Shown here one piece after another: positions 1-64,000 of a DNA stretch of 64,000 nucleotides (the first letter of the stretch is position 1; the number at the start of each line of letters is the position of its first letter). The stretch is taken from assembly GCA_963971535.1 (NCBI GenBank), contig OZ020587.1:157021471-157085470 (forward strand), given 5' to 3'. This stretch comes from Notolepis coatsorum (lineage: Eukaryota; Chordata; Actinopteri; Aulopiformes; Paralepididae). Both the position numbers and the translations under genes were made by a program. The notes beneath the pieces are model-generated. The model was not told the origin of the DNA. It searched no databases and saw nothing but the letters and a program-made list of their open reading frames with translations.

Positions 1-1430
1 CTGCCCTTTCTCCTGGGGTTGGCATGTCGGCGTGGTTAGGGCACGGGACTGGTTCTGGTCGCGCTGGTCCAGATCAGTTACACCCGTTGTCCGCCGGGGA
101 TGCAGATCTGCTGTTCTGGTACCCTGAGGGACTTGGGTTTTTTTCATGGGGAAAAAATGCTAGGTCGGTCCGGGTGTCACAGGGTTGAGCGTTATGGAAC
201 CCTTGTTGGGTACATTGTATTCTACACTGTCGTAATGTCGTCGGATCTCGGCCGCCATGCAGGTTGGTCTTGGTTGGTACTTGGTTGGGTGACCTCCTGG
301 GAATACCGAGTGCGGGGTGCTGGGGCTGGTTTTCCATTTTTTACGCTCTTCTCTTACGCATGGCGAAGAGGTGCCTGTTGGGGTGGTTTTGGCCTCCTCG
401 GGGGACCCTGTGCTCCCCGTATCACCGGGCCCGGTCCGGGGTAATGTTTCGTTGACCCGTAGGCCCGGGATAACCCTGTTGGAAACTGGAACACGGGCTG
501 CGGCAGTGCCGCATGTGTGTTTTTTTTTTCTTTTTTTTTTTTTTTGATGGGTTATGGGACCAACCATTGCATAGGGTAACACCTGGGTGGTTGGTTCTCT
601 GGTGTGTTGCTGCAGTGTCAACTCCCGGGTTCACCGGTTGAGGGTGCCCCTGCACGTTCATGACGTCTGCCAATCGTGTCAGCCTTCTCTGTGGAGGCTT
701 GGTTATGCGACAACGCCATATGTTATGTTCAGCTGTCCTTCTGGCGCCTGTCTCGTCCGCAGTCTCCAGGCTAGGGTTAACAGCCTGTTGCCTGGTCTTT
801 TTCCCCGGTGCACTGCCTGCTTCCGTTGGTTAACTCTTGTGTGTTTACGGCCATGCTGTCTGCCTGTTGCAGGGCCAGTGTGCCAGACGGTGTACTGTTG
901 GGGAGGACAGGGCCCGCTCGGCTGAGCGGCCTTTGTCCGAATATGCTGGCGATGTGGGGGGCGGGGTCACTAAGTGCCCACCTGGTGGGGTCTTGATGCT
1001 GGCATCATGGACTTCTCCGGGCCCCCATTCCAGGGAGTCCAGTCCTTTTGGTGGGTCTGGGTCTTCCTTCGCGCTCCGCTGCTACGGCCTTGCCACGGGG
1101 TTGGGTTTGCCCTTGATCCCGTGATTCTGGGGGCAGTAACGAGGTTGTTTCCCTCCGTTCGTTCCCGGGTGGCATGCGGGTTGTGCGTGTGTGTAGTCGT
1201 GGGGTCAAGCCACGGTCTGCTCACCCTGTGCGTTGAGTTGCTTGAGTGCCTCTTCGCACGGTCGGGTCAGTCGCCCTCCCGGTAAACCTCTAATAGGGGG
1301 GGTGCCCTCCATTAGGGGGGGTCGGGGGGGCTCGGCCCTCCCTGTTCTGTTGGTTGTGGGGGGCCTTCAGCGGGGTGTATTTGTCGGCCAGTGGCCTCGC
1401 TTGGCCTCCCTTTGTGCAGAGTGATGCCAA
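1..1430. repeat. GC-rich unclassified interspersed sequence
   Basis: This stretch is much richer in G and C than the AT-rich sequence that follows. All open frames are short (up to about 150 codons), overlap on both strands and show no domain I recognise, so I call no gene. It contains a 5S rRNA-like segment near its left end and a T-run at 519-545. The right edge runs into a hairpin repeat at 1423. The composition contrast and that boundary suggest part of a mobile element, but the family is not identified. Confidence 0.35.
206..322 (+). repeat. Degenerate 5S rRNA-derived segment
   Basis: Positions 239-318 align with the 3' two-thirds of vertebrate 5S rRNA. The GATCTCGG box, a GCAGG box A remnant, GGTACTTGG and CCTGGGAATACC of the internal control region are recognisable in the right order and spacing. 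The 5' third (206-238) is only weakly similar. There are many substitutions and no clean T-run terminator, so this is not a functional 5S gene. It may be a 5S pseudogene or the head of a 5S-derived SINE. Confidence 0.7.
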
Positions 1431-1749
1431 GCAGAGCCCCTAATGATACAGAACGTTAGGTTATGACTATAACCAAGTTCTGTTAATTAGGGGTGACGCT
1501 TGGCATCCGACGGCCGCTGCAGCCCTTGACCTCACCTTGTGGTGAAAGCTTGGGAAGGAGGAGAGCAGGTGACCACACACCTGCTTATGAAGGTAAGCTG
1601 ATGAGGGGTGTGGTCAGACTAATACTGGTATTAAAGGTACATTTGTGGAATTTATTCAGTGCGCGTGCACGTATGCGAGAGAGTGCAGAGTGATGCCAAG
1701 CGTCACCCCTAATTAACAGAACTTGGTTATAGTCATAACCTAACGTTCT
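1423..1749. repeat. Nested inverted repeats, possibly DIRS-like ends
   Basis: A 58-bp arm at 1451-1508 is repeated in inverse at 1691-1749 with at most one or two differences, separated by about 180 bp. The left unit is itself a hairpin: GATGCCAAGC with CCCCTAAT at 1424-1446 pairs with ATTAGGGG and GCTTGGCATC at 1483-1508. The core has a GGTTA-n-TAACC palindrome, a pattern that resembles termini of DIRS-type tyrosine-recombinase retroelements. That assignment is inference only. Confidence 0.5.
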
Positions 1750-2125
1750 CAGTTAAGGCAGTTCAAATATGTTCAGTTACTGTGACTTAAGGTTCTCAAG
1801 TGGAGGCAACTCAAATATGTTCAGTTACTGTGACTTACAGTTCTCAGCTAAGGCAATTCAAATATGTTCAGTTACTGTGACTTAAGGTTCTCTAGTGGAG
1901 TCACCTCAAATATGTTCAGTTACTGTGACTTACAGTTCTCAGTTAAGGCAATTCAAATATATTCAGTTACTGTGACTTAAGGTTCTCAAGTGGTGTCAAC
2001 TCAAATATGTTCAGTTACTGTGACTTACAGTTCTCAGTTAAGGCAGTTCAAATATGTTCAGTTACTGTGACTTAAGGTTCTCAAGTGGAGGGAACTCAAA
2101 TATGTTCAGTTACTGTGACTTAAGG
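1746..2125. repeat. Minisatellite, 47-48 bp unit
   Basis: About eight tandem copies of a 47-48 bp unit carrying TCAAATATGTTCAGTTACTG. Two unit types alternate, one with AGTTAAGGCA and one with AAGTGGAGGC, so the higher-order period is about 95 bp. Diverged related sequence continues to about 2310. Confidence 0.85.
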
Positions 2126-2699
2126 TTCAACCTTAAATCCATGTGATTAAGTTAACAGAACTCAAAGACATTGAGGCAATCTAATGCCTCATTTCTTTTA
2201 AGTTAATCAACAAAAATGTTTAAGTTAATCAACTCAAATATTTGCAGTTACTATAACTTAAGGTTCAGTTTTAAAATCCATGTGAATAAGTTAACAGAAA
2301 AATAACTACACAAGCACATTATATCAACTTCAAACTCTTTTATTTTTTTCTATTCAAAGAGTATACATATATAATATATAAACTGTATGTTAGCAATGTA
2401 CAATAACACTGTAAACACTGTATACACTGTTTTTGGACTATATTACACGTATGTTAACAACACCGACCAGGTATAAGTGCCTCGCAAAGTGCAGATATGA
2501 AGTTTTCCCCTTTTTTTGTATGCATTTAGGAGGTTTTGTTCTTCATCGAAACTATTTATCTTACAAAAACATTGTGTTACAACTTCAAACTCTTTATATT
2601 TATTTCTATTCAAAGAGTATACATCTATTTATCTTACAAAAACATTGTGTTGCCCTCTCCAACATTATGGCAATGTTAAAATTGAAAATATATATATAG
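2126..2699. other. AT-rich intergenic sequence
   Basis: Low-complexity AT-rich DNA with short internal duplications. For example, TCTATTCAAAGAGTATACAT occurs near 2350 and near 2606, and CTTACAAAAACATTGTGTT occurs at 2559 and 2632. No gene is supported. Confidence 0.5.
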
Positions 2700-3734
2700 A
2701 AAATATATATAGAAAATAAATACATGCATGTTATAACATGTACATAAAATGTAATGTATATTACACATTTAATCCCACTGGTCACAATAGTGTAATAATG
2801 TTTGTTATAAGGCTCTGAAAATGTTACTGAATGATGTATCAATGTATTTCCAGCAAATATTGAAATAATAAAGGGTCTCAATATGTGCAGTGCACATGAC
2901 CAGAGCTGTTTACATCCTGGCTGAATTACTCAAATTTGTATAGTGTGGTCATAGAATGAGCAAACATGTTGACGGCAACTATTGTGACCGTTGGGATAAC
3001 ACAGTGTATCTATGTACAGTACAGAATAAAATTGATAGATTATCTGAAAATATATATAGAAAATAAATACATGCATGTTATAACATGCAATGTAATGTAT
3101 ATTACACATTTAATCCCACTGGTCACAATAGTGTAATAATGTTTGTTATAAGGCTCTGAAAATGTTGCTGAATGATGTATCAATGTATTTCCAGCAAATA
3201 TTGAAATAATAAAGGGTCTCAATATGTGCAGTGCACATGACCAGAGCTGTTTACATCCTGGCTGAATTACTCAAATTTGTATAGTGTGGTCATAGAATGA
3301 GCAAACATGTTGACGGCAACTATTGTGACCGTTGGGATAACACAGTGTATCTATGTACAGTACAGAATAAAATGTATAGATTATCTGAAAATATATATAG
3401 AAAATAAATACATGCATGTTATAACATGTACATAAAATGTAATGTATATTACACATTTAATCCCACTGGTCACAATAGTGTAATAATGTTTGTTATAAGG
3501 CTCTGAAAATGTTACTGAATGATGTATCAATGTATTTCCAGCAAATATTGAAATAATAAAGGGTCTCAAGATGTGCAGTGCACATGACCAGCGCTGTTTA
3601 CATCTTGGCTGAATTACTCAAATTTGTATAGTGTGGTCATAGAATGAGCAAACATGTTGACGGCAACTATTGTGACCGTTGGGATAACACAGTGTATCTA
3701 TGTACAGTACAGAATAAAATGTATAGATTATCTG
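2700..3734. repeat. Triplicated 341-347 bp tandem repeat
   Basis: Three head-to-tail copies begin at 2700, 3047 and 3388, each starting AAAATATATATAG and ending at TTATCTG. Copies differ by few substitutions and one short indel in which copy 2 lacks TACATAAA. The minus-strand open frames of 60-91 codons recur in each copy because of the repeat and are not genes. Confidence 0.9.
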
Positions 3735-4058
3735 AAAATTGTCAATCCGCTTGGCACATGTAAAATTCACAAACGTTGTGCTGTATATTGGGTCCTGCCA
3801 ATGTGGAACCAAAATACCAATCCACATTACACGCTATACAGCTGGCAATACTGTTAATACTGCACATACCTACATATGGAAATGCAGCTGTATTTGCTCC
3901 ATGATGTATCATGGAACAAGATGGTGTTTTCATTGAAAGAGTTAGTCAGAATGTCAGAGGCACCATCAGTCATTTAGAGCAGGCTATGTTTGCATAATGA
4001 TAACTATAGAACACTACAGTACTCTGTACTGAGAACACTATACAGTACACTAACTATA
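3735..4058. other. Unannotated sequence before the fold-back element
   Basis: No coding or RNA feature is recognised. The last 40 bases (about 4018-4056) contain a CTCTGTACTGAGAACACTA segment that recurs near 5778, on the far side of the fold-back element. Confidence 0.4.
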
Positions 4059-5507
4059 CTGCCCTGTCAAGGCAGACCGCAGTAACTTCCAAACAGTGAA
4101 ACTGAGAAAAATGGCTTTAAAGTTTTTTGACTTGCCATCCAAAATGTGTTATAGGTAGATAGATGATAGTACCCAGATTTAACATGTATTAATGAAGTAA
4201 TCTTTAGGCATACAAAAATATGACGTAGTTATTTTAATTAACCCCAAAAAAGCAGATACTGCACTCTGCTGCACAATTTCCTTAAATAATTATACAGGTA
4301 ATGTACAGGCAAAGTGCAGTAACTTCAAATACAATGTTGTTTTCCCTCCAGCTTTCATAACTTCACCTAGCCATTTTATTTGGATCATCATCATTATATT
4401 CAGGTATTAAATTACATTTAAAAAATGGCTAGGTTAAGTTATGAAAGCTGGAGGGAAAACAACATTGTATTTGAAGTTACTGCACTTTGCCTGTACATTA
4501 CCTGTATAATTATTTAAGGAAATCGTGCAGCAGAGTGCAGTATCTGCTTTTTTGGGGTTAATTAAAATAATTATGTCATATTTTTGTATGCCTAAAGATT
4601 ACTTCATTAATACATGTTAAATCTGGGTACTATCATCTATCTACCTATAACACATTTTGGATGGCAAGTCAAAACACTTTAAAGCCATTTTTTACTGTTT
4701 GGAAGTTACTGCGGTCTGCCTGGGTTTTGAGTGTGATTTTGTAGTTACTGCAGTTTTTAAAACCCCATATCTCCAAAACTGAGCGACATTAACATCTGAA
4801 ACTTGGTCACAAGATAAAACATTTACCCACCAGTTAAGATATTTTGGAAAGAAGTGACTCAGCAATTATCAAATCTCTTAACTCTGGATATACCTGTACA
4901 CCCCTCTGTATTACTGTTGAATGATGTCTTTGAACATGCAGTACCTCCACAGCTAAAGAGATTGGTTTTATCCGGTATCACAGTGGCTAAAAAGCTGATA
5001 GCATCACGATGGTTTCAACCGGAAAAAATGTGTCGGAAGGTCTGGACTCTTACATATCTCGATGTGATTTATCAAGAAATATCTACAGCAAGAATTTTGG
5101 GTCTCAATGAATCCAAAATGACAACGTGGTTAGAAGTGGTGGAGAGAATAAAAGCTAGCATATAATGGTAGTGTCTGGTTAGGAACAAGTTATAATGGTT
5201 GGATTATCCAATGGGGGGTCCGGGAGGGGGGGGTACGAGCTAGAGCATATGTGTGTAGGTTTTTAGATAACAGGTATTAGGGGTATATCCTGTATAAGAC
5301 ATTTGACTAAATGGTCATTTCATTGGATATGCACTGTAATTAATGCTTGTATATCTTGTCGTGTGTTGTCATGTTTGTTTATATGTTTGTTTAAAAAATA
5401 ATAATAAAAAAAAAAAAAAGATAAAACATTTATTGACAAGGTCAATTTCACTCATAACTAAATTTTTACTTTTTTCAAGTTACTGCGGTTAGCCTTGACA
5501 GGGCAGT
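4059..5507. mobile_element. Fold-back (palindromic) DNA transposon
   Basis: The ends are inverted copies of CTGCCCTGTCAAGGC followed by CGCAGTAACTT (4059-4089 against 5477-5507). They are flanked by TATA on both sides (4055-4058 and 5508-5511), which fits a TATA or TA target duplication. Inside is a long near-perfect hairpin with arms 4071-4377 and 4421-4720 and a 43-bp loop. No transposase is encoded. Removing the L1 inserted at 4826 leaves a non-autonomous element of about 840 bp. The superfamily is not assigned. Confidence 0.8.
4826..5417 (+). mobile_element. 5'-truncated L1-type LINE with A tail
   Basis: The insertion starts in the last part of an L1 ORF2. A frame from 4836 to 5165 reads through FWKEVTQQLSNLL, IPVHPSVLLLND, TVAKKLIASRW and a final VVERIKA, the layout of the C-terminal region of vertebrate and fish L1 ORF2. 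A 3' UTR of about 235 bp and an AATAATAA plus A-run follow. It is flanked by a perfect 15-bp target duplication, AAGATAAAACATTTA, at 4811-4825 and 5418-5432. It is dead on arrival because of 5' truncation, which is typical of L1 integration. It interrupts the fold-back element and is therefore younger. Confidence 0.88.
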
Positions 5508-5511
5508 ATAC

Positions 5512-5770
5512 TACTGCCTACAAGGTCTCAATGATACAGTCCCACTCTCAGCATACAAGATCGATGGTCTGCTGCTGCTGACTCCCAAGCAATTCATTCA
5601 AGTGACACGGAACTGAGTCCAGCTAATGGTGAATAGTTATTTTATTAATCAATTATTGTCTTTATTCACTCGTTGTGTAATTGACCAGTTCATATTCTGT
5701 ATAAGTTCATATTCTGTATATGTTAATAATAACGCTTCTGTGTTGCGTTTATGGCTCCTGGTATATCGCC
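5512..5770 (+). pseudogene. Inverted fragment of SAMD3-like gene 5' region
   Basis: This segment is a diverged reverse complement of 28150-28430, the 5' leader and first-exon area of the SAMD3-like gene. Shared landmarks are CATACAAGATCGATGGTCTG, the CTGCTGCTGCTG run, TAATTGACCAGTT and the GTTCATATTCTGTAT pair. It lies in the opposite orientation to the gene remnants at 6881-7861, so it comes from another copy. It is too short and broken to encode anything. Confidence 0.6.
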
Positions 5771-6165
5771 TTGTACTCTGTACTGAGAACACTAACTCTA
5801 CCACTGCCTACAAGCAATGGAAGCAGTCAGAGCAGAGTGGCATTTATGCCCATTGCCTCCTATTGTTCCTCGAAAAACAAACGTTTGGGACTTGGATGTT
5901 GCCTTTGAGATTCTGATAAACTCTTTCAACTCTAAAACTTACTTGGATGAAATTACAATAATGCCAGCTATAGACGGTTAAGAAAATTCGAACTGTAAAA
6001 CTCTCAAATGTAAACATATTACATAAAAAAGTAAAGAACAAGGTACATTGAGTAGTTTGGACCTATTGGCTGAACATCTGCAAAGTAGTACAGCAACTTT
6101 TGAAGGTATTATTTTGACATGACAAGACATTTCAGATGAGTTTCTATAGACACAGTTTTGAGGTG
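5771..6165. other. Unannotated sequence
   Basis: No gene recognised. It begins with a CTCTGTACTGAGAACACTAAC segment that duplicates the left flank of the fold-back element near 4020. Confidence 0.4.
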
Positions 6166-6332
6166 TTGGTAAGTGCTTTGGGGTAGTGCATAGATTAGTC
6201 CAAACATTACAGGAAGGAATCACCAAATCTGGGGAGGCTGATCATGATATGACTTTCAATGACAATAGAGATTGTCACAGGCTGGTAGTAAACTGGACTT
6301 GTGTCATGATCACTGATTACAGTAAGGAATAG
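6166..6332 (-). pseudogene. Decayed duplicate of SAMD3-like last exon
   Basis: The sequence parallels 6973-7155 with scattered substitutions and a deletion (GGGGTAGTGCATAG against GGGGTAGCTGAGG...). The frame is destroyed. With the intact last exon at 6881-7195 it forms a direct duplication split by the SINE at 6416. Confidence 0.75.
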
Positions 6333-6415
6333 AAACTCATCTGAAAGAAGGATGTGGGGTGAGGTATTAATTTCCTTGTCATGTCAAAATAATACGTTCA
6401 AAAGTTTAATGCAAG

Positions 6416-6870
6416 AGCGGTCAGGTGACGTAGCGGAGATTGCGTTTGTCACCAACGCTGGAGACACTGGATTCGCGTGTTCGAATCCAACTCCCTGCGT
6501 TGTCACCAGCTTGGCTGGCCGTTCACACTAATACAATTTGGCAGTATTAGGGGGTGGGGAAGCTGGCGGGTGGGAATCTGGCGTTGTGGACAGCGACGCC
6601 TACAGGTCAGGTCTCGGCGCTTGCTAAGCGGGGCAGGACTTGGTGGAGATAGCGTGCCCTCCCACGCGTTACACTTCACCAATGAGAGCCCTCGCTGCCA
6701 AGTGAAAAGACGTCACTGGCTGTCGGCGCACGTCTCGGGGGAAGCGTGCGATCGACTCGGGACGCCCTTATACCGACTTGTAGGAGAACATGCATACAGC
6801 ACCAGGTAGGGGAGGGGGATTGGCACAACGACTAATTGGGACGGGGAGAAAATCCATTGAAAAATCAGAA
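6416..6870 (+). mobile_element. tRNA-headed SINE, copy 1
   Basis: Starts GCGGTCAGGTGACGTAGCGG, a box A-like sequence. Box B-like GTGTTCGAATCC lies about 45 bp downstream, then a body of about 350 bp and an A-rich end. Two more copies of the family lie at 47631 and, inverted, at 49045. The tRNA-like head is the RNA polymerase III promoter. The source tRNA is not determined. Confidence 0.82.
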
Positions 6871-6880
6871 GAAAAAGAAA

Positions 6881-7861
6881 TTATTGCATCATCAAGTCAT
6901 TCTTGAGAGTCTGCAACCTGGGCAACAGTTTACCAGCTTCTAGACCTAGTAAAATCTTCTGAATGAATTCAAAAGTGTTGGTAAGTCCCTTGGGGTAGCT
7001 GAGGTGTAGTGCATAGATTAGTCCAAACATTACCAGGAAGGAATCACCAAATCTGGGGAGGCTGATCATGATGTGACTTTCAATGACAACAGAGATTGTC
7101 ACAGGCTGGTAGTGAACTGGACTTGTGTCATGGTCACTGATGACAGTAAGGAGGGCCACTGCAACACCCTGAAGCTCTGGCTCATCAGGCGTGTCCTGAA
7201 GGAATGAAAGAGACATAATAATCACAAATAAATCCATGGTTTCTACAAAGTGCAGCACAAAGCTAAGTATATGGAGTTGTGTTTGTAAGTTGTTTATATT
7301 TTAGTTAGAACAATTTTTTTGGTGAGAAGGTTATTTTTATTTAACCAGGTTAGTCCCGTCGAGATCAAATATCTCTTTCACAAGGGAGACCTGGAAGGAA
7401 GGAAGACTGATACTTAGCATTTTGATTAACTGTTCACTTAATATACAGTTGTACTGTAAATTATTTTCACTCGGACTCACTGTGCAGGTTTTGAAAAATC
7501 CAGAGACTTCCTCATGCAGATACACAGGCAGGGCATGGAGAACAGTGGTACGTCTGGTGTGAACATCATGGATTTCCTATTAAGATGTAAGATTAAGAAG
7601 AAAAAAATAATTGTATTATATGGAAATGTTTACTGAACAAAGCGGATTTTAAACAGTCCAATCAGATATGTCCACAAATAACATGTTCACATCTTTAATG
7701 CAATCAGAAAAATGGCAAACACAATGGTGGACTAATTGTAAAATTCAAAAGCTCATTTGAATCATTGAACCTGTTCAATGTTACAGAGGTTCGACCTATG
7801 ACATGTATAATAATCTATTCACCTGTTCATCGTGGATTTTTAAAATGTGAGCCAAAGCATC
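6881..7861 (-). pseudogene. SAMD3-like multicopy gene, 3' part
   Basis: Three exon pieces on the minus strand. 7861-7823 (DALAHILKIHDEQ, GT donor at 7822) is the downstream half of an exon cut by the 18.8-kb insertion. 7576-7481 (EIHDVHTRRTTVLHALPVY...) has an AG acceptor and GT donor. The last exon, 7195-6881, has an AG acceptor, LPRFGDSFLVMFGLIYALHL and a stop. The protein resembles the C-terminal region of a large teleost family annotated as sterile alpha motif domain-containing protein 3-like; its cellular role is unknown to me. All joins keep frame. The 5' exons lie at 26694-28112. The gene cannot be made intact because of the insertion and a frameshift in exon 1. Confidence 0.75.
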
Positions 7862-8059
7862 CCCAGATAGCAAAAGGTGTTAATTCAATGTTGATTTATG
7901 GTCAAAATGCTTGATTTTTGGTTAAGGTCGACGATTGATGGTGAATCACCCATTAACCGCTAAAGCAATTGACTAATGTTGAAAACATATCATTGAATCA
8001 ATATTGTTTTGTGGTTGCATTTTATTGATTGAAATGCCAATATCTAATAAATGTTGAAT

Positions 8060-9199
8060 CAACGGATGCTGCTCAACGTATGCTGTCGTCATTGTCTCAT
8101 CACCCAGACTGCACTGCACTTGTGCTGCCCCGCCTCCCAGAATGCACCTGTGCGGCAGCTTCCTGGCTGCTACCTCATGTCTCTCTGCATCGTTAAGACT
8201 GGTGAGTACTGCATGGCAATAATGTCGATTATGTTGTATGTTGTATGTTGTATGTATGCTTTCGATTGCAAACGCCAGCGGAGTAGTGCCGTGTTCGTTT
8301 TTACATGGTAGAGAATATTATATTAACCGTTATTCATGCCTGCTAGCTGAAGCTAATTTAGCTAGTAGCGTTAGCAGTTAGCTATGATGAATGTTTCTTG
8401 ATTTTGGTGTTTAGTGATATCCACCTGTATATATACTGTTATACATTTTATGTAGGCTGACGCTCTTAAGCGCGGTGAAAATGAGTGCTGCGAAACTATT
8501 GAAAGAAGTAATGTAACAAGCGGTAGATACAATGTGCAAGCACTGGAGTCATATTGGGAGTTGGGGCTAACTAGCTTAGCTCTGTGGAAGAGCCGTGGTA
8601 AATCTAGGGACGTTAAGGCGGCGAGGTGAGAGATTTGACGAAACACTGTGGAAGATATTGTTGTTAAGAAGCGAGTCGAGTGGTTCGTTGGTGTGATTGT
8701 GGCCGTATTAATGGTTATATTTAATGCGGTAATAAGTGTAAGACGATGTTGTTATGGAGAAGCAGTCGCGGGTTGATGATGTCATATTGTGGGACGTAGG
8801 AAGGGGAGCATGAGGCTGGCTAGGCTGTTAGCTTGCGTGCGACTGTTTTGTGAGTTTGCGGGCGACATGTGTTATGATTAGAGTTTTGAAAATGATGGTT
8901 AGGAAGTATTAGAGGACGCGGTGGATGTCGTGGCATTGTATTAGGACGAAACTGAGTGTTTTGTGATAATAGTTGTACGTTGTCGCGGTGTACATCGGTT
9001 GCTGTGCGTTTGCGCTTCTGCGCATGCGCGTTACAACGCGGATCGCTGTTTTTTCTTTTCATTCGCTCTGGGGATGGATAACGGGTGAGGAAATATTTGG
9101 CATTGTGTTCAAATGTTTGTATTTGTATATTGATATTGTATGTTTGTGTAACAAGGGGAAGAGATGTGAAATGTATGATGATTAGATTATGGGAGTATG
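8060..9199. promoter_or_regulatory. CpG-containing, promoter-like leader region
   Basis: Compared with neighbouring AT-rich DNA this stretch has many CpG dinucleotides, especially 8690-9060. Near its start is a plausible 5' exon ending AAGACTG followed by the donor-like GTGAGTACTG at about 8201. It lies just inside the left end of the 18.8-kb element and upstream, on the plus strand, of the two unrecognised exons. That would suit their promoter. This is inference from composition only. Confidence 0.3.
8229..8458 (+). repeat. Duplicated segment, empty-site copy
   Basis: This 230-bp segment is repeated downstream as two halves: 9200-9289 and 15988-16127. Here the two halves are continuous across ATAT at 8320-8323. 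In the second copy the 6.7-kb DUF7869 transposon sits between them and ATAT is duplicated. The pair is an occupied and empty target site within one window. Confidence 0.9.
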
Positions 9200-9289
9200 T
9201 TGTATGTTGTATGTTGTATGTATGCTTTCGATTGCAAACGCCAGCGGAGTAGTGCCGTGTTCGTTTTTACATGGTAGAGAATATTATAT
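9200..9289 (+). repeat. Left half of occupied duplicate site
   Basis: Near-identical to 8229-8323, including the GTTGTATGTTGTATG run and the TTTCGATTGCAAACGCCAGC block. It ends in ATAT (9286-9289) immediately before the transposon end. The right half resumes at 15988 with ATAT and continues to about 16127. Confidence 0.88.
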
Positions 9290-9313
9290 GTGACCCCGAC
9301 CAGTGCTATAGCC

Positions 9314-9925
9314 CAGGGGTTCCCAAACTTTTCAGGCCGGGGCCCAGAAAATAAGGCGTCAGAGAGCCGCGGCCCAATGCACATCGTCTGGCCTTTTTTT
9401 TTTGTTTTTTTGCCAGGCGACCGATTTTTTAAGCCAAATATCACTTCAATCCTATTAAGTTAGTTCAAGTTAGTTATTCATTTATATGTGCTATTTATGA
9501 GAGGGCTAACTTGTTGCAAAATAATAATGATAATAATAATAGCCTCATTAAAATACTATTGTTGCTTCGGTTGTTTTCAGCGTTTTATGTGCATAATCTG
9601 TTATTTAGTTTGAAATGTTCGTTGAAATAAGTAGATTTTTCGTTTTTGTTTATTTATTAAGTTAATATAAAACCATATAGTCACATTTTAGAATACAATA
9701 GAATAGAATTTTAGAATACAACTAGAAACACTGTCCTGGCCTGCTTCTAAGTTCAGTGACCTGACAAAAAAAATAAAAATAAAAAAATAAAAAATAAAAA
9801 AATAAAAAATTTAAAAAATGTTTTTTTTTTTATTTTTATTTTTTGTTTTTTAAATCATCTCGCGGCCCATCCGTGGCTGCTCGCGGCCCACCTTTGGGTC
9901 GCGACCCCGACTTTGGGAACCACTG
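9314..9925. mobile_element. hAT-type non-autonomous element
   Basis: Ends match the hAT-Charlie style: CAGGGGTTCCCAAACTTTT at the left and AAGTTTGGGAACC-type sequence closing in CCACTG-compatible order at the right (GGGAACCACTG to 9925). Flanks CTATAGCC (9306-9313) and CATAGCCT (9926-9933) share ATAGCC and may be an eroded 8-bp target duplication. The interior is non-coding, with an AAAAATAAAA-rich stretch at about 9770-9850. It is nested in the DUF7869 transposon. Confidence 0.75.
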
Positions 9926-10745
9926 CATAGCCTACATGTCTATTTTTTCATTTTCCAGATTTTTCCAGATTGTGAAAGTACAGAATGTAAGCTTTCAAAT
10001 GATGTGTCATACTTTGAAATCTGAGAATGTTATTATTGTGATGTGCTAATTTTAAATCTTGTAGCAGTCTTTTTTCCCCAGAGACCTAAGCAGAGAAAAC
10101 AGCTCTTAAAGATTTGACACCTTTTGCCAGGATTCTGCTGGGCGTAAACAATACCTCCCAGCCACACCTCTCCCCTGAATAGTATTAACATAATTAAGTG
10201 CTGTGACAGCCATGCTGACAGATCAGATACAAAATCAAACATTTTCTATTGTAGTAGTAATATAACTACTAGTCTGAATAATGTATATTTCAGTTATTGA
10301 ATTGAAAACCTTTATTTATGTATTCCAATATCTGTTTTATTGATTAATGATATATTTTGAAAGAATGCAGGTTATAGCTGTATAAAACAAATGTCTGTCC
10401 CATTGTACCAATCAATGGGATATATTGCATGTTGGCTATAATGATTTTATAAAAAAGAGAGAGATTAAATTCATGGCCATATATTTATACATTCATGTGA
10501 CATCACAGCATATTCTTTGTATAGCCCAGTGTTTCCTGAAAACAGATATGTACAGTGTTCAGGTTATACATCTATCATTACACAATTACAACCAAAATAG
10601 GAAGAAATTATGTTGACCGCAGGGAATTGTAATGCATAGTTGGTAGAACTGGCCAGCGGAGTGATAGACACAAGCCTCATTATTATCATTATCATTATCA
10701 TTGTTCCAACCTTTCATGTGACAACTGGATGAAAATCAGCAGACA
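9926..10745. other. Non-coding interior of the DUF7869 transposon
   Basis: No exon, RNA or repeat family recognised. It lies 3' of the transposase-like gene, which is read leftwards. Confidence 0.4.
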
Positions 10746-11690
10746 ATATCAAATCAATTCAAGAGGTTTATTAGTCACATACATACCAGGGCATACAGTG
10801 AAATGCGGGTGGTCATGCCCGCATCGATTGTGCAATAATACTAATAATAAAATACATAAACAGGTAATAAGAAGGCATAAGATGTGCATGATAAAAATAG
10901 ACATGCTGATACAGTTTCAACTCTGTTATTATGCTATACTACAATAATCTAAACTATACAAGAACCACGTCGGTTCTTTCCTTTAAAGTGACCTTTCCAT
11001 TTAGTTTAAAGTGACATTTTTTTTTATTAATTGCATATCATACCAGGGCATACAGTGAAATGCGGGTGGTCATGCCCGCATCGATTGTGCAATAATACTA
11101 ATAATAAAATACATAAACAGGTAATAAGAAGGCATAAGATGTGCATGATAAAAATAGACATGCTAATACAGTTTCAACTCTGTCATTATGCTATACTACA
11201 ATAGTCTAAACTATACAAGAACCACATCGGTTCTTTCCTTTAAAGTGACCTTTCCATTTAGTTTAAAGTGACATTTTTTTTTATTCATTGCATACCAGGG
11301 CATACAGTGAAATGCGGTTGGCCATGCCCGCTACGATTGTGCAATAAAACAATAGTAATAAAAATATAATGTACATGTATGATGTACCGGTACACAACAA
11401 TACAATTCTTCTATGTCCCTATGCTATACTAGTACTACTATACTATCAAGTCAAGTCAAGAATGCAATAATAAGAATCCAATAGGATGAGAATGCGACAT
11501 TGTGCAATAATACAAGTAATAAGAACAAGTAATAAGAATAAGACATATCAGGTATATGTACATGAGTTTTACAAAAGCTTTTACTCTACAAGAACCACTC
11601 CTGTTCTTGTTTAATTTTTTTAAAGTGACCTTACATTGTGAGCGTGTGCAGCATGAGTGTGTGTGTGTGTTCATGTTAAAGTGACTGCTA
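10746..11690 (-). mobile_element. Rex1-like LINE 3' UTR fragments, tandemly duplicated
   Basis: On the minus strand this matches the 3' end of the LINE at 52035-54816. Shared landmarks are GCATACAGTGAAATGCGG, GCCCGCATCGATTGTGCAAT, AAAGTGACCTTTCC, the GTGTGCAGCATGAGTGTG block and a TCAAGTCAAGTCAAG tail at 11448. A unit of about 255 bp is repeated head to tail, starting near 10784, 11041 and 11294. No coding sequence remains. Confidence 0.75.
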
Positions 11691-11693
11691 GTA

Positions 11694-11697
<4 letters not shown>

Positions 11698-11731
<34 letters not shown>
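11698..11731. repeat. (TG)n microsatellite
   Basis: Uninterrupted TG dinucleotide run just downstream of the stop codon of the DUF7869-type gene, which lies on the other strand. Confidence 0.95.
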
Positions 11732-11732
<1 letters not shown>

Positions 11733-13098
11733 CTACATCCATGTGTCTAACATCGTACAGTCTTCTTGTTCTGAGGTGCTCTAGATGTTGGGAGTGGGCA
11801 TGTAATGTCTTTTGCGTCATCAGAACAGTATTGTCTTATCTCCTTATAAAGATATTCCTGTCGGTCATTGTCTAGACCAGGTGGGGGGAGGACAGGAAAA
11901 CCAGAGATGGTTGGGTAGCGTTTTGGGTCTTTCAACAGCTGAAACGTGAATGGCTCTGTATCGTCACAGTGTAATTTCGCCGTCACCATGCCAGGACTGT
12001 TGGCATCGAAGCTGAAGTGCTGGTATTTCTTTATTTGTGGGAATCTTTTGAAGAAGCCTCCGAGATGTTGCTGCCAGTCGTAGCTTGGAACATAAACTGT
12101 GCCATCTTCGCGACCGACAAGTTGGGGGATATTGACTCCTTTCACTGCAGAGCTTTTCCTGACGATGTCTGCGATGCCTGCCAGGGTGTCGACCGCAGTC
12201 TTCCTGTAAACCTGCTTTATCAAACCAAAGCACCAGTCGGGGCCAAATTTAGTGTGGCCTGCAATTAGGAAGTGGAGAGCAAGCTGCAGGTGAAGTTTGT
12301 GAATAGTACGCCACGCAAAATACCACAAGACATAATTGTTTTTATTTTGCCCGGAGCAATTGTCGCAGTGCAGGTCCACTGATTTTTCTCCAACTCCATA
12401 GTTGGTGAAGAAATGATCCACATAGCTGATAACGGCATTGCTGCCTTTACCAGTTGACATCCCTTCATCAATTAGGTAATTCACTTGCTTCGTCAGCCCT
12501 TCACAGTGGACACCGAACAGGCCACATTTGCGCGGTGTTTGAAAAAAGATGGGACCCACTTGAAAAGGGTGAGATGGAAAATGAACCTGCGGGACAGAGA
12601 AAGAAGAAAAAGAAAAAAGGACATTGAAATAAGGGACATTGAAATAAGGGAACAGGGGAGGAAATTAGGCCACTTTACTAGCCAAATGCAAGTATTTTTT
12701 ATGTTTGGCGAGTGATTCATGAAAAAATACTGCTAAAACTATAAGGAACTATTTTTACATTAAAAATTCTCCTCTCTTTTCCTATTCTCTCCTCTCGTCT
12801 CCTATTTTCTCTCTCCTCTCTCCTCCCACTCTCATCTTATCTAAATACACTCCAAATACAACTCAAACGTTCCTGTAAGTTTTCCTTTAACAACAAAAAG
12901 CAACATTATATTGGATATTCACCTGCTGTGCGTAATCAAAGCTGTAGTGCATCGTGATATCTCTGCTTGCAGGTGGGGAGGGGCCTAGCGACAGATCCAT
13001 GTTCTCGGCGCATGTGCGCTTTGTGGCGGCAGTCATCTCCTGCAACAGCTCGCGTTCTCTGTCAAGATTGCAGAATGGGTACAACACAGTACGGCTCA

Positions 13099-13100
<2 letters not shown>

Positions 13101-13148
<48 letters not shown>
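13101..13148. repeat. (AC)n microsatellite
   Basis: 24 AC units. It sits beside a GATTGCAGAATGGGTACAAC fragment of the short repeat family seen at 13493, 14567, 30840, 36874 and 47000, directly against the 5' edge of transposase exon 4. Confidence 0.95.
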
Positions 13149-13150
<2 letters not shown>

Positions 13151-13492
13151 CTAATGAGGTGGCAGTGCTCAGTTATCCTCAGGTTATCCTAATGTCATGT
13201 GTGTTGAAGCTAGGGCTGGGCGATATGGCCTAAATATGATATCACGATATTTTCTGACCTTTCGGCGATACACGATACACATCACGATGTTTTTCTTTTT
13301 TTCCCCAAACAATTCATTATGAGGCTTACCAAGACAGTATTCGAGTTTGCAAGCTAACATTAAAGACAAAATAAAATACCCATGCATTTAGCATTTTTAT
13401 ATTATATATTAGATTTAGATTATTGGATTATTAGATTATATATTGCATATATTTAGCAATGAGATATTATATGATTTAGATATGAAATATGA

Positions 13493-13640
13493 TTAATTGA
13501 AAATGGGGGACCCTGATGTAAACAAGACGAAAGTCTTTCTCTGGTCTGCATCCCCTTAACAATTGTATGTATTGAGCTGTACTGTACCCATTCTGCAATA
13601 TGTTAATAAAGTTTTAAATCAATCAATCAATCAATAGCAT
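13493..13640 (+). repeat. Short LINE-tail-like repeat with (ATCA)n
   Basis: The unit contains TTGAAAATGGGGGACCCTGA, CTTTCTCTGGTCTGCATCCC, ATTGAGCTGTACTGTACCC and CTGCAATATGTTAATAAAG, and ends in AATCAATCAATCAATCAAT. The AATAAA-type signal followed by a tetranucleotide array resembles the 3' end of a LINE with a microsatellite tail. Related copies lie at 13689-13803, 14567-14716, 30741-30930, 36874-36893 and 47000-47150. The parent element is not identified. Confidence 0.65.
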
Positions 13641-13688
13641 TTTAGCATTTTTATGAAACTACTGTATATTTGTATGTCTCTAAATGTT

Positions 13689-13803
13689 TTGATGAATTGA
13701 AAATGGAGGACCCTTATGTAAAAAAGGCAAAAGTCTTTTTCTGGTCTTCATCCTCCAGTCCACTGTTGTTGTATTGAGCTGTACTGTATTGTACCCATTC
13801 TAT
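13689..13803 (+). repeat. Second, diverged copy of the short repeat
   Basis: Shares TTGAAAATGGAGGACCCTTA, the TCTGGTCTTCATCC block and TATTGAGCTGTACTGTATTG with 13493-13640. It lacks the tail array. It lies in intron 3 of the transposase-like gene. Confidence 0.6.
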
Positions 13804-14566
13804 GTCATCATCGGACGTTGCTATGTTTGGGTAAATACTGTAAACAAGCCACTATGGACGGGGGTACAGGGGAATAGATGGTGGTAAAAAACAGTCTGTA
13901 GTGTAGTAGTGAAAGTAGACTGTACACACCTGGAGTTTCTCCACCTGCAACTTCTCTGGCCTTCCCGCGGCTTGCTGTAATTGGTGATTGTTGGAGTAGC
14001 ATTGAGAACACAGATCTGTCCTGGGTTTTGTGATCATTATCTGCGGAAGGAGTGCTTTCCACAACCGAAGGAAGGATCTCTGACCAACAACACGAAATCC
14101 TGAAAAGACAAGTGTTTTTGTTAGATTGGTAGAATAAGAAAAAGTGGGAACCATGTGTGTGTGTGAGAGAGAAAGAGAGAGAGCAAGGGGTGGTTTTGTG
14201 ACATACCTTCTATACTGCTGTAAAGGCGCCACAGGGAAGCTTTGGTCAGATTGGTTGGCAGTAACTTTGCAGTGAAATCCTTGTGACCAGCATGACGGCC
14301 AGGCAACACAATCGCATGGAGGACAGCAAAGTTGATCAGAAATTTCACAACCCTTTTTACGTCAAAAAGAGACAAAAAACGCTTGTGATTTCTCGGCTGT
14401 TTCTTCCTCTCCCGCGGTGTGAGGCCATCTGTCTTGTAGTGTTTGAAAAGGCTTTTGAGAAGCGCATTGCTGATCCTAAACAAAAATGTTAACAATAGGG
14501 AAGAGAATTAATGAATGAAATACACACATTGTACACACTGTATCTGTATGTCATATATTATGTTAT

Positions 14567-14716
14567 GATGAATTGAAAATGGGGGACCCTGATGTAAACA
14601 AGATGGAAGTCTTTCTCTGGTCTGCATCCCCTTAACAATTGTATGTATTGAGCTGTACTGTACTGTACCCATTCTGCAATCTGTTAATAAACTTTTCAAT
14701 CAATCAATCAATCACT
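14567..14716 (+). repeat. Third copy of the short repeat, with (CAAT)n tail
   Basis: Almost identical to 13493-13640 and ends TTAATAAACTTTTCAATCAA plus further ATCA units. It lies in intron 1 of the transposase-like gene. Confidence 0.7.
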
Positions 14717-15987
14717 CTTGTTTACATTCAGGTGTAGTTTTTAAGAATCCCTATCCTAGCGATGTGCATTACAAAATGGCCGCACAAAAACTACACTACC
14801 CAGAATATCCAAAATGGACGCCCTCGCAGGGTAGAATAGGATTCGACGACTATATCTAGACTTTAACACCTATTTAAACCGATTTATTGCTATTGCTAAA
14901 CATACATATACGTCCAATACAATACATCTACGTCCAATACAATATACAAGCATAAAGACACTTACCCATAAATGAAACAGAACGTTGGACGACAGACAAC
15001 AACGTCGTGAAATCTGTATGTTGTCCTCGAAGCCACACGGTCAGCGTTCACTCTCTTGGTACTTTGCGTTTTCTCTGAAACATTTTGGCATGTTCCAATA
15101 ATGGACAACAGACACATGTCCCTTTCTCTTGGTGTCAACGACGCGGTGTCCAATCGGTTTTGGTAAATTAGCTCAACCGACAGTTTTTTTTAACAAGACA
15201 GGGCAGATCGTTCTGAATTTTCCTTTCGGCGCGCCTGGCACTTGCAGTGGAAAGCGTTTATCTTTCTGAGTTCCTCTTCTATTTCGCCCTCCACCGTTAA
15301 ACCAGACATCTTTTCAACTGATCGCATGGTCGATTCAGCTGAAAAGCCCAATGCTACAGTTTCAACGCAAATGTCTCCGTCTTCCTCTGTTTCACCATCG
15401 TCGGTAGGTTCGATTGGATCTGGGACAATGATGCCTGGCCCCTCGGTCTCCTCGTCGTCAGATGATAGATCTGGTCGGTCACCACCGTCGTCGCTGTCAG
15501 TCATGTAATCAGTGATGTGGTCACTCATTAACGCCGAGGAGTCTATACTCATTCCATCTCTTCCTCTATTAAGAGCAACTGATAATTTTTGTGCGGCCAT
15601 GTCGATGTTATCTAAGCAGCAAACAAGTGTTGTGGGCTACAGGTGCTGTGAATATAAACACCACACCGTGTGGGGGCGTACCTCACATCAACAGCAGCCT
15701 TTCACATGCAAAAATAGGACAGCCCGAGGGAACTGACCCCACAGCTTCGTGAGAGACGATCAGAGTATGTCTCAAGGAGCCATTTTTAAACACAATTTAA
15801 ACACAATTAGAGTTATTATATATGTTCGCTGTTATACTAAATATGTTCTTCAACCCTCGAACTGTAAGTATATATATAAAAAAAATAAAAAACGGAAATG
15901 AAAAAACAAATTAAATAAAAAATTCTTTCTCTTCTCGTGAGGAACCTGGGTCGCCGAGTTGTAGGCGCGCACGCTGGGCGGGGTCAC

Positions 15988-16127
15988 ATATTAACCGTTA
16001 TTCATGCCTGCTAGCTGAAGCTAATTTAGCTAGTAGCGTTAGCAGTTAGCTATGATGAATCTTTCTTGATTTTGGTGTTTAGTGATATCCACCTGTTGTA
16101 TATACTGTTATACATTTTATGTAGGCT
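15988..16127 (+). repeat. Right half of occupied duplicate site
   Basis: Begins with the ATAT target copy, then TAACCGTTATTCATGCCTGC and the GCTAGCTGAAGC block. It parallels 8320-8458 with about two small differences and ends near GTAGGCT. Confidence 0.88.
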
Positions 16128-16639
16128 AACGTCAGTAACGTTTCAAAATGTGGCTTATGATGTATTCTTTAACAGGATACACTGGCACAATCAGTTAGCT
16201 TAGCATTGCTGCTACCTTGCTTGCTAAAAAGTCATGGTAAACCGGGCCTGTCTCTCTCCCTCCCTCCCTAATGTGTTTGTGCTTAAAACAGTGAATGATG
16301 ACCGCATGTTCTCAGAGCATTTTCAGAGCACTGTTAAACTGTTAAATGGTCATTTTAAAACTAATATAAGAAATTAATGTATATAGTGGTATATTTATGA
16401 GGGGAAAAAAATATTTGCAACAACTTTTAACATTTATACAGGTAGGTTATTGATAACTAATTCTGCTATGAGTGTCATATTACAGTGATATTCATACAGT
16501 ATCCTTTGATTTCACATAATTTAATTATTATTTCACAATAGAATACTGTAATCAAAATCCTCTGTAATATCACATCAGATTTTGTAATCTCACAATAACA
16601 TAGCAATATTTCACATTTAATTATTATTTCACAATAATA
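16128..16639. other. AT-rich non-coding sequence
   Basis: No gene recognised. It contains short repeated TTTCACAATA-type motifs at about 16520-16640. Confidence 0.4.
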
Positions 16640-17205
16640 GTAATCAAAATCGAAAGGTCCATTTGCATATTATTGGTATCTAGGGACATCTATGGACCTC
16701 AGGGAATGTATTCACATTGTCAGAAATATTGTGTCTATTACTAGGCTTGCTTAAATTGTGATGAAACAAATGAGAATATGAATTATGATGTTTCTTTGCA
16801 TCTTTGACAGTGAATAACACCATGCTAATAATGACCAAACATTAAAAACTGCCACTGATCTCGTTCAGTCCCCTCTTGAGGTCATGTGTAAAAAAAAATC
16901 GAAGGAAATTAATAAAGGGAAGATGATTAAACCGAAGGTTCTGTAGATGCAGTACTGAATTCTCCCATCCGGACCAATGCAATTTGAAATATTATTATAG
17001 AATATGATGCTTATAAATGACCTTATTATAGCCAATTCGCACATTTATATATATATTATCTTTCAAATGCCTGTGTTCAATTTGGATTTAGTATCACCAG
17101 GCATGCATAAGAACAGATAATAATCTACTGTAATCTACTGTACTTTTAAATTTTCCCCACAGTGCAACCGTTTTGAAACTAATTTCAGATCTAATTGTTT
17201 CTCCC
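16640..17205 (+). repeat. Repeat with an inverted copy at 29305-29880
   Basis: Reverse complement similarity covers about 560 bp. Landmarks include TTTGCATATTATTGGTATCT, ATTGTGTCTATTACTAGGCT, CTCCCATCCGGACCAATGCA and AATTTCAGATCTAATT. Homology stops just before the splice acceptor of the exon at 17224. It marks the 18.8-kb element and its second partial copy. Confidence 0.8.
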
Positions 17206-17223
17206 ACTTTGGCCTCCTGACAG

Positions 17224-17412
17224 ACACCGATGCCCTTCAAATGATCCAAGATGCCCTGGGTCAGAGAGGACGGACCATCCTGCAGTTCTGCCAGAAACTG
17301 GACAACCCGGAGATCAGGGAAGTTCTGGCCAGATATGATCCAGAGGCTTCGAAGAACACTCCTTATGGTGTACTTCAAGGAGCCTACGGAGAAACTGCTG
17401 CTCGGAGTTGAT
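17224..17412 (+). CDS. Exon of an unrecognised protein, 5' piece
   Basis: Acceptor CTCCTGACAG precedes and donor GTAAGT follows. In the frame starting ACC at 17226 it encodes TDALQMIQDALGQRG, FCQKLDNPEIREVL, ARYDPEASKNTPYGVL and QGAYGETAARS, then an in-frame TGA at 17409-17411 immediately before the donor. The composition and hydrophilic helical look are those of a real protein, but I do not recognise the family. The final GCTGCTCG is repeated at the start of the next exon (24611). This suggests the original exon was continuous here and was split when the satellite-bearing segment arrived. Confidence 0.5.
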
Positions 17413-17462
17413 GTAAGTTTTATTTATTTAAATATTAAAATATTTGAAATGCTAAACGAGTG

Positions 17463-17570
17463 ATTACAAACCCTACAAACACTGTGATAGACCCTCTAAA
17501 CACTGTGATAGACCCGACAAACACTGTAAACACTGTGATAGATCTATCACAGTGTTTAGAGGGTCTATCA
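17463..17570. repeat. 21-bp satellite, left remnant
   Basis: Same satellite as 21223-24368, with forward units, an AGATCT centre at 17540-17545 and then reverse units. It is cut off from the main array by the L2 insertion at 17571. Confidence 0.9.
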
Positions 17571-20500
17571 GATTCAGATCTTTTTTACTTTGCCATAACA
17601 GTGTGATAATTTTCATTTATCCGGTTTTTGTGTTTACTCACCCTCTCTGCTGATCAGCTGGGCTAGTGTTTGCTACCTGCCCGCTGTCAGCGTCAGCTGT
17701 TAGCATCGTTAGCCCCGTTGTCAAACTAGCCAGCCGGCTTCCCTCTACTCCTGGGTTTTCGGTTTGGATCATCTTTTTTCCATCACATGTTTTTCCCCAA
17801 CTGGATTAACTCTCTACATGTACCTGGATTGTTCGTGAGTTCTGATCACTCCACCGCAGTGTGCTGTTGTCCGAGGCTGGATTCGTTGTGTGTGGCTGGT
17901 CGTTAGCCGGTTAGCTGCTCCGGTCGATATGCTAACATACTCCTCTCACCAACTTCGGAGCTTTTTCAACGCAGCTGCGCCAATCTGGCTGGATACCATC
18001 AGATCACTCGGACTCCTTCAACGCCCCCGCTATATACATCGAGCATCCCGCTACAAACTCACCTGCACAGATTCCACTATTCCAGTGGTAGTATCTGCTC
18101 TGCGCTTCCGTGTTGTTCATCAACGTCATCACAACACACCTCACGTGCGCACCAGCTGTCTGAAGCCCCTGGCCTGCTCAGACAGTAGCACCCCTCCCAC
18201 TCTGCCTGTCTCCTCCACAGCCACGTTCATGCTGCTCAATACTCGCTCCCTCAATAACAAGGCACTACTCATCCATGATATCATCACTGAAAGAAAACTG
18301 GATTTTTTATGTTTGACTGAAACATGGCAAAATAAACAGGATTTCATCACACTAAACCAAGCTACACCCCCTGGTTACATCTACCTCCAGAAACCGCGCT
18401 CCACGGGCCGTGGCGGCGGGCTGGCTGTCATTCATCGTACAGACTTCCAGGTCAAGGAGATCCCCACTCCTGATCTCACATCATTCGAATGCATTACATT
18501 CTCTCTCTCCGGATCTCCTGAACCTCAACCTCAATTCGCCCTGATTTACCGCCCCCCCAAAGCCTCCACCACCTTCCTGTCAGAGCTAACCGAGCTCCTG
18601 TCCTCCTTCTGCTCCAGGTCCCTCACCACCTATCTGCTCGGAGATTTCAACATTCATGTTGACTCCACCAACTGCAACTTTGCCGCTGATTTCCTGTCGC
18701 TTCTGGACTGCCTCAGCATCACGCAGCATGTCCAGGGCCCCACCCACTCCAAAGGTCACACTCTGGATCTGGTCTGCTCCACCGGTAACCCCCCCTCCCA
18801 CCTGCAGTGTCTAGACCTTGCGGTATCTGACCACCATGCCATTCTTTTCACTGTCCCTATCCCCCCGCCCAGGCAGCGCCCAACGCGCACCCTCACATTC
18901 AGGGACACCAAGTCAGTGTGTGCATCAGCCCTATCTGACCTCATCACTACCCACATGGCCCCGGTTCCCTCCGATACCTCCCCGGACACCTTAGCAGCCT
19001 GTTACAATGCCGCCCTCTCCCTCAGCCTGGACTCTCTGGCGCCCCTCAGAAGCCGGAATGTGTCCTTTCCTCGCCCTGCCCCATGGTTTACCTCTGACCT
19101 CCGCTCTATGAAAAGAGTGGGTCGACGACTGGAGCGACTCTCCAGGCGATCTGGCCTCACCGTCCACCGTCTGGCCTTCGTCGACCACGTGAGGTCCTAC
19201 AGAGAGGCTCTCTCCAAGACCAGGACCGCGTACTACTCCACCCTCATCACCTCACAGCAAAATAACCCCAGATCGCTTTTTTCAACCATAAATCGTCTCC
19301 TCCGCCCTCTCACTGCCTCCCACACTGATGCTCCTGACCTCTGCTCTAAGTTCCTGGACTTTTTCCAGGCTAAAGTGACTTCCATCCACCAACAACTCAT
19401 GGTGCCCGCCCCCTCCCCTCCTCACTTACCCCTGACGCCGGACTACATGCTCCCAGCTGCATCCCTCCATCCCCAGTGCTCTCTCTCCTCCTTCTCCCCA
19501 GTGGATGTTCCGCTGGTCATGAAGCTGGTTACCAGAGCCAAAGCTTCCACCTGCTCCCTCGACCCCATGCCTACGGTACTGGTCAAGGCCTGCCTTCCTA
19601 CCCTCTGCCCCATCATAACGGACATCATCAACTCCTCTCTGTCATCTGGAATAGTTCCCTCCTGTTTCAAAACCGCCTCCATCACTCCCATCCTAAAAAA
19701 GCCTGGTCTGGACCCTGAGGTGCTGGACAACTACCGGCCGATCTCCAACCTTCCTTTCCTAAGCAAAACCTTGGAAAGGGCAGTCGCCGCCCAGCTTCAT
19801 CAACATCTGTCCAACCATGAGCTCTACGAACCCCTTCAGTCAGCCTACCGAGCACATCACAGCACAGAGACCGCCCTCATCAAGATCACTAATGACCTCC
19901 TCCTTGCTGCAGACTCCGGACACATCAGCCTCCTCATCCTTCTCGACCTCTCCGCGGCGTTCGACACAATATCCCACTCAGTCCTCCTCAAATGCCTCTC
20001 CGACAACCTAGGCATCACCGGTACAGCTCTGTCATGGTTTCATTCATATCTCACTAATAGATCTCAGTTTGTCAGCGTCAGCGGCTCATCCTCCCCCCCG
20101 GCCCCAGTCAACCACGGTGTCCCCCAGGGCTCTGTGCTGGGTCCCCTACTATTCACCATCTACATGCTCCCCCTCGGTCAGATTATACGTCACCACGGAC
20201 TCAACTTCCACTGTTATGCTGATGATACTCAGCTCTACATCAGCACCTCACCATCCTCCCAGCTCCCCCCACAGTCTGTAGTCAACTGCCTCCACGCTAT
20301 AAAAACCTGGATGGCAACCAAATTACTCAAACTCAACAGCAAAAAGACAGAGCTCATGGTTGTGGCCCCCAAGGCACTGCTCGGGAAGGTTGGAGATCTC
20401 CTCCTCCACGTTGACGGCTCTTCCATCTCCCCGTCTCTCGAAGTCCGTAACCTGGGCGTCACCCTTGACTCCACACTTTCATTTCACTCCCACATCAAAT

Positions 20501-21222
20501 CTGTCACCAAGTCTGCCTTCTACCACCTCAGGAACATCTCCCGTCTCCGACCCTCACTCTCAGACTCTGTGGCGGAGACCCTGATCCACTCATTTGTCAC
20601 CTCCCGGTTGGACTATTGTAATGGAGTCCTGTTCGGGGTACCCAGCAAAGCCCTGGACAGGCTCCAGTATGTCCAGAACTCAGCTGCCAGGGTTCTCACT
20701 CACACCAAGCCCTGGCAGCACATCACCCCCACCCTCATCCATCTCCACTGGCTTCCAGTCAGGTTCCGCATCACCTTCAAACTCCTGCTCCTCACCTACA
20801 AATCCCTCCATGCCCTCGCCCCCCGGTACCTGTCTGATCTCCTCCACCAGTACACTCCATCCCGGAACCTACGATCCTCTGATCTAGGTCTCCTCTCCAT
20901 CCCTCGCACCAGGTTACGGACTTTTGGGGACAGAGCCTTCAGCGTGGCGTCCCCTACCCTCTGGAACTCTCTCCCCCCCGAAATCCGCAACGCCCCAACC
21001 CTGGACACCTTCAAATCCGCTCTAAAAACACACCTCTTCACCAAGGCTTTCCCCATCAGTTAGTTTTAGATTAAATTAGGTCCATTATCCCCTACTTTCC
21101 CTCATCCCCTCTTCCCCCTCCCCCCCTACTTTCCTTGCCCTATTTTTTGTCCTGATTGTAAAGCGACCTTGGGTTCTATGAAAGGCGCTATATAAATTTG
21201 ATTTATTATTATTATTATTATT
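17571..21222 (+). mobile_element. Full-length L2-clade LINE
   Basis: Inserted in the 21-bp satellite: the left flank ends GGGTCTATCA (17570) and the right flank resumes ATCACAGTGTTTAGACGG (21223), so the satellite reads through with a 4-bp ATCA duplication. A leader of about 360 bp precedes an uninterrupted ORF. The 3' UTR ends GGCGCTATATAAATTTGATT plus (TTA)n, the standard L2 tail recognised by the L2 reverse transcriptase. An intact frame and clean borders suggest a recent insertion. Confidence 0.88.
17929..21063 (+). CDS. L2 endonuclease-reverse transcriptase polyprotein
   Basis: 1044 residues from the first in-frame ATG; the frame is open further upstream, but without an ATG. The protein nicks target DNA and copies the LINE RNA in place. 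An AP-type endonuclease occupies about residues 95-330: LLNTRSLNNK, LTETW, GRGGGLAVIHR, LLGDFNIHVD, HTLDLVCS and SDHHAILF are all present. The reverse transcriptase is at about 500-800: NYRPISNLPF, QSAYRAHHSTETAL, LLDLSAAFDTI, GVPQGSVLGPLLF and the catalytic CYADDTQLY. The C-terminal region has LHWLPVRFRI, the L2-typical block. No stop or frameshift is seen, so it may be translatable. There is no separate ORF1 in the insert. Confidence 0.9.
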   Translation: MLTYSSHQLRSFFNAAAPIWLDTIRSLGLLQRPRYIHRASRYKLTCTDSTIPVVVSALRFRVVHQRHHNTPHVRTSCLKPLACSDSSTPPTLPVSSTATFMLLNTRSLNNKALLIHDIITERKLDFLCLTETWQNKQDFITLNQATPPGYIYLQKPRSTGRGGGLAVIHRTDFQVKEIPTPDLTSFECITFSLSGSPEPQPQFALIYRPPKASTTFLSELTELLSSFCSRSLTTYLLGDFNIHVDSTNCNFAADFLSLLDCLSITQHVQGPTHSKGHTLDLVCSTGNPPSHLQCLDLAVSDHHAILFTVPIPPPRQRPTRTLTFRDTKSVCASALSDLITTHMAPVPSDTSPDTLAACYNAALSLSLDSLAPLRSRNVSFPRPAPWFTSDLRSMKRVGRRLERLSRRSGLTVHRLAFVDHVRSYREALSKTRTAYYSTLITSQQNNPRSLFSTINRLLRPLTASHTDAPDLCSKFLDFFQAKVTSIHQQLMVPAPSPPHLPLTPDYMLPAASLHPQCSLSSFSPVDVPLVMKLVTRAKASTCSLDPMPTVLVKACLPTLCPIITDIINSSLSSGIVPSCFKTASITPILKKPGLDPEVLDNYRPISNLPFLSKTLERAVAAQLHQHLSNHELYEPLQSAYRAHHSTETALIKITNDLLLAADSGHISLLILLDLSAAFDTISHSVLLKCLSDNLGITGTALSWFHSYLTNRSQFVSVSGSSSPPAPVNHGVPQGSVLGPLLFTIYMLPLGQIIRHHGLNFHCYADDTQLYISTSPSSQLPPQSVVNCLHAIKTWMATKLLKLNSKKTELMVVAPKALLGKVGDLLLHVDGSSISPSLEVRNLGVTLDSTLSFHSHIKSVTKSAFYHLRNISRLRPSLSDSVAETLIHSFVTSRLDYCNGVLFGVPSKALDRLQYVQNSAARVLTHTKPWQHITPTLIHLHWLPVRFRITFKLLLLTYKSLHALAPRYLSDLLHQYTPSRNLRSSDLGLLSIPRTRLRTFGDRAFSVASPTLWNSLPPEIRNAPTLDTFKSALKTHLFTKAFPIS

Positions 21223-24200
21223 ATCACAGTGTTTAGACGGTCTATCAGTGTTTAGAGGGTCTATCACAGTGTTTGTAGGGTCTATCACAGTGTTTGTAGG
21301 GTCTATTACAGTGTTTAGAGGGTCTATCACACCCTCTAAACACTGATAGACCCTCTAAACACTGGGACAGACCCTCTAAACACTGGGACAGACCCTCTAA
21401 ACACTGTGACAGACCCTCTAAACACTGATAGACCCTCTAAACACTGTGATAGACCCTCTAAACACTGTGATAGACCCTCTAAACACTGGGACAGACCCTC
21501 TAAACACTGTGACAGACCCTCTAAACACTGATAGACCCTCTAAACACTGTGATAGACCCTCTAAACACTGTGACAGACCCTCTAAACACTGACAGACCCT
21601 CTAAACACTGTGATAGACCCGACAAACACTGTGATAGACCCGACAAACACTGTGATAGACCCTCTAAACACTGTGATAGATCTATCACAGTGTTTGTCGG
21701 GTCTATCACAGTGTTTTGAGGGTCTATCACAGTGTTTAGAGGGTCTATCACAGTGTTTTGAGGGTCTATCACAGTGTTTAGAGGGTCTATCACAGTGTTT
21801 AGAGGGTCTATCACAGTCTTTAGAGGGTCTATCAGTGTTTAGAGGGTCTGTCACAGTGTTTAGAGGGTCTAGCAGTGTTTAGAGGGTCTATCACAGTGTT
21901 TAGAGGGTCTATCACACCCTCTAAACACTGATAGACCCTCTAAACACTGTATCAGACCCTCTAAACACTGTATCAGACCCTCTAAACACTGTGACAGACC
22001 CTCTAAACACTGTGATAGACCCTCTAAACACTGATAGACCCTCTAAACACTGTGACAGACTCTCTAAACACTGTGATAGACCCGACAAACACTGTGATAG
22101 ACCCGACAAACACTGTGATAGACCCTCTAAACACTGTGATAGATCTATCACAGTGTTTTGAGGGTCTATCACAGTGTTTTGAGGGTCTATCAGTGTTTAG
22201 AGGGTCTATCACAGTGTTTAGAGGGTCTATCACAGTGTTTGTCGGGTCTATCACAGTCTTTAGAGGGTCTATCAGTGTTTAGAGGGTCTGTCACAGTGTT
22301 TAGAGGGTCTATCACAGTGTTTAGAGGGTCTATCACAGTGTTTAGAGGGTCTATCACAGTGTTTAGAGGGTCTATCACACCCTCTAAACACTGATAGACC
22401 CTCTAAACACTGTGACAGACCCTCTAAACACTGTATCAGACCCTCTAAACACTGTGACAGACCCTCTAAACACTGATAGACCCTACCCTCTAAACACTGT
22501 GATAGACCCGCTAAACACTGTGATAGACCCTCTAAACACTGTGACAGACCCTCTAAACACTGACAGACCCTCTAAACACTGTGATAGACCCGACAAACAC
22601 TGTGATAGACCCGACAAACACTGTGATAGACCCTCTAAACACTGTGATAGATCTATCACAGTGTTTTGAGGGTCTATCACAGTGTTTTGAGGGTCTATCA
22701 CAGTGTTTAGAGGGTCTATCACAGTGTTTAGAGGGTCTATCACAGTGTTTAGAGGGTCTATCAGTGTTTAGAGGGTCTATCACAGTGTTTGTAGGGTCTA
22801 TCACAGTGTTTGTAGGGTCTATTACAGTGTTTAGAGGGTCTATCACACCCTCTAAACACTGATAGACCCTCTAAACACTGGGACAGACCCTCTAAACACT
22901 GGGACAGACCCTCTAAACACTGTGACAGACCCTCTAATCAGTGTTTAGAGGGTCTATCACAGTGTTTGTAGGGTCTATCACAGTGTTTGTAGGGTCTATT
23001 ACAGTGTTTAGAGGGTCTATCACACCCTCTAAACACTGATAGACCCTCTAAACACTGGGACAGACCCTCTAAACACTGGGACAGACCCTCTAAACACTGT
23101 GACAGACCCTCTAAACACTGATAGACCCTCTAAACACTGTGATATACCCTCTAAACACTGTGATAGACCCTCTAAACACTGTGATAGACCCTCTAAACAC
23201 TGTGACAGACCCTCTAAACACTGACAGACCCTCTAAACACTGTGATAGACCCGACAAACACTGTGATAGACCCGACAAACACTGTGATAGACCCTCTAAA
23301 CACTGTGATAGATCTATCACAGTGTTTGTCGGGTCTATCACAGTGTTTTGAGGGTCTATCACTGTGTTTAGAGGGTCTATCACAGTGTTTAGAGGGTCTA
23401 TCACAGTGTTTGTCGGGTCTATCACAGTCTTTAGAGGGTCTATCAGTGTTTAGAGGGTCTGTCACAGTGTTTAGAGGGTCTATCACAGTGTTTAGAGGGT
23501 CTATCACAGTGTTTAGAGGGTCTATCACACCCTCTAAACACTGATAGACCCTCTAAACACTGTGACAGACCCTCTAAACACTGTATCAGACCGTCTAAAC
23601 ACTGTGACAGACCCTCTAAACACTGTGATAGACCCTCTAAACACTGATAGACCCTCTAAAGACTGTGATAGACCCTCTAAACACTGATAGACCCTCTAAA
23701 CACTGACAGACCCTCTAAACACTGTGATAGACCCGACAAACACTGTAAACACTGATAGATCTATCAGTGTTTAGAGGGTCTATCACAGTGTTTAGAGGGT
23801 CTATCAGTGTTTGTAGGGTCTATCACAGTGTTTGTAGGGTCTATTACAGTGTTTAGAGGGTCTATCACACCCTCTAAACACTGATAGACCCTCTAAACAC
23901 TGGGACAGACCCTCTAAACACTGACAGACCCTCTAAACACTGTGATAGACCCGACAAACACTGTGATAGACCCGACAAACACTGTGATAGACCCTCTAAA
24001 CACTGTGATAGATCTATCACAGTGTTTGTCGGGTCTATCACAGTGTTTTGAGGGTCTATCACAGTGTTTAGAGGGTCTATCACAGTGTTTAGAGGGTCTA
24101 TCACAGTGTTTGTCGGGTCTATCACAGTCTTTAGAGGGTCTATCAGTGTTTAGAGGGTCTGTCACAGTGTTTAGAGGGTCTAGCAGTGTTTAGAGGGTCT

Positions 24201-24368
24201 ATCACAGTGTTTAGAGGGTCTAGCAGTGTTTAGAGGGTCTATCACAGTGTTTGTCGGGTCTATCACAGTCCTTAGAGGGTCTATCAGTGTTTAGAGGGTA
24301 TGTCACAGTGTTTAGAGGGTCTAGCAGTGTTTAGAGGGTGTGATAGACCCTCTAAACACTGTGATAGA
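21223..24368. repeat. 21-bp satellite in alternating inverted blocks
   Basis: The basic unit is GACCCTCTAAACACTGTGATA, with variants such as GACCCGACAAACACTGTGATA and 19-bp forms lacking GT. Orientation flips repeatedly. Forward-to-reverse switches occur at AGATCT centres (21678, 22141, 22649, 23310, 23757, 24010, plus 17540). Reverse-to-forward switches occur at CTATCACACCCTCT (near 21327, 21911, 22376, 22844, 23021, 23527 and 23868). Blocks are roughly 100-350 bp. Every open frame here comes from the repeat. The array can form many large hairpins. Confidence 0.93.
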
Positions 24369-24607
24369 TCTAGAAGTGCATGGATACACATTGTATTGCC
24401 TAGATGGTGTCAGGCTAGGCGATTGCTTAATTCTCTTTCCTGTCCAGTCTAACTGGATGCTGACTGTAGCTTGTTACTGTAGACCTACAGAGTGAGTAAT
24501 TGAGTGATTAAAAAAAATCGCACTCGTGTGAAGTGAGGGGTGCTCTTATCATCGTACATCATCTCACCCACCTCTCTTCCTCCCTTTTTTATTTTTGTGT
24601 CTATCAG

Positions 24608-24759
24608 CTGCTGCTCGACAGTTTGACCCCAAGCTGACCGACCAGGACTACAGCGAAACTGTCAAGAAGTGGCTTCGTTATGCGCCAGACCGGGAGGGAG
24701 GCATCTCAAGGAACCGAAGTGACCCAAACTTAAGTCAAGCGAACCAGAGTCAAACTTAG
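24608..24759 (+). CDS. Exon of an unrecognised protein, 3' piece
   Basis: Acceptor GTGTCTATCAG precedes. The frame continues AARQFDPKLTDQDYSETV, KKWLRYAPDREGG, ISRNRSDPNLSQANQS and a stop at 24757-24759. It repeats the AAR ending of the exon at 17224-17412, so the two pieces read as one protein region. I do not recognise the family. The last part (from 24713) is inside a tandem duplication, so the natural C-terminus may have been altered. Confidence 0.5.
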
Positions 24760-25050
24760 GGTACCCCAGCACAGCACAGCACACACTGTTTCCCTGGTTC
24801 ATACAGTACAAGGAATTACCCTGATGGACACTGTTCTTCCATGGACGACATCTACTTGAATGACATGCTGCTTCAGCCTGTTCTTGGAACCGAAGTGACC
24901 CAAACTTAATTGTCAAGCGAACCAGAGTCAAACTTGGGGTACCCCAGCACACTGTTTCCCTGGTTCATACAGTACAAGGAATTACCCTGGACACTGTTCT
25001 TCCATGGACGGCATCCTTGAATGGCTTATGCTGCTTCAGCCTGTTCTTGC
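24713..25050. repeat. Tandem duplication, 160-180 bp
   Basis: Two copies begin GGAACCGAAGTGACCC (24713 and 24892) and share GTTTCCCTGGTTCATACAGT and CTGCTTCAGCCTGTTCTTG, with small indels. Confidence 0.9.
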
Positions 25051-25414
25051 AGTGTTTATTTTTTTATTTTTTATTTTAACCTTAATTTTACCCAGGGTAG
25101 GTTCGCTGAGCACAGATGCTCTTTTTCAGCTACGCCCTGCTTCACATTCACAGAGTTCCATTCACACCTGGGAGCTGCCCAGGCCTAACCAAAATTGCTT
25201 TTCATTTATCTATTTATTTAACTGTATTAAACAATATAAAACGAATTGGCCATAATTGACTGAGCAAACTAATGCTTACTGCTGTAACCTACTAATAACA
25301 CTTAAGTAAATCTGAAGATTATTATATAGCAGATGCCTTGGAGGATAAGTCGTGGACAACTGTAGATCATCTAAGCTCCACTGTGTTTAAATTCAAATCC
25401 TATGCCATTGTTAT
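25051..25414. other. Non-coding AT-rich sequence
   Basis: No gene or repeat family recognised. It follows the unrecognised exon and could be its 3' UTR. Confidence 0.4.
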
Positions 25415-25418
25415 TTAA

Positions 25419-25783
25419 CCCTTGTGTCTGAAAACTAAAGTATTATACTCTTATTAGGGGACTAAATTGAAAAACTCCATAAAAAGATTATGTTGAAATA
25501 ATTTCCCACTTTCTTTTCCATAAATATTTTATTCAACTTCAGCCCTGATCATAACCATTTTTTATATTATTTTTGTAATGAAATACTCCCACTTTTCTGA
25601 AAAGAGTTGTTAAATATGACAAAAAAAAGAATATGTGGTGGTTATGATCGGGCTGAAGTGGAATAAACAATTTATGAAGAGTAAAAAAAAAAATACAAGA
25701 TAATTAAAAGATTATGCCACATATTATGTTGGCTCATCACTGCAAAGTTATCAAACAAATACGAATCTGATCAGACACAAGGG
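25419..25783. mobile_element. TTAA-flanked MITE, piggyBac-like ends
   Basis: 365 bp with ends CCCTTGTGTCTGA and TCAGACACAAGGG in perfect inversion, flanked by TTAA at 25415-25418 and 25784-25787. TTAA duplication and a CCC start are typical of piggyBac-group elements. A second internal inverted repeat (TTCAGCCCTGATCATAACC against GGTTATGATCGGGCTGAA) makes the element highly foldable. No coding capacity. Confidence 0.85.
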
Positions 25784-25787
25784 TTAA

Positions 25788-26339
25788 GTTGTTGTTCCCT
25801 TTCTAATTTCCTCAAACATCTAGTCTAGTTAATGTGATCAATATTATTTGACAATTGATGCTTTTTGTTGGACATTTCAGTCAGTAGTGAGCTCATACTT
25901 TGAGCTCATAAATTTATAGTTAAAATGATTGAGACAATGCAATCTTGTCTTCGTTGTGCATGAATGCGTGTGCTCACCACACACAATATGTCTGTCACTA
26001 TTCTGGCAGTGGCTATATTGTTAATGAAAGCCTGTTATAAGGTCTGTCATTTGTTTTTTGTAAAAAGTTTTAGTCACTGGAAGTTCTGATACCCTAGAAA
26101 AAAATAAATTTTCATATTAAAGCCATGTTGTCATTTTTGTTCACACATTTTTGGAAATATGGTCATATAAGAATTTTATTATTATTTATTTAACAATAGT
26201 GTGTTTAACAGCAGGAAAAAAACATGTAATGTTATGATGTATACATATCAGCAGCAATATTTTAATGTAAAATGTACATTAATCAGTATTGATTCCTTAA
26301 CTTTACAAGTTACAAGTAGATGTACAAGTTACAAATGTA
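25788..26339. other. AT-rich non-coding sequence
   Basis: No feature recognised between the MITE and the subterminal repeats of the 18.8-kb element. Confidence 0.4.
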
Positions 26340-26693
26340 CAAGTAGAGTACCATTTAGATTATGGTTGAATAAACATTGATGTCTAACATTGATTCAATA
26401 TAAAATCAACTAAAATGTGCATGTAGATTACCATTTAGATTATGGTTGAATAAACATTGATGTCTAACATTGATTCAATATAAAATCAACTAAAATGTGC
26501 ATGTAGATTACCATTTAGATGATGGTTGAATCAACATTGATATAGTATCAGCTATGGTTGACACCTAACGTTGATTCAACGTGTAAGTCATAGACAACGA
26601 TCTATATAATTTAGATGTCAGGCTTCAACATAGATTCAATATTTCTGCTGAACCCTATTTCAACGTTGATTCACTAATTTTTTGCTATCTGGG
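26340..26693. repeat. Right terminal region with 80-bp subrepeats
   Basis: ACCATTTAGAT recurs at 26350, 26430 and 26510, an 80-bp tandem period, within many TTGATTCAA and TTGAATCAA motifs. The block ends at the terminal inverted repeat TTTTTTGCTATCTGGG. The left end at 7862-8060 has the same style. Confidence 0.8.
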
Positions 26694-28112
26694 TCTGCTG
26701 TGTTCCCAGTTTTGGACGCCTTCTGTCTGAATAACGTCATCAGTCGAGGAAGATGGCGGTCAAGCTCAGTGTAGAATGTGTTGGGCAGGTTCTGGTTGGT
26801 AATCAGCTGGAACTCTGCATACACCTATATTTAAAAACAGCAGGACAATATAGTATATCAACATCAATTAGTCACTTCAACTTGGTGGATCTCTTACTTT
26901 GTTTGGTTTGGGCTTCAGAGCATGACGGCGGGATTTCTGGTCAACCATGTCATTACATGCTTTGCGGAATCGGTCGCTGATGACTAGCTCGCGGGGGCGC
27001 ACAGAACACACGCAGATGCGCCGCTATAGTATATAAACCAGGCTTAAGAATCACAAGTTTCACTTTAAAACACACAGAATGTGCCAAATGTTAACACAGG
27101 AAAGAGAGAGCTGATCTATATTACCTCAGACTCCATTTTGAGAGCAGGCCAGAGGTCCATGAGCTCTTTCACTGGTGGGCTGGACTTCACTATGGTCTGT
27201 CGGTGCAGGGCAAATGTGGTCTGCATCAGCTTTCTAATGAGGGGCAGGTTCTTCTCAGTCTTCTTGACTTCTTCAGCAACTGTCTGCCTCAACTGCTCAA
27301 GCCTCAAGGAATCCTCTCCTTGGGGATAGTTGGGTAGGAAGTTTACTTCTGCTCGCTTGGGTCTTTTAATGTTGGAATGTGAAGGTTCGCAATCAGGATT
27401 GCTTCTACCTCTTTTTCCAGCATTTACAGTGACCTCCTCACATCCTGCCCGTCTCAGCTTGTTCCTGAAATTGCCCATCTTGAATTTGATGCTGTTCTTC
27501 CATCCATTGCAGCCGGTCTCAGATCCTGCTTCCTTCAAGCAGGGATGTTTGGCGACAAGAGTCGCAGAAGCCACTGCTATCTCTTTATCACTTGGATAAG
27601 CCTTGAAAGCATACATTGTAGATGCAAGCTTTTCTAAAATGTCGTGCTTTAGGTCTCTTGTCAACTTAAGGTGTCTCTTGTTCTTCTCAAATTCGTTGTT
27701 TCCGTCTCTAAGTTTCAGCTCAACATCGAATGCAAATGTAGGAACTGGAAAAGGACCTGGAGGCCATCTGCTTAGACGTTCTGGAGATGACATATCTGAA
27801 AGTATATCAACGTTCTGGAGATGACATATCTGAAAGTATATCAGTAGATGCGAGAGAGCTGGAGTCGAGCGAAAGTGAAATGTGCACAACAGCTTTTTGT
27901 GGCAATTCCGTAATGTCATCAAGGGAAGTAAGTTTCCCATCAAAGTCTGGATCTTCATACAGCAAACTGAAGTCAAGGTCTATTTCCAACTGTTCTTTTA
28001 TAATCTTGATCAGTGCATCAACAGAGGCGGGTCGTGAACTGAGTTTTAATTTTCTAGCCCGGTCTGTCTCAACAACACGAAGGATCATGGGTTGTGGGGA
28101 GGCAGCTGCCAT
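26694..28112 (-). pseudogene. SAMD3-like multicopy gene, 5' part
   Basis: Exon 1, 28112-27125, starts MAAASPQPMILRVVETD. It has a PB1/ubiquitin-like stretch (PASVDALIKIIKEQL, LLYEDPDFDG, DDITELPQKAVVHI) over about residues 9-75, then FPVPTFAFDVELKL, YPSDKEIAVASATLVAKHPC, KMGNFRNKLRRAGC and RAEVNFLPNYPQGED, and ends ALKMESE at a GT donor. Exon 2 begins at 26824 with VYAEFQLITNQNLPNTFY and is cut at 26694 by the 18.8-kb insertion. It continues at 7861-7823. A 34-bp tandem duplication at 27776-27843 shifts the frame in exon 1. Minus that copy exon 1 is 954 nt, a multiple of three. Total predicted length is about 510 residues, usual for this teleost SAMD3-like family, whose function is not established. 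Confidence 0.78.
27776..27843. repeat. 34-bp tandem duplication causing a frameshift
   Basis: Two adjacent copies of a 34-bp unit that contains GTTCTGGAGATGACATATCT. Because 34 is not divisible by three, the frame before and after is displaced by one. That is why the exon appears as two overlapping open frames. Confidence 0.95.
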
Positions 28113-28430
28113 TGTGCTATGGAAACTTGAATCAATCGCTTGGGAGTCAGCAGCAGCAGCAGCAGACCATCGATCTTGTATGCTGAGAGTGGGACTGTAT
28201 CGTTGTGACCAGACTGCAGGTAGATGGACAGTGGACAGATGTGGTCCGGTCGACAGACAGCAGCTCAAGGACCTAAGGAGTAGTCATAAACACAACACAG
28301 AAAGCGTCATTATTAACATATACAGAATATGAACTTATACAGAATATAAACTGGTCAATTACACAACGAGTGAATAAAGACACAATAATCGATTAATAAA
28401 ATAACTATTCACTGCCGCCCTGCTGGATTA

Positions 28431-28807
28431 AATTCTGAATTGCAGGTAGGCCTGAATAAGTATTTACTGTGCAAAATAACCAAAACCAGATAAACAATAT
28501 CTGTTTTTTATGAAGCACAGATCATGTTAATTAAGTATTCTGAGTCTGAGCAGACAGAAAACCATCTTACCCTCAGCAAGGGATTCCTTTGTGCTGAAGA
28601 CCCACAATGCAACACAACAACTCCAAGCTAAAATGCCTCACATACAAAACGAAATAAAATATAGAGCCATGGCTGTGTCCCAAGTTTAACACAATTGAAC
28701 TATAATAAAGTATTTGTTAACACTAGTTACAACAATGCTTATGTAACTATTAAAAACGTACATTTTAATCACGAAACAAAATGGCGGACTAACGTTAGCT
28801 AGCATGC
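28431..28807. other. Upstream region of SAMD3-like gene
   Basis: No gene recognised. It lies 5' of the SAMD3-like exon 1 on the minus strand and holds any promoter, but no clear element is visible. Confidence 0.35.
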
Positions 28808-29942
28808 CAGCCTGTTCCACTCGACGGGGTCGGTACCGACCCTTTTTGACCTTATTATCATATAGGCATATTTTTATGAGTGATGAAAATGATTTGTGAT
28901 TTTAAAATCAACCGTTTTCAAGTATTAATATCACTACTATGTCACAGATGCATGTAGAATGTAAAACGTTAGGTTGGCAATAGTTTAGCAATAGGTTAAA
29001 AGTGTACTTATATCATTTTAAGTTTTCTATTTGCGATCGTCTATTTTGACCCGGAACCGGAAATGGAAATGTTGAACCATGGGAATTGTAGTTTTTTTTG
29101 TAGATTGTAGATCGCTAGCTATCTTCCAGCGTTGAAATTTCTCCGATCTACACTTCCTGTCACATACTATGGTGGTTCAAAGTTCAGCGTTCTGAATGAA
29201 TCATATCAATAATTGTTATGATTCGCGATAATAAGCTACAAAAGGTAACGTTTTTGACAAATATTGAAACGCAGTCAGTTCCTCCACACTATTGTTACCA
29301 TGTAGGAAGAATTAGATCTGAAATTAGTTTCAAAATGGTTACACTGTGGGGGAAATAAAATAGTACAGTCGATTACAGTAAATATCAGTATCTGTTATTA
29401 TGCACGCCTGGTGATACTATATCCAAATTGAACTCGGCCATTTGAAAGATACTATATGTATATATATATAAATGTGCGAATTGGCTATAATAAGGTAATG
29501 TATAAGCATATATTCTATATTCTATAATAATATTTCAAATTGCATTGGTCCGGATGGGAGAATTCAGTACTGTATATACAGAATCTTCAGTTTGATCATC
29601 TTCCCTTTATTAATTTCCTTAGATCTTTTGTACACATGATCTCAAGAGGGTACTGAATGAGCTCAGTGGCAGTTCTTTAAGTTTGGTCATTATTATCATG
29701 GTTTTATTCACTCTCAAAGATGAAAATAAAAATCATAATTCATATTTTCCTTTCTTTCATCACAATTTAAGCAAGCCTAGTAATAGACACAATATTTCTG
29801 ACACTGAGAATACATTCATTGAGGTCCATAGATGTTCCTAGATACCAAGAATATGCAAATAGCCCTTGTAGAAGTGGAACAATATTCCATTTACCTAGGT
29901 ATACATTTTATGCAGATTTTCACCTGGGGTGGAACAGGCTAG
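28808..29942. repeat. Segment bounded by AGCCTGTTCCAC inverted repeats
   Basis: AGCCTGTTCCACTC near 28810 is mirrored by GGTGGAACAGGCT near 29929-29942. The inner part 29305-29880 is the inverted copy of 16640-17205. It could be a separate element or a decayed end of the second 18.8-kb-type copy. Classification uncertain. Confidence 0.45.
29305..29880 (-). repeat. Inverted copy of 16640-17205
   Basis: Reverse complement of the repeat inside the 18.8-kb element, moderately diverged with small indels. Landmarks are TTAGATCTGAAATTAGTTTC, TTGGTCCGGATGGGAGAATT and ATAGACACAATATTTCTGAC. Confidence 0.8.
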
Positions 29943-30489
29943 CTAGCTAACATTAGTAGCATGCTAGCTAGCTAACGTTAGTAGCATGCTAGCTAATGTA
30001 ATAATATGCAATACTATTTGCTAAAACAAGCTCCAAACGATTTGCCACGGCACATAGATAACATTTAGTCAAACGATAACAGCCCGGTGATGGTATCTGA
30101 ACGGGATCATACTATTCCCATAAGAACTCACTTACCAGTTAACTAGTATACTATCTAGCATGCTAGCTAATAATGCTAACAATGCTAACAAGCTTCGTTC
30201 TGCACTGTAGGCTACTAGTTGCCACCACGGTAATAATTCACAAAGTAGCATGTAGTCAAATGATGACAGCAAGATTATGGTATGTGAATGGCATAATACA
30301 TTATATTGTCAATGACTTACCAAGGAGTTTGGCTCAGACTATTTGTCAAGCCAGTAGTGAAGACACCATCGCGCCAAGTTATGTTTGAATAACTCAAGTC
30401 CCGTGAGATCTTCTAGGTCTCGCGAGTTGCTTAGGACTACCCTCTCGAAGGGGAGGGGAGGGGGAGGAGGAGAGGAGGGGAGGGGGAAT
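29943..30489. other. Non-coding sequence with purine-rich tract
   Basis: Contains repeated GCTAGCTAGCTAAC-type motifs at 29940-30010 and a G/A-rich tract at 30436-30486. No gene recognised. Confidence 0.45.
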
Positions 30490-30642
30490 CTATACTAAAT
30501 TGATTCAACGACAGTTTTTCAAATGTTGAAATGGTATCTGTAATTAAATATTGAATCAACATAGCTTTTTCAACCTCAACCAAAAATAACCAATCTGACC
30601 AAAATCCAACATTTAATTAATGTCTTTTGCTATCTGGGAAAC
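30490..30642 (-). repeat. Terminal fragment of second CCCAGATAGC element
   Basis: The reverse complement starts CCCAGATAGCAAAAGACATT and parallels 7862-8060, sharing ATTGATTCAA motifs and the TTTTGGTTGAGGTTGA block. Together with 29305-29880 it shows a second, inverted partial copy of the element that splits the SAMD3-like gene. Confidence 0.7.
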
Positions 30643-30740
30643 ATGCAGGTTGCATGTTTTCATGCAGACATCATCACACTAATGTTACTGCATCAGAAAC
30701 ATAGAAATTAGTGGAAAATATATTTTTTATAAGATAAGAT

Positions 30741-30789
30741 AAGATATTCCTTTATTGAATTCATGGGTACAGTGACCGTGACAGGCCCG

Positions 30790-30844
<55 letters not shown>

Positions 30845-30930
30845 AACTTTATTAACAGATTGCAGAATGGGTACAGTGACGTCACAGGCCCGGATTGATT
30901 GATTGATTGATTGAAAACTTTATTAACATC
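30741..30930 (-). repeat. Short repeat copies with (TTGA)n arrays
   Basis: Two inverted copies of the short repeat's 3' end (TTGAAAACTTTATTAACAG and ATTGCAGAATGGGTACAGTG) separated and preceded by (GATT)n arrays of up to about 50 bp. Confidence 0.75.
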
Positions 30931-30937
30931 TCTCTCA

Positions 30938-30950
<13 letters not shown>

Positions 30951-31016
<66 letters not shown>
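30951..31016. repeat. (TC)n microsatellite
   Basis: Nearly pure TC run that leads into the minisatellite at 31018. Confidence 0.95.
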
Positions 31017-31017
<1 letters not shown>

Positions 31018-31021
<4 letters not shown>

Positions 31022-31870
31022 CATGCTAGCATACAGGCACAGGTCATAGATACTGGTCAACCGTGTCATGCTAGCATACAGGCACAGGTCATAGATACTG
31101 GTCAACCGTGTCATGCTAGCATACAGGCACAGGTCATAGATACTGGTCAACCGTGTCATGCTAGCATACAGGCACAGGTCATAGATACCAACAGTGTCAT
31201 GCTATACAGGCACAGGTCATAGATACCAACAGTGTCATGCTATACAGGCACATGTCATAGATACCAACAGTGTCATGCTAGCATACAGGCACAGGTCATA
31301 GATACCAACAGTGTAATGCTAGCATACAGGCACAGGTCATAGATACCAACAGTGTAATGCTAGCATACAGGCACAGGTCATAGATACCAACAGTGTCATG
31401 CTAGCATACAGGCACAGGTCATAGATACCAACAGTGTCATGCTATACAGGCACAGGTCATAGATACCAACAGTGTCATGCTAGCATACAGGCACAGGTCA
31501 TAGATACCAACAGTGTCATGCTAGCATACAGGCACAGGTCATAGATACCAACAGTGTCATGCTAGCATACAGGCACAGGTCATAGATACCAACAGTGTCA
31601 TGCTAGCATACAGGCACAGGTCATAGATACCAACAGTGTCATGCTAGCATACAGGCACAGGTCATAGATACCAACAGTGTCATGCTAGCATACAGGCACA
31701 GGTCATAGATACCAACAGTGTCATGCTATACAGGCACAGGTCATAGATACCAACAGTGTCATGCTATACAGGCACAGGTCATAGATACCAACAGTGTCAT
31801 GCTATACAGGCACAGGTCATAGATACCAACCATGTCATGCTAGCATACAGGCACAGGTCATAGATACCAA
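31018..31870. repeat. Minisatellite, 36-45 bp unit
   Basis: About 20 copies of a unit carrying GTGTCATGCTAGCATACAGG and CACAGGTCATAGATAC. The first four copies have TGGTCAACC (45 bp), most others have CAACA (41 bp), and some lack CTAG (about 36 bp). Confidence 0.95.
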
Positions 31871-34800
31871 CCTATCACACCTATCACACCTCTCACACCT
31901 ATCACACCTCTCACACCTATCACACCTATCACACCTCTCACACCTCTCACACCTCTCACACCTCTCACACCGATCCCACCTATCACACCTATCACACCTA
32001 TCACACCTCTCACACCTATCACACCTCTCACACCTATCACACCTCTCACACCTATCACACCTATCACACCTCTCACACCTCTCACACCTATCACACCTAT
32101 CACACCTCGCACACCTATCACACCTCTCACACCTATCACACCTCTCACACCTCTCACACCTATCACACCTCTCACACCGATCACACCTATCACACCTATC
32201 ACACCTCTCACACCTCTCACACCTCTCACACCTATCACACCTATCACACCGATCACACCGATCACACCTATCACACCTATCACACCTATCACACCTCTCA
32301 CACCTATCACACCTATCACACCTCTCACACCTATCACACCTATCACACCTATCACACCTCTCACACCTCTCACACCTATCACACCTCTCACACCTCTCAC
32401 ACCTCTCACACCTATCACACCCATCACACCTCTCACACCTATCACACCTATCACACCTCTCACACCTATCACACCTCTCACACCTATCACACCTCTCACA
32501 CCGATCCCACCTATCACACCTATCACACCTCTCACACCTCTCACACCTATCACACATATCACACCTCTCACACCTCTTACACCTATCACACCTCTCACAT
32601 CTCTCACACCTCTCACACCTATCACACCTACCACACCTCTCACACCTATCACACCTATCACACCTCTCACACCTCTCACACCTCTCACACCTATCACACC
32701 TCTCACAACGATCCTACCTATCACACCTATCACACATATCACACCTATCACACCTCTCACACCTATCACACCTATCACACCTCTCACACCTATCGCACCT
32801 ATCACACCTATCACACCTCTCACACCTCTCACACCGATCCCACCTATCACACCTATCACACCTCTCACACCTATCACACCTCTCACACCTCTCACACCTA
32901 TCACACCTCTCACACCTATCACACCTATCACACCTCTCACACCTCTCACACCTATCACACCTCTCACACCTCTCACACCTATCACACCTCTCACACCTAT
33001 CACACCTATCACACCTCTCACACCTATCACACCTCTCACACCTCTCACACCTATCACATCTATCACACCTCTCACACCTTTCACACCTATCACACCTCTC
33101 ACACCTCTCACACCTATCACACCTATCACACCTATCACACCTCTCACACCGATCCCACCTATCACACCTATCACACCTCTCACACCTATCACACCTATCA
33201 CACCTCTCACACCTCTCACACCTCTCACACCTATCACACCTATCACACCTCTCACACCTCTCACACCTTTCACACCTCTCACACCGATCTCACCTATCAC
33301 ACCTATCACACCTCTCACACCTATCACACCTCTCACACCTATCACACCTCTCACACCTCTCACACCTCTCACACCTCTCACACCTATCACACCTCTCACA
33401 CCAATCACACCTATAACACCTCTCACACCTATCACACCTCTCACATCTCTCACACCTCTCACACCTATCACACCTATCACACCTCTCATACCTATCACAC
33501 CTATCACACCTCTCACACCTCTCACACCTAGCACACCTCTCACAACGATCCTACCTATCACACATATCACACCTCTCACACCTATCACACATATCACACC
33601 TATCACACCTATCACACCTCTTACACCTATCACACCTATCACACCTCTCACACCTATCACACCTCTCACACCTATCACACCTCTCACACCTATCACACCT
33701 ATCACACCTCTCACACCTCTCACACCGATCCCACCTATCACACCTCTCACACCTATCACACCTCTCACACCTATCACACCTCTCACACCGATCCCACCTA
33801 TCACACCTATCACACCTCTCACACCTATCACACCTCTCACACCTCTCACACCTATCACACCTATCACACCTATCACACCTATCACACCTCTCACACCAAT
33901 CACACCTCTCACACCTATCACACCTCTCACTCCTCTCACACCTATCACACCTCTCACACCTCTTACACCTATCACACCTATCACACCTCTCACACCTATC
34001 ACACCTATCACACCTCTCACACCTATCACACCTCTCACACCGATCCCACCTATCACACCTATCACACCTCTCACACCTATCACACCTCTCACACCTATCA
34101 CACCTCTCACACCTCTCACACCTCTCACACCTCTCACACCTATCACACCTCTCACACCAATCACACCTATCACACCTCTCACGCCTATCACACCTCTCAC
34201 ACCTATCACACCTATCACACCTCTCACACCTCTCACACCTATCACACCTCTCACACCGATCCTACCTATCACACCTATCACACCTCTCACATATCACACC
34301 TCTCACACCTATCACACCTATCACACCTCTCACACCTCTCACACCTATCACACCTATCACACCTCTCACACCTCTCACACCTCTCACACCTATCACACCT
34401 CTCACACCTATCACACCTATCACACCTATCACACCTCTCACACCTCTCACACCTATCACACCTATCACACCTCTCACACATATCACACCTATCACACCTC
34501 TCACACCTATCACACCTATCACACCCATCACACCTCTCACACCTATCACACCTATCACACCTCTCACACCTATCACACCTCTCACACCTATCACACCTAT
34601 CACACCTCTCACACCGATCCCACCTATCACACCTATCACACCTTTCACACCTATCACACCTCTCACACCTCTCACACCTATCACACCTCTCACACCTATC
34701 ACACCTCTCACACCTATCACACCTCTCACACCAATCACACCTCTCACACATCTCACACCTATCACACCTCTCACACCTCTCACACCTCTTACACCGATCC

Positions 34801-36868
34801 CACCTATCACACCTATCACACCTCTCACACCTATCACACCTCTCACACCTCTCACACCTATCACACCTCTCACACCTATCACACCTATCACACCTATCAC
34901 ACCTCTCACACCTATCACACCTATCACACCTCTCACACCTATCACACCTCTCACACCTATCACACCTATCACACCTCTCACACCTCTCACACCTATCACA
35001 CCTCTCACACCTCTCACACCTATCACACCTATCACACCACTCACACCTATCACACCTCTCACACCTCTCACACCTATCACATCTATCACACCTCTCACAC
35101 CTTTCACACCTATCACACCTATCACACCTCTCACACATATCACACCTATCACACCTCTCACACCTCTCACACCTATCACACCCATCACACCTCTCACACC
35201 TATCACACCTCTCACACCTATCACACCTATCACACCTCTCACACCTATCACACCTCTCACACTGATCCCACCTATCCCACCTATCACACCGCTCACACCT
35301 ATCACACCTATCACACATCTCACACCTCTCACACCTATCACACCTCTCACACCTATCACACCTCTCACACCTATCACACCTCTCACACCAATCACACCTC
35401 TCACACCTATCACACCTCTCACTCCTCTCACACCTATCACACCTCTCACACCTATCACACCTATCACACCTATCACACCTCTCACACCTCTCACACCTCT
35501 CACACCTATCACACCTCTCACACCGATCCCACCTATCACACCTATCACACCTCTCACACCTATCACACCTCTCACACCTATCACACCTCTCACACCTCTC
35601 ACACCTCTCACACCTCTCACACCTATCACACCTCTCACACCAATCACACATATCACACCTCTCACACCTATCACACCTCTCACACCTCTCACACCTCTCA
35701 CACCTATCACACCTATCACACCTATCACACCTATCACACCTATCACACCTCTCACACCTCTCACACCTATCACACCTCTCACAACGATCCTACCTATCAC
35801 ACCGATCACACCTCTCACACCTATCACACATATCACACCTATCACACCTATCACACCTATCACACCTCTCACACCTATCACACATCTCACACCTATCACA
35901 CCTCTCACACCTATCACACCTCTCACACCTCTCACACCGATCCCACCTATCACACCTATCACACCTCTCACACCTATCACACCTCTCACACCTCTCACAC
36001 CTATCACACCTCTCACACCTATCACACCTATCACACCTCTCACACCTCTCACACCTCTCACACCTATCACACCGCTCACACCTATCACACCTCTCACACC
36101 TCTCACACCTCTCACACCTATCACACCTATCACACCTCTCACACCTATCACACCTCTCACACCTATCACACCTATCACACCTCTCACACCTATCACATCT
36201 ATCACACCTCTCACACCTTTCACACCTATCACACCTCTCACACCTCTCACACCTATCACACCTATCACACCTCTCACACCTATCACACCTATCACACCTA
36301 ACACACCTCTCACACCTATCACACCTATCACAACTATCACACCTATCACACCTATCACACCTATCACACCTCTCACACCTATCACACCTATCACACCTCT
36401 CACACCAATCACACCTCTCACACCTATCACACCTCTCACTCCTCTCACACCTATCACACCTCTCACACATCTCACACCTATCACACCTATCACACCTATC
36501 ACACCTCTCACACCTATCACACCTCTCACACCTATCACACCTATCACACCTCTCACACCGATCCCACCTATCACACCTATCACACCCCTCACACCTATCA
36601 CACCTCTCACACCTATCACACCTATCACACCTATCACACCTATCACACCTCTCACACCTATCACACCTATCACACCTATCACACCTCTCACACCTCTCAC
36701 ACCTATCACACCTATCACACCTATCACACCTCTCACACCTTTCACACCTATCACACCTCTCACACCTATCACACCTATCACACCTATCACACCTCTCACA
36801 CCAATCACACCTATCACACGTCTCACACCTCTCACACCTCTCACACCTATCACACCTATCACACCTCT
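31871..36868. repeat. 5-kb satellite of 9-bp unit
   Basis: About 550 tandem copies of TCACACCTA or TCACACCTC in irregular mixture, with rare variants such as CCGATCCCAC, ACAACGATCCTACC, TATCACATCTATC and TCACTCCTC. The 9-bp period is divisible by three, so frames stay open for hundreds of codons on both strands (Ser-His-Leu, Gly-Val-Ile and Arg-Cys-Asp-Arg patterns). These are not proteins. The rare variants recur together about 1-2 kb apart, which points to block amplification. Confidence 0.97.
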
Positions 36869-37125
36869 ATACCCATTCTGCAATCTGTTAATAAAGTTGT
36901 ACTTAAGTTATGCTTTTACATTATACTTACTTAATAAGTGAATAATTCCAAGTCAATCAAAAATTATGAGTTTTATTTACTCAAAACATAATGCGGTTTA
37001 CAGTCTGTATCTACTTAATTATCTTAAGTTGTACTTAAGTTATGCTTTTACATTATACTTACTTAATAAGTGAATAGTTCCAAGTCAATCAAAAACTATG
37101 AGTTTTATTTACTCAAAACATAAGA
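36869..37125. repeat. Short repeat end plus 129-bp tandem duplication
   Basis: Right after the satellite is CCCATTCTGCAATCTGTTAA with TAAAGTT, the short repeat family in plus orientation. A 129-bp unit beginning GTTGTACTTAAGTTATGC then occurs twice (36894 and about 37023) with few differences. Confidence 0.85.
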
Positions 37126-37391
37126 ACACGTCACACGAACTCAAGACATTCAAGTTAGTAGAACTTTCATAGAATATTGAGTATACCCTACTCAAACTAA
37201 TTGATTATTTTGAACATGCGGGTTTACAGTGTATGTTCAGGGTATCTGCAGGTTTCAACAAGTTAAATGTAAGACTTTTAGCTAGATTCCATAAAGGTTT
37301 CATGACCAGACTAGGGGATAAAAACACATAGCGACACTGAACTGCAGCGGCTGCACTTGCTCCCCCATTTTAATTCTTGCATGTTCCATAC
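37126..37391. other. Unannotated sequence
   Basis: Nothing recognised between the duplication and the Penelope-like element. Confidence 0.4.
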
Positions 37392-37399
37392 AAGCTCTC

Positions 37400-37958
37400 T
37401 ATATCAAAGCAGGGTAGCCGGACCAGCACTCACAGGTTCAATGTTTTTTAATGGCAGCCTGAATAAAAAGCAGACATGTTTCGGACAATGTCCTTCTTCA
37501 GTGGTATGGCTAGCACTGGAAATACATTCAAGGTGATGGTTAAATACACCTGGCAGGTAATTGGCATGGCAGGAAATGACATCACAACACAGGTGTGCCT
37601 GTGCAATATGACCAAATGAATGACCTATCAAAATAGAGTCCAATCATAATTTATACATATATATAGATATATCTAACACCAATCTATATTATAAACAATA
37701 CAATACAAAACAAAACAAAACAAAATTACCAGAAACTTGATAACATAACATGCCCATTAATTTATAGGGCTGATTGAGCCACTTTACGTAATTAATTAAT
37801 TAGTTTCAAATTATCCATTGGGCATCTTTGTGAAGCATGCCTCTAGTTTGGCAACAAACAACAACTTTAATCAGACCAGAAATAACAATGTAGGAGTAAG
37901 GAGGTTAAAGGAAACAGGTTAACCCGTTCTCTTCATTCATTCCTCTAGGTTCGATGCA
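37400..37958 (-). repeat. Penelope pLTR, downstream copy
   Basis: In the coding orientation this follows the GIY-YIG domain and contains its last codons (PRGMNEENGLTCFL and stop near 37923). It differs from 41137-41697 at only a few sites, for example TTGGCATGG against TTGGCACGG. Confidence 0.88.
37463..37515 (-). ncRNA. Hammerhead ribozyme-like motif in pLTR
   Basis: On the minus strand: CTGAAGA (37501-37495, matching the CUGANGA core), GGAC-AUU-GUCC helix II, GAAA (37482-37479), then ACATGTC, whose GUC would be the cleavage triplet (37475-37473). A very short palindromic helix III (ACAUGU) is the form reported for Penelope-like elements. Helix I pairing is weak here. The call is by motif, and activity is untested. 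Confidence 0.65.
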
Positions 37959-40900
37959 ATTGAACAGGTGGATATAATAACATTCACGTTGCAACAGCAG
38001 CTTGTGTCTGTCTCCACCTCGTGCTGGCCTGAGTACTAACTCTAGTCCCATATATTTGAGATCGTTGACGGTATGTTTACACTTAGAGAAATGTCGAGCT
38101 ACCGATGACTTGACATCTGAATTTCACACAGCACATTTGTGTTAACTTATTCTTGATTTAAAGGCTCTTGTTGTTTTGCCCACATAAGAAAAATTACAAG
38201 GACATTTTAACAAATACACCAGATTGGACGAATTACACGTAATCCGTCCTTTGACTGGGATATTTTTCCCCGTTTTTGGATGTGCGAAAAATTTATCTTT
38301 AATCATACCCTGGCACTGTACACAGGATTGGCAGGGAAAATTCCCATCTGGGATATTGGACATAAAATGAGAAGGTTTCTTTAAGGGCAAATCAGTTTTG
38401 ACTAGGAGATTAGATAAATTCGCTTGTCTCTTGTAAAAATAGTTAGGCGAATGCTGAAACGCTGTCCCTATAAGAGGGTCGGACTGCAGAATATGCCAAT
38501 GTTTATTGACAATACTCTGTGTGTCTCTCGTAATAGGGCTGTAAGTAGACACAAAAGATACTTTGTCAGGTTTATCTTCTTTCTTTCTGGGGGTAAACAA
38601 CGTGGCCCTATCGATATGCTTTAGTTTTATTCAAGGCTTTGAGTGTCAAATCGGCACTGTATCCTCTCTCGTGGAAACTGCCACGGAGCACCTTTGCTTG
38701 TGCAATAAATGTATCGTCAGTATCACATATTCTCTTATAGCGAAGTATTTGGCTATAAGGAAGACTGTTCTTCAAGGCTGGGGTGTGATAACTAGAATAA
38801 TGCAAGAACGAGTTACGGTCTGTCTCCTTTTTAAAAAGCCATCAAGGGCTTTCTTGATCAGAACATCGAGGAAGGGTAAATTATGCATATCAAACTTTAA
38901 TGTAAACTTTATCGTTCTTCTACAGGAGTTCAGGTACTCAAGGAAGGCAAAAAGCTCAGATGATGAACCAGACCAAATAAAAAACAGATCGTCAATATAG
39001 CGCATATACGATTTGACACATTTCTCAAACGGGTTATTATTAAAGATATGATCTACTTCATATTTGGACATATAAAGATTGGCTAGGTTCACAGCGGCTG
39101 GAGAGCCCATGCTGAGGCCTCTGTTTTGCAAATAGTATTTATCTTGGAATCTAAAATAATTTCTAGTTAGAACTAGATCGGTTAAACTAACCAGCGCTTC
39201 TGTAGGGGGGAGTAATACTTCCCTCGAGTTTAAATAAAAACTCAGCGCGTCTAGCGCATCAGCATGTGGAATGCTGGGGTAAAGACTGACTACATCTATG
39301 GTAACTAGTAAGTCTGTAGGACTAATGTTGCAGGACGAGAGCCTGTTCAAAAAAGTAGTAGTATCCTTCAAGTAACCACGCTGAGAAGAGGCCAAATCCT
39401 TAATATGCGCATCAATGAACTGAGAGATTTTTTCTGTGGCAGAGCCAATACCGGAAACAATAGGTCTACCAAGAGGGTTAATCAGATCCTTATGGATTTT
39501 AGGTAAAGTGTAAATAATAGGAGTAACCGGGTACTCTACGAACATAAACTTAAATTAATTTTCTGTAATTGCCTCCGACAATCTCAGGCTTTTAAGGACC
39601 GTTTTGATTTCCGTAGACAATCTAAACACAGGGTCTGAATTTAGAAGGGTATATACCTCAATCTCATTCAATTGTCTGTTTATCTCAGATACATACAAGC
39701 TCTTATTTTGGAGCACGATACCAGAACCCTTGTCAGCTTTTCTAAAAATGAAATCATCTTTCTTCATGAGCTCCTTAAGTGCTGCAGACTCTGATTCAAG
39801 TAAATTTGGATAAAGATGGGCTTTGTGACTGGTCTCACATAACTTAAGGACATCATTTTGTACCAGTCTGCAAAAAGTTTCAACTGAGGGAGGATTGAGA
39901 TGGGGAGTAAACAGGCTACGGGGTTTAAATACTTTTCTTTTAGAAGTGTCTGGCTCTGTCTCAGGCCTAGCATCAGCATCAACGTCATCACTTATCAACA
40001 CATTTTCATTAGCATATTGAGTTCTCTTATCAAACCCTCTGGCATAAAATGCTTTCAACTTAATATTTCTAAAAAACTTATATAACTCTACCTTGGTAGT
40101 AAATGCATCCACCTTGCGGGCTAGGACAAAAGATAAACCTTTAGACAGGATATTGTGGTGTGGGTCGCTCAATAATACATCTGAAATGTTGACAATGTTA
40201 GATGTAATGCTCATCACCGGAACCATGGATTTCTTCCTCTGGCCCCGCCTCGTCTTCCTATGGGTTCTCTCTCCGGTCGGGGAGGAAGCGGAGCGTCCTG
40301 CTCGCCTCGAAAAACAGACTGGCTCTGGAGCGGGTATCTGCCCCGCTGAGAGGGCGCCTCGTCGGAGCTCACCGCTGTGGAGGAGGAGTCCGTATGCCGT
40401 TGCCTGTCTCTGGGCTGCCAATTCAGCCTGCGGTTCCTGGAAGGTGGATTGTGGAGCCATGGGTACACCATATGCGTTGCGTAGTCTTGCTCATCTCTTC
40501 TCTTGTGCAGCTCAATGTCATGTTTATACTTATCGAGTTTCTGGTTCACTGACTCGAGCAGTTCGGTCAGTTGGTCAGGGGTTAGAATGGTTTTAATTTC
40601 TTCCTCTAACAAGGAAAGCTCCTCTCTGACTTTGGCTAATTTAGAGCCTTCATTATCTATGATTAAAAGAAGTAGATCCATAGAACACTTATCCAGGATC
40701 GAACACCACTTTTCACAGAACTCAGGTGATTCTCTTCCCAGCGTGGGTTCTTTGTTGATGCGAAGGCCCCTCGGTATGATGGCATCCTGCCAGTATTTGG
40801 TGAGGGTCATACCGTGGAGTAGGGTACGTGTCTCTCTCTGCCTTAGACATGAGAGCGACAAGGCCAGTGCTTCTCTTCCTTTGGGTGGAGGTGCCGAACT

Positions 40901-40972
40901 CTCTGGCACTGGGAATAAACTGCAGATTCTGTCACTTTCCACCTTTGAATAAGCATGGCCTCTTTTCTCCAT
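37922..40972 (-). pseudogene. Penelope RT and GIY-YIG polyprotein, broken
   Basis: Read on the minus strand. The N-terminal ORF (40972-40214) has a coiled-coil-like acidic stretch (VREELSLLEEEIKTIL). A frame change near 40250-40400 then enters the RT part: RKADKGSGIVLQN, TLPKIHKDLINPLGRPIVSG, IDVVSLYPSIPH, LSMGSPAAVNLANLYM and the catalytic YMRYIDDLFFIW. An in-frame TAA (39557-39555) interrupts ITEN-FKFMFVEYP. Frameshifts follow near 38830 and 38630. The GIY-YIG endonuclease starts TFTPRKK-type sequence and includes YLLKCPCNFSYVGKTTRAFK, then TAA and TGA stops near 38145 and 38120, before HKLLLQRECYYIH at the end. It normally copies its RNA at a GIY-YIG nick. This copy cannot make the full protein. 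Confidence 0.85.
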
Positions 40973-41136
40973 ATTTAGCAGTGTGAGCTGCTGTCGTCCT
41001 CGAGGGAATTGGGTTCGTAGAAAATGTTTGGAGCTGGAGGTCTCGAAAGCTATTTGGGTAGCTTTGAATCAATATAGTCAAGTTAGACCGCGCTCACAAG
41101 TTCTCACACTGGGTGCTGTAATCCCATAAAGTTCAG

Positions 41137-41697
41137 TATATCAAAGCAGGGTAGCCGGACCAGCACTCACAGGTTCAATGTTTTTTAATGGCAGCCTGAA
41201 TAAAAAGCAGACATGTTTCGGACAATGTCCTTCTTCAGTGGTATGGCTAGCACTGGAAATACATTCAAGGTGATGGTTAAATACACCTGGCAGGTAATTG
41301 GCACGGCAGGAAATGACATCACAACACAGGTGTGCCTGTGCAATATGACCAAATGAATGACCTATCAATATAGAGTCCAATCATAATTTATACATATATA
41401 TAGATATATCTAACACCAATCTATATTATAAACAATACAATACAAAACAAAACAAAACAAAATTACCAGAAACTTGATAACATATAACATGCCCATTAAT
41501 TTATAGGGCTGATTGAGCCACTTTACGTAATTAATTAATTCGTTTCAAATTATCCATTGGGCATCTTTGTGAAGCATGCCTCTAGTTTGGCAACAAACAA
41601 CAACTTTAATCAGACCAGAAATAACAATGTAGGAGTAAGGAGGTTAAAGGAAACAGGTTAACACGTTTTCTTCATTCATTCCTCTAGGTTCGATGCA
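41137..41697 (-). repeat. Penelope pLTR, upstream copy
   Basis: In the coding orientation this is the 5' pLTR. It carries the same hammerhead-like motif at about 41200-41252 (GUC at 41212-41210). Confidence 0.88.
41200..41252 (-). ncRNA. Hammerhead ribozyme-like motif, second pLTR
   Basis: Identical core to 37463-37515: CTGAAGA, a GGAC/GUCC stem, GAAA and ACATGTC in the same spacing. Two ribozymes one element apart would release a unit-length RNA. Confidence 0.65.
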
Positions 41698-41851
41698 TAA
41701 AAGCTCTCGCCAGACACACCAAGCTCCCGGTAGCCCCGCAAAAAACAACAACTTGAATACAGAAACATTTAATATATTTAATATTATTTCATCTCCCGAC
41801 AGCCAGGTTGACTCCCCCCAAAATGTAAAACCTGTGCAAATTAGATTAACC

Positions 41852-42000
41852 GTCTGTAGTGTGATAGTAAAGGGTTAACATTCTGTAGTGTGGTAGTGAA
41901 AGGGTTAACCTGCTGTCGAGTGGCAGTGAAAGGGTTAACCTTCTGTATTGTTGCAGTGAAAGGGTTAACCACTTGGTAGTGCGGCAGTGAAAGGGTTAAG
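41852..42000. repeat. Minisatellite, about 30-37 bp unit
   Basis: Five degenerate copies ending GTGAAAGGGTTAAC, e.g. near 41870, 41905, 41940, 41967 and 41995. Confidence 0.8.
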
Positions 42001-42096
42001 ACTTTCTAATATCTTTTAAGGCCTTGAATTGAGAATTATGAATGTATACTTGTTTATACCACACAGATACCCTGATGTTTAAGGGTTAAAGAAAGC

Positions 42097-42249
42097 ATCT
42101 GGCTGCACGTTAGCCTAGCTTAGCACAATGAATGGAAGCGGACAGTGACGGGTAGCCTAGGCATCGTCCAACTAACACCTCTCCCGTAGGCTACCCGTCA
42201 CTGTCCGCTTCCATTCATTGTGCTAAGCTAGGCTAACATGCAGCCAGAT
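42097..42249. repeat. Long hairpin, 62-bp arms
   Basis: Arms 42097-42158 and 42187-42249 are inverted copies with about two mismatches (TCTGGCTGCACGTTAGCC against GGCTAACATGCAGCCAGA). The loop is 28 bp. No recognisable terminal sequence; either a MITE or a fold-back remnant. Confidence 0.85.
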
Positions 42250-42404
42250 AGCTTTCTACTGAACGCACAGAGGAAACTGTTATCTATCTTCTTGTCTCTC
42301 TCTGGAGAAGACGATAAGCAAATTTCCCAAAATGTTGGCGTGTTCCTTTAAGTATTATTGAATAAGGTCCAGAGAGCCGCTGTAGGACTGTTTGGTGCTT
42401 CATG

Positions 42405-42938
42405 CAGGGTTCCCACAGACATTGCAAACTGAAATTCAAGGACTTTTAAGTACTTTTCCAAGCACTATTTTTCATTTTTTTATTATTATCTTTTCCCCCC
42501 TTCTTTTTCCGTTTTATCTACCACAGCCGGATTCGATCCCACTGTCTCTGTGGTGGTAGACAGACGCTTAGTCCTCTGCGCTACACGGCTGCCCTATTTT
42601 TCATTTTCAAGGATGTCACTCGAAGGATACAATTCACTTTTAAATGCTGTTGTTTTTAAGCATCTTATTGGCCTGCTTGCCAGCTCGAGCATCACACGTG
42701 AAGAAATGAGGAAAAGCAGTTGGAGCACGCAAGACAGCGACTCGTCAGATTTGATTAAAACAGAAAAAAATATTAACTATTTCTTGATTAAGGATTTGAT
42801 CATGGATGAAAAAAACATTCAATGGTTGATTTTAATTTCAATTACTTTTTAAGCACCTTGTTAAAAGAATTGGCTGTTTTCAAGGAACTCCAGTCTTAAA
42901 AGCACTTTAAGCACTTCAAAGACCTTGTCCGAACCCTG
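42405..42938. mobile_element. hAT-like MITE with SINE fragment inside
   Basis: Ends CAGGGTTCCCACAGACATTG and, inverted, CAGGGTTCGGACAAGGTC. The interior has the repetitive TTCAAGGACTTTTAAGTACT and AAGCACTTTAAGCACTTC blocks common in fish hAT MITEs. No clear 8-bp duplication; instead about 60 bp of flank (TATTGAATAAGRTC with GAGAGCCGCTGTA) occurs on both sides (42348 and 42948). Confidence 0.6.
42483..42600 (-). mobile_element. tRNA-derived SINE head fragment
   Basis: On the minus strand it reads AGGGCAGCCGTGTAGCGCAG (box A-like), then GTGGGATCGAATCC (box B-like). It is a different family from the SINE at 6416, followed by a short A/T-rich end. It sits inside the hAT-like element. Confidence 0.65.
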
Positions 42939-43017
42939 CTTTAATTATTATTGAATAAGATCCTGAGAGCCGCTGTATGACTGTTCTGTGTTTCATGGAG
43001 AAGAGCAGTAGGGCTGA

Positions 43018-43440
43018 GCCCAAACGTTCGAACGTTCGGACCTTCGTTCGTTACATTGGCGTTCGAATTCTAAATCAACATTTGAGTTCTTTTTTTTTTA
43101 TGTCTATTCATTCTGTTTAAACCAATGGGGTTTTTCTTCACAGTTGCAGATAAAGATTAGGCTACACTAATATTATAGTATTACACTATTATAGTATATG
43201 ACTCAAATCAATGATTAATGATATATATGATTAATATGATTAAACAAAACATTTATCATAAATGATGTAGCCTATCTGCATCCGCTTGTCACTATATTAT
43301 ATTCATTAAAGAAAGTTGATTTAATAAAAATAATAGACTAATTTAATCAGATTAATCACTTTATTCAAATTGAGAATTTTGTTTGAGGATATTTTATATA
43401 AAAAAATTATAATAATTTAATAAAAAAAACGAAGGTTCGA
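43018..43440. repeat. AT-rich repeat with CGAACGTTCG motifs
   Basis: Starts with repeated GTTCGAACGTTCGGACC-type sequence and ends with ACGAAGGTTCGAATGTG, an inverted relation that suggests a degraded MITE. The interior is AT-rich and non-coding. Confidence 0.4.
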
Positions 43441-46399
43441 ATGTGAAGTAAAAAGGGTCCTTGGTTCTTATATTAAGAACCAGCTATGATACTCTGCGTT
43501 GTGTCTGTCCGTTTACTAATTCCCTTTTACTTTAAAAAGGCCAAGCATGGCCTTGTAACGACGGCGGAGCAGGAGAATGAAATGAAGATGATGAGAGTTT
43601 GCTAATGTACAAAATCCGTGTTTTATTTCACAAGCAAAAGTGAAATAACAAAGGCTTCAAAACGTGCAATGAAACAAAGATACCATGAGACTGTGCCCTC
43701 AGCTCTTTGTTTCAGACTAATCAAAAGGAGGTTACTAAAGGAATGGTCAATGTAGGCCTCTGTTGCCTGGTGTCAACAAAGGAATCTGGTTTCTCGTCTG
43801 AAAAGTGTCTTCTTCTCTGTTCCTGCTGCCGTCCTCCTGTGGGTCTCTGTCTGGGCTCAAGAAAGCGTGTGTGTCTTGTTGTTGCGTTCGCTCTGCTCTC
43901 TCTCACTAGACTGCTAGTCTTTAAAGCCTTTACTCCTCCCCTTGGGATCTTACGTCAGAGGGGAGGACCTCTTTAGAAGAGAGAGATTCTGATTGGCTGA
44001 AACCCTAGAGCGGCCATTTTGAGTAGGCCTGTCGTCCGATATTACCTTATAGGGAAATATCTTTGCTAGATGTAATTTTTACAGGGCAGGCTGTTTCTTG
44101 TTTTAGAGAATTCTCTAGTTTAGCGTTTAAATGTATCCGTATTAGATTTATCAATTTATCAATCAAAGATTAATGCTTATTTTGATTAAACATCTCATTT
44201 AGTCTTTCCACCGAATTTCTTAGTGTCCTAAACATAGATTAAACCTATTGTGGGTTTATAAGACAAACTGTTTTACTTTCTGTAATCTAGGTTAATATCT
44301 TTGAAGTTAATTTGATGCTTAAACCTGTTTTAGACCATATGAATATTAGTTCAATATTGTAAACAGATTGATTTCTATAGCTTGACTATACTTTGTAAAG
44401 ATGAATACACTATTTTATAACTGTTTTTACTGATTGATTTAGACTTTACACCAATGGAACCTATTTATTATTTTCTACTTCTATTAAGTTAGGTTTATTT
44501 AATCAAGTACATTATCACTAAATTAGTGTATTCTTATATTAAACCAATGTTTTAGTTTGAACGCTGATACTCTCTCCCTGCAAACCAGGAGAGGCGTTTT
44601 CTGCCGGCCGTTTGTCTCAGCTGGTGTTATCTGAAACTTCCTTTTGAAGCTCTGTGTCCTATCTTTATGACCCCCAAACTGGGTGTCCGCTCTCAGCGTT
44701 TCTATAGAAAGCTGCAAGCCTGTGTAGTAGAATCCTAACAATAATCTAAGGTTATTGTACAGTACAAGGAGGTCGTTAACTGGAGGAGGAAAAAGGATCA
44801 TAAGTGATAGAATTTGGTCTCCTCATCTGACTCCCAATATAGCCAGCAAGGAATAAATGTGCAGTCCAGACAACAGAGTTCGAATTCAACTCATGGTTTT
44901 ATTTGTCTCTGCGGCCAGGAGTGAATAAAAAGGTTGCTTTTCACATATAAGGATTATCAGAATACATTAATCATGTCTGTTTTGTACACAGGATCAACAA
45001 GGTTTGCATCTCAAAACCCCACCATGTAGGTACATACAACAGTCATTTTTAACATAAATGTAATTAGAGAAAATACTGTAAGCATTACACATGAGTAAAT
45101 CTGGTTTACAGATCAGGGATCTGTACATTACTCTAATCTAAACAACAATTGGTGTTTCCCATGATTTACTCACGTAAAATGCAATCAGCTCACAGTAGTC
45201 TCTGGATGGGTGGCGGTGGAGCCGCAGACCTGGGGAGGGGTCTGGGCTCCTGAATTAACCCTGTGTTCACTCTTAAATACTATCATTTCCCACCAATCAT
45301 AACATTCTAGTAGTACGTTTTGGTCCAATCAGGTGGTCTTCTGGAAGGGCGGTCCGCCCCTCCCCCTGGTTTTCTCTGTGGGCGCTGGTTGCCCCCACCT
45401 CCTCGATCTCCTGTGTGGGTCTTCCTTTAAACATAGGGGGCCGCCAATGGCCCCCGTCGGTGTGGTTCCTGTGTGAGTCTTCTTTCAGTAAACAGAGGGG
45501 GCCGCCTGATGGCCCCCGTCGGTGTGGTTCCTTTGATGCGTATCGAGGAGGGCGCTTTTGATGGCCCCCCTCCTTTGGCTGCTCAAATCTCACCCAAGTA
45601 CAGTCAGTGCTTTCCCAGACTGATACCAGACATCCTATGAAACCACACAAACCTTTATTCACCAGACTGAAACTCTGTCTATCTGTGATACATATACCAG
45701 GATTCCATAACAGAGTGTAATAACACTATTACTTTCATACTAGTTATCTGCTAGACCGGCTGTTCCTCTGCTATTTAAAGTGAGCCACTGTTTACTGTGG
45801 GGTGTGACTTCCCCTGTGGCCTTTTATGACCGGCAACTGTTGTTCTCTAATCCAGTCTTACCCCTGAGCGGGGGTTTGTTTGGAATGCACTTTTGGCTAA
45901 GCCCTGTTTTTACATTATGGATTAATTTCTTTTATTCACACATATTAGTTATGGAATTCAAGGTCAATATTACCACACCTGTAAATGGTAACAACCGGGT
46001 GTCTGCTAACAGCTGGATTCAGCATCCTGTTTTGGTAAACACAGTCTTTTGTTCTAATTTCAAAGCTGGCTGACCAACTTTGACCAGTATCCTGTCTTAT
46101 TTACATATAATGATCTCCTGGGGGGTTGCTTACTCAGGTGCAGTTTGCCCAGACCAAATAGTGCATAATCTAATCAGTCACTTTACTTGTGGTCTATTAT
46201 AAAAAGCGTTTAGGGATTTACTAATATGAGACTTCTAAAACCCATGTATTTTGACTACCTGTTGGGGAGAACATTCAGACTATTCTAAAATGTGTGTGCA
46301 CTGGTCCTATACCCAATCCAACCTCTTTCCGGAGCCGTTAACCTATGGAACTCAAGATTCAACCAACATTCCCATATTTCCATAATAGTTGGACAGTTT
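43441..46399. other. 3-kb region without a recognised gene
   Basis: All open frames are short and unconvincing. 44560-45300 read on the minus strand has an AATAAA-bearing, LTR-like look, but no matching second LTR, primer-binding site or coding region was found. A minisatellite lies at 45413-45575. Confidence 0.45.
45413..45575. repeat. Minisatellite, about 69-bp unit, G/C-rich
   Basis: Two and a half copies of a unit holding GGCCCCCGTCGGTGTGGTTC and GGGGGCCGCC, with an internal GGGGGCC/GGCCCCC palindrome. Confidence 0.8.
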
Positions 46400-46488
46400 G
46401 AACAGAGAAATCTACCACAAACGTCTGTTTGAAAAAACCCTGACGAAGTTCGAAACCCAAAAACAGGCTTCAGGGACAGCTCTAGAGA

Positions 46489-46872
46489 GCAGATGTCCCT
46501 CAGCTCTTGCCGTAGACGCGCATCTCCTCCAGGGCCGTGTTGGTGAACAGGTTCAGATGTCCCTCAGCTCTTGCCGTAGACGCGCATCTCCTCCAGGGCC
46601 GTGTTGGTGAACAGGTTCAGATGTCCCTCAGCTCTTGCCGTAGACGCGCATCTCCTCCAGGGCCGTGTTGGTGAACAGGTTCAGATGTCCCTCAGCTCTT
46701 GCCGTAGACACGCATCTCCTCCAGGGCCATGTTGGTGAACAGGTTCAGATGTCCCTCAGCTCTTGCCGTAGACGCGCATCTCCTCCAGGGCCTTGTTGGT
46801 GAACAGGTTCAGATGTCCCTCAGCTCTTGCCGTAGACGCGCATCTCCTCCAGGGCCGTGTTGGTGAACAGGT
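46489..46872. repeat. Minisatellite made from a terminal exon, 64-bp unit
   Basis: Six near-perfect copies of a 64-bp unit containing AGATGTCCCTCAGCTCTTGC and GCATCTCCTCCAGGGCC. Read on the minus strand each unit encodes NLFTNTALEEMRVYGKS and a stop. The copy nearest the exon is part of the CDS; the rest extend the 3' UTR. Confidence 0.93.
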
Positions 46873-46981
46873 TGACCACCAGCGTGGCATCTTCCGCGCC
46901 GCCGGAGAGCGGCCTCTCCATCTCACACATCTTCACCTTCTCCAACTGCCTCATGTTTTCCAGAATCTTCTTTCCTTTTCC
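46820..46981 (-). CDS. Last coding exon of an unrecognised gene
   Basis: The acceptor TGTTCTTTAG precedes the exon at 46981. The frame reads GKGKKILENMRQLEKVK, MCEMERPLSGGAEDATLVV, NLFTNTALEEMRVYGKS and TGA (46822-46820), 53 residues. The charged, non-repetitive sequence and clean splice acceptor indicate a real exon. It begins in phase 0, the phase in which the minus-strand exon 61235-61055 ends, so both may belong to one gene that encloses klhl10. Family not recognised. The end of the exon has amplified into a 64-bp minisatellite. Confidence 0.6.
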   Translation of the reverse strand, partial: GKGKKILENMRQLEKVKMCEMERPLSGGAEDATLVVNLFTNTALEEMRVYGKS

Positions 46982-46999
46982 CTAAAGAACAGATTGATT

Positions 47000-47150
47000 G
47001 ATGATTTAAAATGTTATTAACAGATTGCAGAATGGGTACAATACAGTATGGCTCAATACACACACTTGTTAAGGGGATGCAGACCAGAGAAAGACTTTCG
47101 TCTTGTTTACATCAGGGTCCCCCATTTTCAATTCATCATAGAAAATTATT
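47000..47150 (-). repeat. Copy of the short LINE-tail-like repeat
   Basis: Inverse of 14567-14716: TTATTAACAGATTGCAGAAT, GCAGACCAGAGAAAGACTTT and GGTCCCCCATTTTCAATTCA are all present. Confidence 0.75.
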
Positions 47151-47174
47151 AAGAATATTACTGACTGGAGTGAA

Positions 47175-48849
<1,675 letters not shown>

Positions 48850-48850
48850 A

Positions 48851-49728
48851 TACGGGTGCATCTCAATACATTTGAATATCGACGAAAGGTTTATTTATCT
48901 CAGTAATTAAATTCAAAAAGTGAAAATAATATAATATATAGATTCATTACACACAGAGTGAAATATTTCAAGGCTTTATTTCTTTCAATTTTGATGATTA
49001 TGGCTTACAGCTAATGAAAACCCAAAATTCAGTATCTGAGAAATAAACAAATTTTAATTTTATCTCTCTTTCTCCGATTTCTCTCTGTTTTTCTCCCAGT
49101 CCCAATTTAGTTGATGTGCCAATTCCCCCCCCCCTCCCCTACCTGGTTGTTGTGCGCATGTTCTCCTACTGGTCGGTACAAGGGAACCCTGAAGTATCCG
49201 CACGCTTCCTCCGACACGCGCGGCGACAGCCAGTGGCTCTCTTCTCACCTGGCAGCGAGGGCTCTCATTGGTGAAGTGTAACGTGTGGGTGGTCACGCTG
49301 CCTTCCTCAAGTCCTGCCTCCGCTGAGCAAGCGCCCAGACCTGACCTGTAGGCGTCGCTGTCCACAACGCCAGTTTCCCACCCACGGCTTCCCTCCCCCT
49401 AACCCAGCCAAACGAGTTAGTATAGCGATCAGCCCAAGCCAAGGCAATGCTGACTCCGGGAGTCGAGACCGCAGCCTCTTGCATTGGTGACAAGCGCAAT
49501 CTCCGCTACGCCACCTAACCGCCCTATATCTGAGAAATTTTGAATATTACATAAATAAAACCAATAAAAGAATATATATATATTACAGAAATGTCGGCCT
49601 ACTGAAAAGTATATGCACTCAATACTTGGTCGCGGCTCCTTCTGCATGAATCAATGCAGCCTGGCATGGAGGCAACCAATATATTTCCTCTCTACTCTTT
49701 TACTCTAATGTATTGAGATGCACTGTGT
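48851..49728. mobile_element. DNA element with TGCATCTCAA ends
   Basis: Left end TACGGGTGCATCTCAATACA, right end TATTGAGATGCACTGTG in inverse. The interior includes TACTTGGTCGCGGCTCCTTC and TGCAGCCTGGCATGGAGGC, blocks I know from a widespread vertebrate DNA repeat whose superfamily I cannot name securely. A SINE (49045-49526) is inserted. Confidence 0.6.
49045..49526 (-). mobile_element. tRNA-headed SINE, copy 3
   Basis: Inverted copy of the 6416 and 47631 family, ending at the plus-strand right in CTACGCCACCTAACCGCCC. Perfect 12-bp duplication TATCTGAGAAAT at 49033-49044 and 49527-49538. Confidence 0.9.
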
Positions 49729-51470
49729 CAATCAAATCATCAACTGATGTAATAATAACGGAATCAGATGCATTCCACCAAATCAGTCTATTGCTCATTC
49801 ACGCCATATCACATGAGAGGAAGTATTAATTACAATATTCATACGTTTAGTGAAAGAGTGTTATAGTATATTACACATAGTTAGTATATTAGAAAGGAAT
49901 ATTACACTCTTAATTCTGTATACAGTATAAGCACTCTGATTAACCCATTCATCTACATTCATTGCACACACTCACTTTAAACAAACACTCACCCTTAACA
50001 CTCACTTTAACACTTTTAACAATACACCATATTTGGTCTATTTATTACGAAAAGATTTGCACTACATCCATACCTAATTTCTGCATAAAAATTATATTTT
50101 TTTTCAGTTTTGTCGTGGATTTCGACTGGTCATCATTGGTTAATGAATGCAGAATAACACAGGACAGGCCTGATGAGCGCATCTAAATGTACAGACCACG
50201 ATGGTTCTCGCCCGGCATTAAAGCAAACAGTAACAAGGTCAGACAAGAATCAAGTAATCAAATGAAGCAAGGAGATAAAGGTTCTGTATACTCACGTTAG
50301 TAGGTTTATTTGAACAAATGTACATCCATGGAGGGACTCTTAGTCTGCCAGAGTGTATATCACAGGTTTGTCAGAGCAAAAGTAAAAACAAAAGCTAAGT
50401 ATATTAGTTTATAAACACACGGAATGGAGAGGTATCATTGGTTCGTTTAGTTTGGGCGGATCGTTTCTGATTGGGTTGGGCATTATATGGTAATTTGGAA
50501 GATGGAAGAGATAGGCTTTTGAAGAGGTGCAAACGGGGCCCCTCGCAGGAACACTGCAGCCTTGGATGTTGCTTGCAACCTTATCAAGCCTGCGCATGAT
50601 TTTCTGAGTCTAATGAATGGCTGCATTGTTTTGTAGCAAGAGTCTTGTAGCAAGCATGACTTCATGGATTTAACGACCGACCTTGGTGTAGAACTATGAA
50701 ATTACACTCACAGTTTGCATTTTTTTTTACCTCATTGTCTGCATTTCTACTTCATTGTACTTTAAGGTTGTACTTTAGTTTGTATATTGTATATTTTTTA
50801 TAGTGTTGGGACTTTATTCTTCTTTTAACCTTTTTACTGTATGAAGCACATTCTCAGGGGGCTCATACAGAACCAAGCATTTCACTGTAATGTACATGTA
50901 CCTTATGTGTGAAAAATAAAACAAAACTTGAACTCGATTGTGACAAGGCTGTGGTACAACAGTTTCACTAGAATGCTTTGTGTCTATCTTCTATCAGCTA
51001 TTATCTATGTATGGCTTGAATATGAAAATAATTTCTCAAACTTTCTGCATTTACATGTAAAATTACAGACGTTATGGTCCGTTTCCGTCTGCCAACATAT
51101 ACATATACAATATTATTCCTGAACCTATCGCACGTTGCTAAGCAAAGCAAAGCTAAATAAATAATTACATGTAGAAATAGAATGAATCAAATAGAATGTG
51201 AAGAAACGCTAAGTGGTGAATTTACAAGTTAAAGTTTCAGAGCTGTTGTACTCTACCAACACTGATGGGATGCATCTGGACAAATACTTTCGCTAAATTG
51301 AAACTTAACAGTTGTCTGACCACTAAGTGTGTCAGACTACAACGTATGATGTACAGTATATCATACCAGTTAGGGTACCTTGTGTATACCGTTTACTTTT
51401 ACTCATATTCATAGTATACATTCAGATTCAAATCCTTTACTGCCTATATTTATTGTACCGTATGATATAT
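49729..51470. other. 1.7-kb region without recognised features
   Basis: Mostly AT-rich. Open frames are short. A GC-richer stretch at 50460-50680 shows no gene or repeat family that I can support. Confidence 0.45.
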
Positions 51471-51714
51471 AACCGGATAGGGCATACAGACCCCCATCTT
51501 GTGAGGATGGGGTTTGGCGGAGCCCAATAGCAGAACACAGGAGGAGAGAGAATGGAGCGTTTTAGGTGGGTTTTAATGTTGTTTCCCCAAGCAGACAGTT
51601 TAACAAATGGAATGTGCAACAGACAGGTACAAGAATGTTCTTGGGGTTAGGACAGGTGCACTCCTTGTGCAGCACGGGGCAGTAGACACAGGACTGTGTC
51701 GTGGGCGAGAGCAA
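51471..51714. other. GC-richer unclassified segment
   Basis: No gene recognised. It precedes an L2-type tail in the same orientation and may be body sequence of that element. Confidence 0.35.
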
Positions 51715-51845
51715 TCCTTAGTTATGGAGTGTTTGTATTTTTATTTTATTTTTTTGTATCCTTTTGTTTCGTTTTTTGTGTAAAGCACTTTGAGCTGCAA
51801 TCTGTATGAATGGTGCTATATAAATAACGTTATTATTATTATTTT
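51715..51845 (+). mobile_element. L2-type LINE 3' tail
   Basis: TGTAAAGCACTTTGAGCTGC, TGGTGCTATATAAATAACG and (TTA)n, the standard end of L2-group LINEs. No coding part remains. Confidence 0.75.
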
Positions 51846-52034
51846 ACATTTATTTTAACTTAAATTAAAAAAATATATTTTAAGACTTCTAAAGAATGTC
51901 ATGTTTTTAGACATAATATCTATATTATTCAAATGGGAGCTAAATATATTATACTTTATTATTATATTACATTATATTATAATATATAACATTACATTAT
52001 ATCATACATATTATTTATATTATTCAAATATGTT
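51846..52034. other. AT-rich spacer
   Basis: Low-complexity AT sequence; nothing recognised. Confidence 0.4.
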
Positions 52035-54816
52035 CTGTTGTGATGTCAAGTCAAGTCAAGTCAAGAGTTTTATTTGTCACGGCATACAAGTATACAATGA
52101 AATGCGGGTGGTCTTTCCCGCAACGATGTGCAATACAGTAGTAACAACATATAATAGAATCCAATAAAACAACATTGTGCAATAAACAAGTAACATAGTA
52201 GGGCATATCGGTATTTGTACATAAGTTATTTACAGAGCATGAAGGAAATGCTAGGTCCTGTGGTAGTGCAATACACTGTTAGCTACGGATGAGGCACTGG
52301 GTCTTTCTGTACATTGCTATTTTATACAATCTCAGGTTATACTATACTATTTTTAAAGTGACCTTTCCTTAGTGGCCATAAGTGTGGGCGTGTGCAGCAT
52401 GAGTGTGTGCCATGTGTGTGATTATGTGTGCTTGTGTGTGTAGAGTTCAGTGTTCAAGGTTCTGATGGCCTGGGGGAAGAAGCTGAGCCGAAGCCTCTCT
52501 GTCCTAGTAGCTGGGGTTCGCAGGCGTCTGCCTGACCTCAGCAGCATGAACAGGCTGTTGTTGGGGTGATGTGGGTCTTTCATTATTCTGCAGGCTCTGG
52601 ATTTGCACCTCTTGTTGTATAGAACCTGCAGGGGTGGTAGTGCAATACCCGTGGTACGCTCGGCTGAGCGCACCACTCTTTGTAGGGCCTTCTTGTCCTG
52701 TGCCGTGCTGTTTCCATACCAGGCAGTGATGTTTCCAGTCAAGATGCTCTCTACAGCTCCGGAGTAGAAGGACTGGAGTATCTTCCCAGATACTCTGAAC
52801 TTCCTTAACTGTCTCAGGTGGTAGAGGCGCTGCTTCGCCTTTTTTACGACTGAATCTATGTGTCTTGACCATGTCAGATCCTCTGAGATGTGGACCCCCA
52901 GGTACTTAAAGCTGCACACCCTGTCCACGGTAGCCCCGTTTATCCTCACTGGTGTGTGTGTCTCCTGCTGTCCTCTCCTATAATCCACGATCAGCTCCTT
53001 GGTTTTAGCAATGTTCAGGAGCAGGCTGTTGTCCTGGCACCAGCGTTCCAGTACATCAACCTCCTCCCGGTAGGCCTTCTCGTCGTTGTCCGAGATCAGC
53101 CCCACCACTGTGTCGTCCGCAAACTTCACTATGGAGTTGGAGCTGAACTTGGCCACACAGTCGTGTGTGTATAGTGAGTACAGCAGGGGGCTCAGAACAC
53201 AGCCCTGGGGGGACCCGATGCTCAGGGTGATGGTGTTGGAGGTCTGACCCCCCACCCTGACCGCCTGGGGCCTTTCGCTCAGAAAGTCCAGTATCCAGGC
53301 GCTCAGAGCGGAGCTCAGACCCAGCTTGATCAGCTTGTCCACCAGTCTGGTGGGGACTATGGTGTTGAACGCTGAGCTGTAGTCAATGAACAACAGTCTC
53401 ACATAGCCCCCCTTCTGGCGGTCAAGGTGAGAGAGGGTGCTGTGCAGTACTTGGGAGACCGCATCGTCAGTGGACCTGTTTGGCCTGTATGCAAATTGCA
53501 TGGGGTCCATATCACTGGGGAGGGAGGCACAAATGTGATCCTTGACCAGCCTCTCGAAACATTTCATGGCCACAGAGGTGAGTGCCACCGGTCTGTAATC
53601 ATTGAGACATGTTGGGGAGGGTTTCTTTGGTACAGGGATGATGGTAGACATCTTGAAGCAGGCAGGGACCACTGACTCCGCCAGGGATTGATTAAATATA
53701 GCGGTGAACACAGGGGCTAGCTGGTTGGCACAGGACTTAAGTATGCGTCCTGTTATACCATCTGGGCCAGCAGCTTTTCTGGTGTTCACCTGCATAAATG
53801 CTCTTCTCACACTGTGTTCCGACAACGAGAGAGCGTCCCCGCCCCCCCGCGGTTGCCACACCCCCTCCACAACAGCCGGCGCGCCAGTGACGTCACTAGC
53901 CGTTGAGCTAGCGGCGCCACTGTCTACACCAAACCGAGCGTAGAAAGAGTTGAGTTTGTCCGCGAGAGAGGCGTCGTCGCTCCCCATTGAGGGGGCGCTG
54001 ACTTTGTAGTCAGTTATTGTCCTCAGTCCCCGCCATAAGCCTTGTGTCGTTTTGTGCCATTTGTGTCTCCAGTTTATCAGCATATGTCCATTATGCAAGT
54101 TTTACAGCCTTGCGCAGAGTATAGACTGAAGCCTTGTACTCTTCCATGTTTCCTGACTCTCTGCCCAGGTTGTAGGCAGTGGTGCGGGATTTCAGAGCTG
54201 CTCTGATAGTACTGTCCATCCACGGTTTCTGGTTTGGGAACACCCACACCTTCTTTGTGGGGACAATACTATCAGCCAGTGTTGTGATGAAGCAGACAAC
54301 GCTGTCAGCGAACTCGCTGACGTCATTGGCGCTTCCTTGAAACATATTCCAGTCAACATCCTCGAGCGCATCCTGAAGCGTGGCCTCTGATTGGTCGGTC
54401 CATTTTTTTGTCTCATGTGACACGACTGCCTCACGTGATCTTTGTTTGTAAGCCGGAATCAGGATAATGGAGTCGTGATCGGATGAGCTTGTAGCCCCTG
54501 TCAATGGTGGAGCCGCTACAGCCTTGTAGCCGGCTCTGAACGGGGTGTAGCAGTGGTCGAGTGTGTTTCCTCCTCTTGTGGAGCAGGCGATGTGTTGAAA
54601 AAAGGACGGCATCACTTTTTTCAAATTCGCCTGATTGAAATCACCAACTACGATCATCGCTACGTCCGGATGTTTAATCTGATGTTTGTTGAGATGATCC
54701 TGTAGCTCTGCCAGGGCCCTGGCGGTGTTTGCTTGTGGAGGGATATATACAGCAGTCATGATGACCGCAGTAAACTCTCGGGGAAGGTGGAAAGGGCGGC
54801 ATAGAATGGAGAGATT
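52035..54816 (-). mobile_element. 5'-truncated Rex1-like LINE with (TCAAG)n tail
   Basis: Minus-strand LINE with part of the endonuclease, the complete RT region, a 3' UTR of about 380 bp and a TCAAGTCAAGTCAAGTCAAG tail at 52046-52065 (reads CTTGA on its own strand). 3' UTR sequence matches the fragments at 10746-11690. The 5' end is cut inside the endonuclease, where L2 sequence begins on the other strand. I place it in the Rex1/CR1 group by protein motifs; the exact family is not certain. Confidence 0.82.
52422..54790 (-). pseudogene. Rex1-like endonuclease-RT, frameshifted
   Basis: The endonuclease C-terminal half (54790-54091) shows LPREFTAVIMTAVYIPPQA, VVGDFNQANL, NTLDHCYTPF and SSDHDSIIL. 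A TAA at 54091-54093 and a frame change near 54040 separate it from the RT. The RT reads TRKAAGPDGITG, NDYRPVALTSVAMKCFERLV, QFAYRPNRSTDDAV, LLFIDYSSAFNTIVP, GSPQGCVLSPLLYSLYTHDC and the catalytic KFADDTVVGLI, and ends near 52424 with a C-terminal SFFPQAIRTLN block. The RT frame itself is long and open (558 codons). The upstream breaks and 5' truncation make it non-autonomous. Confidence 0.85.
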
Positions 54817-55490
54817 TTAACTGGCACTCGTAAATACGACCACATCTCACCGATTTTATTTTCACTCCACTGGCTCCCAGTGCACTTTAGGATTCATTTT
54901 AAAATTATTTTATTTGCTTTTAAAGCCCTTCATGACCTTGCTCCACCCTACCTCTCTGAGCTGTTGCAGGTCTATACACCTTCTCGCTCTCTCAGGTCAG
55001 CTGACCAGCTGCTCCTAGTAGTGCCTACAACTAGGCGTAAGCTCAGGGGGGACCGTGCTTTCTCCGTTGCCGCCCCCAAAATGTGGAATGAGCTGCCACT
55101 GCAGATTAGGCAGGCCTCATCACTGCCCCGTTTTAAAGGCCTCCTTAAGACCCACCTCTTCTCTCTGGCTTTCGACACCATGTAGCTTGTTGATTTTATG
55201 ATCTTATTGTCTTACTGTGTTGTTGTTGTATCGTTTTGTTACTGTTTCCCTTGCTTTTAAATATATATTTTTTTTAAGTACTCTGATCTATTTAAACTTG
55301 TATTGCTGCCTATATTTACCTAATGTTTTTTATCTCTGTTTTGGTACTCTTGTTTTTTTTTTCTTTTTTTTTTTCTTTTTTTAGTGCTGCTAATAGTTTT
55401 TAATATGCTCCCCCTGTACAGCACTTTGTGCCCCTGTGGCTGTTAAAGCGCTTTATAAATAAAGTTGGATTGGATTGGATTGGAGAGATG
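54817..55490 (+). mobile_element. L2-group LINE 3' fragment with (GGATT)n tail
   Basis: Frame 54820-55185 reads YDHISPILFSLHWLPVHFR, FKALHDLAPPYLSELLQVY, SLRSADQLLLVVP, GDRAFSVAAPKMWNELPL and KGLLKTHLFSLAF plus a stop, the L2 C-terminal block. The 3' UTR ends GTTAAAGCGCTTTATAAAT, AAAGTTGGATT and a GGATT array. Different subfamily from the 17571 element. Confidence 0.85.
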
Positions 55491-55554
55491 TTCCATGTCC
55501 GGGGAGCATGAACGGGAGAGTACCTGCACCTCATTGGGGTTTACCCAGCCATTG

Positions 55555-55690
55555 TCACAGTATGATGTCACAGTATGATGTCACAGTGTGATGTTCTGTT
55601 GTGATGTCACAGTATGATGTCAGAGTATGATGTCACAGTGTGATGTTCCGTTGTGATGTCACAGTATGATGTCACAGTATGATGTCATAA
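55555..55690. repeat. Tandem repeat, 14-bp unit
   Basis: About nine copies of CAGTATGATGTCA with variants (CAGTGTGATGTTCTGTTG), organised in a higher-order unit of about 57 bp. Confidence 0.9.
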
Positions 55691-55847
55691 TCAAACATTC
55701 TAGAACATTTGTGTAACAGTTATTTATTCAACAATTCTCTCAGAAGATCTCAGATCTCAGAAGACAAGTGAACATATCACTTGTTGTTTCTGGCTACTTG
55801 TCTGTAAACTTGATTATATTCTGTAGATACAATTTTAAAATCCCCAC

Positions 55848-58763
55848 ATGGAAAAGGAAACAATGTCCTGTACAATCCTTAATGAGCTGCGTCTGGAGGG
55901 AAGGTTCTGTGATGTGGTTATTAAAGTCAACAGCACTGAGTTTAATGCCCACAAGGCAATCCTGTGTGGCTGCAGCGCCTATTTCAGGTACGTTTAGCTT
56001 GGTTCAGGTTAGCTTGGTTCAGGTTAGCTTGGTTCAGGTTAACTTGGTTAGTAAACAGATACCATACTGTACTTCTACTGTAAAAAGATACTATACTGTA
56101 CTTCTACTGTAAAAAGATACTATATTGTACTTCTACTGTAAAAATATACTATACTGTTCCGTCTACTGTAAAAAGATACTATACTGTACATATACTGTAA
56201 AAAGATACTATACTGTACGTCTACTGTAAAAATATACTATAATGTACGTCTACTGTAAAAGATACTATACTGTATGTATACTGTAAAAAGATACTATAAT
56301 GTACGTCTACTGTAAAACTATACTATACTGTACTTCTACTGTAAACAGATACTATACTGTATGTCTACTGTAAAAATATACTATAATTATACTGTAAAAA
56401 GATACTATACTGTACGTCTACTGTAAAAATATACTATACTGTACGTCTACTGTAAAAAAGATACTATACTGTACTTCAACTGTAAACAGATACTATCCTG
56501 TACATCTACTGTAAAAAGATACTATACTTCTACTGTTCTAAGACCCTATACTTCTACAGTGAATATATATTAGCACACAGGACAGAATGTTGCTTATTGT
56601 TTACTCATCAGATACCTCTATACTCTGCATCCTACAGAACCCTCTTCACTCGCTGGAGCGACTCAGAGGAACCAGTCTACACTATCCCTGGGGTGTCCGC
56701 GGCTATGATGCAGCTCATCATAGAGTACGCCTACACACGCTTTGTGCCTGTGACAGCAGAGAATGTGGAAGAGCTTCTGGTGGCTGCAGACCAGCTTCTC
56801 ATCACTGGCATAGTAGGAGCGTGCTCTGACTTCCTAGAGGGCCAGCTGTCTCTGGAAAACTGTGTCGGCATCTGGAGGTTTGCGGACATCTACTACTGCC
56901 CTGACCTGAGGCACAAGGCCTATCTCTTCATCGTGTGCCACTTTGAGGAGATGCTGCCCGTCTCACAGGAGTTTGTGGAGCTGTCCCTGCAGCAACTGGT
57001 GGACATCATCGAGAGGGATGACCTGAACGTGAAGAACGAGGAGATAGTGTTCGAGGCCATCCTCCGTTGGATCGACCACTCCTGTGAGGAGCGTAAAACA
57101 CACATCCCTTTGCTGCTGCCCAAGGTAACTAATTGTATTACTGTGAATTGCATTAAAACAACACTAGGTTCCCTAGTACAGTGGTTCTCAAACATTTGGG
57201 TCCAAACCGTTCCCTAGCAACAGAATTCCAGTGAAACCGTCTACAACCGCTGTCTAAGTTGTACCCGCTGTCTGCTTGTCTCTTCCCAGGTTCGCATGGG
57301 CTTGATGAGGCCTGACTACTTGCTGAACAACGTCCAGAACAACCCTGTGGTGAGGGACAGCCAGGACTGCATAGCCCTCATCCTCAGCGTCCTGAAACCC
57401 CCTGGCTCCGACAGGCTTCCAAACCCCCTGAACCGCCCACGCCTGCCCCAGGAGGTCCTATTGGCCATCGGAGGCTATAGTGGCGGCAGCCTGACCAATG
57501 GTATGGAGGCTTACGATATCCGAGCCGGTGGATGGATGGACGTGAGCGTTGAGGCGGAGAGTCCCCGGGCCGGCCACGGCACCGCTTATCTCCACGGTCT
57601 GGTCTACTGTGTCGGCGGCAAAAACGGCATAGAGTATTTCAGCAGTGTGCGCAAGTTCAACCCTGTCACTCGCAGCTGGCTGCAGGCGGCTCCCATGCAC
57701 TCATGCCGCTCTTACCTCAGCGTGGTCGCGTTGGACGGCTGTCTCTACGCCATGGGAGGGTGCGACAGACACGTGCGACTGAACACCGCCGAGCGCTACA
57801 AGCCTGAAACCAACCAGTGGACACTGATTTCACCCATGCTGGAGCACAGGAGCAACGCCGGCGCCGCAGCGCTCCACGGCAAGGTGGGTGGAACTGAGGA
57901 ACACACGTGTGGTAGATGAACCCATGGAATTTTCACATTAAAAACTAAGCGATTAGTATCATTCAGAATCAGAAATCATAAATGTCTTTATTGCCAAGTA
58001 AGCTTGCACATACAAGGAATTTGTCTGGGTCCTTTGGTGCATCAACATTAACAGACAATTAAAGTAGAATGAAATCAAATGGAATATATAAACTAAATTA
58101 GAATATTCTTTCTTATTACAGGTTTACATCTGTGGTGGCTCCAACGGGATGGAGGGTCTGCTCACAGCTGAGTGCTATAGCCCAAATACTGACCAGTGGA
58201 CTCTGATCGCCCCCATGAGCAGCAGGCGTAGAGGAGCGGGAGTGGCTGCGTACGGAGGACAAGTCTATGTGGTAGGTGCACATGGAGACAAATGCTTTAT
58301 ACTAGATATTTTTATAGATATGTATCATTTGACTTGCAATGCTGCTGTGATGCCCTCATTTCCCTAAGTGGATTAATAACGTGTCTGCCTGCCTGCCTGC
58401 CTGAACCACATACTAAAACATTCCTCTTATGTGTCCTGTCCTCAGGTGGGAGGGTGGGACAGAGTAAACTACCTGCGTAGCGCGGAGGCCTACAGCCCCT
58501 TGACTGACTCCTGGCACGCCCTGCCCACCATGCTCACCCCCCGCAGCTACTTTGGCATCGGGGTGTTGGACGACCTGCTCTTCGTGGTCGGAGGCTCCAA
58601 TGGCTTCACCACCCTCTCCAACGTGGAGCGCTACGACCAGAGCAGTGACAGGTGGACTGTAGCCGAGGACATGGAGATCCACCGCAGTGCCCTAAGCTGC
58701 TGCATAATGCATGGCCTGCCTAACATGAGCCAGTACGCCGCTCCCCGTGGCGCCCTACAGTGA
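55848..58763 (+). CDS. klhl10: Kelch-like protein 10 (BTB-BACK-Kelch)
   Basis: Five coding exons: 55848-55987, 56638-57124, 57290-57883, 58122-58271 and 58446-58763. All have GT-AG borders and consistent phase, giving 562 residues. The BTB domain (about 10-110) has LRLEGRFCDVVIKVN, the Kelch-family CUL3-binding fold. BACK (about 115-215) has YYCPDLRHKAYLFI. Six Kelch repeats (about 266-550) carry the GG doublets, e.g. LLAIGGYSGG, VYICGGSNG and LLFVVGGSNGFTT. The closest family I recall is KLHL10, a substrate receptor of CUL3 ubiquitin ligase in spermatids, with matches such as LNTAERYKPETNQWTLI and HRSALSCC. It is about 45 residues shorter than mammalian KLHL10, with a shorter N-terminus and C-terminal tail. 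The start ATG is chosen because it lies just before the conserved NELRLEG. Intron 1 is a minisatellite and the 3' UTR starts with a GGA array. No defects seen. Confidence 0.92.
55994..56540. repeat. Intronic minisatellites of klhl10
   Basis: First, about four copies of a 15-bp TAGCTTGGTTCAGGT unit (55994-56048). Then about 16 copies of a 28-30 bp unit, ACTGTAAAAAGATACTATAC plus TGTACGTCT, to about 56540. Together they fill nearly all of intron 1. Confidence 0.93.
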
Positions 58764-58768
58764 CCCCT

Positions 58769-58866
58769 GGAGGAGGAGGAGGAGGAGGAGGAGGAGGAGG
58801 AGGAGGAGGAGGAGGAGGAGGAGGAGGAGGAGGAGGAGGAGGAGGAGGAGGAGGAGGAGGAGGAGG
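58769..58866. repeat. (GGA)n microsatellite in klhl10 3' UTR
   Basis: About 32 GGA units starting five bases after the klhl10 stop codon. The run is purine-only on the transcript strand. Confidence 0.95.
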
Positions 58867-59149
58867 GCTGTACGCTAAGCTTTTTCACTAGGGGCACAGG
58901 TGCCCCTAAATGAGAAATTTAGGGGCACAGAATATTTTTTAGGGGCAATTTCTTAGCTAACAATTTTACCATTATAGTGCAAAAAAATATGTTCCTCCTG
59001 CCTCATTACTGTGTCTGAGAACGTATTTAACACACCTGACGACCGGCGCTATTGATATGCAAATAGCGAGTGAGGTTACACACCGTGCTACCCAGTCCCA
59101 TGAACAACGCATGCCTGGTTAGAAGTGTCCATATCCCTGTCAATCATCA
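58867..59149. other. Non-coding, short AGGGGCA repeats
   Basis: TAGGGGCAC-type motifs recur at 58890-58950. No gene. It may include the klhl10 3' UTR end. Confidence 0.4.
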
Positions 59150-59790
59150 CTGCCAGATCAGACTTAATTTAATCGGCTATGGTCTCTTATCAGGTCTAGA
59201 GATGGTTTTTCTTAATAGAAGGGGTGGTAACCATGAACAACTTCATTTGCAATGGGAATGTGTATGGATTCATCGGCTCAAATCTATGTATCCATCTGGG
59301 ATGAATGAAGAGTTCAATTTGGCTCCATTCCTTTAGGTGAAAGCTATCCTAAGTTATCTACTGTATAAACAAAAAACTAGTACACTGATTAATGAACGGT
59401 CTAAAAACCTGATACCCCCAATGTACTGTCTTTTTTGTTCCATACAGATTTGTAAATATTGTATTGTAATATGTATTAATTTGTTGTTTCATACATAGCC
59501 ATCATACGCATTTATGTGATACTGTGATGATATCTACCTGTCAATCTAGCCCTGCTACTGATCATGACGTCAACCTAGCCTGTTAACTGATTGCCGATTG
59601 TTCCCACCTGGATGTTGTCAAGTACAGCCTAGTTAAGGTTTGTTTGTCACAATTGTCATTGCACACTGAAGAAGGCCGGATGGCTGAAAGCGTTTTGTGC
59701 GTTATACAACTTGTGCATATAAAAATAAAAACAACGATTTTCCCCGAGTGCGGTCCCTATTCCATTTTTTGCAACTTAATTAATGTTGGA
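59150..59790 (+). mobile_element. Penelope-like element 3' remnant with pLTR
   Basis: The frame to 59336 ends NRRGGNHEQLHLQWECVWIH, RLKSMYPSGMNEEFNLAPFL and a stop, the C-terminal end of a Penelope GIY-YIG domain (compare HKLLLQRECYYIH in the 37400 element). The pLTR-like sequence after it holds CTGAAGA (59666), a GGCC/GGCT stem and GAAA (59686-59689), a decayed hammerhead-like core. It is a different family from the element at 37400. The RT portion is absent. Confidence 0.75.
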
Positions 59791-59886
59791 CTACGCACCT
59801 GTTTCAGCGCACCTCCAACCTAAGCAGATTGCAGATCACTCTCTCTCTATGGAGGTTACCATCTCTTCTCACTTATACTGACACCT

Positions 59887-60525
<639 letters not shown>

Positions 60526-61054
60526 TTGTGCATCATTGTAGGTCAAACCATTAAAAAGTTAATTTCCATGGCAGCCATTTTGGATTTTGGTCTCTCATAA
60601 ATTGTCCCCGCCTTTTTTTTAAATACACCCGGGCTAAATTAGTTTATTAATTCTCCTAGATGACAAATCCATTGAGAAACGAAGTGCCACAGATGACCCA
60701 ACTACTAGGTCCATATCGTATAGATCAAATTTGATCGCCTATATTTAAGTCTTTCTACTATTACCCTGCCCATACCTCTACCTCCCCTCCCCCATGTTGC
60801 TATAACGCACCGAATTTCCGCAAGGGGATCAATAAAGGAATATCTTATGAAGACAGGGTTAAATTGATGACAGACTTGAATTGAATTAGCAATTCGCACA
60901 CTATTACTTTTCTAGGAACACAAAAGTAAGCAAAACGCTCGCACCTTCGAGGCCCAGCGAGCGCTGACCCGATTGGACCAGTGACTTGACTGTGGACTAG
61001 TAACAATCTTACGACATTAGATCATTTACTAATAAGTGTGAGAGTTGTTTTAAC
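60526..61054. other. Non-coding sequence
   Basis: Nothing recognised. It lies downstream (minus strand) of the exon at 61235-61055. Confidence 0.4.
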
Positions 61055-61235
61055 CTTGTTGGGATGGATGATGGCAGAGACCACCTGGTGTTTGAGGAAC
61101 AGCGGATGTTTGCCGTCCGGCTTGCTCTGGAAGCGTGGCTCCTTCTTGACCGGGTCGTCGGAGCCAAAACACGGAGAGCAGGTCTCCTTCAGCTGCTTCA
61201 CGTCATTCACAAACAGGAAGGGTTTGAAGACAGAC
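61055..61235 (-). CDS. Internal exon of an unrecognised gene
   Basis: The acceptor GTCCCTGGCAG ends at 61236 and the donor GTTAAAAC begins at 61054. The 181-nt exon starts with one leftover base and then reads SVFKPFLFVNDVKQLKETC, SPCFGSDDPVKKEPRFQS, KPDGKHPLFLKHQVVSAIIH and PNK, ending in phase 0. It has no stops, and the sequence looks like a real charged globular segment. I do not recognise the family. The phase fits the exon at 46981-46820 on the same strand, so klhl10 may lie on the opposite strand in the intron between them. Confidence 0.6.
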
Positions 61236-61330
61236 CTGCCAGGGACGAGAAGAGTTCGTTATGTCTCCTCCATTATATCATAATGAAGGTAAACCTGCAT
61301 ATAACTCTGTACAATAATGCTGTATATACC

Positions 61331-61381
61331 TGGAAGTGGATACATATATATATATATATATATATATATGTATCCACTTCC
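61331..61381. repeat. Perfect palindrome with (TA)n centre
   Basis: TGGAAGTGGATACATATA is mirrored by TATATGTATCCACTTCCA around a TA run. The 51-bp hairpin is near-perfect and lies just upstream (minus strand) of the 61235-61055 exon. Confidence 0.92.
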
Positions 61382-62094
61382 ATTAATTGTATACTGTATG
61401 GCCGTATACTTGCAAACTCGTTTTTCCCTTTCAGGATCCTGTCCAACATTGCCATCTTGTGGCTGGGCATCACTATTGCCACCAGACATGATAGTTCATT
61501 CACAGATTTCCAACAGCTTAATTCACATTTCACAACTCACCCAGTAGAGCTGCGCAGGTGTTTCCAATCACCCTAATCAGCCTGGCTGAGTTGGCTGTGA
61601 AACAATCTGTCCTTCTGAAGCCTTTGATGATGTCCTAGTTTCACTCATGGCTGTGTAGAGCGTCGTTCTTACTTGAATGTAACGGCAATTTTTCCTTTCC
61701 AATGTCCTGTTTTCTCTTGCCCGTTACGTCACAGGTATGGTAGGGAGTGATCTTACGCAGTAGACACAGCAATGACGGATGTCCAGTCGTGATTCCAGGT
61801 TTAGGGGTGTTTATTGCTGAAGTTGCAGTTGTACATACAGTTATTGCCAGTGTGGGTTCTGTAGGAATTATATATGGTATTCTATATTTATTTGGTATTT
61901 CTTTCTGCTTCTGGCTGCTGAGCTGCTGAGCTTCTGGTAAGAACGGTGTGCTCCTCACTACCTGTGTCCTCGTTGATTATTACTGCACCTGTGACCCTCT
62001 AAATACCTAACCAGTGCTGTCAAATCTAAAACCCGCCACCGGGTGTCCAATAATAATATTACAAATAATAGAATAATATGCCACCATCATAATG
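61382..62094. other. Non-coding sequence
   Basis: No exon with convincing coding and splice signals was found on either strand. Confidence 0.4.
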
Positions 62095-62415
62095 ACTCCT
62101 ACAATATGAAAGAACAGGATATCTACAACAACAGGTGAGATTAATATAAAAGAACATGACACACACAACAACAGGTGAGATTAATATATGAAAGAACAGG
62201 ACCCCTACAACAATAGGTGAGATTAATATAGGACCCCTACAACAACAGGTGAGATTAATATTGCTCATATCTGAAATAACAGGATACTTACTGTACAACA
62301 ACAGGTGAGATTAATATTGTTCATATATGAAAGAACAGGATATCTACAACAACAGGTGAGATTAATATATGAAAGAACAGGACACCTACAACAACAGGTG
62401 GGATTCATATTGCTT
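62095..62415. repeat. Minisatellite, about 30-55 bp unit
   Basis: Eight copies of ACAACAACAGGTGAGATTAA followed by variable TATGAAAGAACAGGACACCT-type spacers. Confidence 0.9.
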
Positions 62416-62584
62416 GGGTATTCTGATGAATGAAAACCTTATTTGTGTGTTTTTCCACCTGCTAAAGGCTCTTAATTTTATATCTTTAACAGCCTTGTTT
62501 TCAGGTTCTCTCTTGCATTTTTTAAATCATACTTAAATGGACTATCATGGGGCCTTCAGTGGTGAAACCTAGTACCAGCACATT

Positions 62585-62757
62585 GTATCATGTGAAGCCA
62601 CATAGAGCATACACTATACAGCCAAGGGATCCAGTATTAAAGCATCACACAGGTGACTGTGATCCGGGCGTATGTGGTGTCGAAGCCATGTAGAGCATAC
62701 AGCCAGGGATCCAGTATTAAAGCATCACGCAGGTGACTGATCCAAGCATATGTGGTC
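62585..62757. repeat. Tandem duplication, about 90 bp
   Basis: Two copies sharing GGGATCCAGTATTAAAGCAT and CAGGTGACTG with CATATGTGGT-type ends; they start near 62595 and 62686. Confidence 0.85.
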
Positions 62758-62889
62758 TCGCATCGCGCATAATAAATATATTATTCTATTGTGCTTAACT
62801 TAGCTCATATATGTAATTTTATTTTACTCCACCCCTTTATTGTATTATCTGTCTGTTAAAAACTAAGCATTTTTCTGATATCATTTTAA

Positions 62890-63145
62890 ACAATTGTCAC
62901 AAGCCTCTGGTTCTTTTTAAAACGATTAATTATATTCTTGATGTCCCCCAGTCTGTTTGTCTTGAAGCTTCCACTGAAACCTCATGTGAGCTTTTTCTTC
63001 AGTTTGTTATTGACAAAGTTGCCAACATTAGAGCTAGCACGTCCACCCCTACATGTGACCCTTCTACTACTGTCACCTGCCCTGCCACCTTTGCCAGTTT
63101 GAGCCTGTGTCCCTTGCTCAGCTAGAGGAAATTATTGCCCTCAGG
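62890..63145 (+). mobile_element. L2-group LINE internal fragment
   Basis: Decayed frame: ETSCEFFLQFVIDKVANIRA, CPATFASL, then after a frameshift FEPVSLAQLEEIIA. This is the linker before the RT domain in fish L2-group LINEs. The RT itself is missing. An L2-type tail in the same orientation follows at 63600, so most of the element was deleted or replaced. Confidence 0.6.
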
Positions 63146-63405
63146 CTCCCCTTGCAGAACGAACACTCGATCACCATGCGTCGGTGTCTACTGCGCATGG
63201 GCGTTGGGCGTGAGCGGCTCCGTATCTGGCTTGCGCAGTTTACATGGCACTGTTGCAGGGGAGTTTTGAAATTGAAAACCCCCTTTGAGCGTTGCCGCTA
63301 GGAAAACGAAAATGCCTGCCAAAACGGCATTGCCTTTTAACTTGGACATGCCAACGAAATAATTCGAAAATGAAACGTTGTAAGTGTAACCGCAGCCTTA
63401 GATGT
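63146..63405. repeat. MITE-like sequence
   Basis: GC-richer 260-bp block ending GTTGTAAGTGTAACCGCAGCC, a terminus I associate with fish non-autonomous DNA elements. Borders and superfamily are unproven. Confidence 0.35.
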
Positions 63406-63599
63406 CCTTCCCCCTCACCTTGTCAAAGAGGTCAGCAGGGTTATAGGACCAAATGTCCAAACGATTATGAACAACAGCCTTGCAGGTGATTTACCTGTAT
63501 TAACAACTTGTTAATTCATATAGCTAATGGACACAGTATTAACAACTTGTTAATTCACTGCGTATTATCAATTGATTGATTGATAGTACGAGTAGCGCA

Positions 63600-63826
63600 G
63601 GTCAATTGTGATAATGTAACTATGAACGCATGTTGTCTATTTTATTATTGTTTATTTTATAGTAATTTTATGTCTGCGCTTTATGCATTGCTTTTATCTT
63701 GACAATTCTCTGCTCGTTTTAAGCCTGTCTATATTTAGACCAATTCTATGCAAATTTTATGCACTTTGGGATGCAATTCTTGTATGAAAGGTGCTATACA
63801 AATAAAGTTTATTATTATTATTATTC
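63600..63826 (+). mobile_element. L2-group LINE 3' tail
   Basis: GCACTTTGGGATGCAATTCT, GAAAGGTGCTATACAAATAA and (TTA)n. Same orientation as the fragment at 62890. Confidence 0.75.
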
Positions 63827-63930
63827 AAACTTCCAATAGCTCATACCTGTCGCAATAGGAGTGTCAAAATGTACCTGTACTAACAAAATAACATTGTTTT
63901 CATGTTTTACCATGTTGGTCTGATTATAAG

Positions 63931-63956
63931 ACTGTGTGTGTGTGTGTGTGTGTGTG
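63931..63956. repeat. (TG)n microsatellite
   Basis: Short TG run near the window end. No gene is recognised in 63827-64000. Confidence 0.9.
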
Positions 63957-64000
63957 GGAGAGAGTGACACTCTGAGTTTAACACTGTACTCTCTTATAGG

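Follow-up and report, generated by a model that had tools for sequence, protein, structure and literature searches.

A DUF7869 gene enclosed in a DNA transposon of Notolepis coatsorum that probably belongs to the Sola2 group

Borders and content of the element

The window, a stretch of 64,000 nucleotides from the Notolepis coatsorum genome, contains a DNA transposon of 6698 bp, including a nested insert, at positions 9290 to 15987. It opens with a terminal inverted repeat at 9290–9305 on the plus strand (GTGACCCCGACCAGTG) and closes with a repeat at 15972–15987 on the minus strand (GTGACCCCGCCCAGCG, read from 15987); both are 16 bp long and begin with GTGACCCCG, and they differ from one another at 2 positions. 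Directly outside them lie the two copies of an ATAT target site duplication, at 9286–9289 on the left and 15988–15991 on the right. A paralogous empty target site is found at 8229–8458 and carries a single ATAT at 8320–8323. When joined, the flanks of the element align to positions 8230–8462 with 3 mismatches and 1 gap, and the empty site is a near-identical repeat located close by in the window, not an allele. An earlier note, made from the letters of this DNA, had proposed the imperfect 16-bp repeats, the 4-bp duplication and the unoccupied site that defines the borders; each was recovered here, and the repeats are matched by copies elsewhere. The two ends are the sole exact matches to GTGACCNCGNCCAG in the window. 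Tolerating up to 2 mismatches gives 3 matches, where chance alone would give 2.47; the terminal repeat by itself is therefore weak proof, and it is the empty site and the other copies that establish the borders. The same start is shared by all 14 left-end loci, the window's own among them (L056), apart from position 7, which is C or G.

On the minus strand, the gene inside the element extends from 15600 to 11747; its exons, about five in number, imply a protein of about 680 amino acids. Exon 1 (14966–15600, 3′ border read by eye) is followed by exon 2 (14207–14475, borders placed by eye from splice sites), exon 3 (13930–14099, 3′ border uncertain by 2 bases), which encodes a CxxC motif (TDLCSQC), and exon 4 (12923–13058, 5′ border uncertain), in which a first catalytic aspartate, D1, is proposed in HYSFDYAQQ (codon 12935–12937). 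Exon 5 (11747–12586) encodes the DUF7869 domain, with a proposed D2 in HCDNCSGQNKNN (codon 12362–12364) and a proposed D3 in GHTKFGPD (codon 12236–12238). Its match to Pfam PF25273, DUF7869 (E = 5.8e-14, 52.6 bits, curated cut-off 26 bits), bears out the previous description of a DUF7869-like gene at these positions.

Two details absent from the earlier note concern the state of this particular copy. An in-frame TAA interrupts exon 1 at 15190–15192, and a non-autonomous insert, which we take to be hAT-like, occupies 9314–9925, with ends CAGGGGTTCCC..GGGAACCACTG and an imperfect flanking duplication. The insert is absent from 12 of the 14 left-end loci, the exceptions being the window's own and L053, where an insert occupies the same position. 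Given the stop codon and the insert, the window copy is probably not functional itself.

Gene, ends and target duplications across the genome

Copies elsewhere in the Notolepis genome link the gene to the ends. A listed gene copy stands at the expected place beside 19 of the 40 right ends listed and 11 of the 40 left ends listed, the window's included in each case. When sampling started from the gene, 10 copies yielded 6 left and 6 right ends; 4 of the copies were complete, and all four had matching flanks. Within the stretches fetched, four copies showed one end only and two showed neither. The earlier note had named gene copies lacking these ends, or ends consistently enclosing a different transposase, as observations that would speak against it. 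At least one end accompanies 8 of the 10 gene-first copies, two have neither in the stretches fetched, and no different transposase was seen between the ends among the copies examined. The association extends beyond the window's own lineage: three DUF7869 lineages, separated by dN values of 0.29–0.45, lie inside related GTGAC-type ends with 4-bp duplications.

Identical 4-bp flanks were observed in 24 of 26 copies for which both ends were seen, the three lineages taken together, and the other 2 do not match. ATAT accounts for 22 of these exact duplications and AAAT for 2. The left-end flanks are ATAT at 14/14 loci, and all 27 lineage-2 ends found, from 30 loci, have an AWWT flank; both of these searches used a pattern that itself included ATAT, with up to 3 errors allowed. 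Of all window positions, 2.5% match AWWT. Taken alone, ATAT could equally well be parsed as a TA duplication next to ends of the form TGTGACC.., as expected for a Tc1/mariner-like element in which ATAT is partly element sequence. Such a parsing fails for AAAT, a direct repeat that flanks both sides of L093/L094 and C4739, and AAAT and ATTT also occur as single flanks in lineage 2. The direct AAAT repeats set the length of the duplication at four and exclude the 2-bp reading, leaving a Tc1/mariner-like element, which these copies refute, with next to no probability.

At least 40 copies of exon 5 are identical at a rounded 100% among the best 40 of 595 candidates, a degree of sequence identity which indicates that the element is young and multicopy and has multiplied recently in this genome. 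DUF7869 is also abundant as a family, since all 150 places scored, of 639 candidates in the genome, exceed the cut-off; the exact patterns DNCAGQNK and DNCGGQNK were not found in the Notolepis genome. The family had been thought of as multicopy and metazoan. Its multicopy nature is evident here, but it is not confined to animals, as Deltaproteobacteria encode it too.

Bacterial relatives and the predicted catalytic core

We find that Deltaproteobacteria encode single-ORF DUF7869 proteins, which share as much as 46% identity with the exon in the window and are collinear with the exons of its gene, within insertion-sequence-like elements flanked by AWWT. All eight bacterial proteins scanned score 56.5–89.9 bits against the Pfam model. 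Along the bacterial protein L129, the part of exon 1 after the stop aligns to residues 82–156, exon 2 to residues 162–242 and exon 3 to residues 252–306, and the part of exon 1 before the stop has no significant match in L129. Flanks are identical in one of four bacterial elements with both ends seen, and a terminal repeat was looked for in L141 with none identified. Across the phylum, PF25273 matched 1 of 395 genomes, a Desulfocicer genome found before, and a wider profile, A5, matched 11 of 389 genomes in the order, three of them also found before. No relatives were detected in IMG/VR with three Notolepis exons, or among plasmids and phages with the bacterial L130 protein. In a tree of three Notolepis and eight bacterial sequences, split support was 42/97, L140–L142 formed long branches, and the branching gives no direction for any transfer.

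The three aspartates are spaced 78/41 in the window protein and in six of the eight bacterial proteins (7/9 in total), and the two most distant bacterial proteins have spacings of 77/41 and 80/40. Known transposases gave no significant sequence match: PDB searches yielded one weak match, THR5, at E = 0.026, and none in a second search; PHROGs gave no match, and NCBIfam only matches far below cut-off. The protein was modelled as the earlier note had suggested, but the AlphaFold models were poor, with mean pLDDT values of 50.8 (A5) and 41.1 (A6). With these low-confidence models Foldseek returned nothing at E ≤ 0.001, and at that confidence (pLDDT 41–51) they place an RNase H-like strand-helix order near D2 and D3, with D1 not in a strand.

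Could the gene be a passenger in an element mobilized by another transposase encoded elsewhere in the genome? The stop codon in the window copy means that its enzyme would have to come from another copy, as a passenger gene would allow. Such an arrangement is hard to reconcile with three DUF7869 lineages inside GTGAC-type ends, with exon 5 being near-identical among the copies listed, or with L129 and L130, in which the DUF7869 gene is the only ORF of at least 300 amino acids between the terminal repeats, and we regard it as very improbable. The co-occurrence of gene and ends, the three lineages and the bacterial single-ORF elements instead argue strongly for the transposase role proposed earlier for the DUF7869 protein, and the element is almost certainly a transposon moved by it. 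In the mechanism we envisage, DUF7869 would form the catalytic core, with D1 in HYSFDYAQQ, D2 in HCDNCSGQNKN and D3 in GHTKFxPD. The enzyme would bind the GTGAC-type ends and join them, with a stagger of 4 bases, to a target that is AT-rich and nearly palindromic (AWWT, in most cases ATAT); gap filling would then duplicate this target. We infer catalysis by the three aspartates and binding of the ends, and movement is probably by cut-and-paste as opposed to copy-out.

Relationship to Sola2 and implications

The Sola superfamily includes bacterial members and a DDD transposase, and the DUF7869 elements of Deltaproteobacteria match the first of these traits. With Sola2 compared by description only, the ends and target make the Sola2 group of this superfamily the likeliest place for the Notolepis element, since AWWT is the signature published for Sola2 (PMC3627910). 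In the part of that paper available to us, Sola2 elements of Dictyostelium and Polysphondylium have 4-bp AWWT duplications, listed as ATAT, AAAT and ATTT, short imperfect terminal repeats of 12–13 or 21 bp, and one large transposase gene. The same duplication length, target and type of repeat (16 bp) are found here, where ATAT and AAAT are duplicated and ATTT stands as a single flank; the transposase of one Sola2 element has 888 amino acids (PMC3627910), compared with about 680 in our case. The earlier note knew of no link between these ends and this protein family. Short, imperfect repeats together with AWWT duplications of 4 bp had already been published for Sola2; our literature search retrieved no paper naming DUF7869 and none printing its motif strings. 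Pfam describes PF25273 without a function; here it is linked to ends and duplications.

A less likely reading is that DUF7869 elements form a superfamily of their own, extending from bacteria to animals on one plan (CxxC module, D-78-D-41-D, AWWT), with a target that resembles that of Sola2 by convergence or distant kinship. The silence of the papers searched on DUF7869 and its motif would fit such a superfamily, as would the terminal bases, GTGAC in Notolepis and GGSG in bacteria, and the Sola2 proteins entered the comparison by description only. The bacterial/vertebrate identity of more than 40% would then point to cross-domain transfer, and not to common ancestry, as the origin of its spread. 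Bacterial members and a DDD transposase in Sola itself speak against this reading. It is also made unlikely by a duplication length, target consensus and repeat type that fit the available description of Sola2 (PMC3627910).

Two other systems share single features with these elements. ISAzo13/Zator (DDE_Tnp_ISAZ013) gave sub-threshold Pfam matches to two of the eight bacterial proteins (E = 0.018 and 0.12). The target of piggyBac is TTAA, as opposed to AWWT, and the window protein has no Pfam sequence match to piggyBac/IS1380. In the available part of PMC10045372, piggyBac/IS1380 elements likewise make 4-bp duplications, and ISAzo13/Zator elements make 3-bp duplications, against 4 bp here, by which we rejected membership in that group. 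Taken as a whole, a DNA transposon that encodes its own DDD transposase, most likely of the Sola2 group, is an explanation we hold with considerable confidence.

These results connect Notolepis elements with bacterial elements of insertion-sequence type that are likewise flanked by AWWT; such a pair is absent from the prokaryote-eukaryote transposon pairs in the available part of PMC10045372, where Sola2 is mentioned 0 times. With ends, target and likely catalytic residues named, the young, near-identical copies make activity directly testable. More broadly, a likely function can be assigned to DUF7869, which Pfam lists without one and for which the Notolepis genome has hundreds of candidate places, and proteins annotated as DUF7869 can accordingly be suspected of being transposon-derived.

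Borders and target of the element

The transposon claimed in an earlier note is real and lies at 9290-15987. It is bounded by an imperfect 16-bp inverted repeat that carries 2 mismatches; a degenerate pattern describing the ends has two exact matches in the window, which are the two ends themselves, and when 2 mismatches are allowed the number of window matches is what chance would give. Taking out the element together with one ATAT leaves joined flanks that differ from a repeat at 8230-8462 by only 3 mismatches and 1 gap, so that the empty target site proposed in the same note is borne out as well. Being paralogous and lying about 960 bp away from the element, this repeat shows the target sequence and not an empty allele. 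ATAT is palindromic and, taken alone, is equally consistent with duplication of 4 bp, with duplication of a 2-bp TA, and with longer ends and nothing duplicated; the length of the duplication was therefore decided from other copies.

Copies were sought across the 3.42-Gb assembly, and every list includes the window's own copy, with counts to be read as lower bounds. This search with end sequences, which the note had suggested, found multicopy ends, with at least 40 right-end and at least 40 left-end matches. The best 40 of 748 candidates for the right 300 bp have 96-100% identity, and among the matches listed of 1446 candidates for 200 bp inside the left end, 40 stand at 100% and one at 84%. 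All 14 left-end loci examined, window included, start with GTGACC(C/G)CGACCAG directly preceded by ATAT; ATAT follows the right end in 7 of the 8 loci examined there (window included), and in the remaining one, L005, the final bases are altered.

In the window's own lineage both ends were seen in 15 copies (window included), and in 14 of them the 4-bp flanks are identical. The exception reads ACAT/ATAT; this copy shares its flanking sequence with another listed copy, so these two are not independent. Flanks also match in 3/3 copies of a second DUF7869 lineage, whose identity to exon 5 (the exon encoding the domain) is 54%, and in 7/8 copies of a third (65%), from which one more copy with a truncated left end was excluded. 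At the 27 of 30 second-lineage loci where an end was found, the gene-side end is followed by ATAT in 23 (in one of them the final bases are altered), by AAAT in 2 and by ATTT in 2, a count that leans slightly to ATAT because the search pattern held ATAT with up to 3 errors. Some third-lineage copies have GTGCC as their second end, and in one set one or both ends are absent from the stretches examined in 4 of 10 copies. Over all three lineages, 24 of 26 copies with both ends seen carry identical 4-bp flanks, and AAAT occurs as a direct repeat in two copies, one of the first lineage and one of the third, fixing the duplication length at four, as had been claimed. The target consensus AWWT covers 2.5% of window positions.

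Three third-lineage copies (G000 C43:71212501, 71216389 and 71220277) lie on one strand at a spacing of exactly 3888 bp; either they are arrayed in tandem or the assembly has produced the pattern. A hAT-like insert occupies the same place in the window element (9314-9925) and in another genomic copy, L053; the flanks of these two copies differ, and an element copy carrying the insert may thus have moved. Elsewhere in the window, an intact 1074-aa frame at 17839-21063 (plus strand) reads by eye as a LINE endonuclease and reverse transcriptase, two frames at 52422-54816 (minus) as a second and different LINE, frames at 38142-41068 (minus) as a Penelope-like element ending in a GIY-YIG-like stretch, and two frames at 56486-57919 (plus) as portions of a BTB-kelch gene; at 31785-36941, a minisatellite of about 5 kb leaves several frames open on both strands.

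Linkage of the ends to the DUF7869 gene

With exon 5 as query, the best 40 of 595 candidates all have a rounded identity of 100%. Of the listed ends, 19/40 right ends and 11/40 left ends each have one of these 40 exon copies within 6 kb on the expected strand, upholding the proposed link between element and gene. For the converse comparison, expected end positions were examined at the ten best-listed exon copies, the window's excluded; 4 of these 20 stretches are places known from the end searches (left C8:170 and C8:71; right C4739 and C4564). The left end was found in 6/10 and the right end in 6/10, with both in four copies and one only in another four. Gene copies lacking the ends had been named as a check on the link: eight of the ten have at least one end, whereas two have neither within the stretches examined, and since copies differ by insertions an absent end may fall outside them. 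Flanks match in all four complete copies (ATAT in three, AAAT in one).

The predicted protein and its bacterial relatives

The gene, on the minus strand from 15600 to 11747, has about five exons, totalling 2050 bp (about 680 aa), with splice borders placed by eye and the join of exons 3 and 4 uncertain by 2 bases. In alignment, these minus-strand exons are collinear with the single open reading frame of the bacterial protein L129: the second part of exon 1 matches residues 82-156, exon 2 residues 162-242, exon 3 residues 252-306, exon 4 residues 345-359 and exon 5 residues 360-637, while nothing in L129 significantly matches the first part of exon 1. This collinearity lends support, from sequence, to the predicted join of exons 4 and 5 and to the placement of a first aspartate in exon 4. 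Three aspartates 78 and 41 residues apart are found in six bacterial proteins and, when window exons 4 and 5 are read consecutively, in the window gene; L141 and L142, the two most distant bacterial proteins, have spacings of 77/41 and 80/40 respectively. A CxxC motif in exon 3 precedes them. The structure was modelled from shallow alignments with poor results, and fold searches with the models returned nothing significant, which is evidence neither way.

Values of dN between lineages are 0.29-0.45, a hint of selection on the protein. In the window copy, exon 1 holds an in-frame TAA. Among the seven other copies inspected, L003 has this stop too, L002 and L008 are interrupted by different ones, and L004-L007 are open through exon 1, so intact exon-1 copies exist. 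If the window copy is mobile at all, it is probably moved in trans.

Four loci came from a scan of prokaryote genomes: one belongs to Desulfocicer vacuolatum DSM 3385, and the other three, going by their titles, to Deltaproteobacteria assembled from metagenomes. A profile search of the same order matched 11 of 389 genomes (three already found, four carrying additional long proteins, L139-L142, and four carrying fragments). In the phylum a Pfam search matched 1 of 395, again Desulfocicer, and the 14 control genomes gave no match. The eight bacterial proteins are single open reading frames of 577 (contig-cut) to 731 aa, all exceed the DUF7869 cut-off, and their identity to window exon 5 is 25-46%. 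In L141 (30%) and L142 (25%) the HYSxD motif is replaced by SMDYGQ or SLDYQQ, a divergence indicating that the bacterial family is broader than close relatives suggest. On the tree, the sequences of the window genome may fall either inside or outside bacterial diversity.

Terminal repeats are readable at six of the bacterial loci, at both ends of L129, L130, L139 and L140 and at one end of L131 and L132; L141 was searched and gave none that convinced. The four two-ended elements measure about 2.1-2.7 kb and have GGSG-type ends. AWWT adjoins 10/10 readable ends, versus 1.8-5.8% of positions in those loci, a figure favoured by the way boundaries were drawn, by eye, where the GG-rich repeat begins beside AWWT. 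Only L130 of the four has an identical flank on both sides; in L129, L139 and L140 both flanks are AWWT yet unequal (AAAT/ATTT once and ATAT/ATTT twice).

Likeness to Sola2

According to the founding paper, Sola reportedly encodes a DDD transposase and includes bacteria. The window element would work like a DDD transposon, with its three spaced aspartates as a candidate DDD core; its movement is probably cut-and-paste but may be replicative. Published Sola2 elements (PMC3627910) have repeats that are short and imperfect and 4-bp duplications of the form AWWT, and every Sola2 feature of ends and target that was tested is found in the window element. Judged by its ends and target, the element most likely belongs to this known group. 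What is new is thus a likely function for DUF7869, together with its bacterial relatives, rather than a new kind of transposon.
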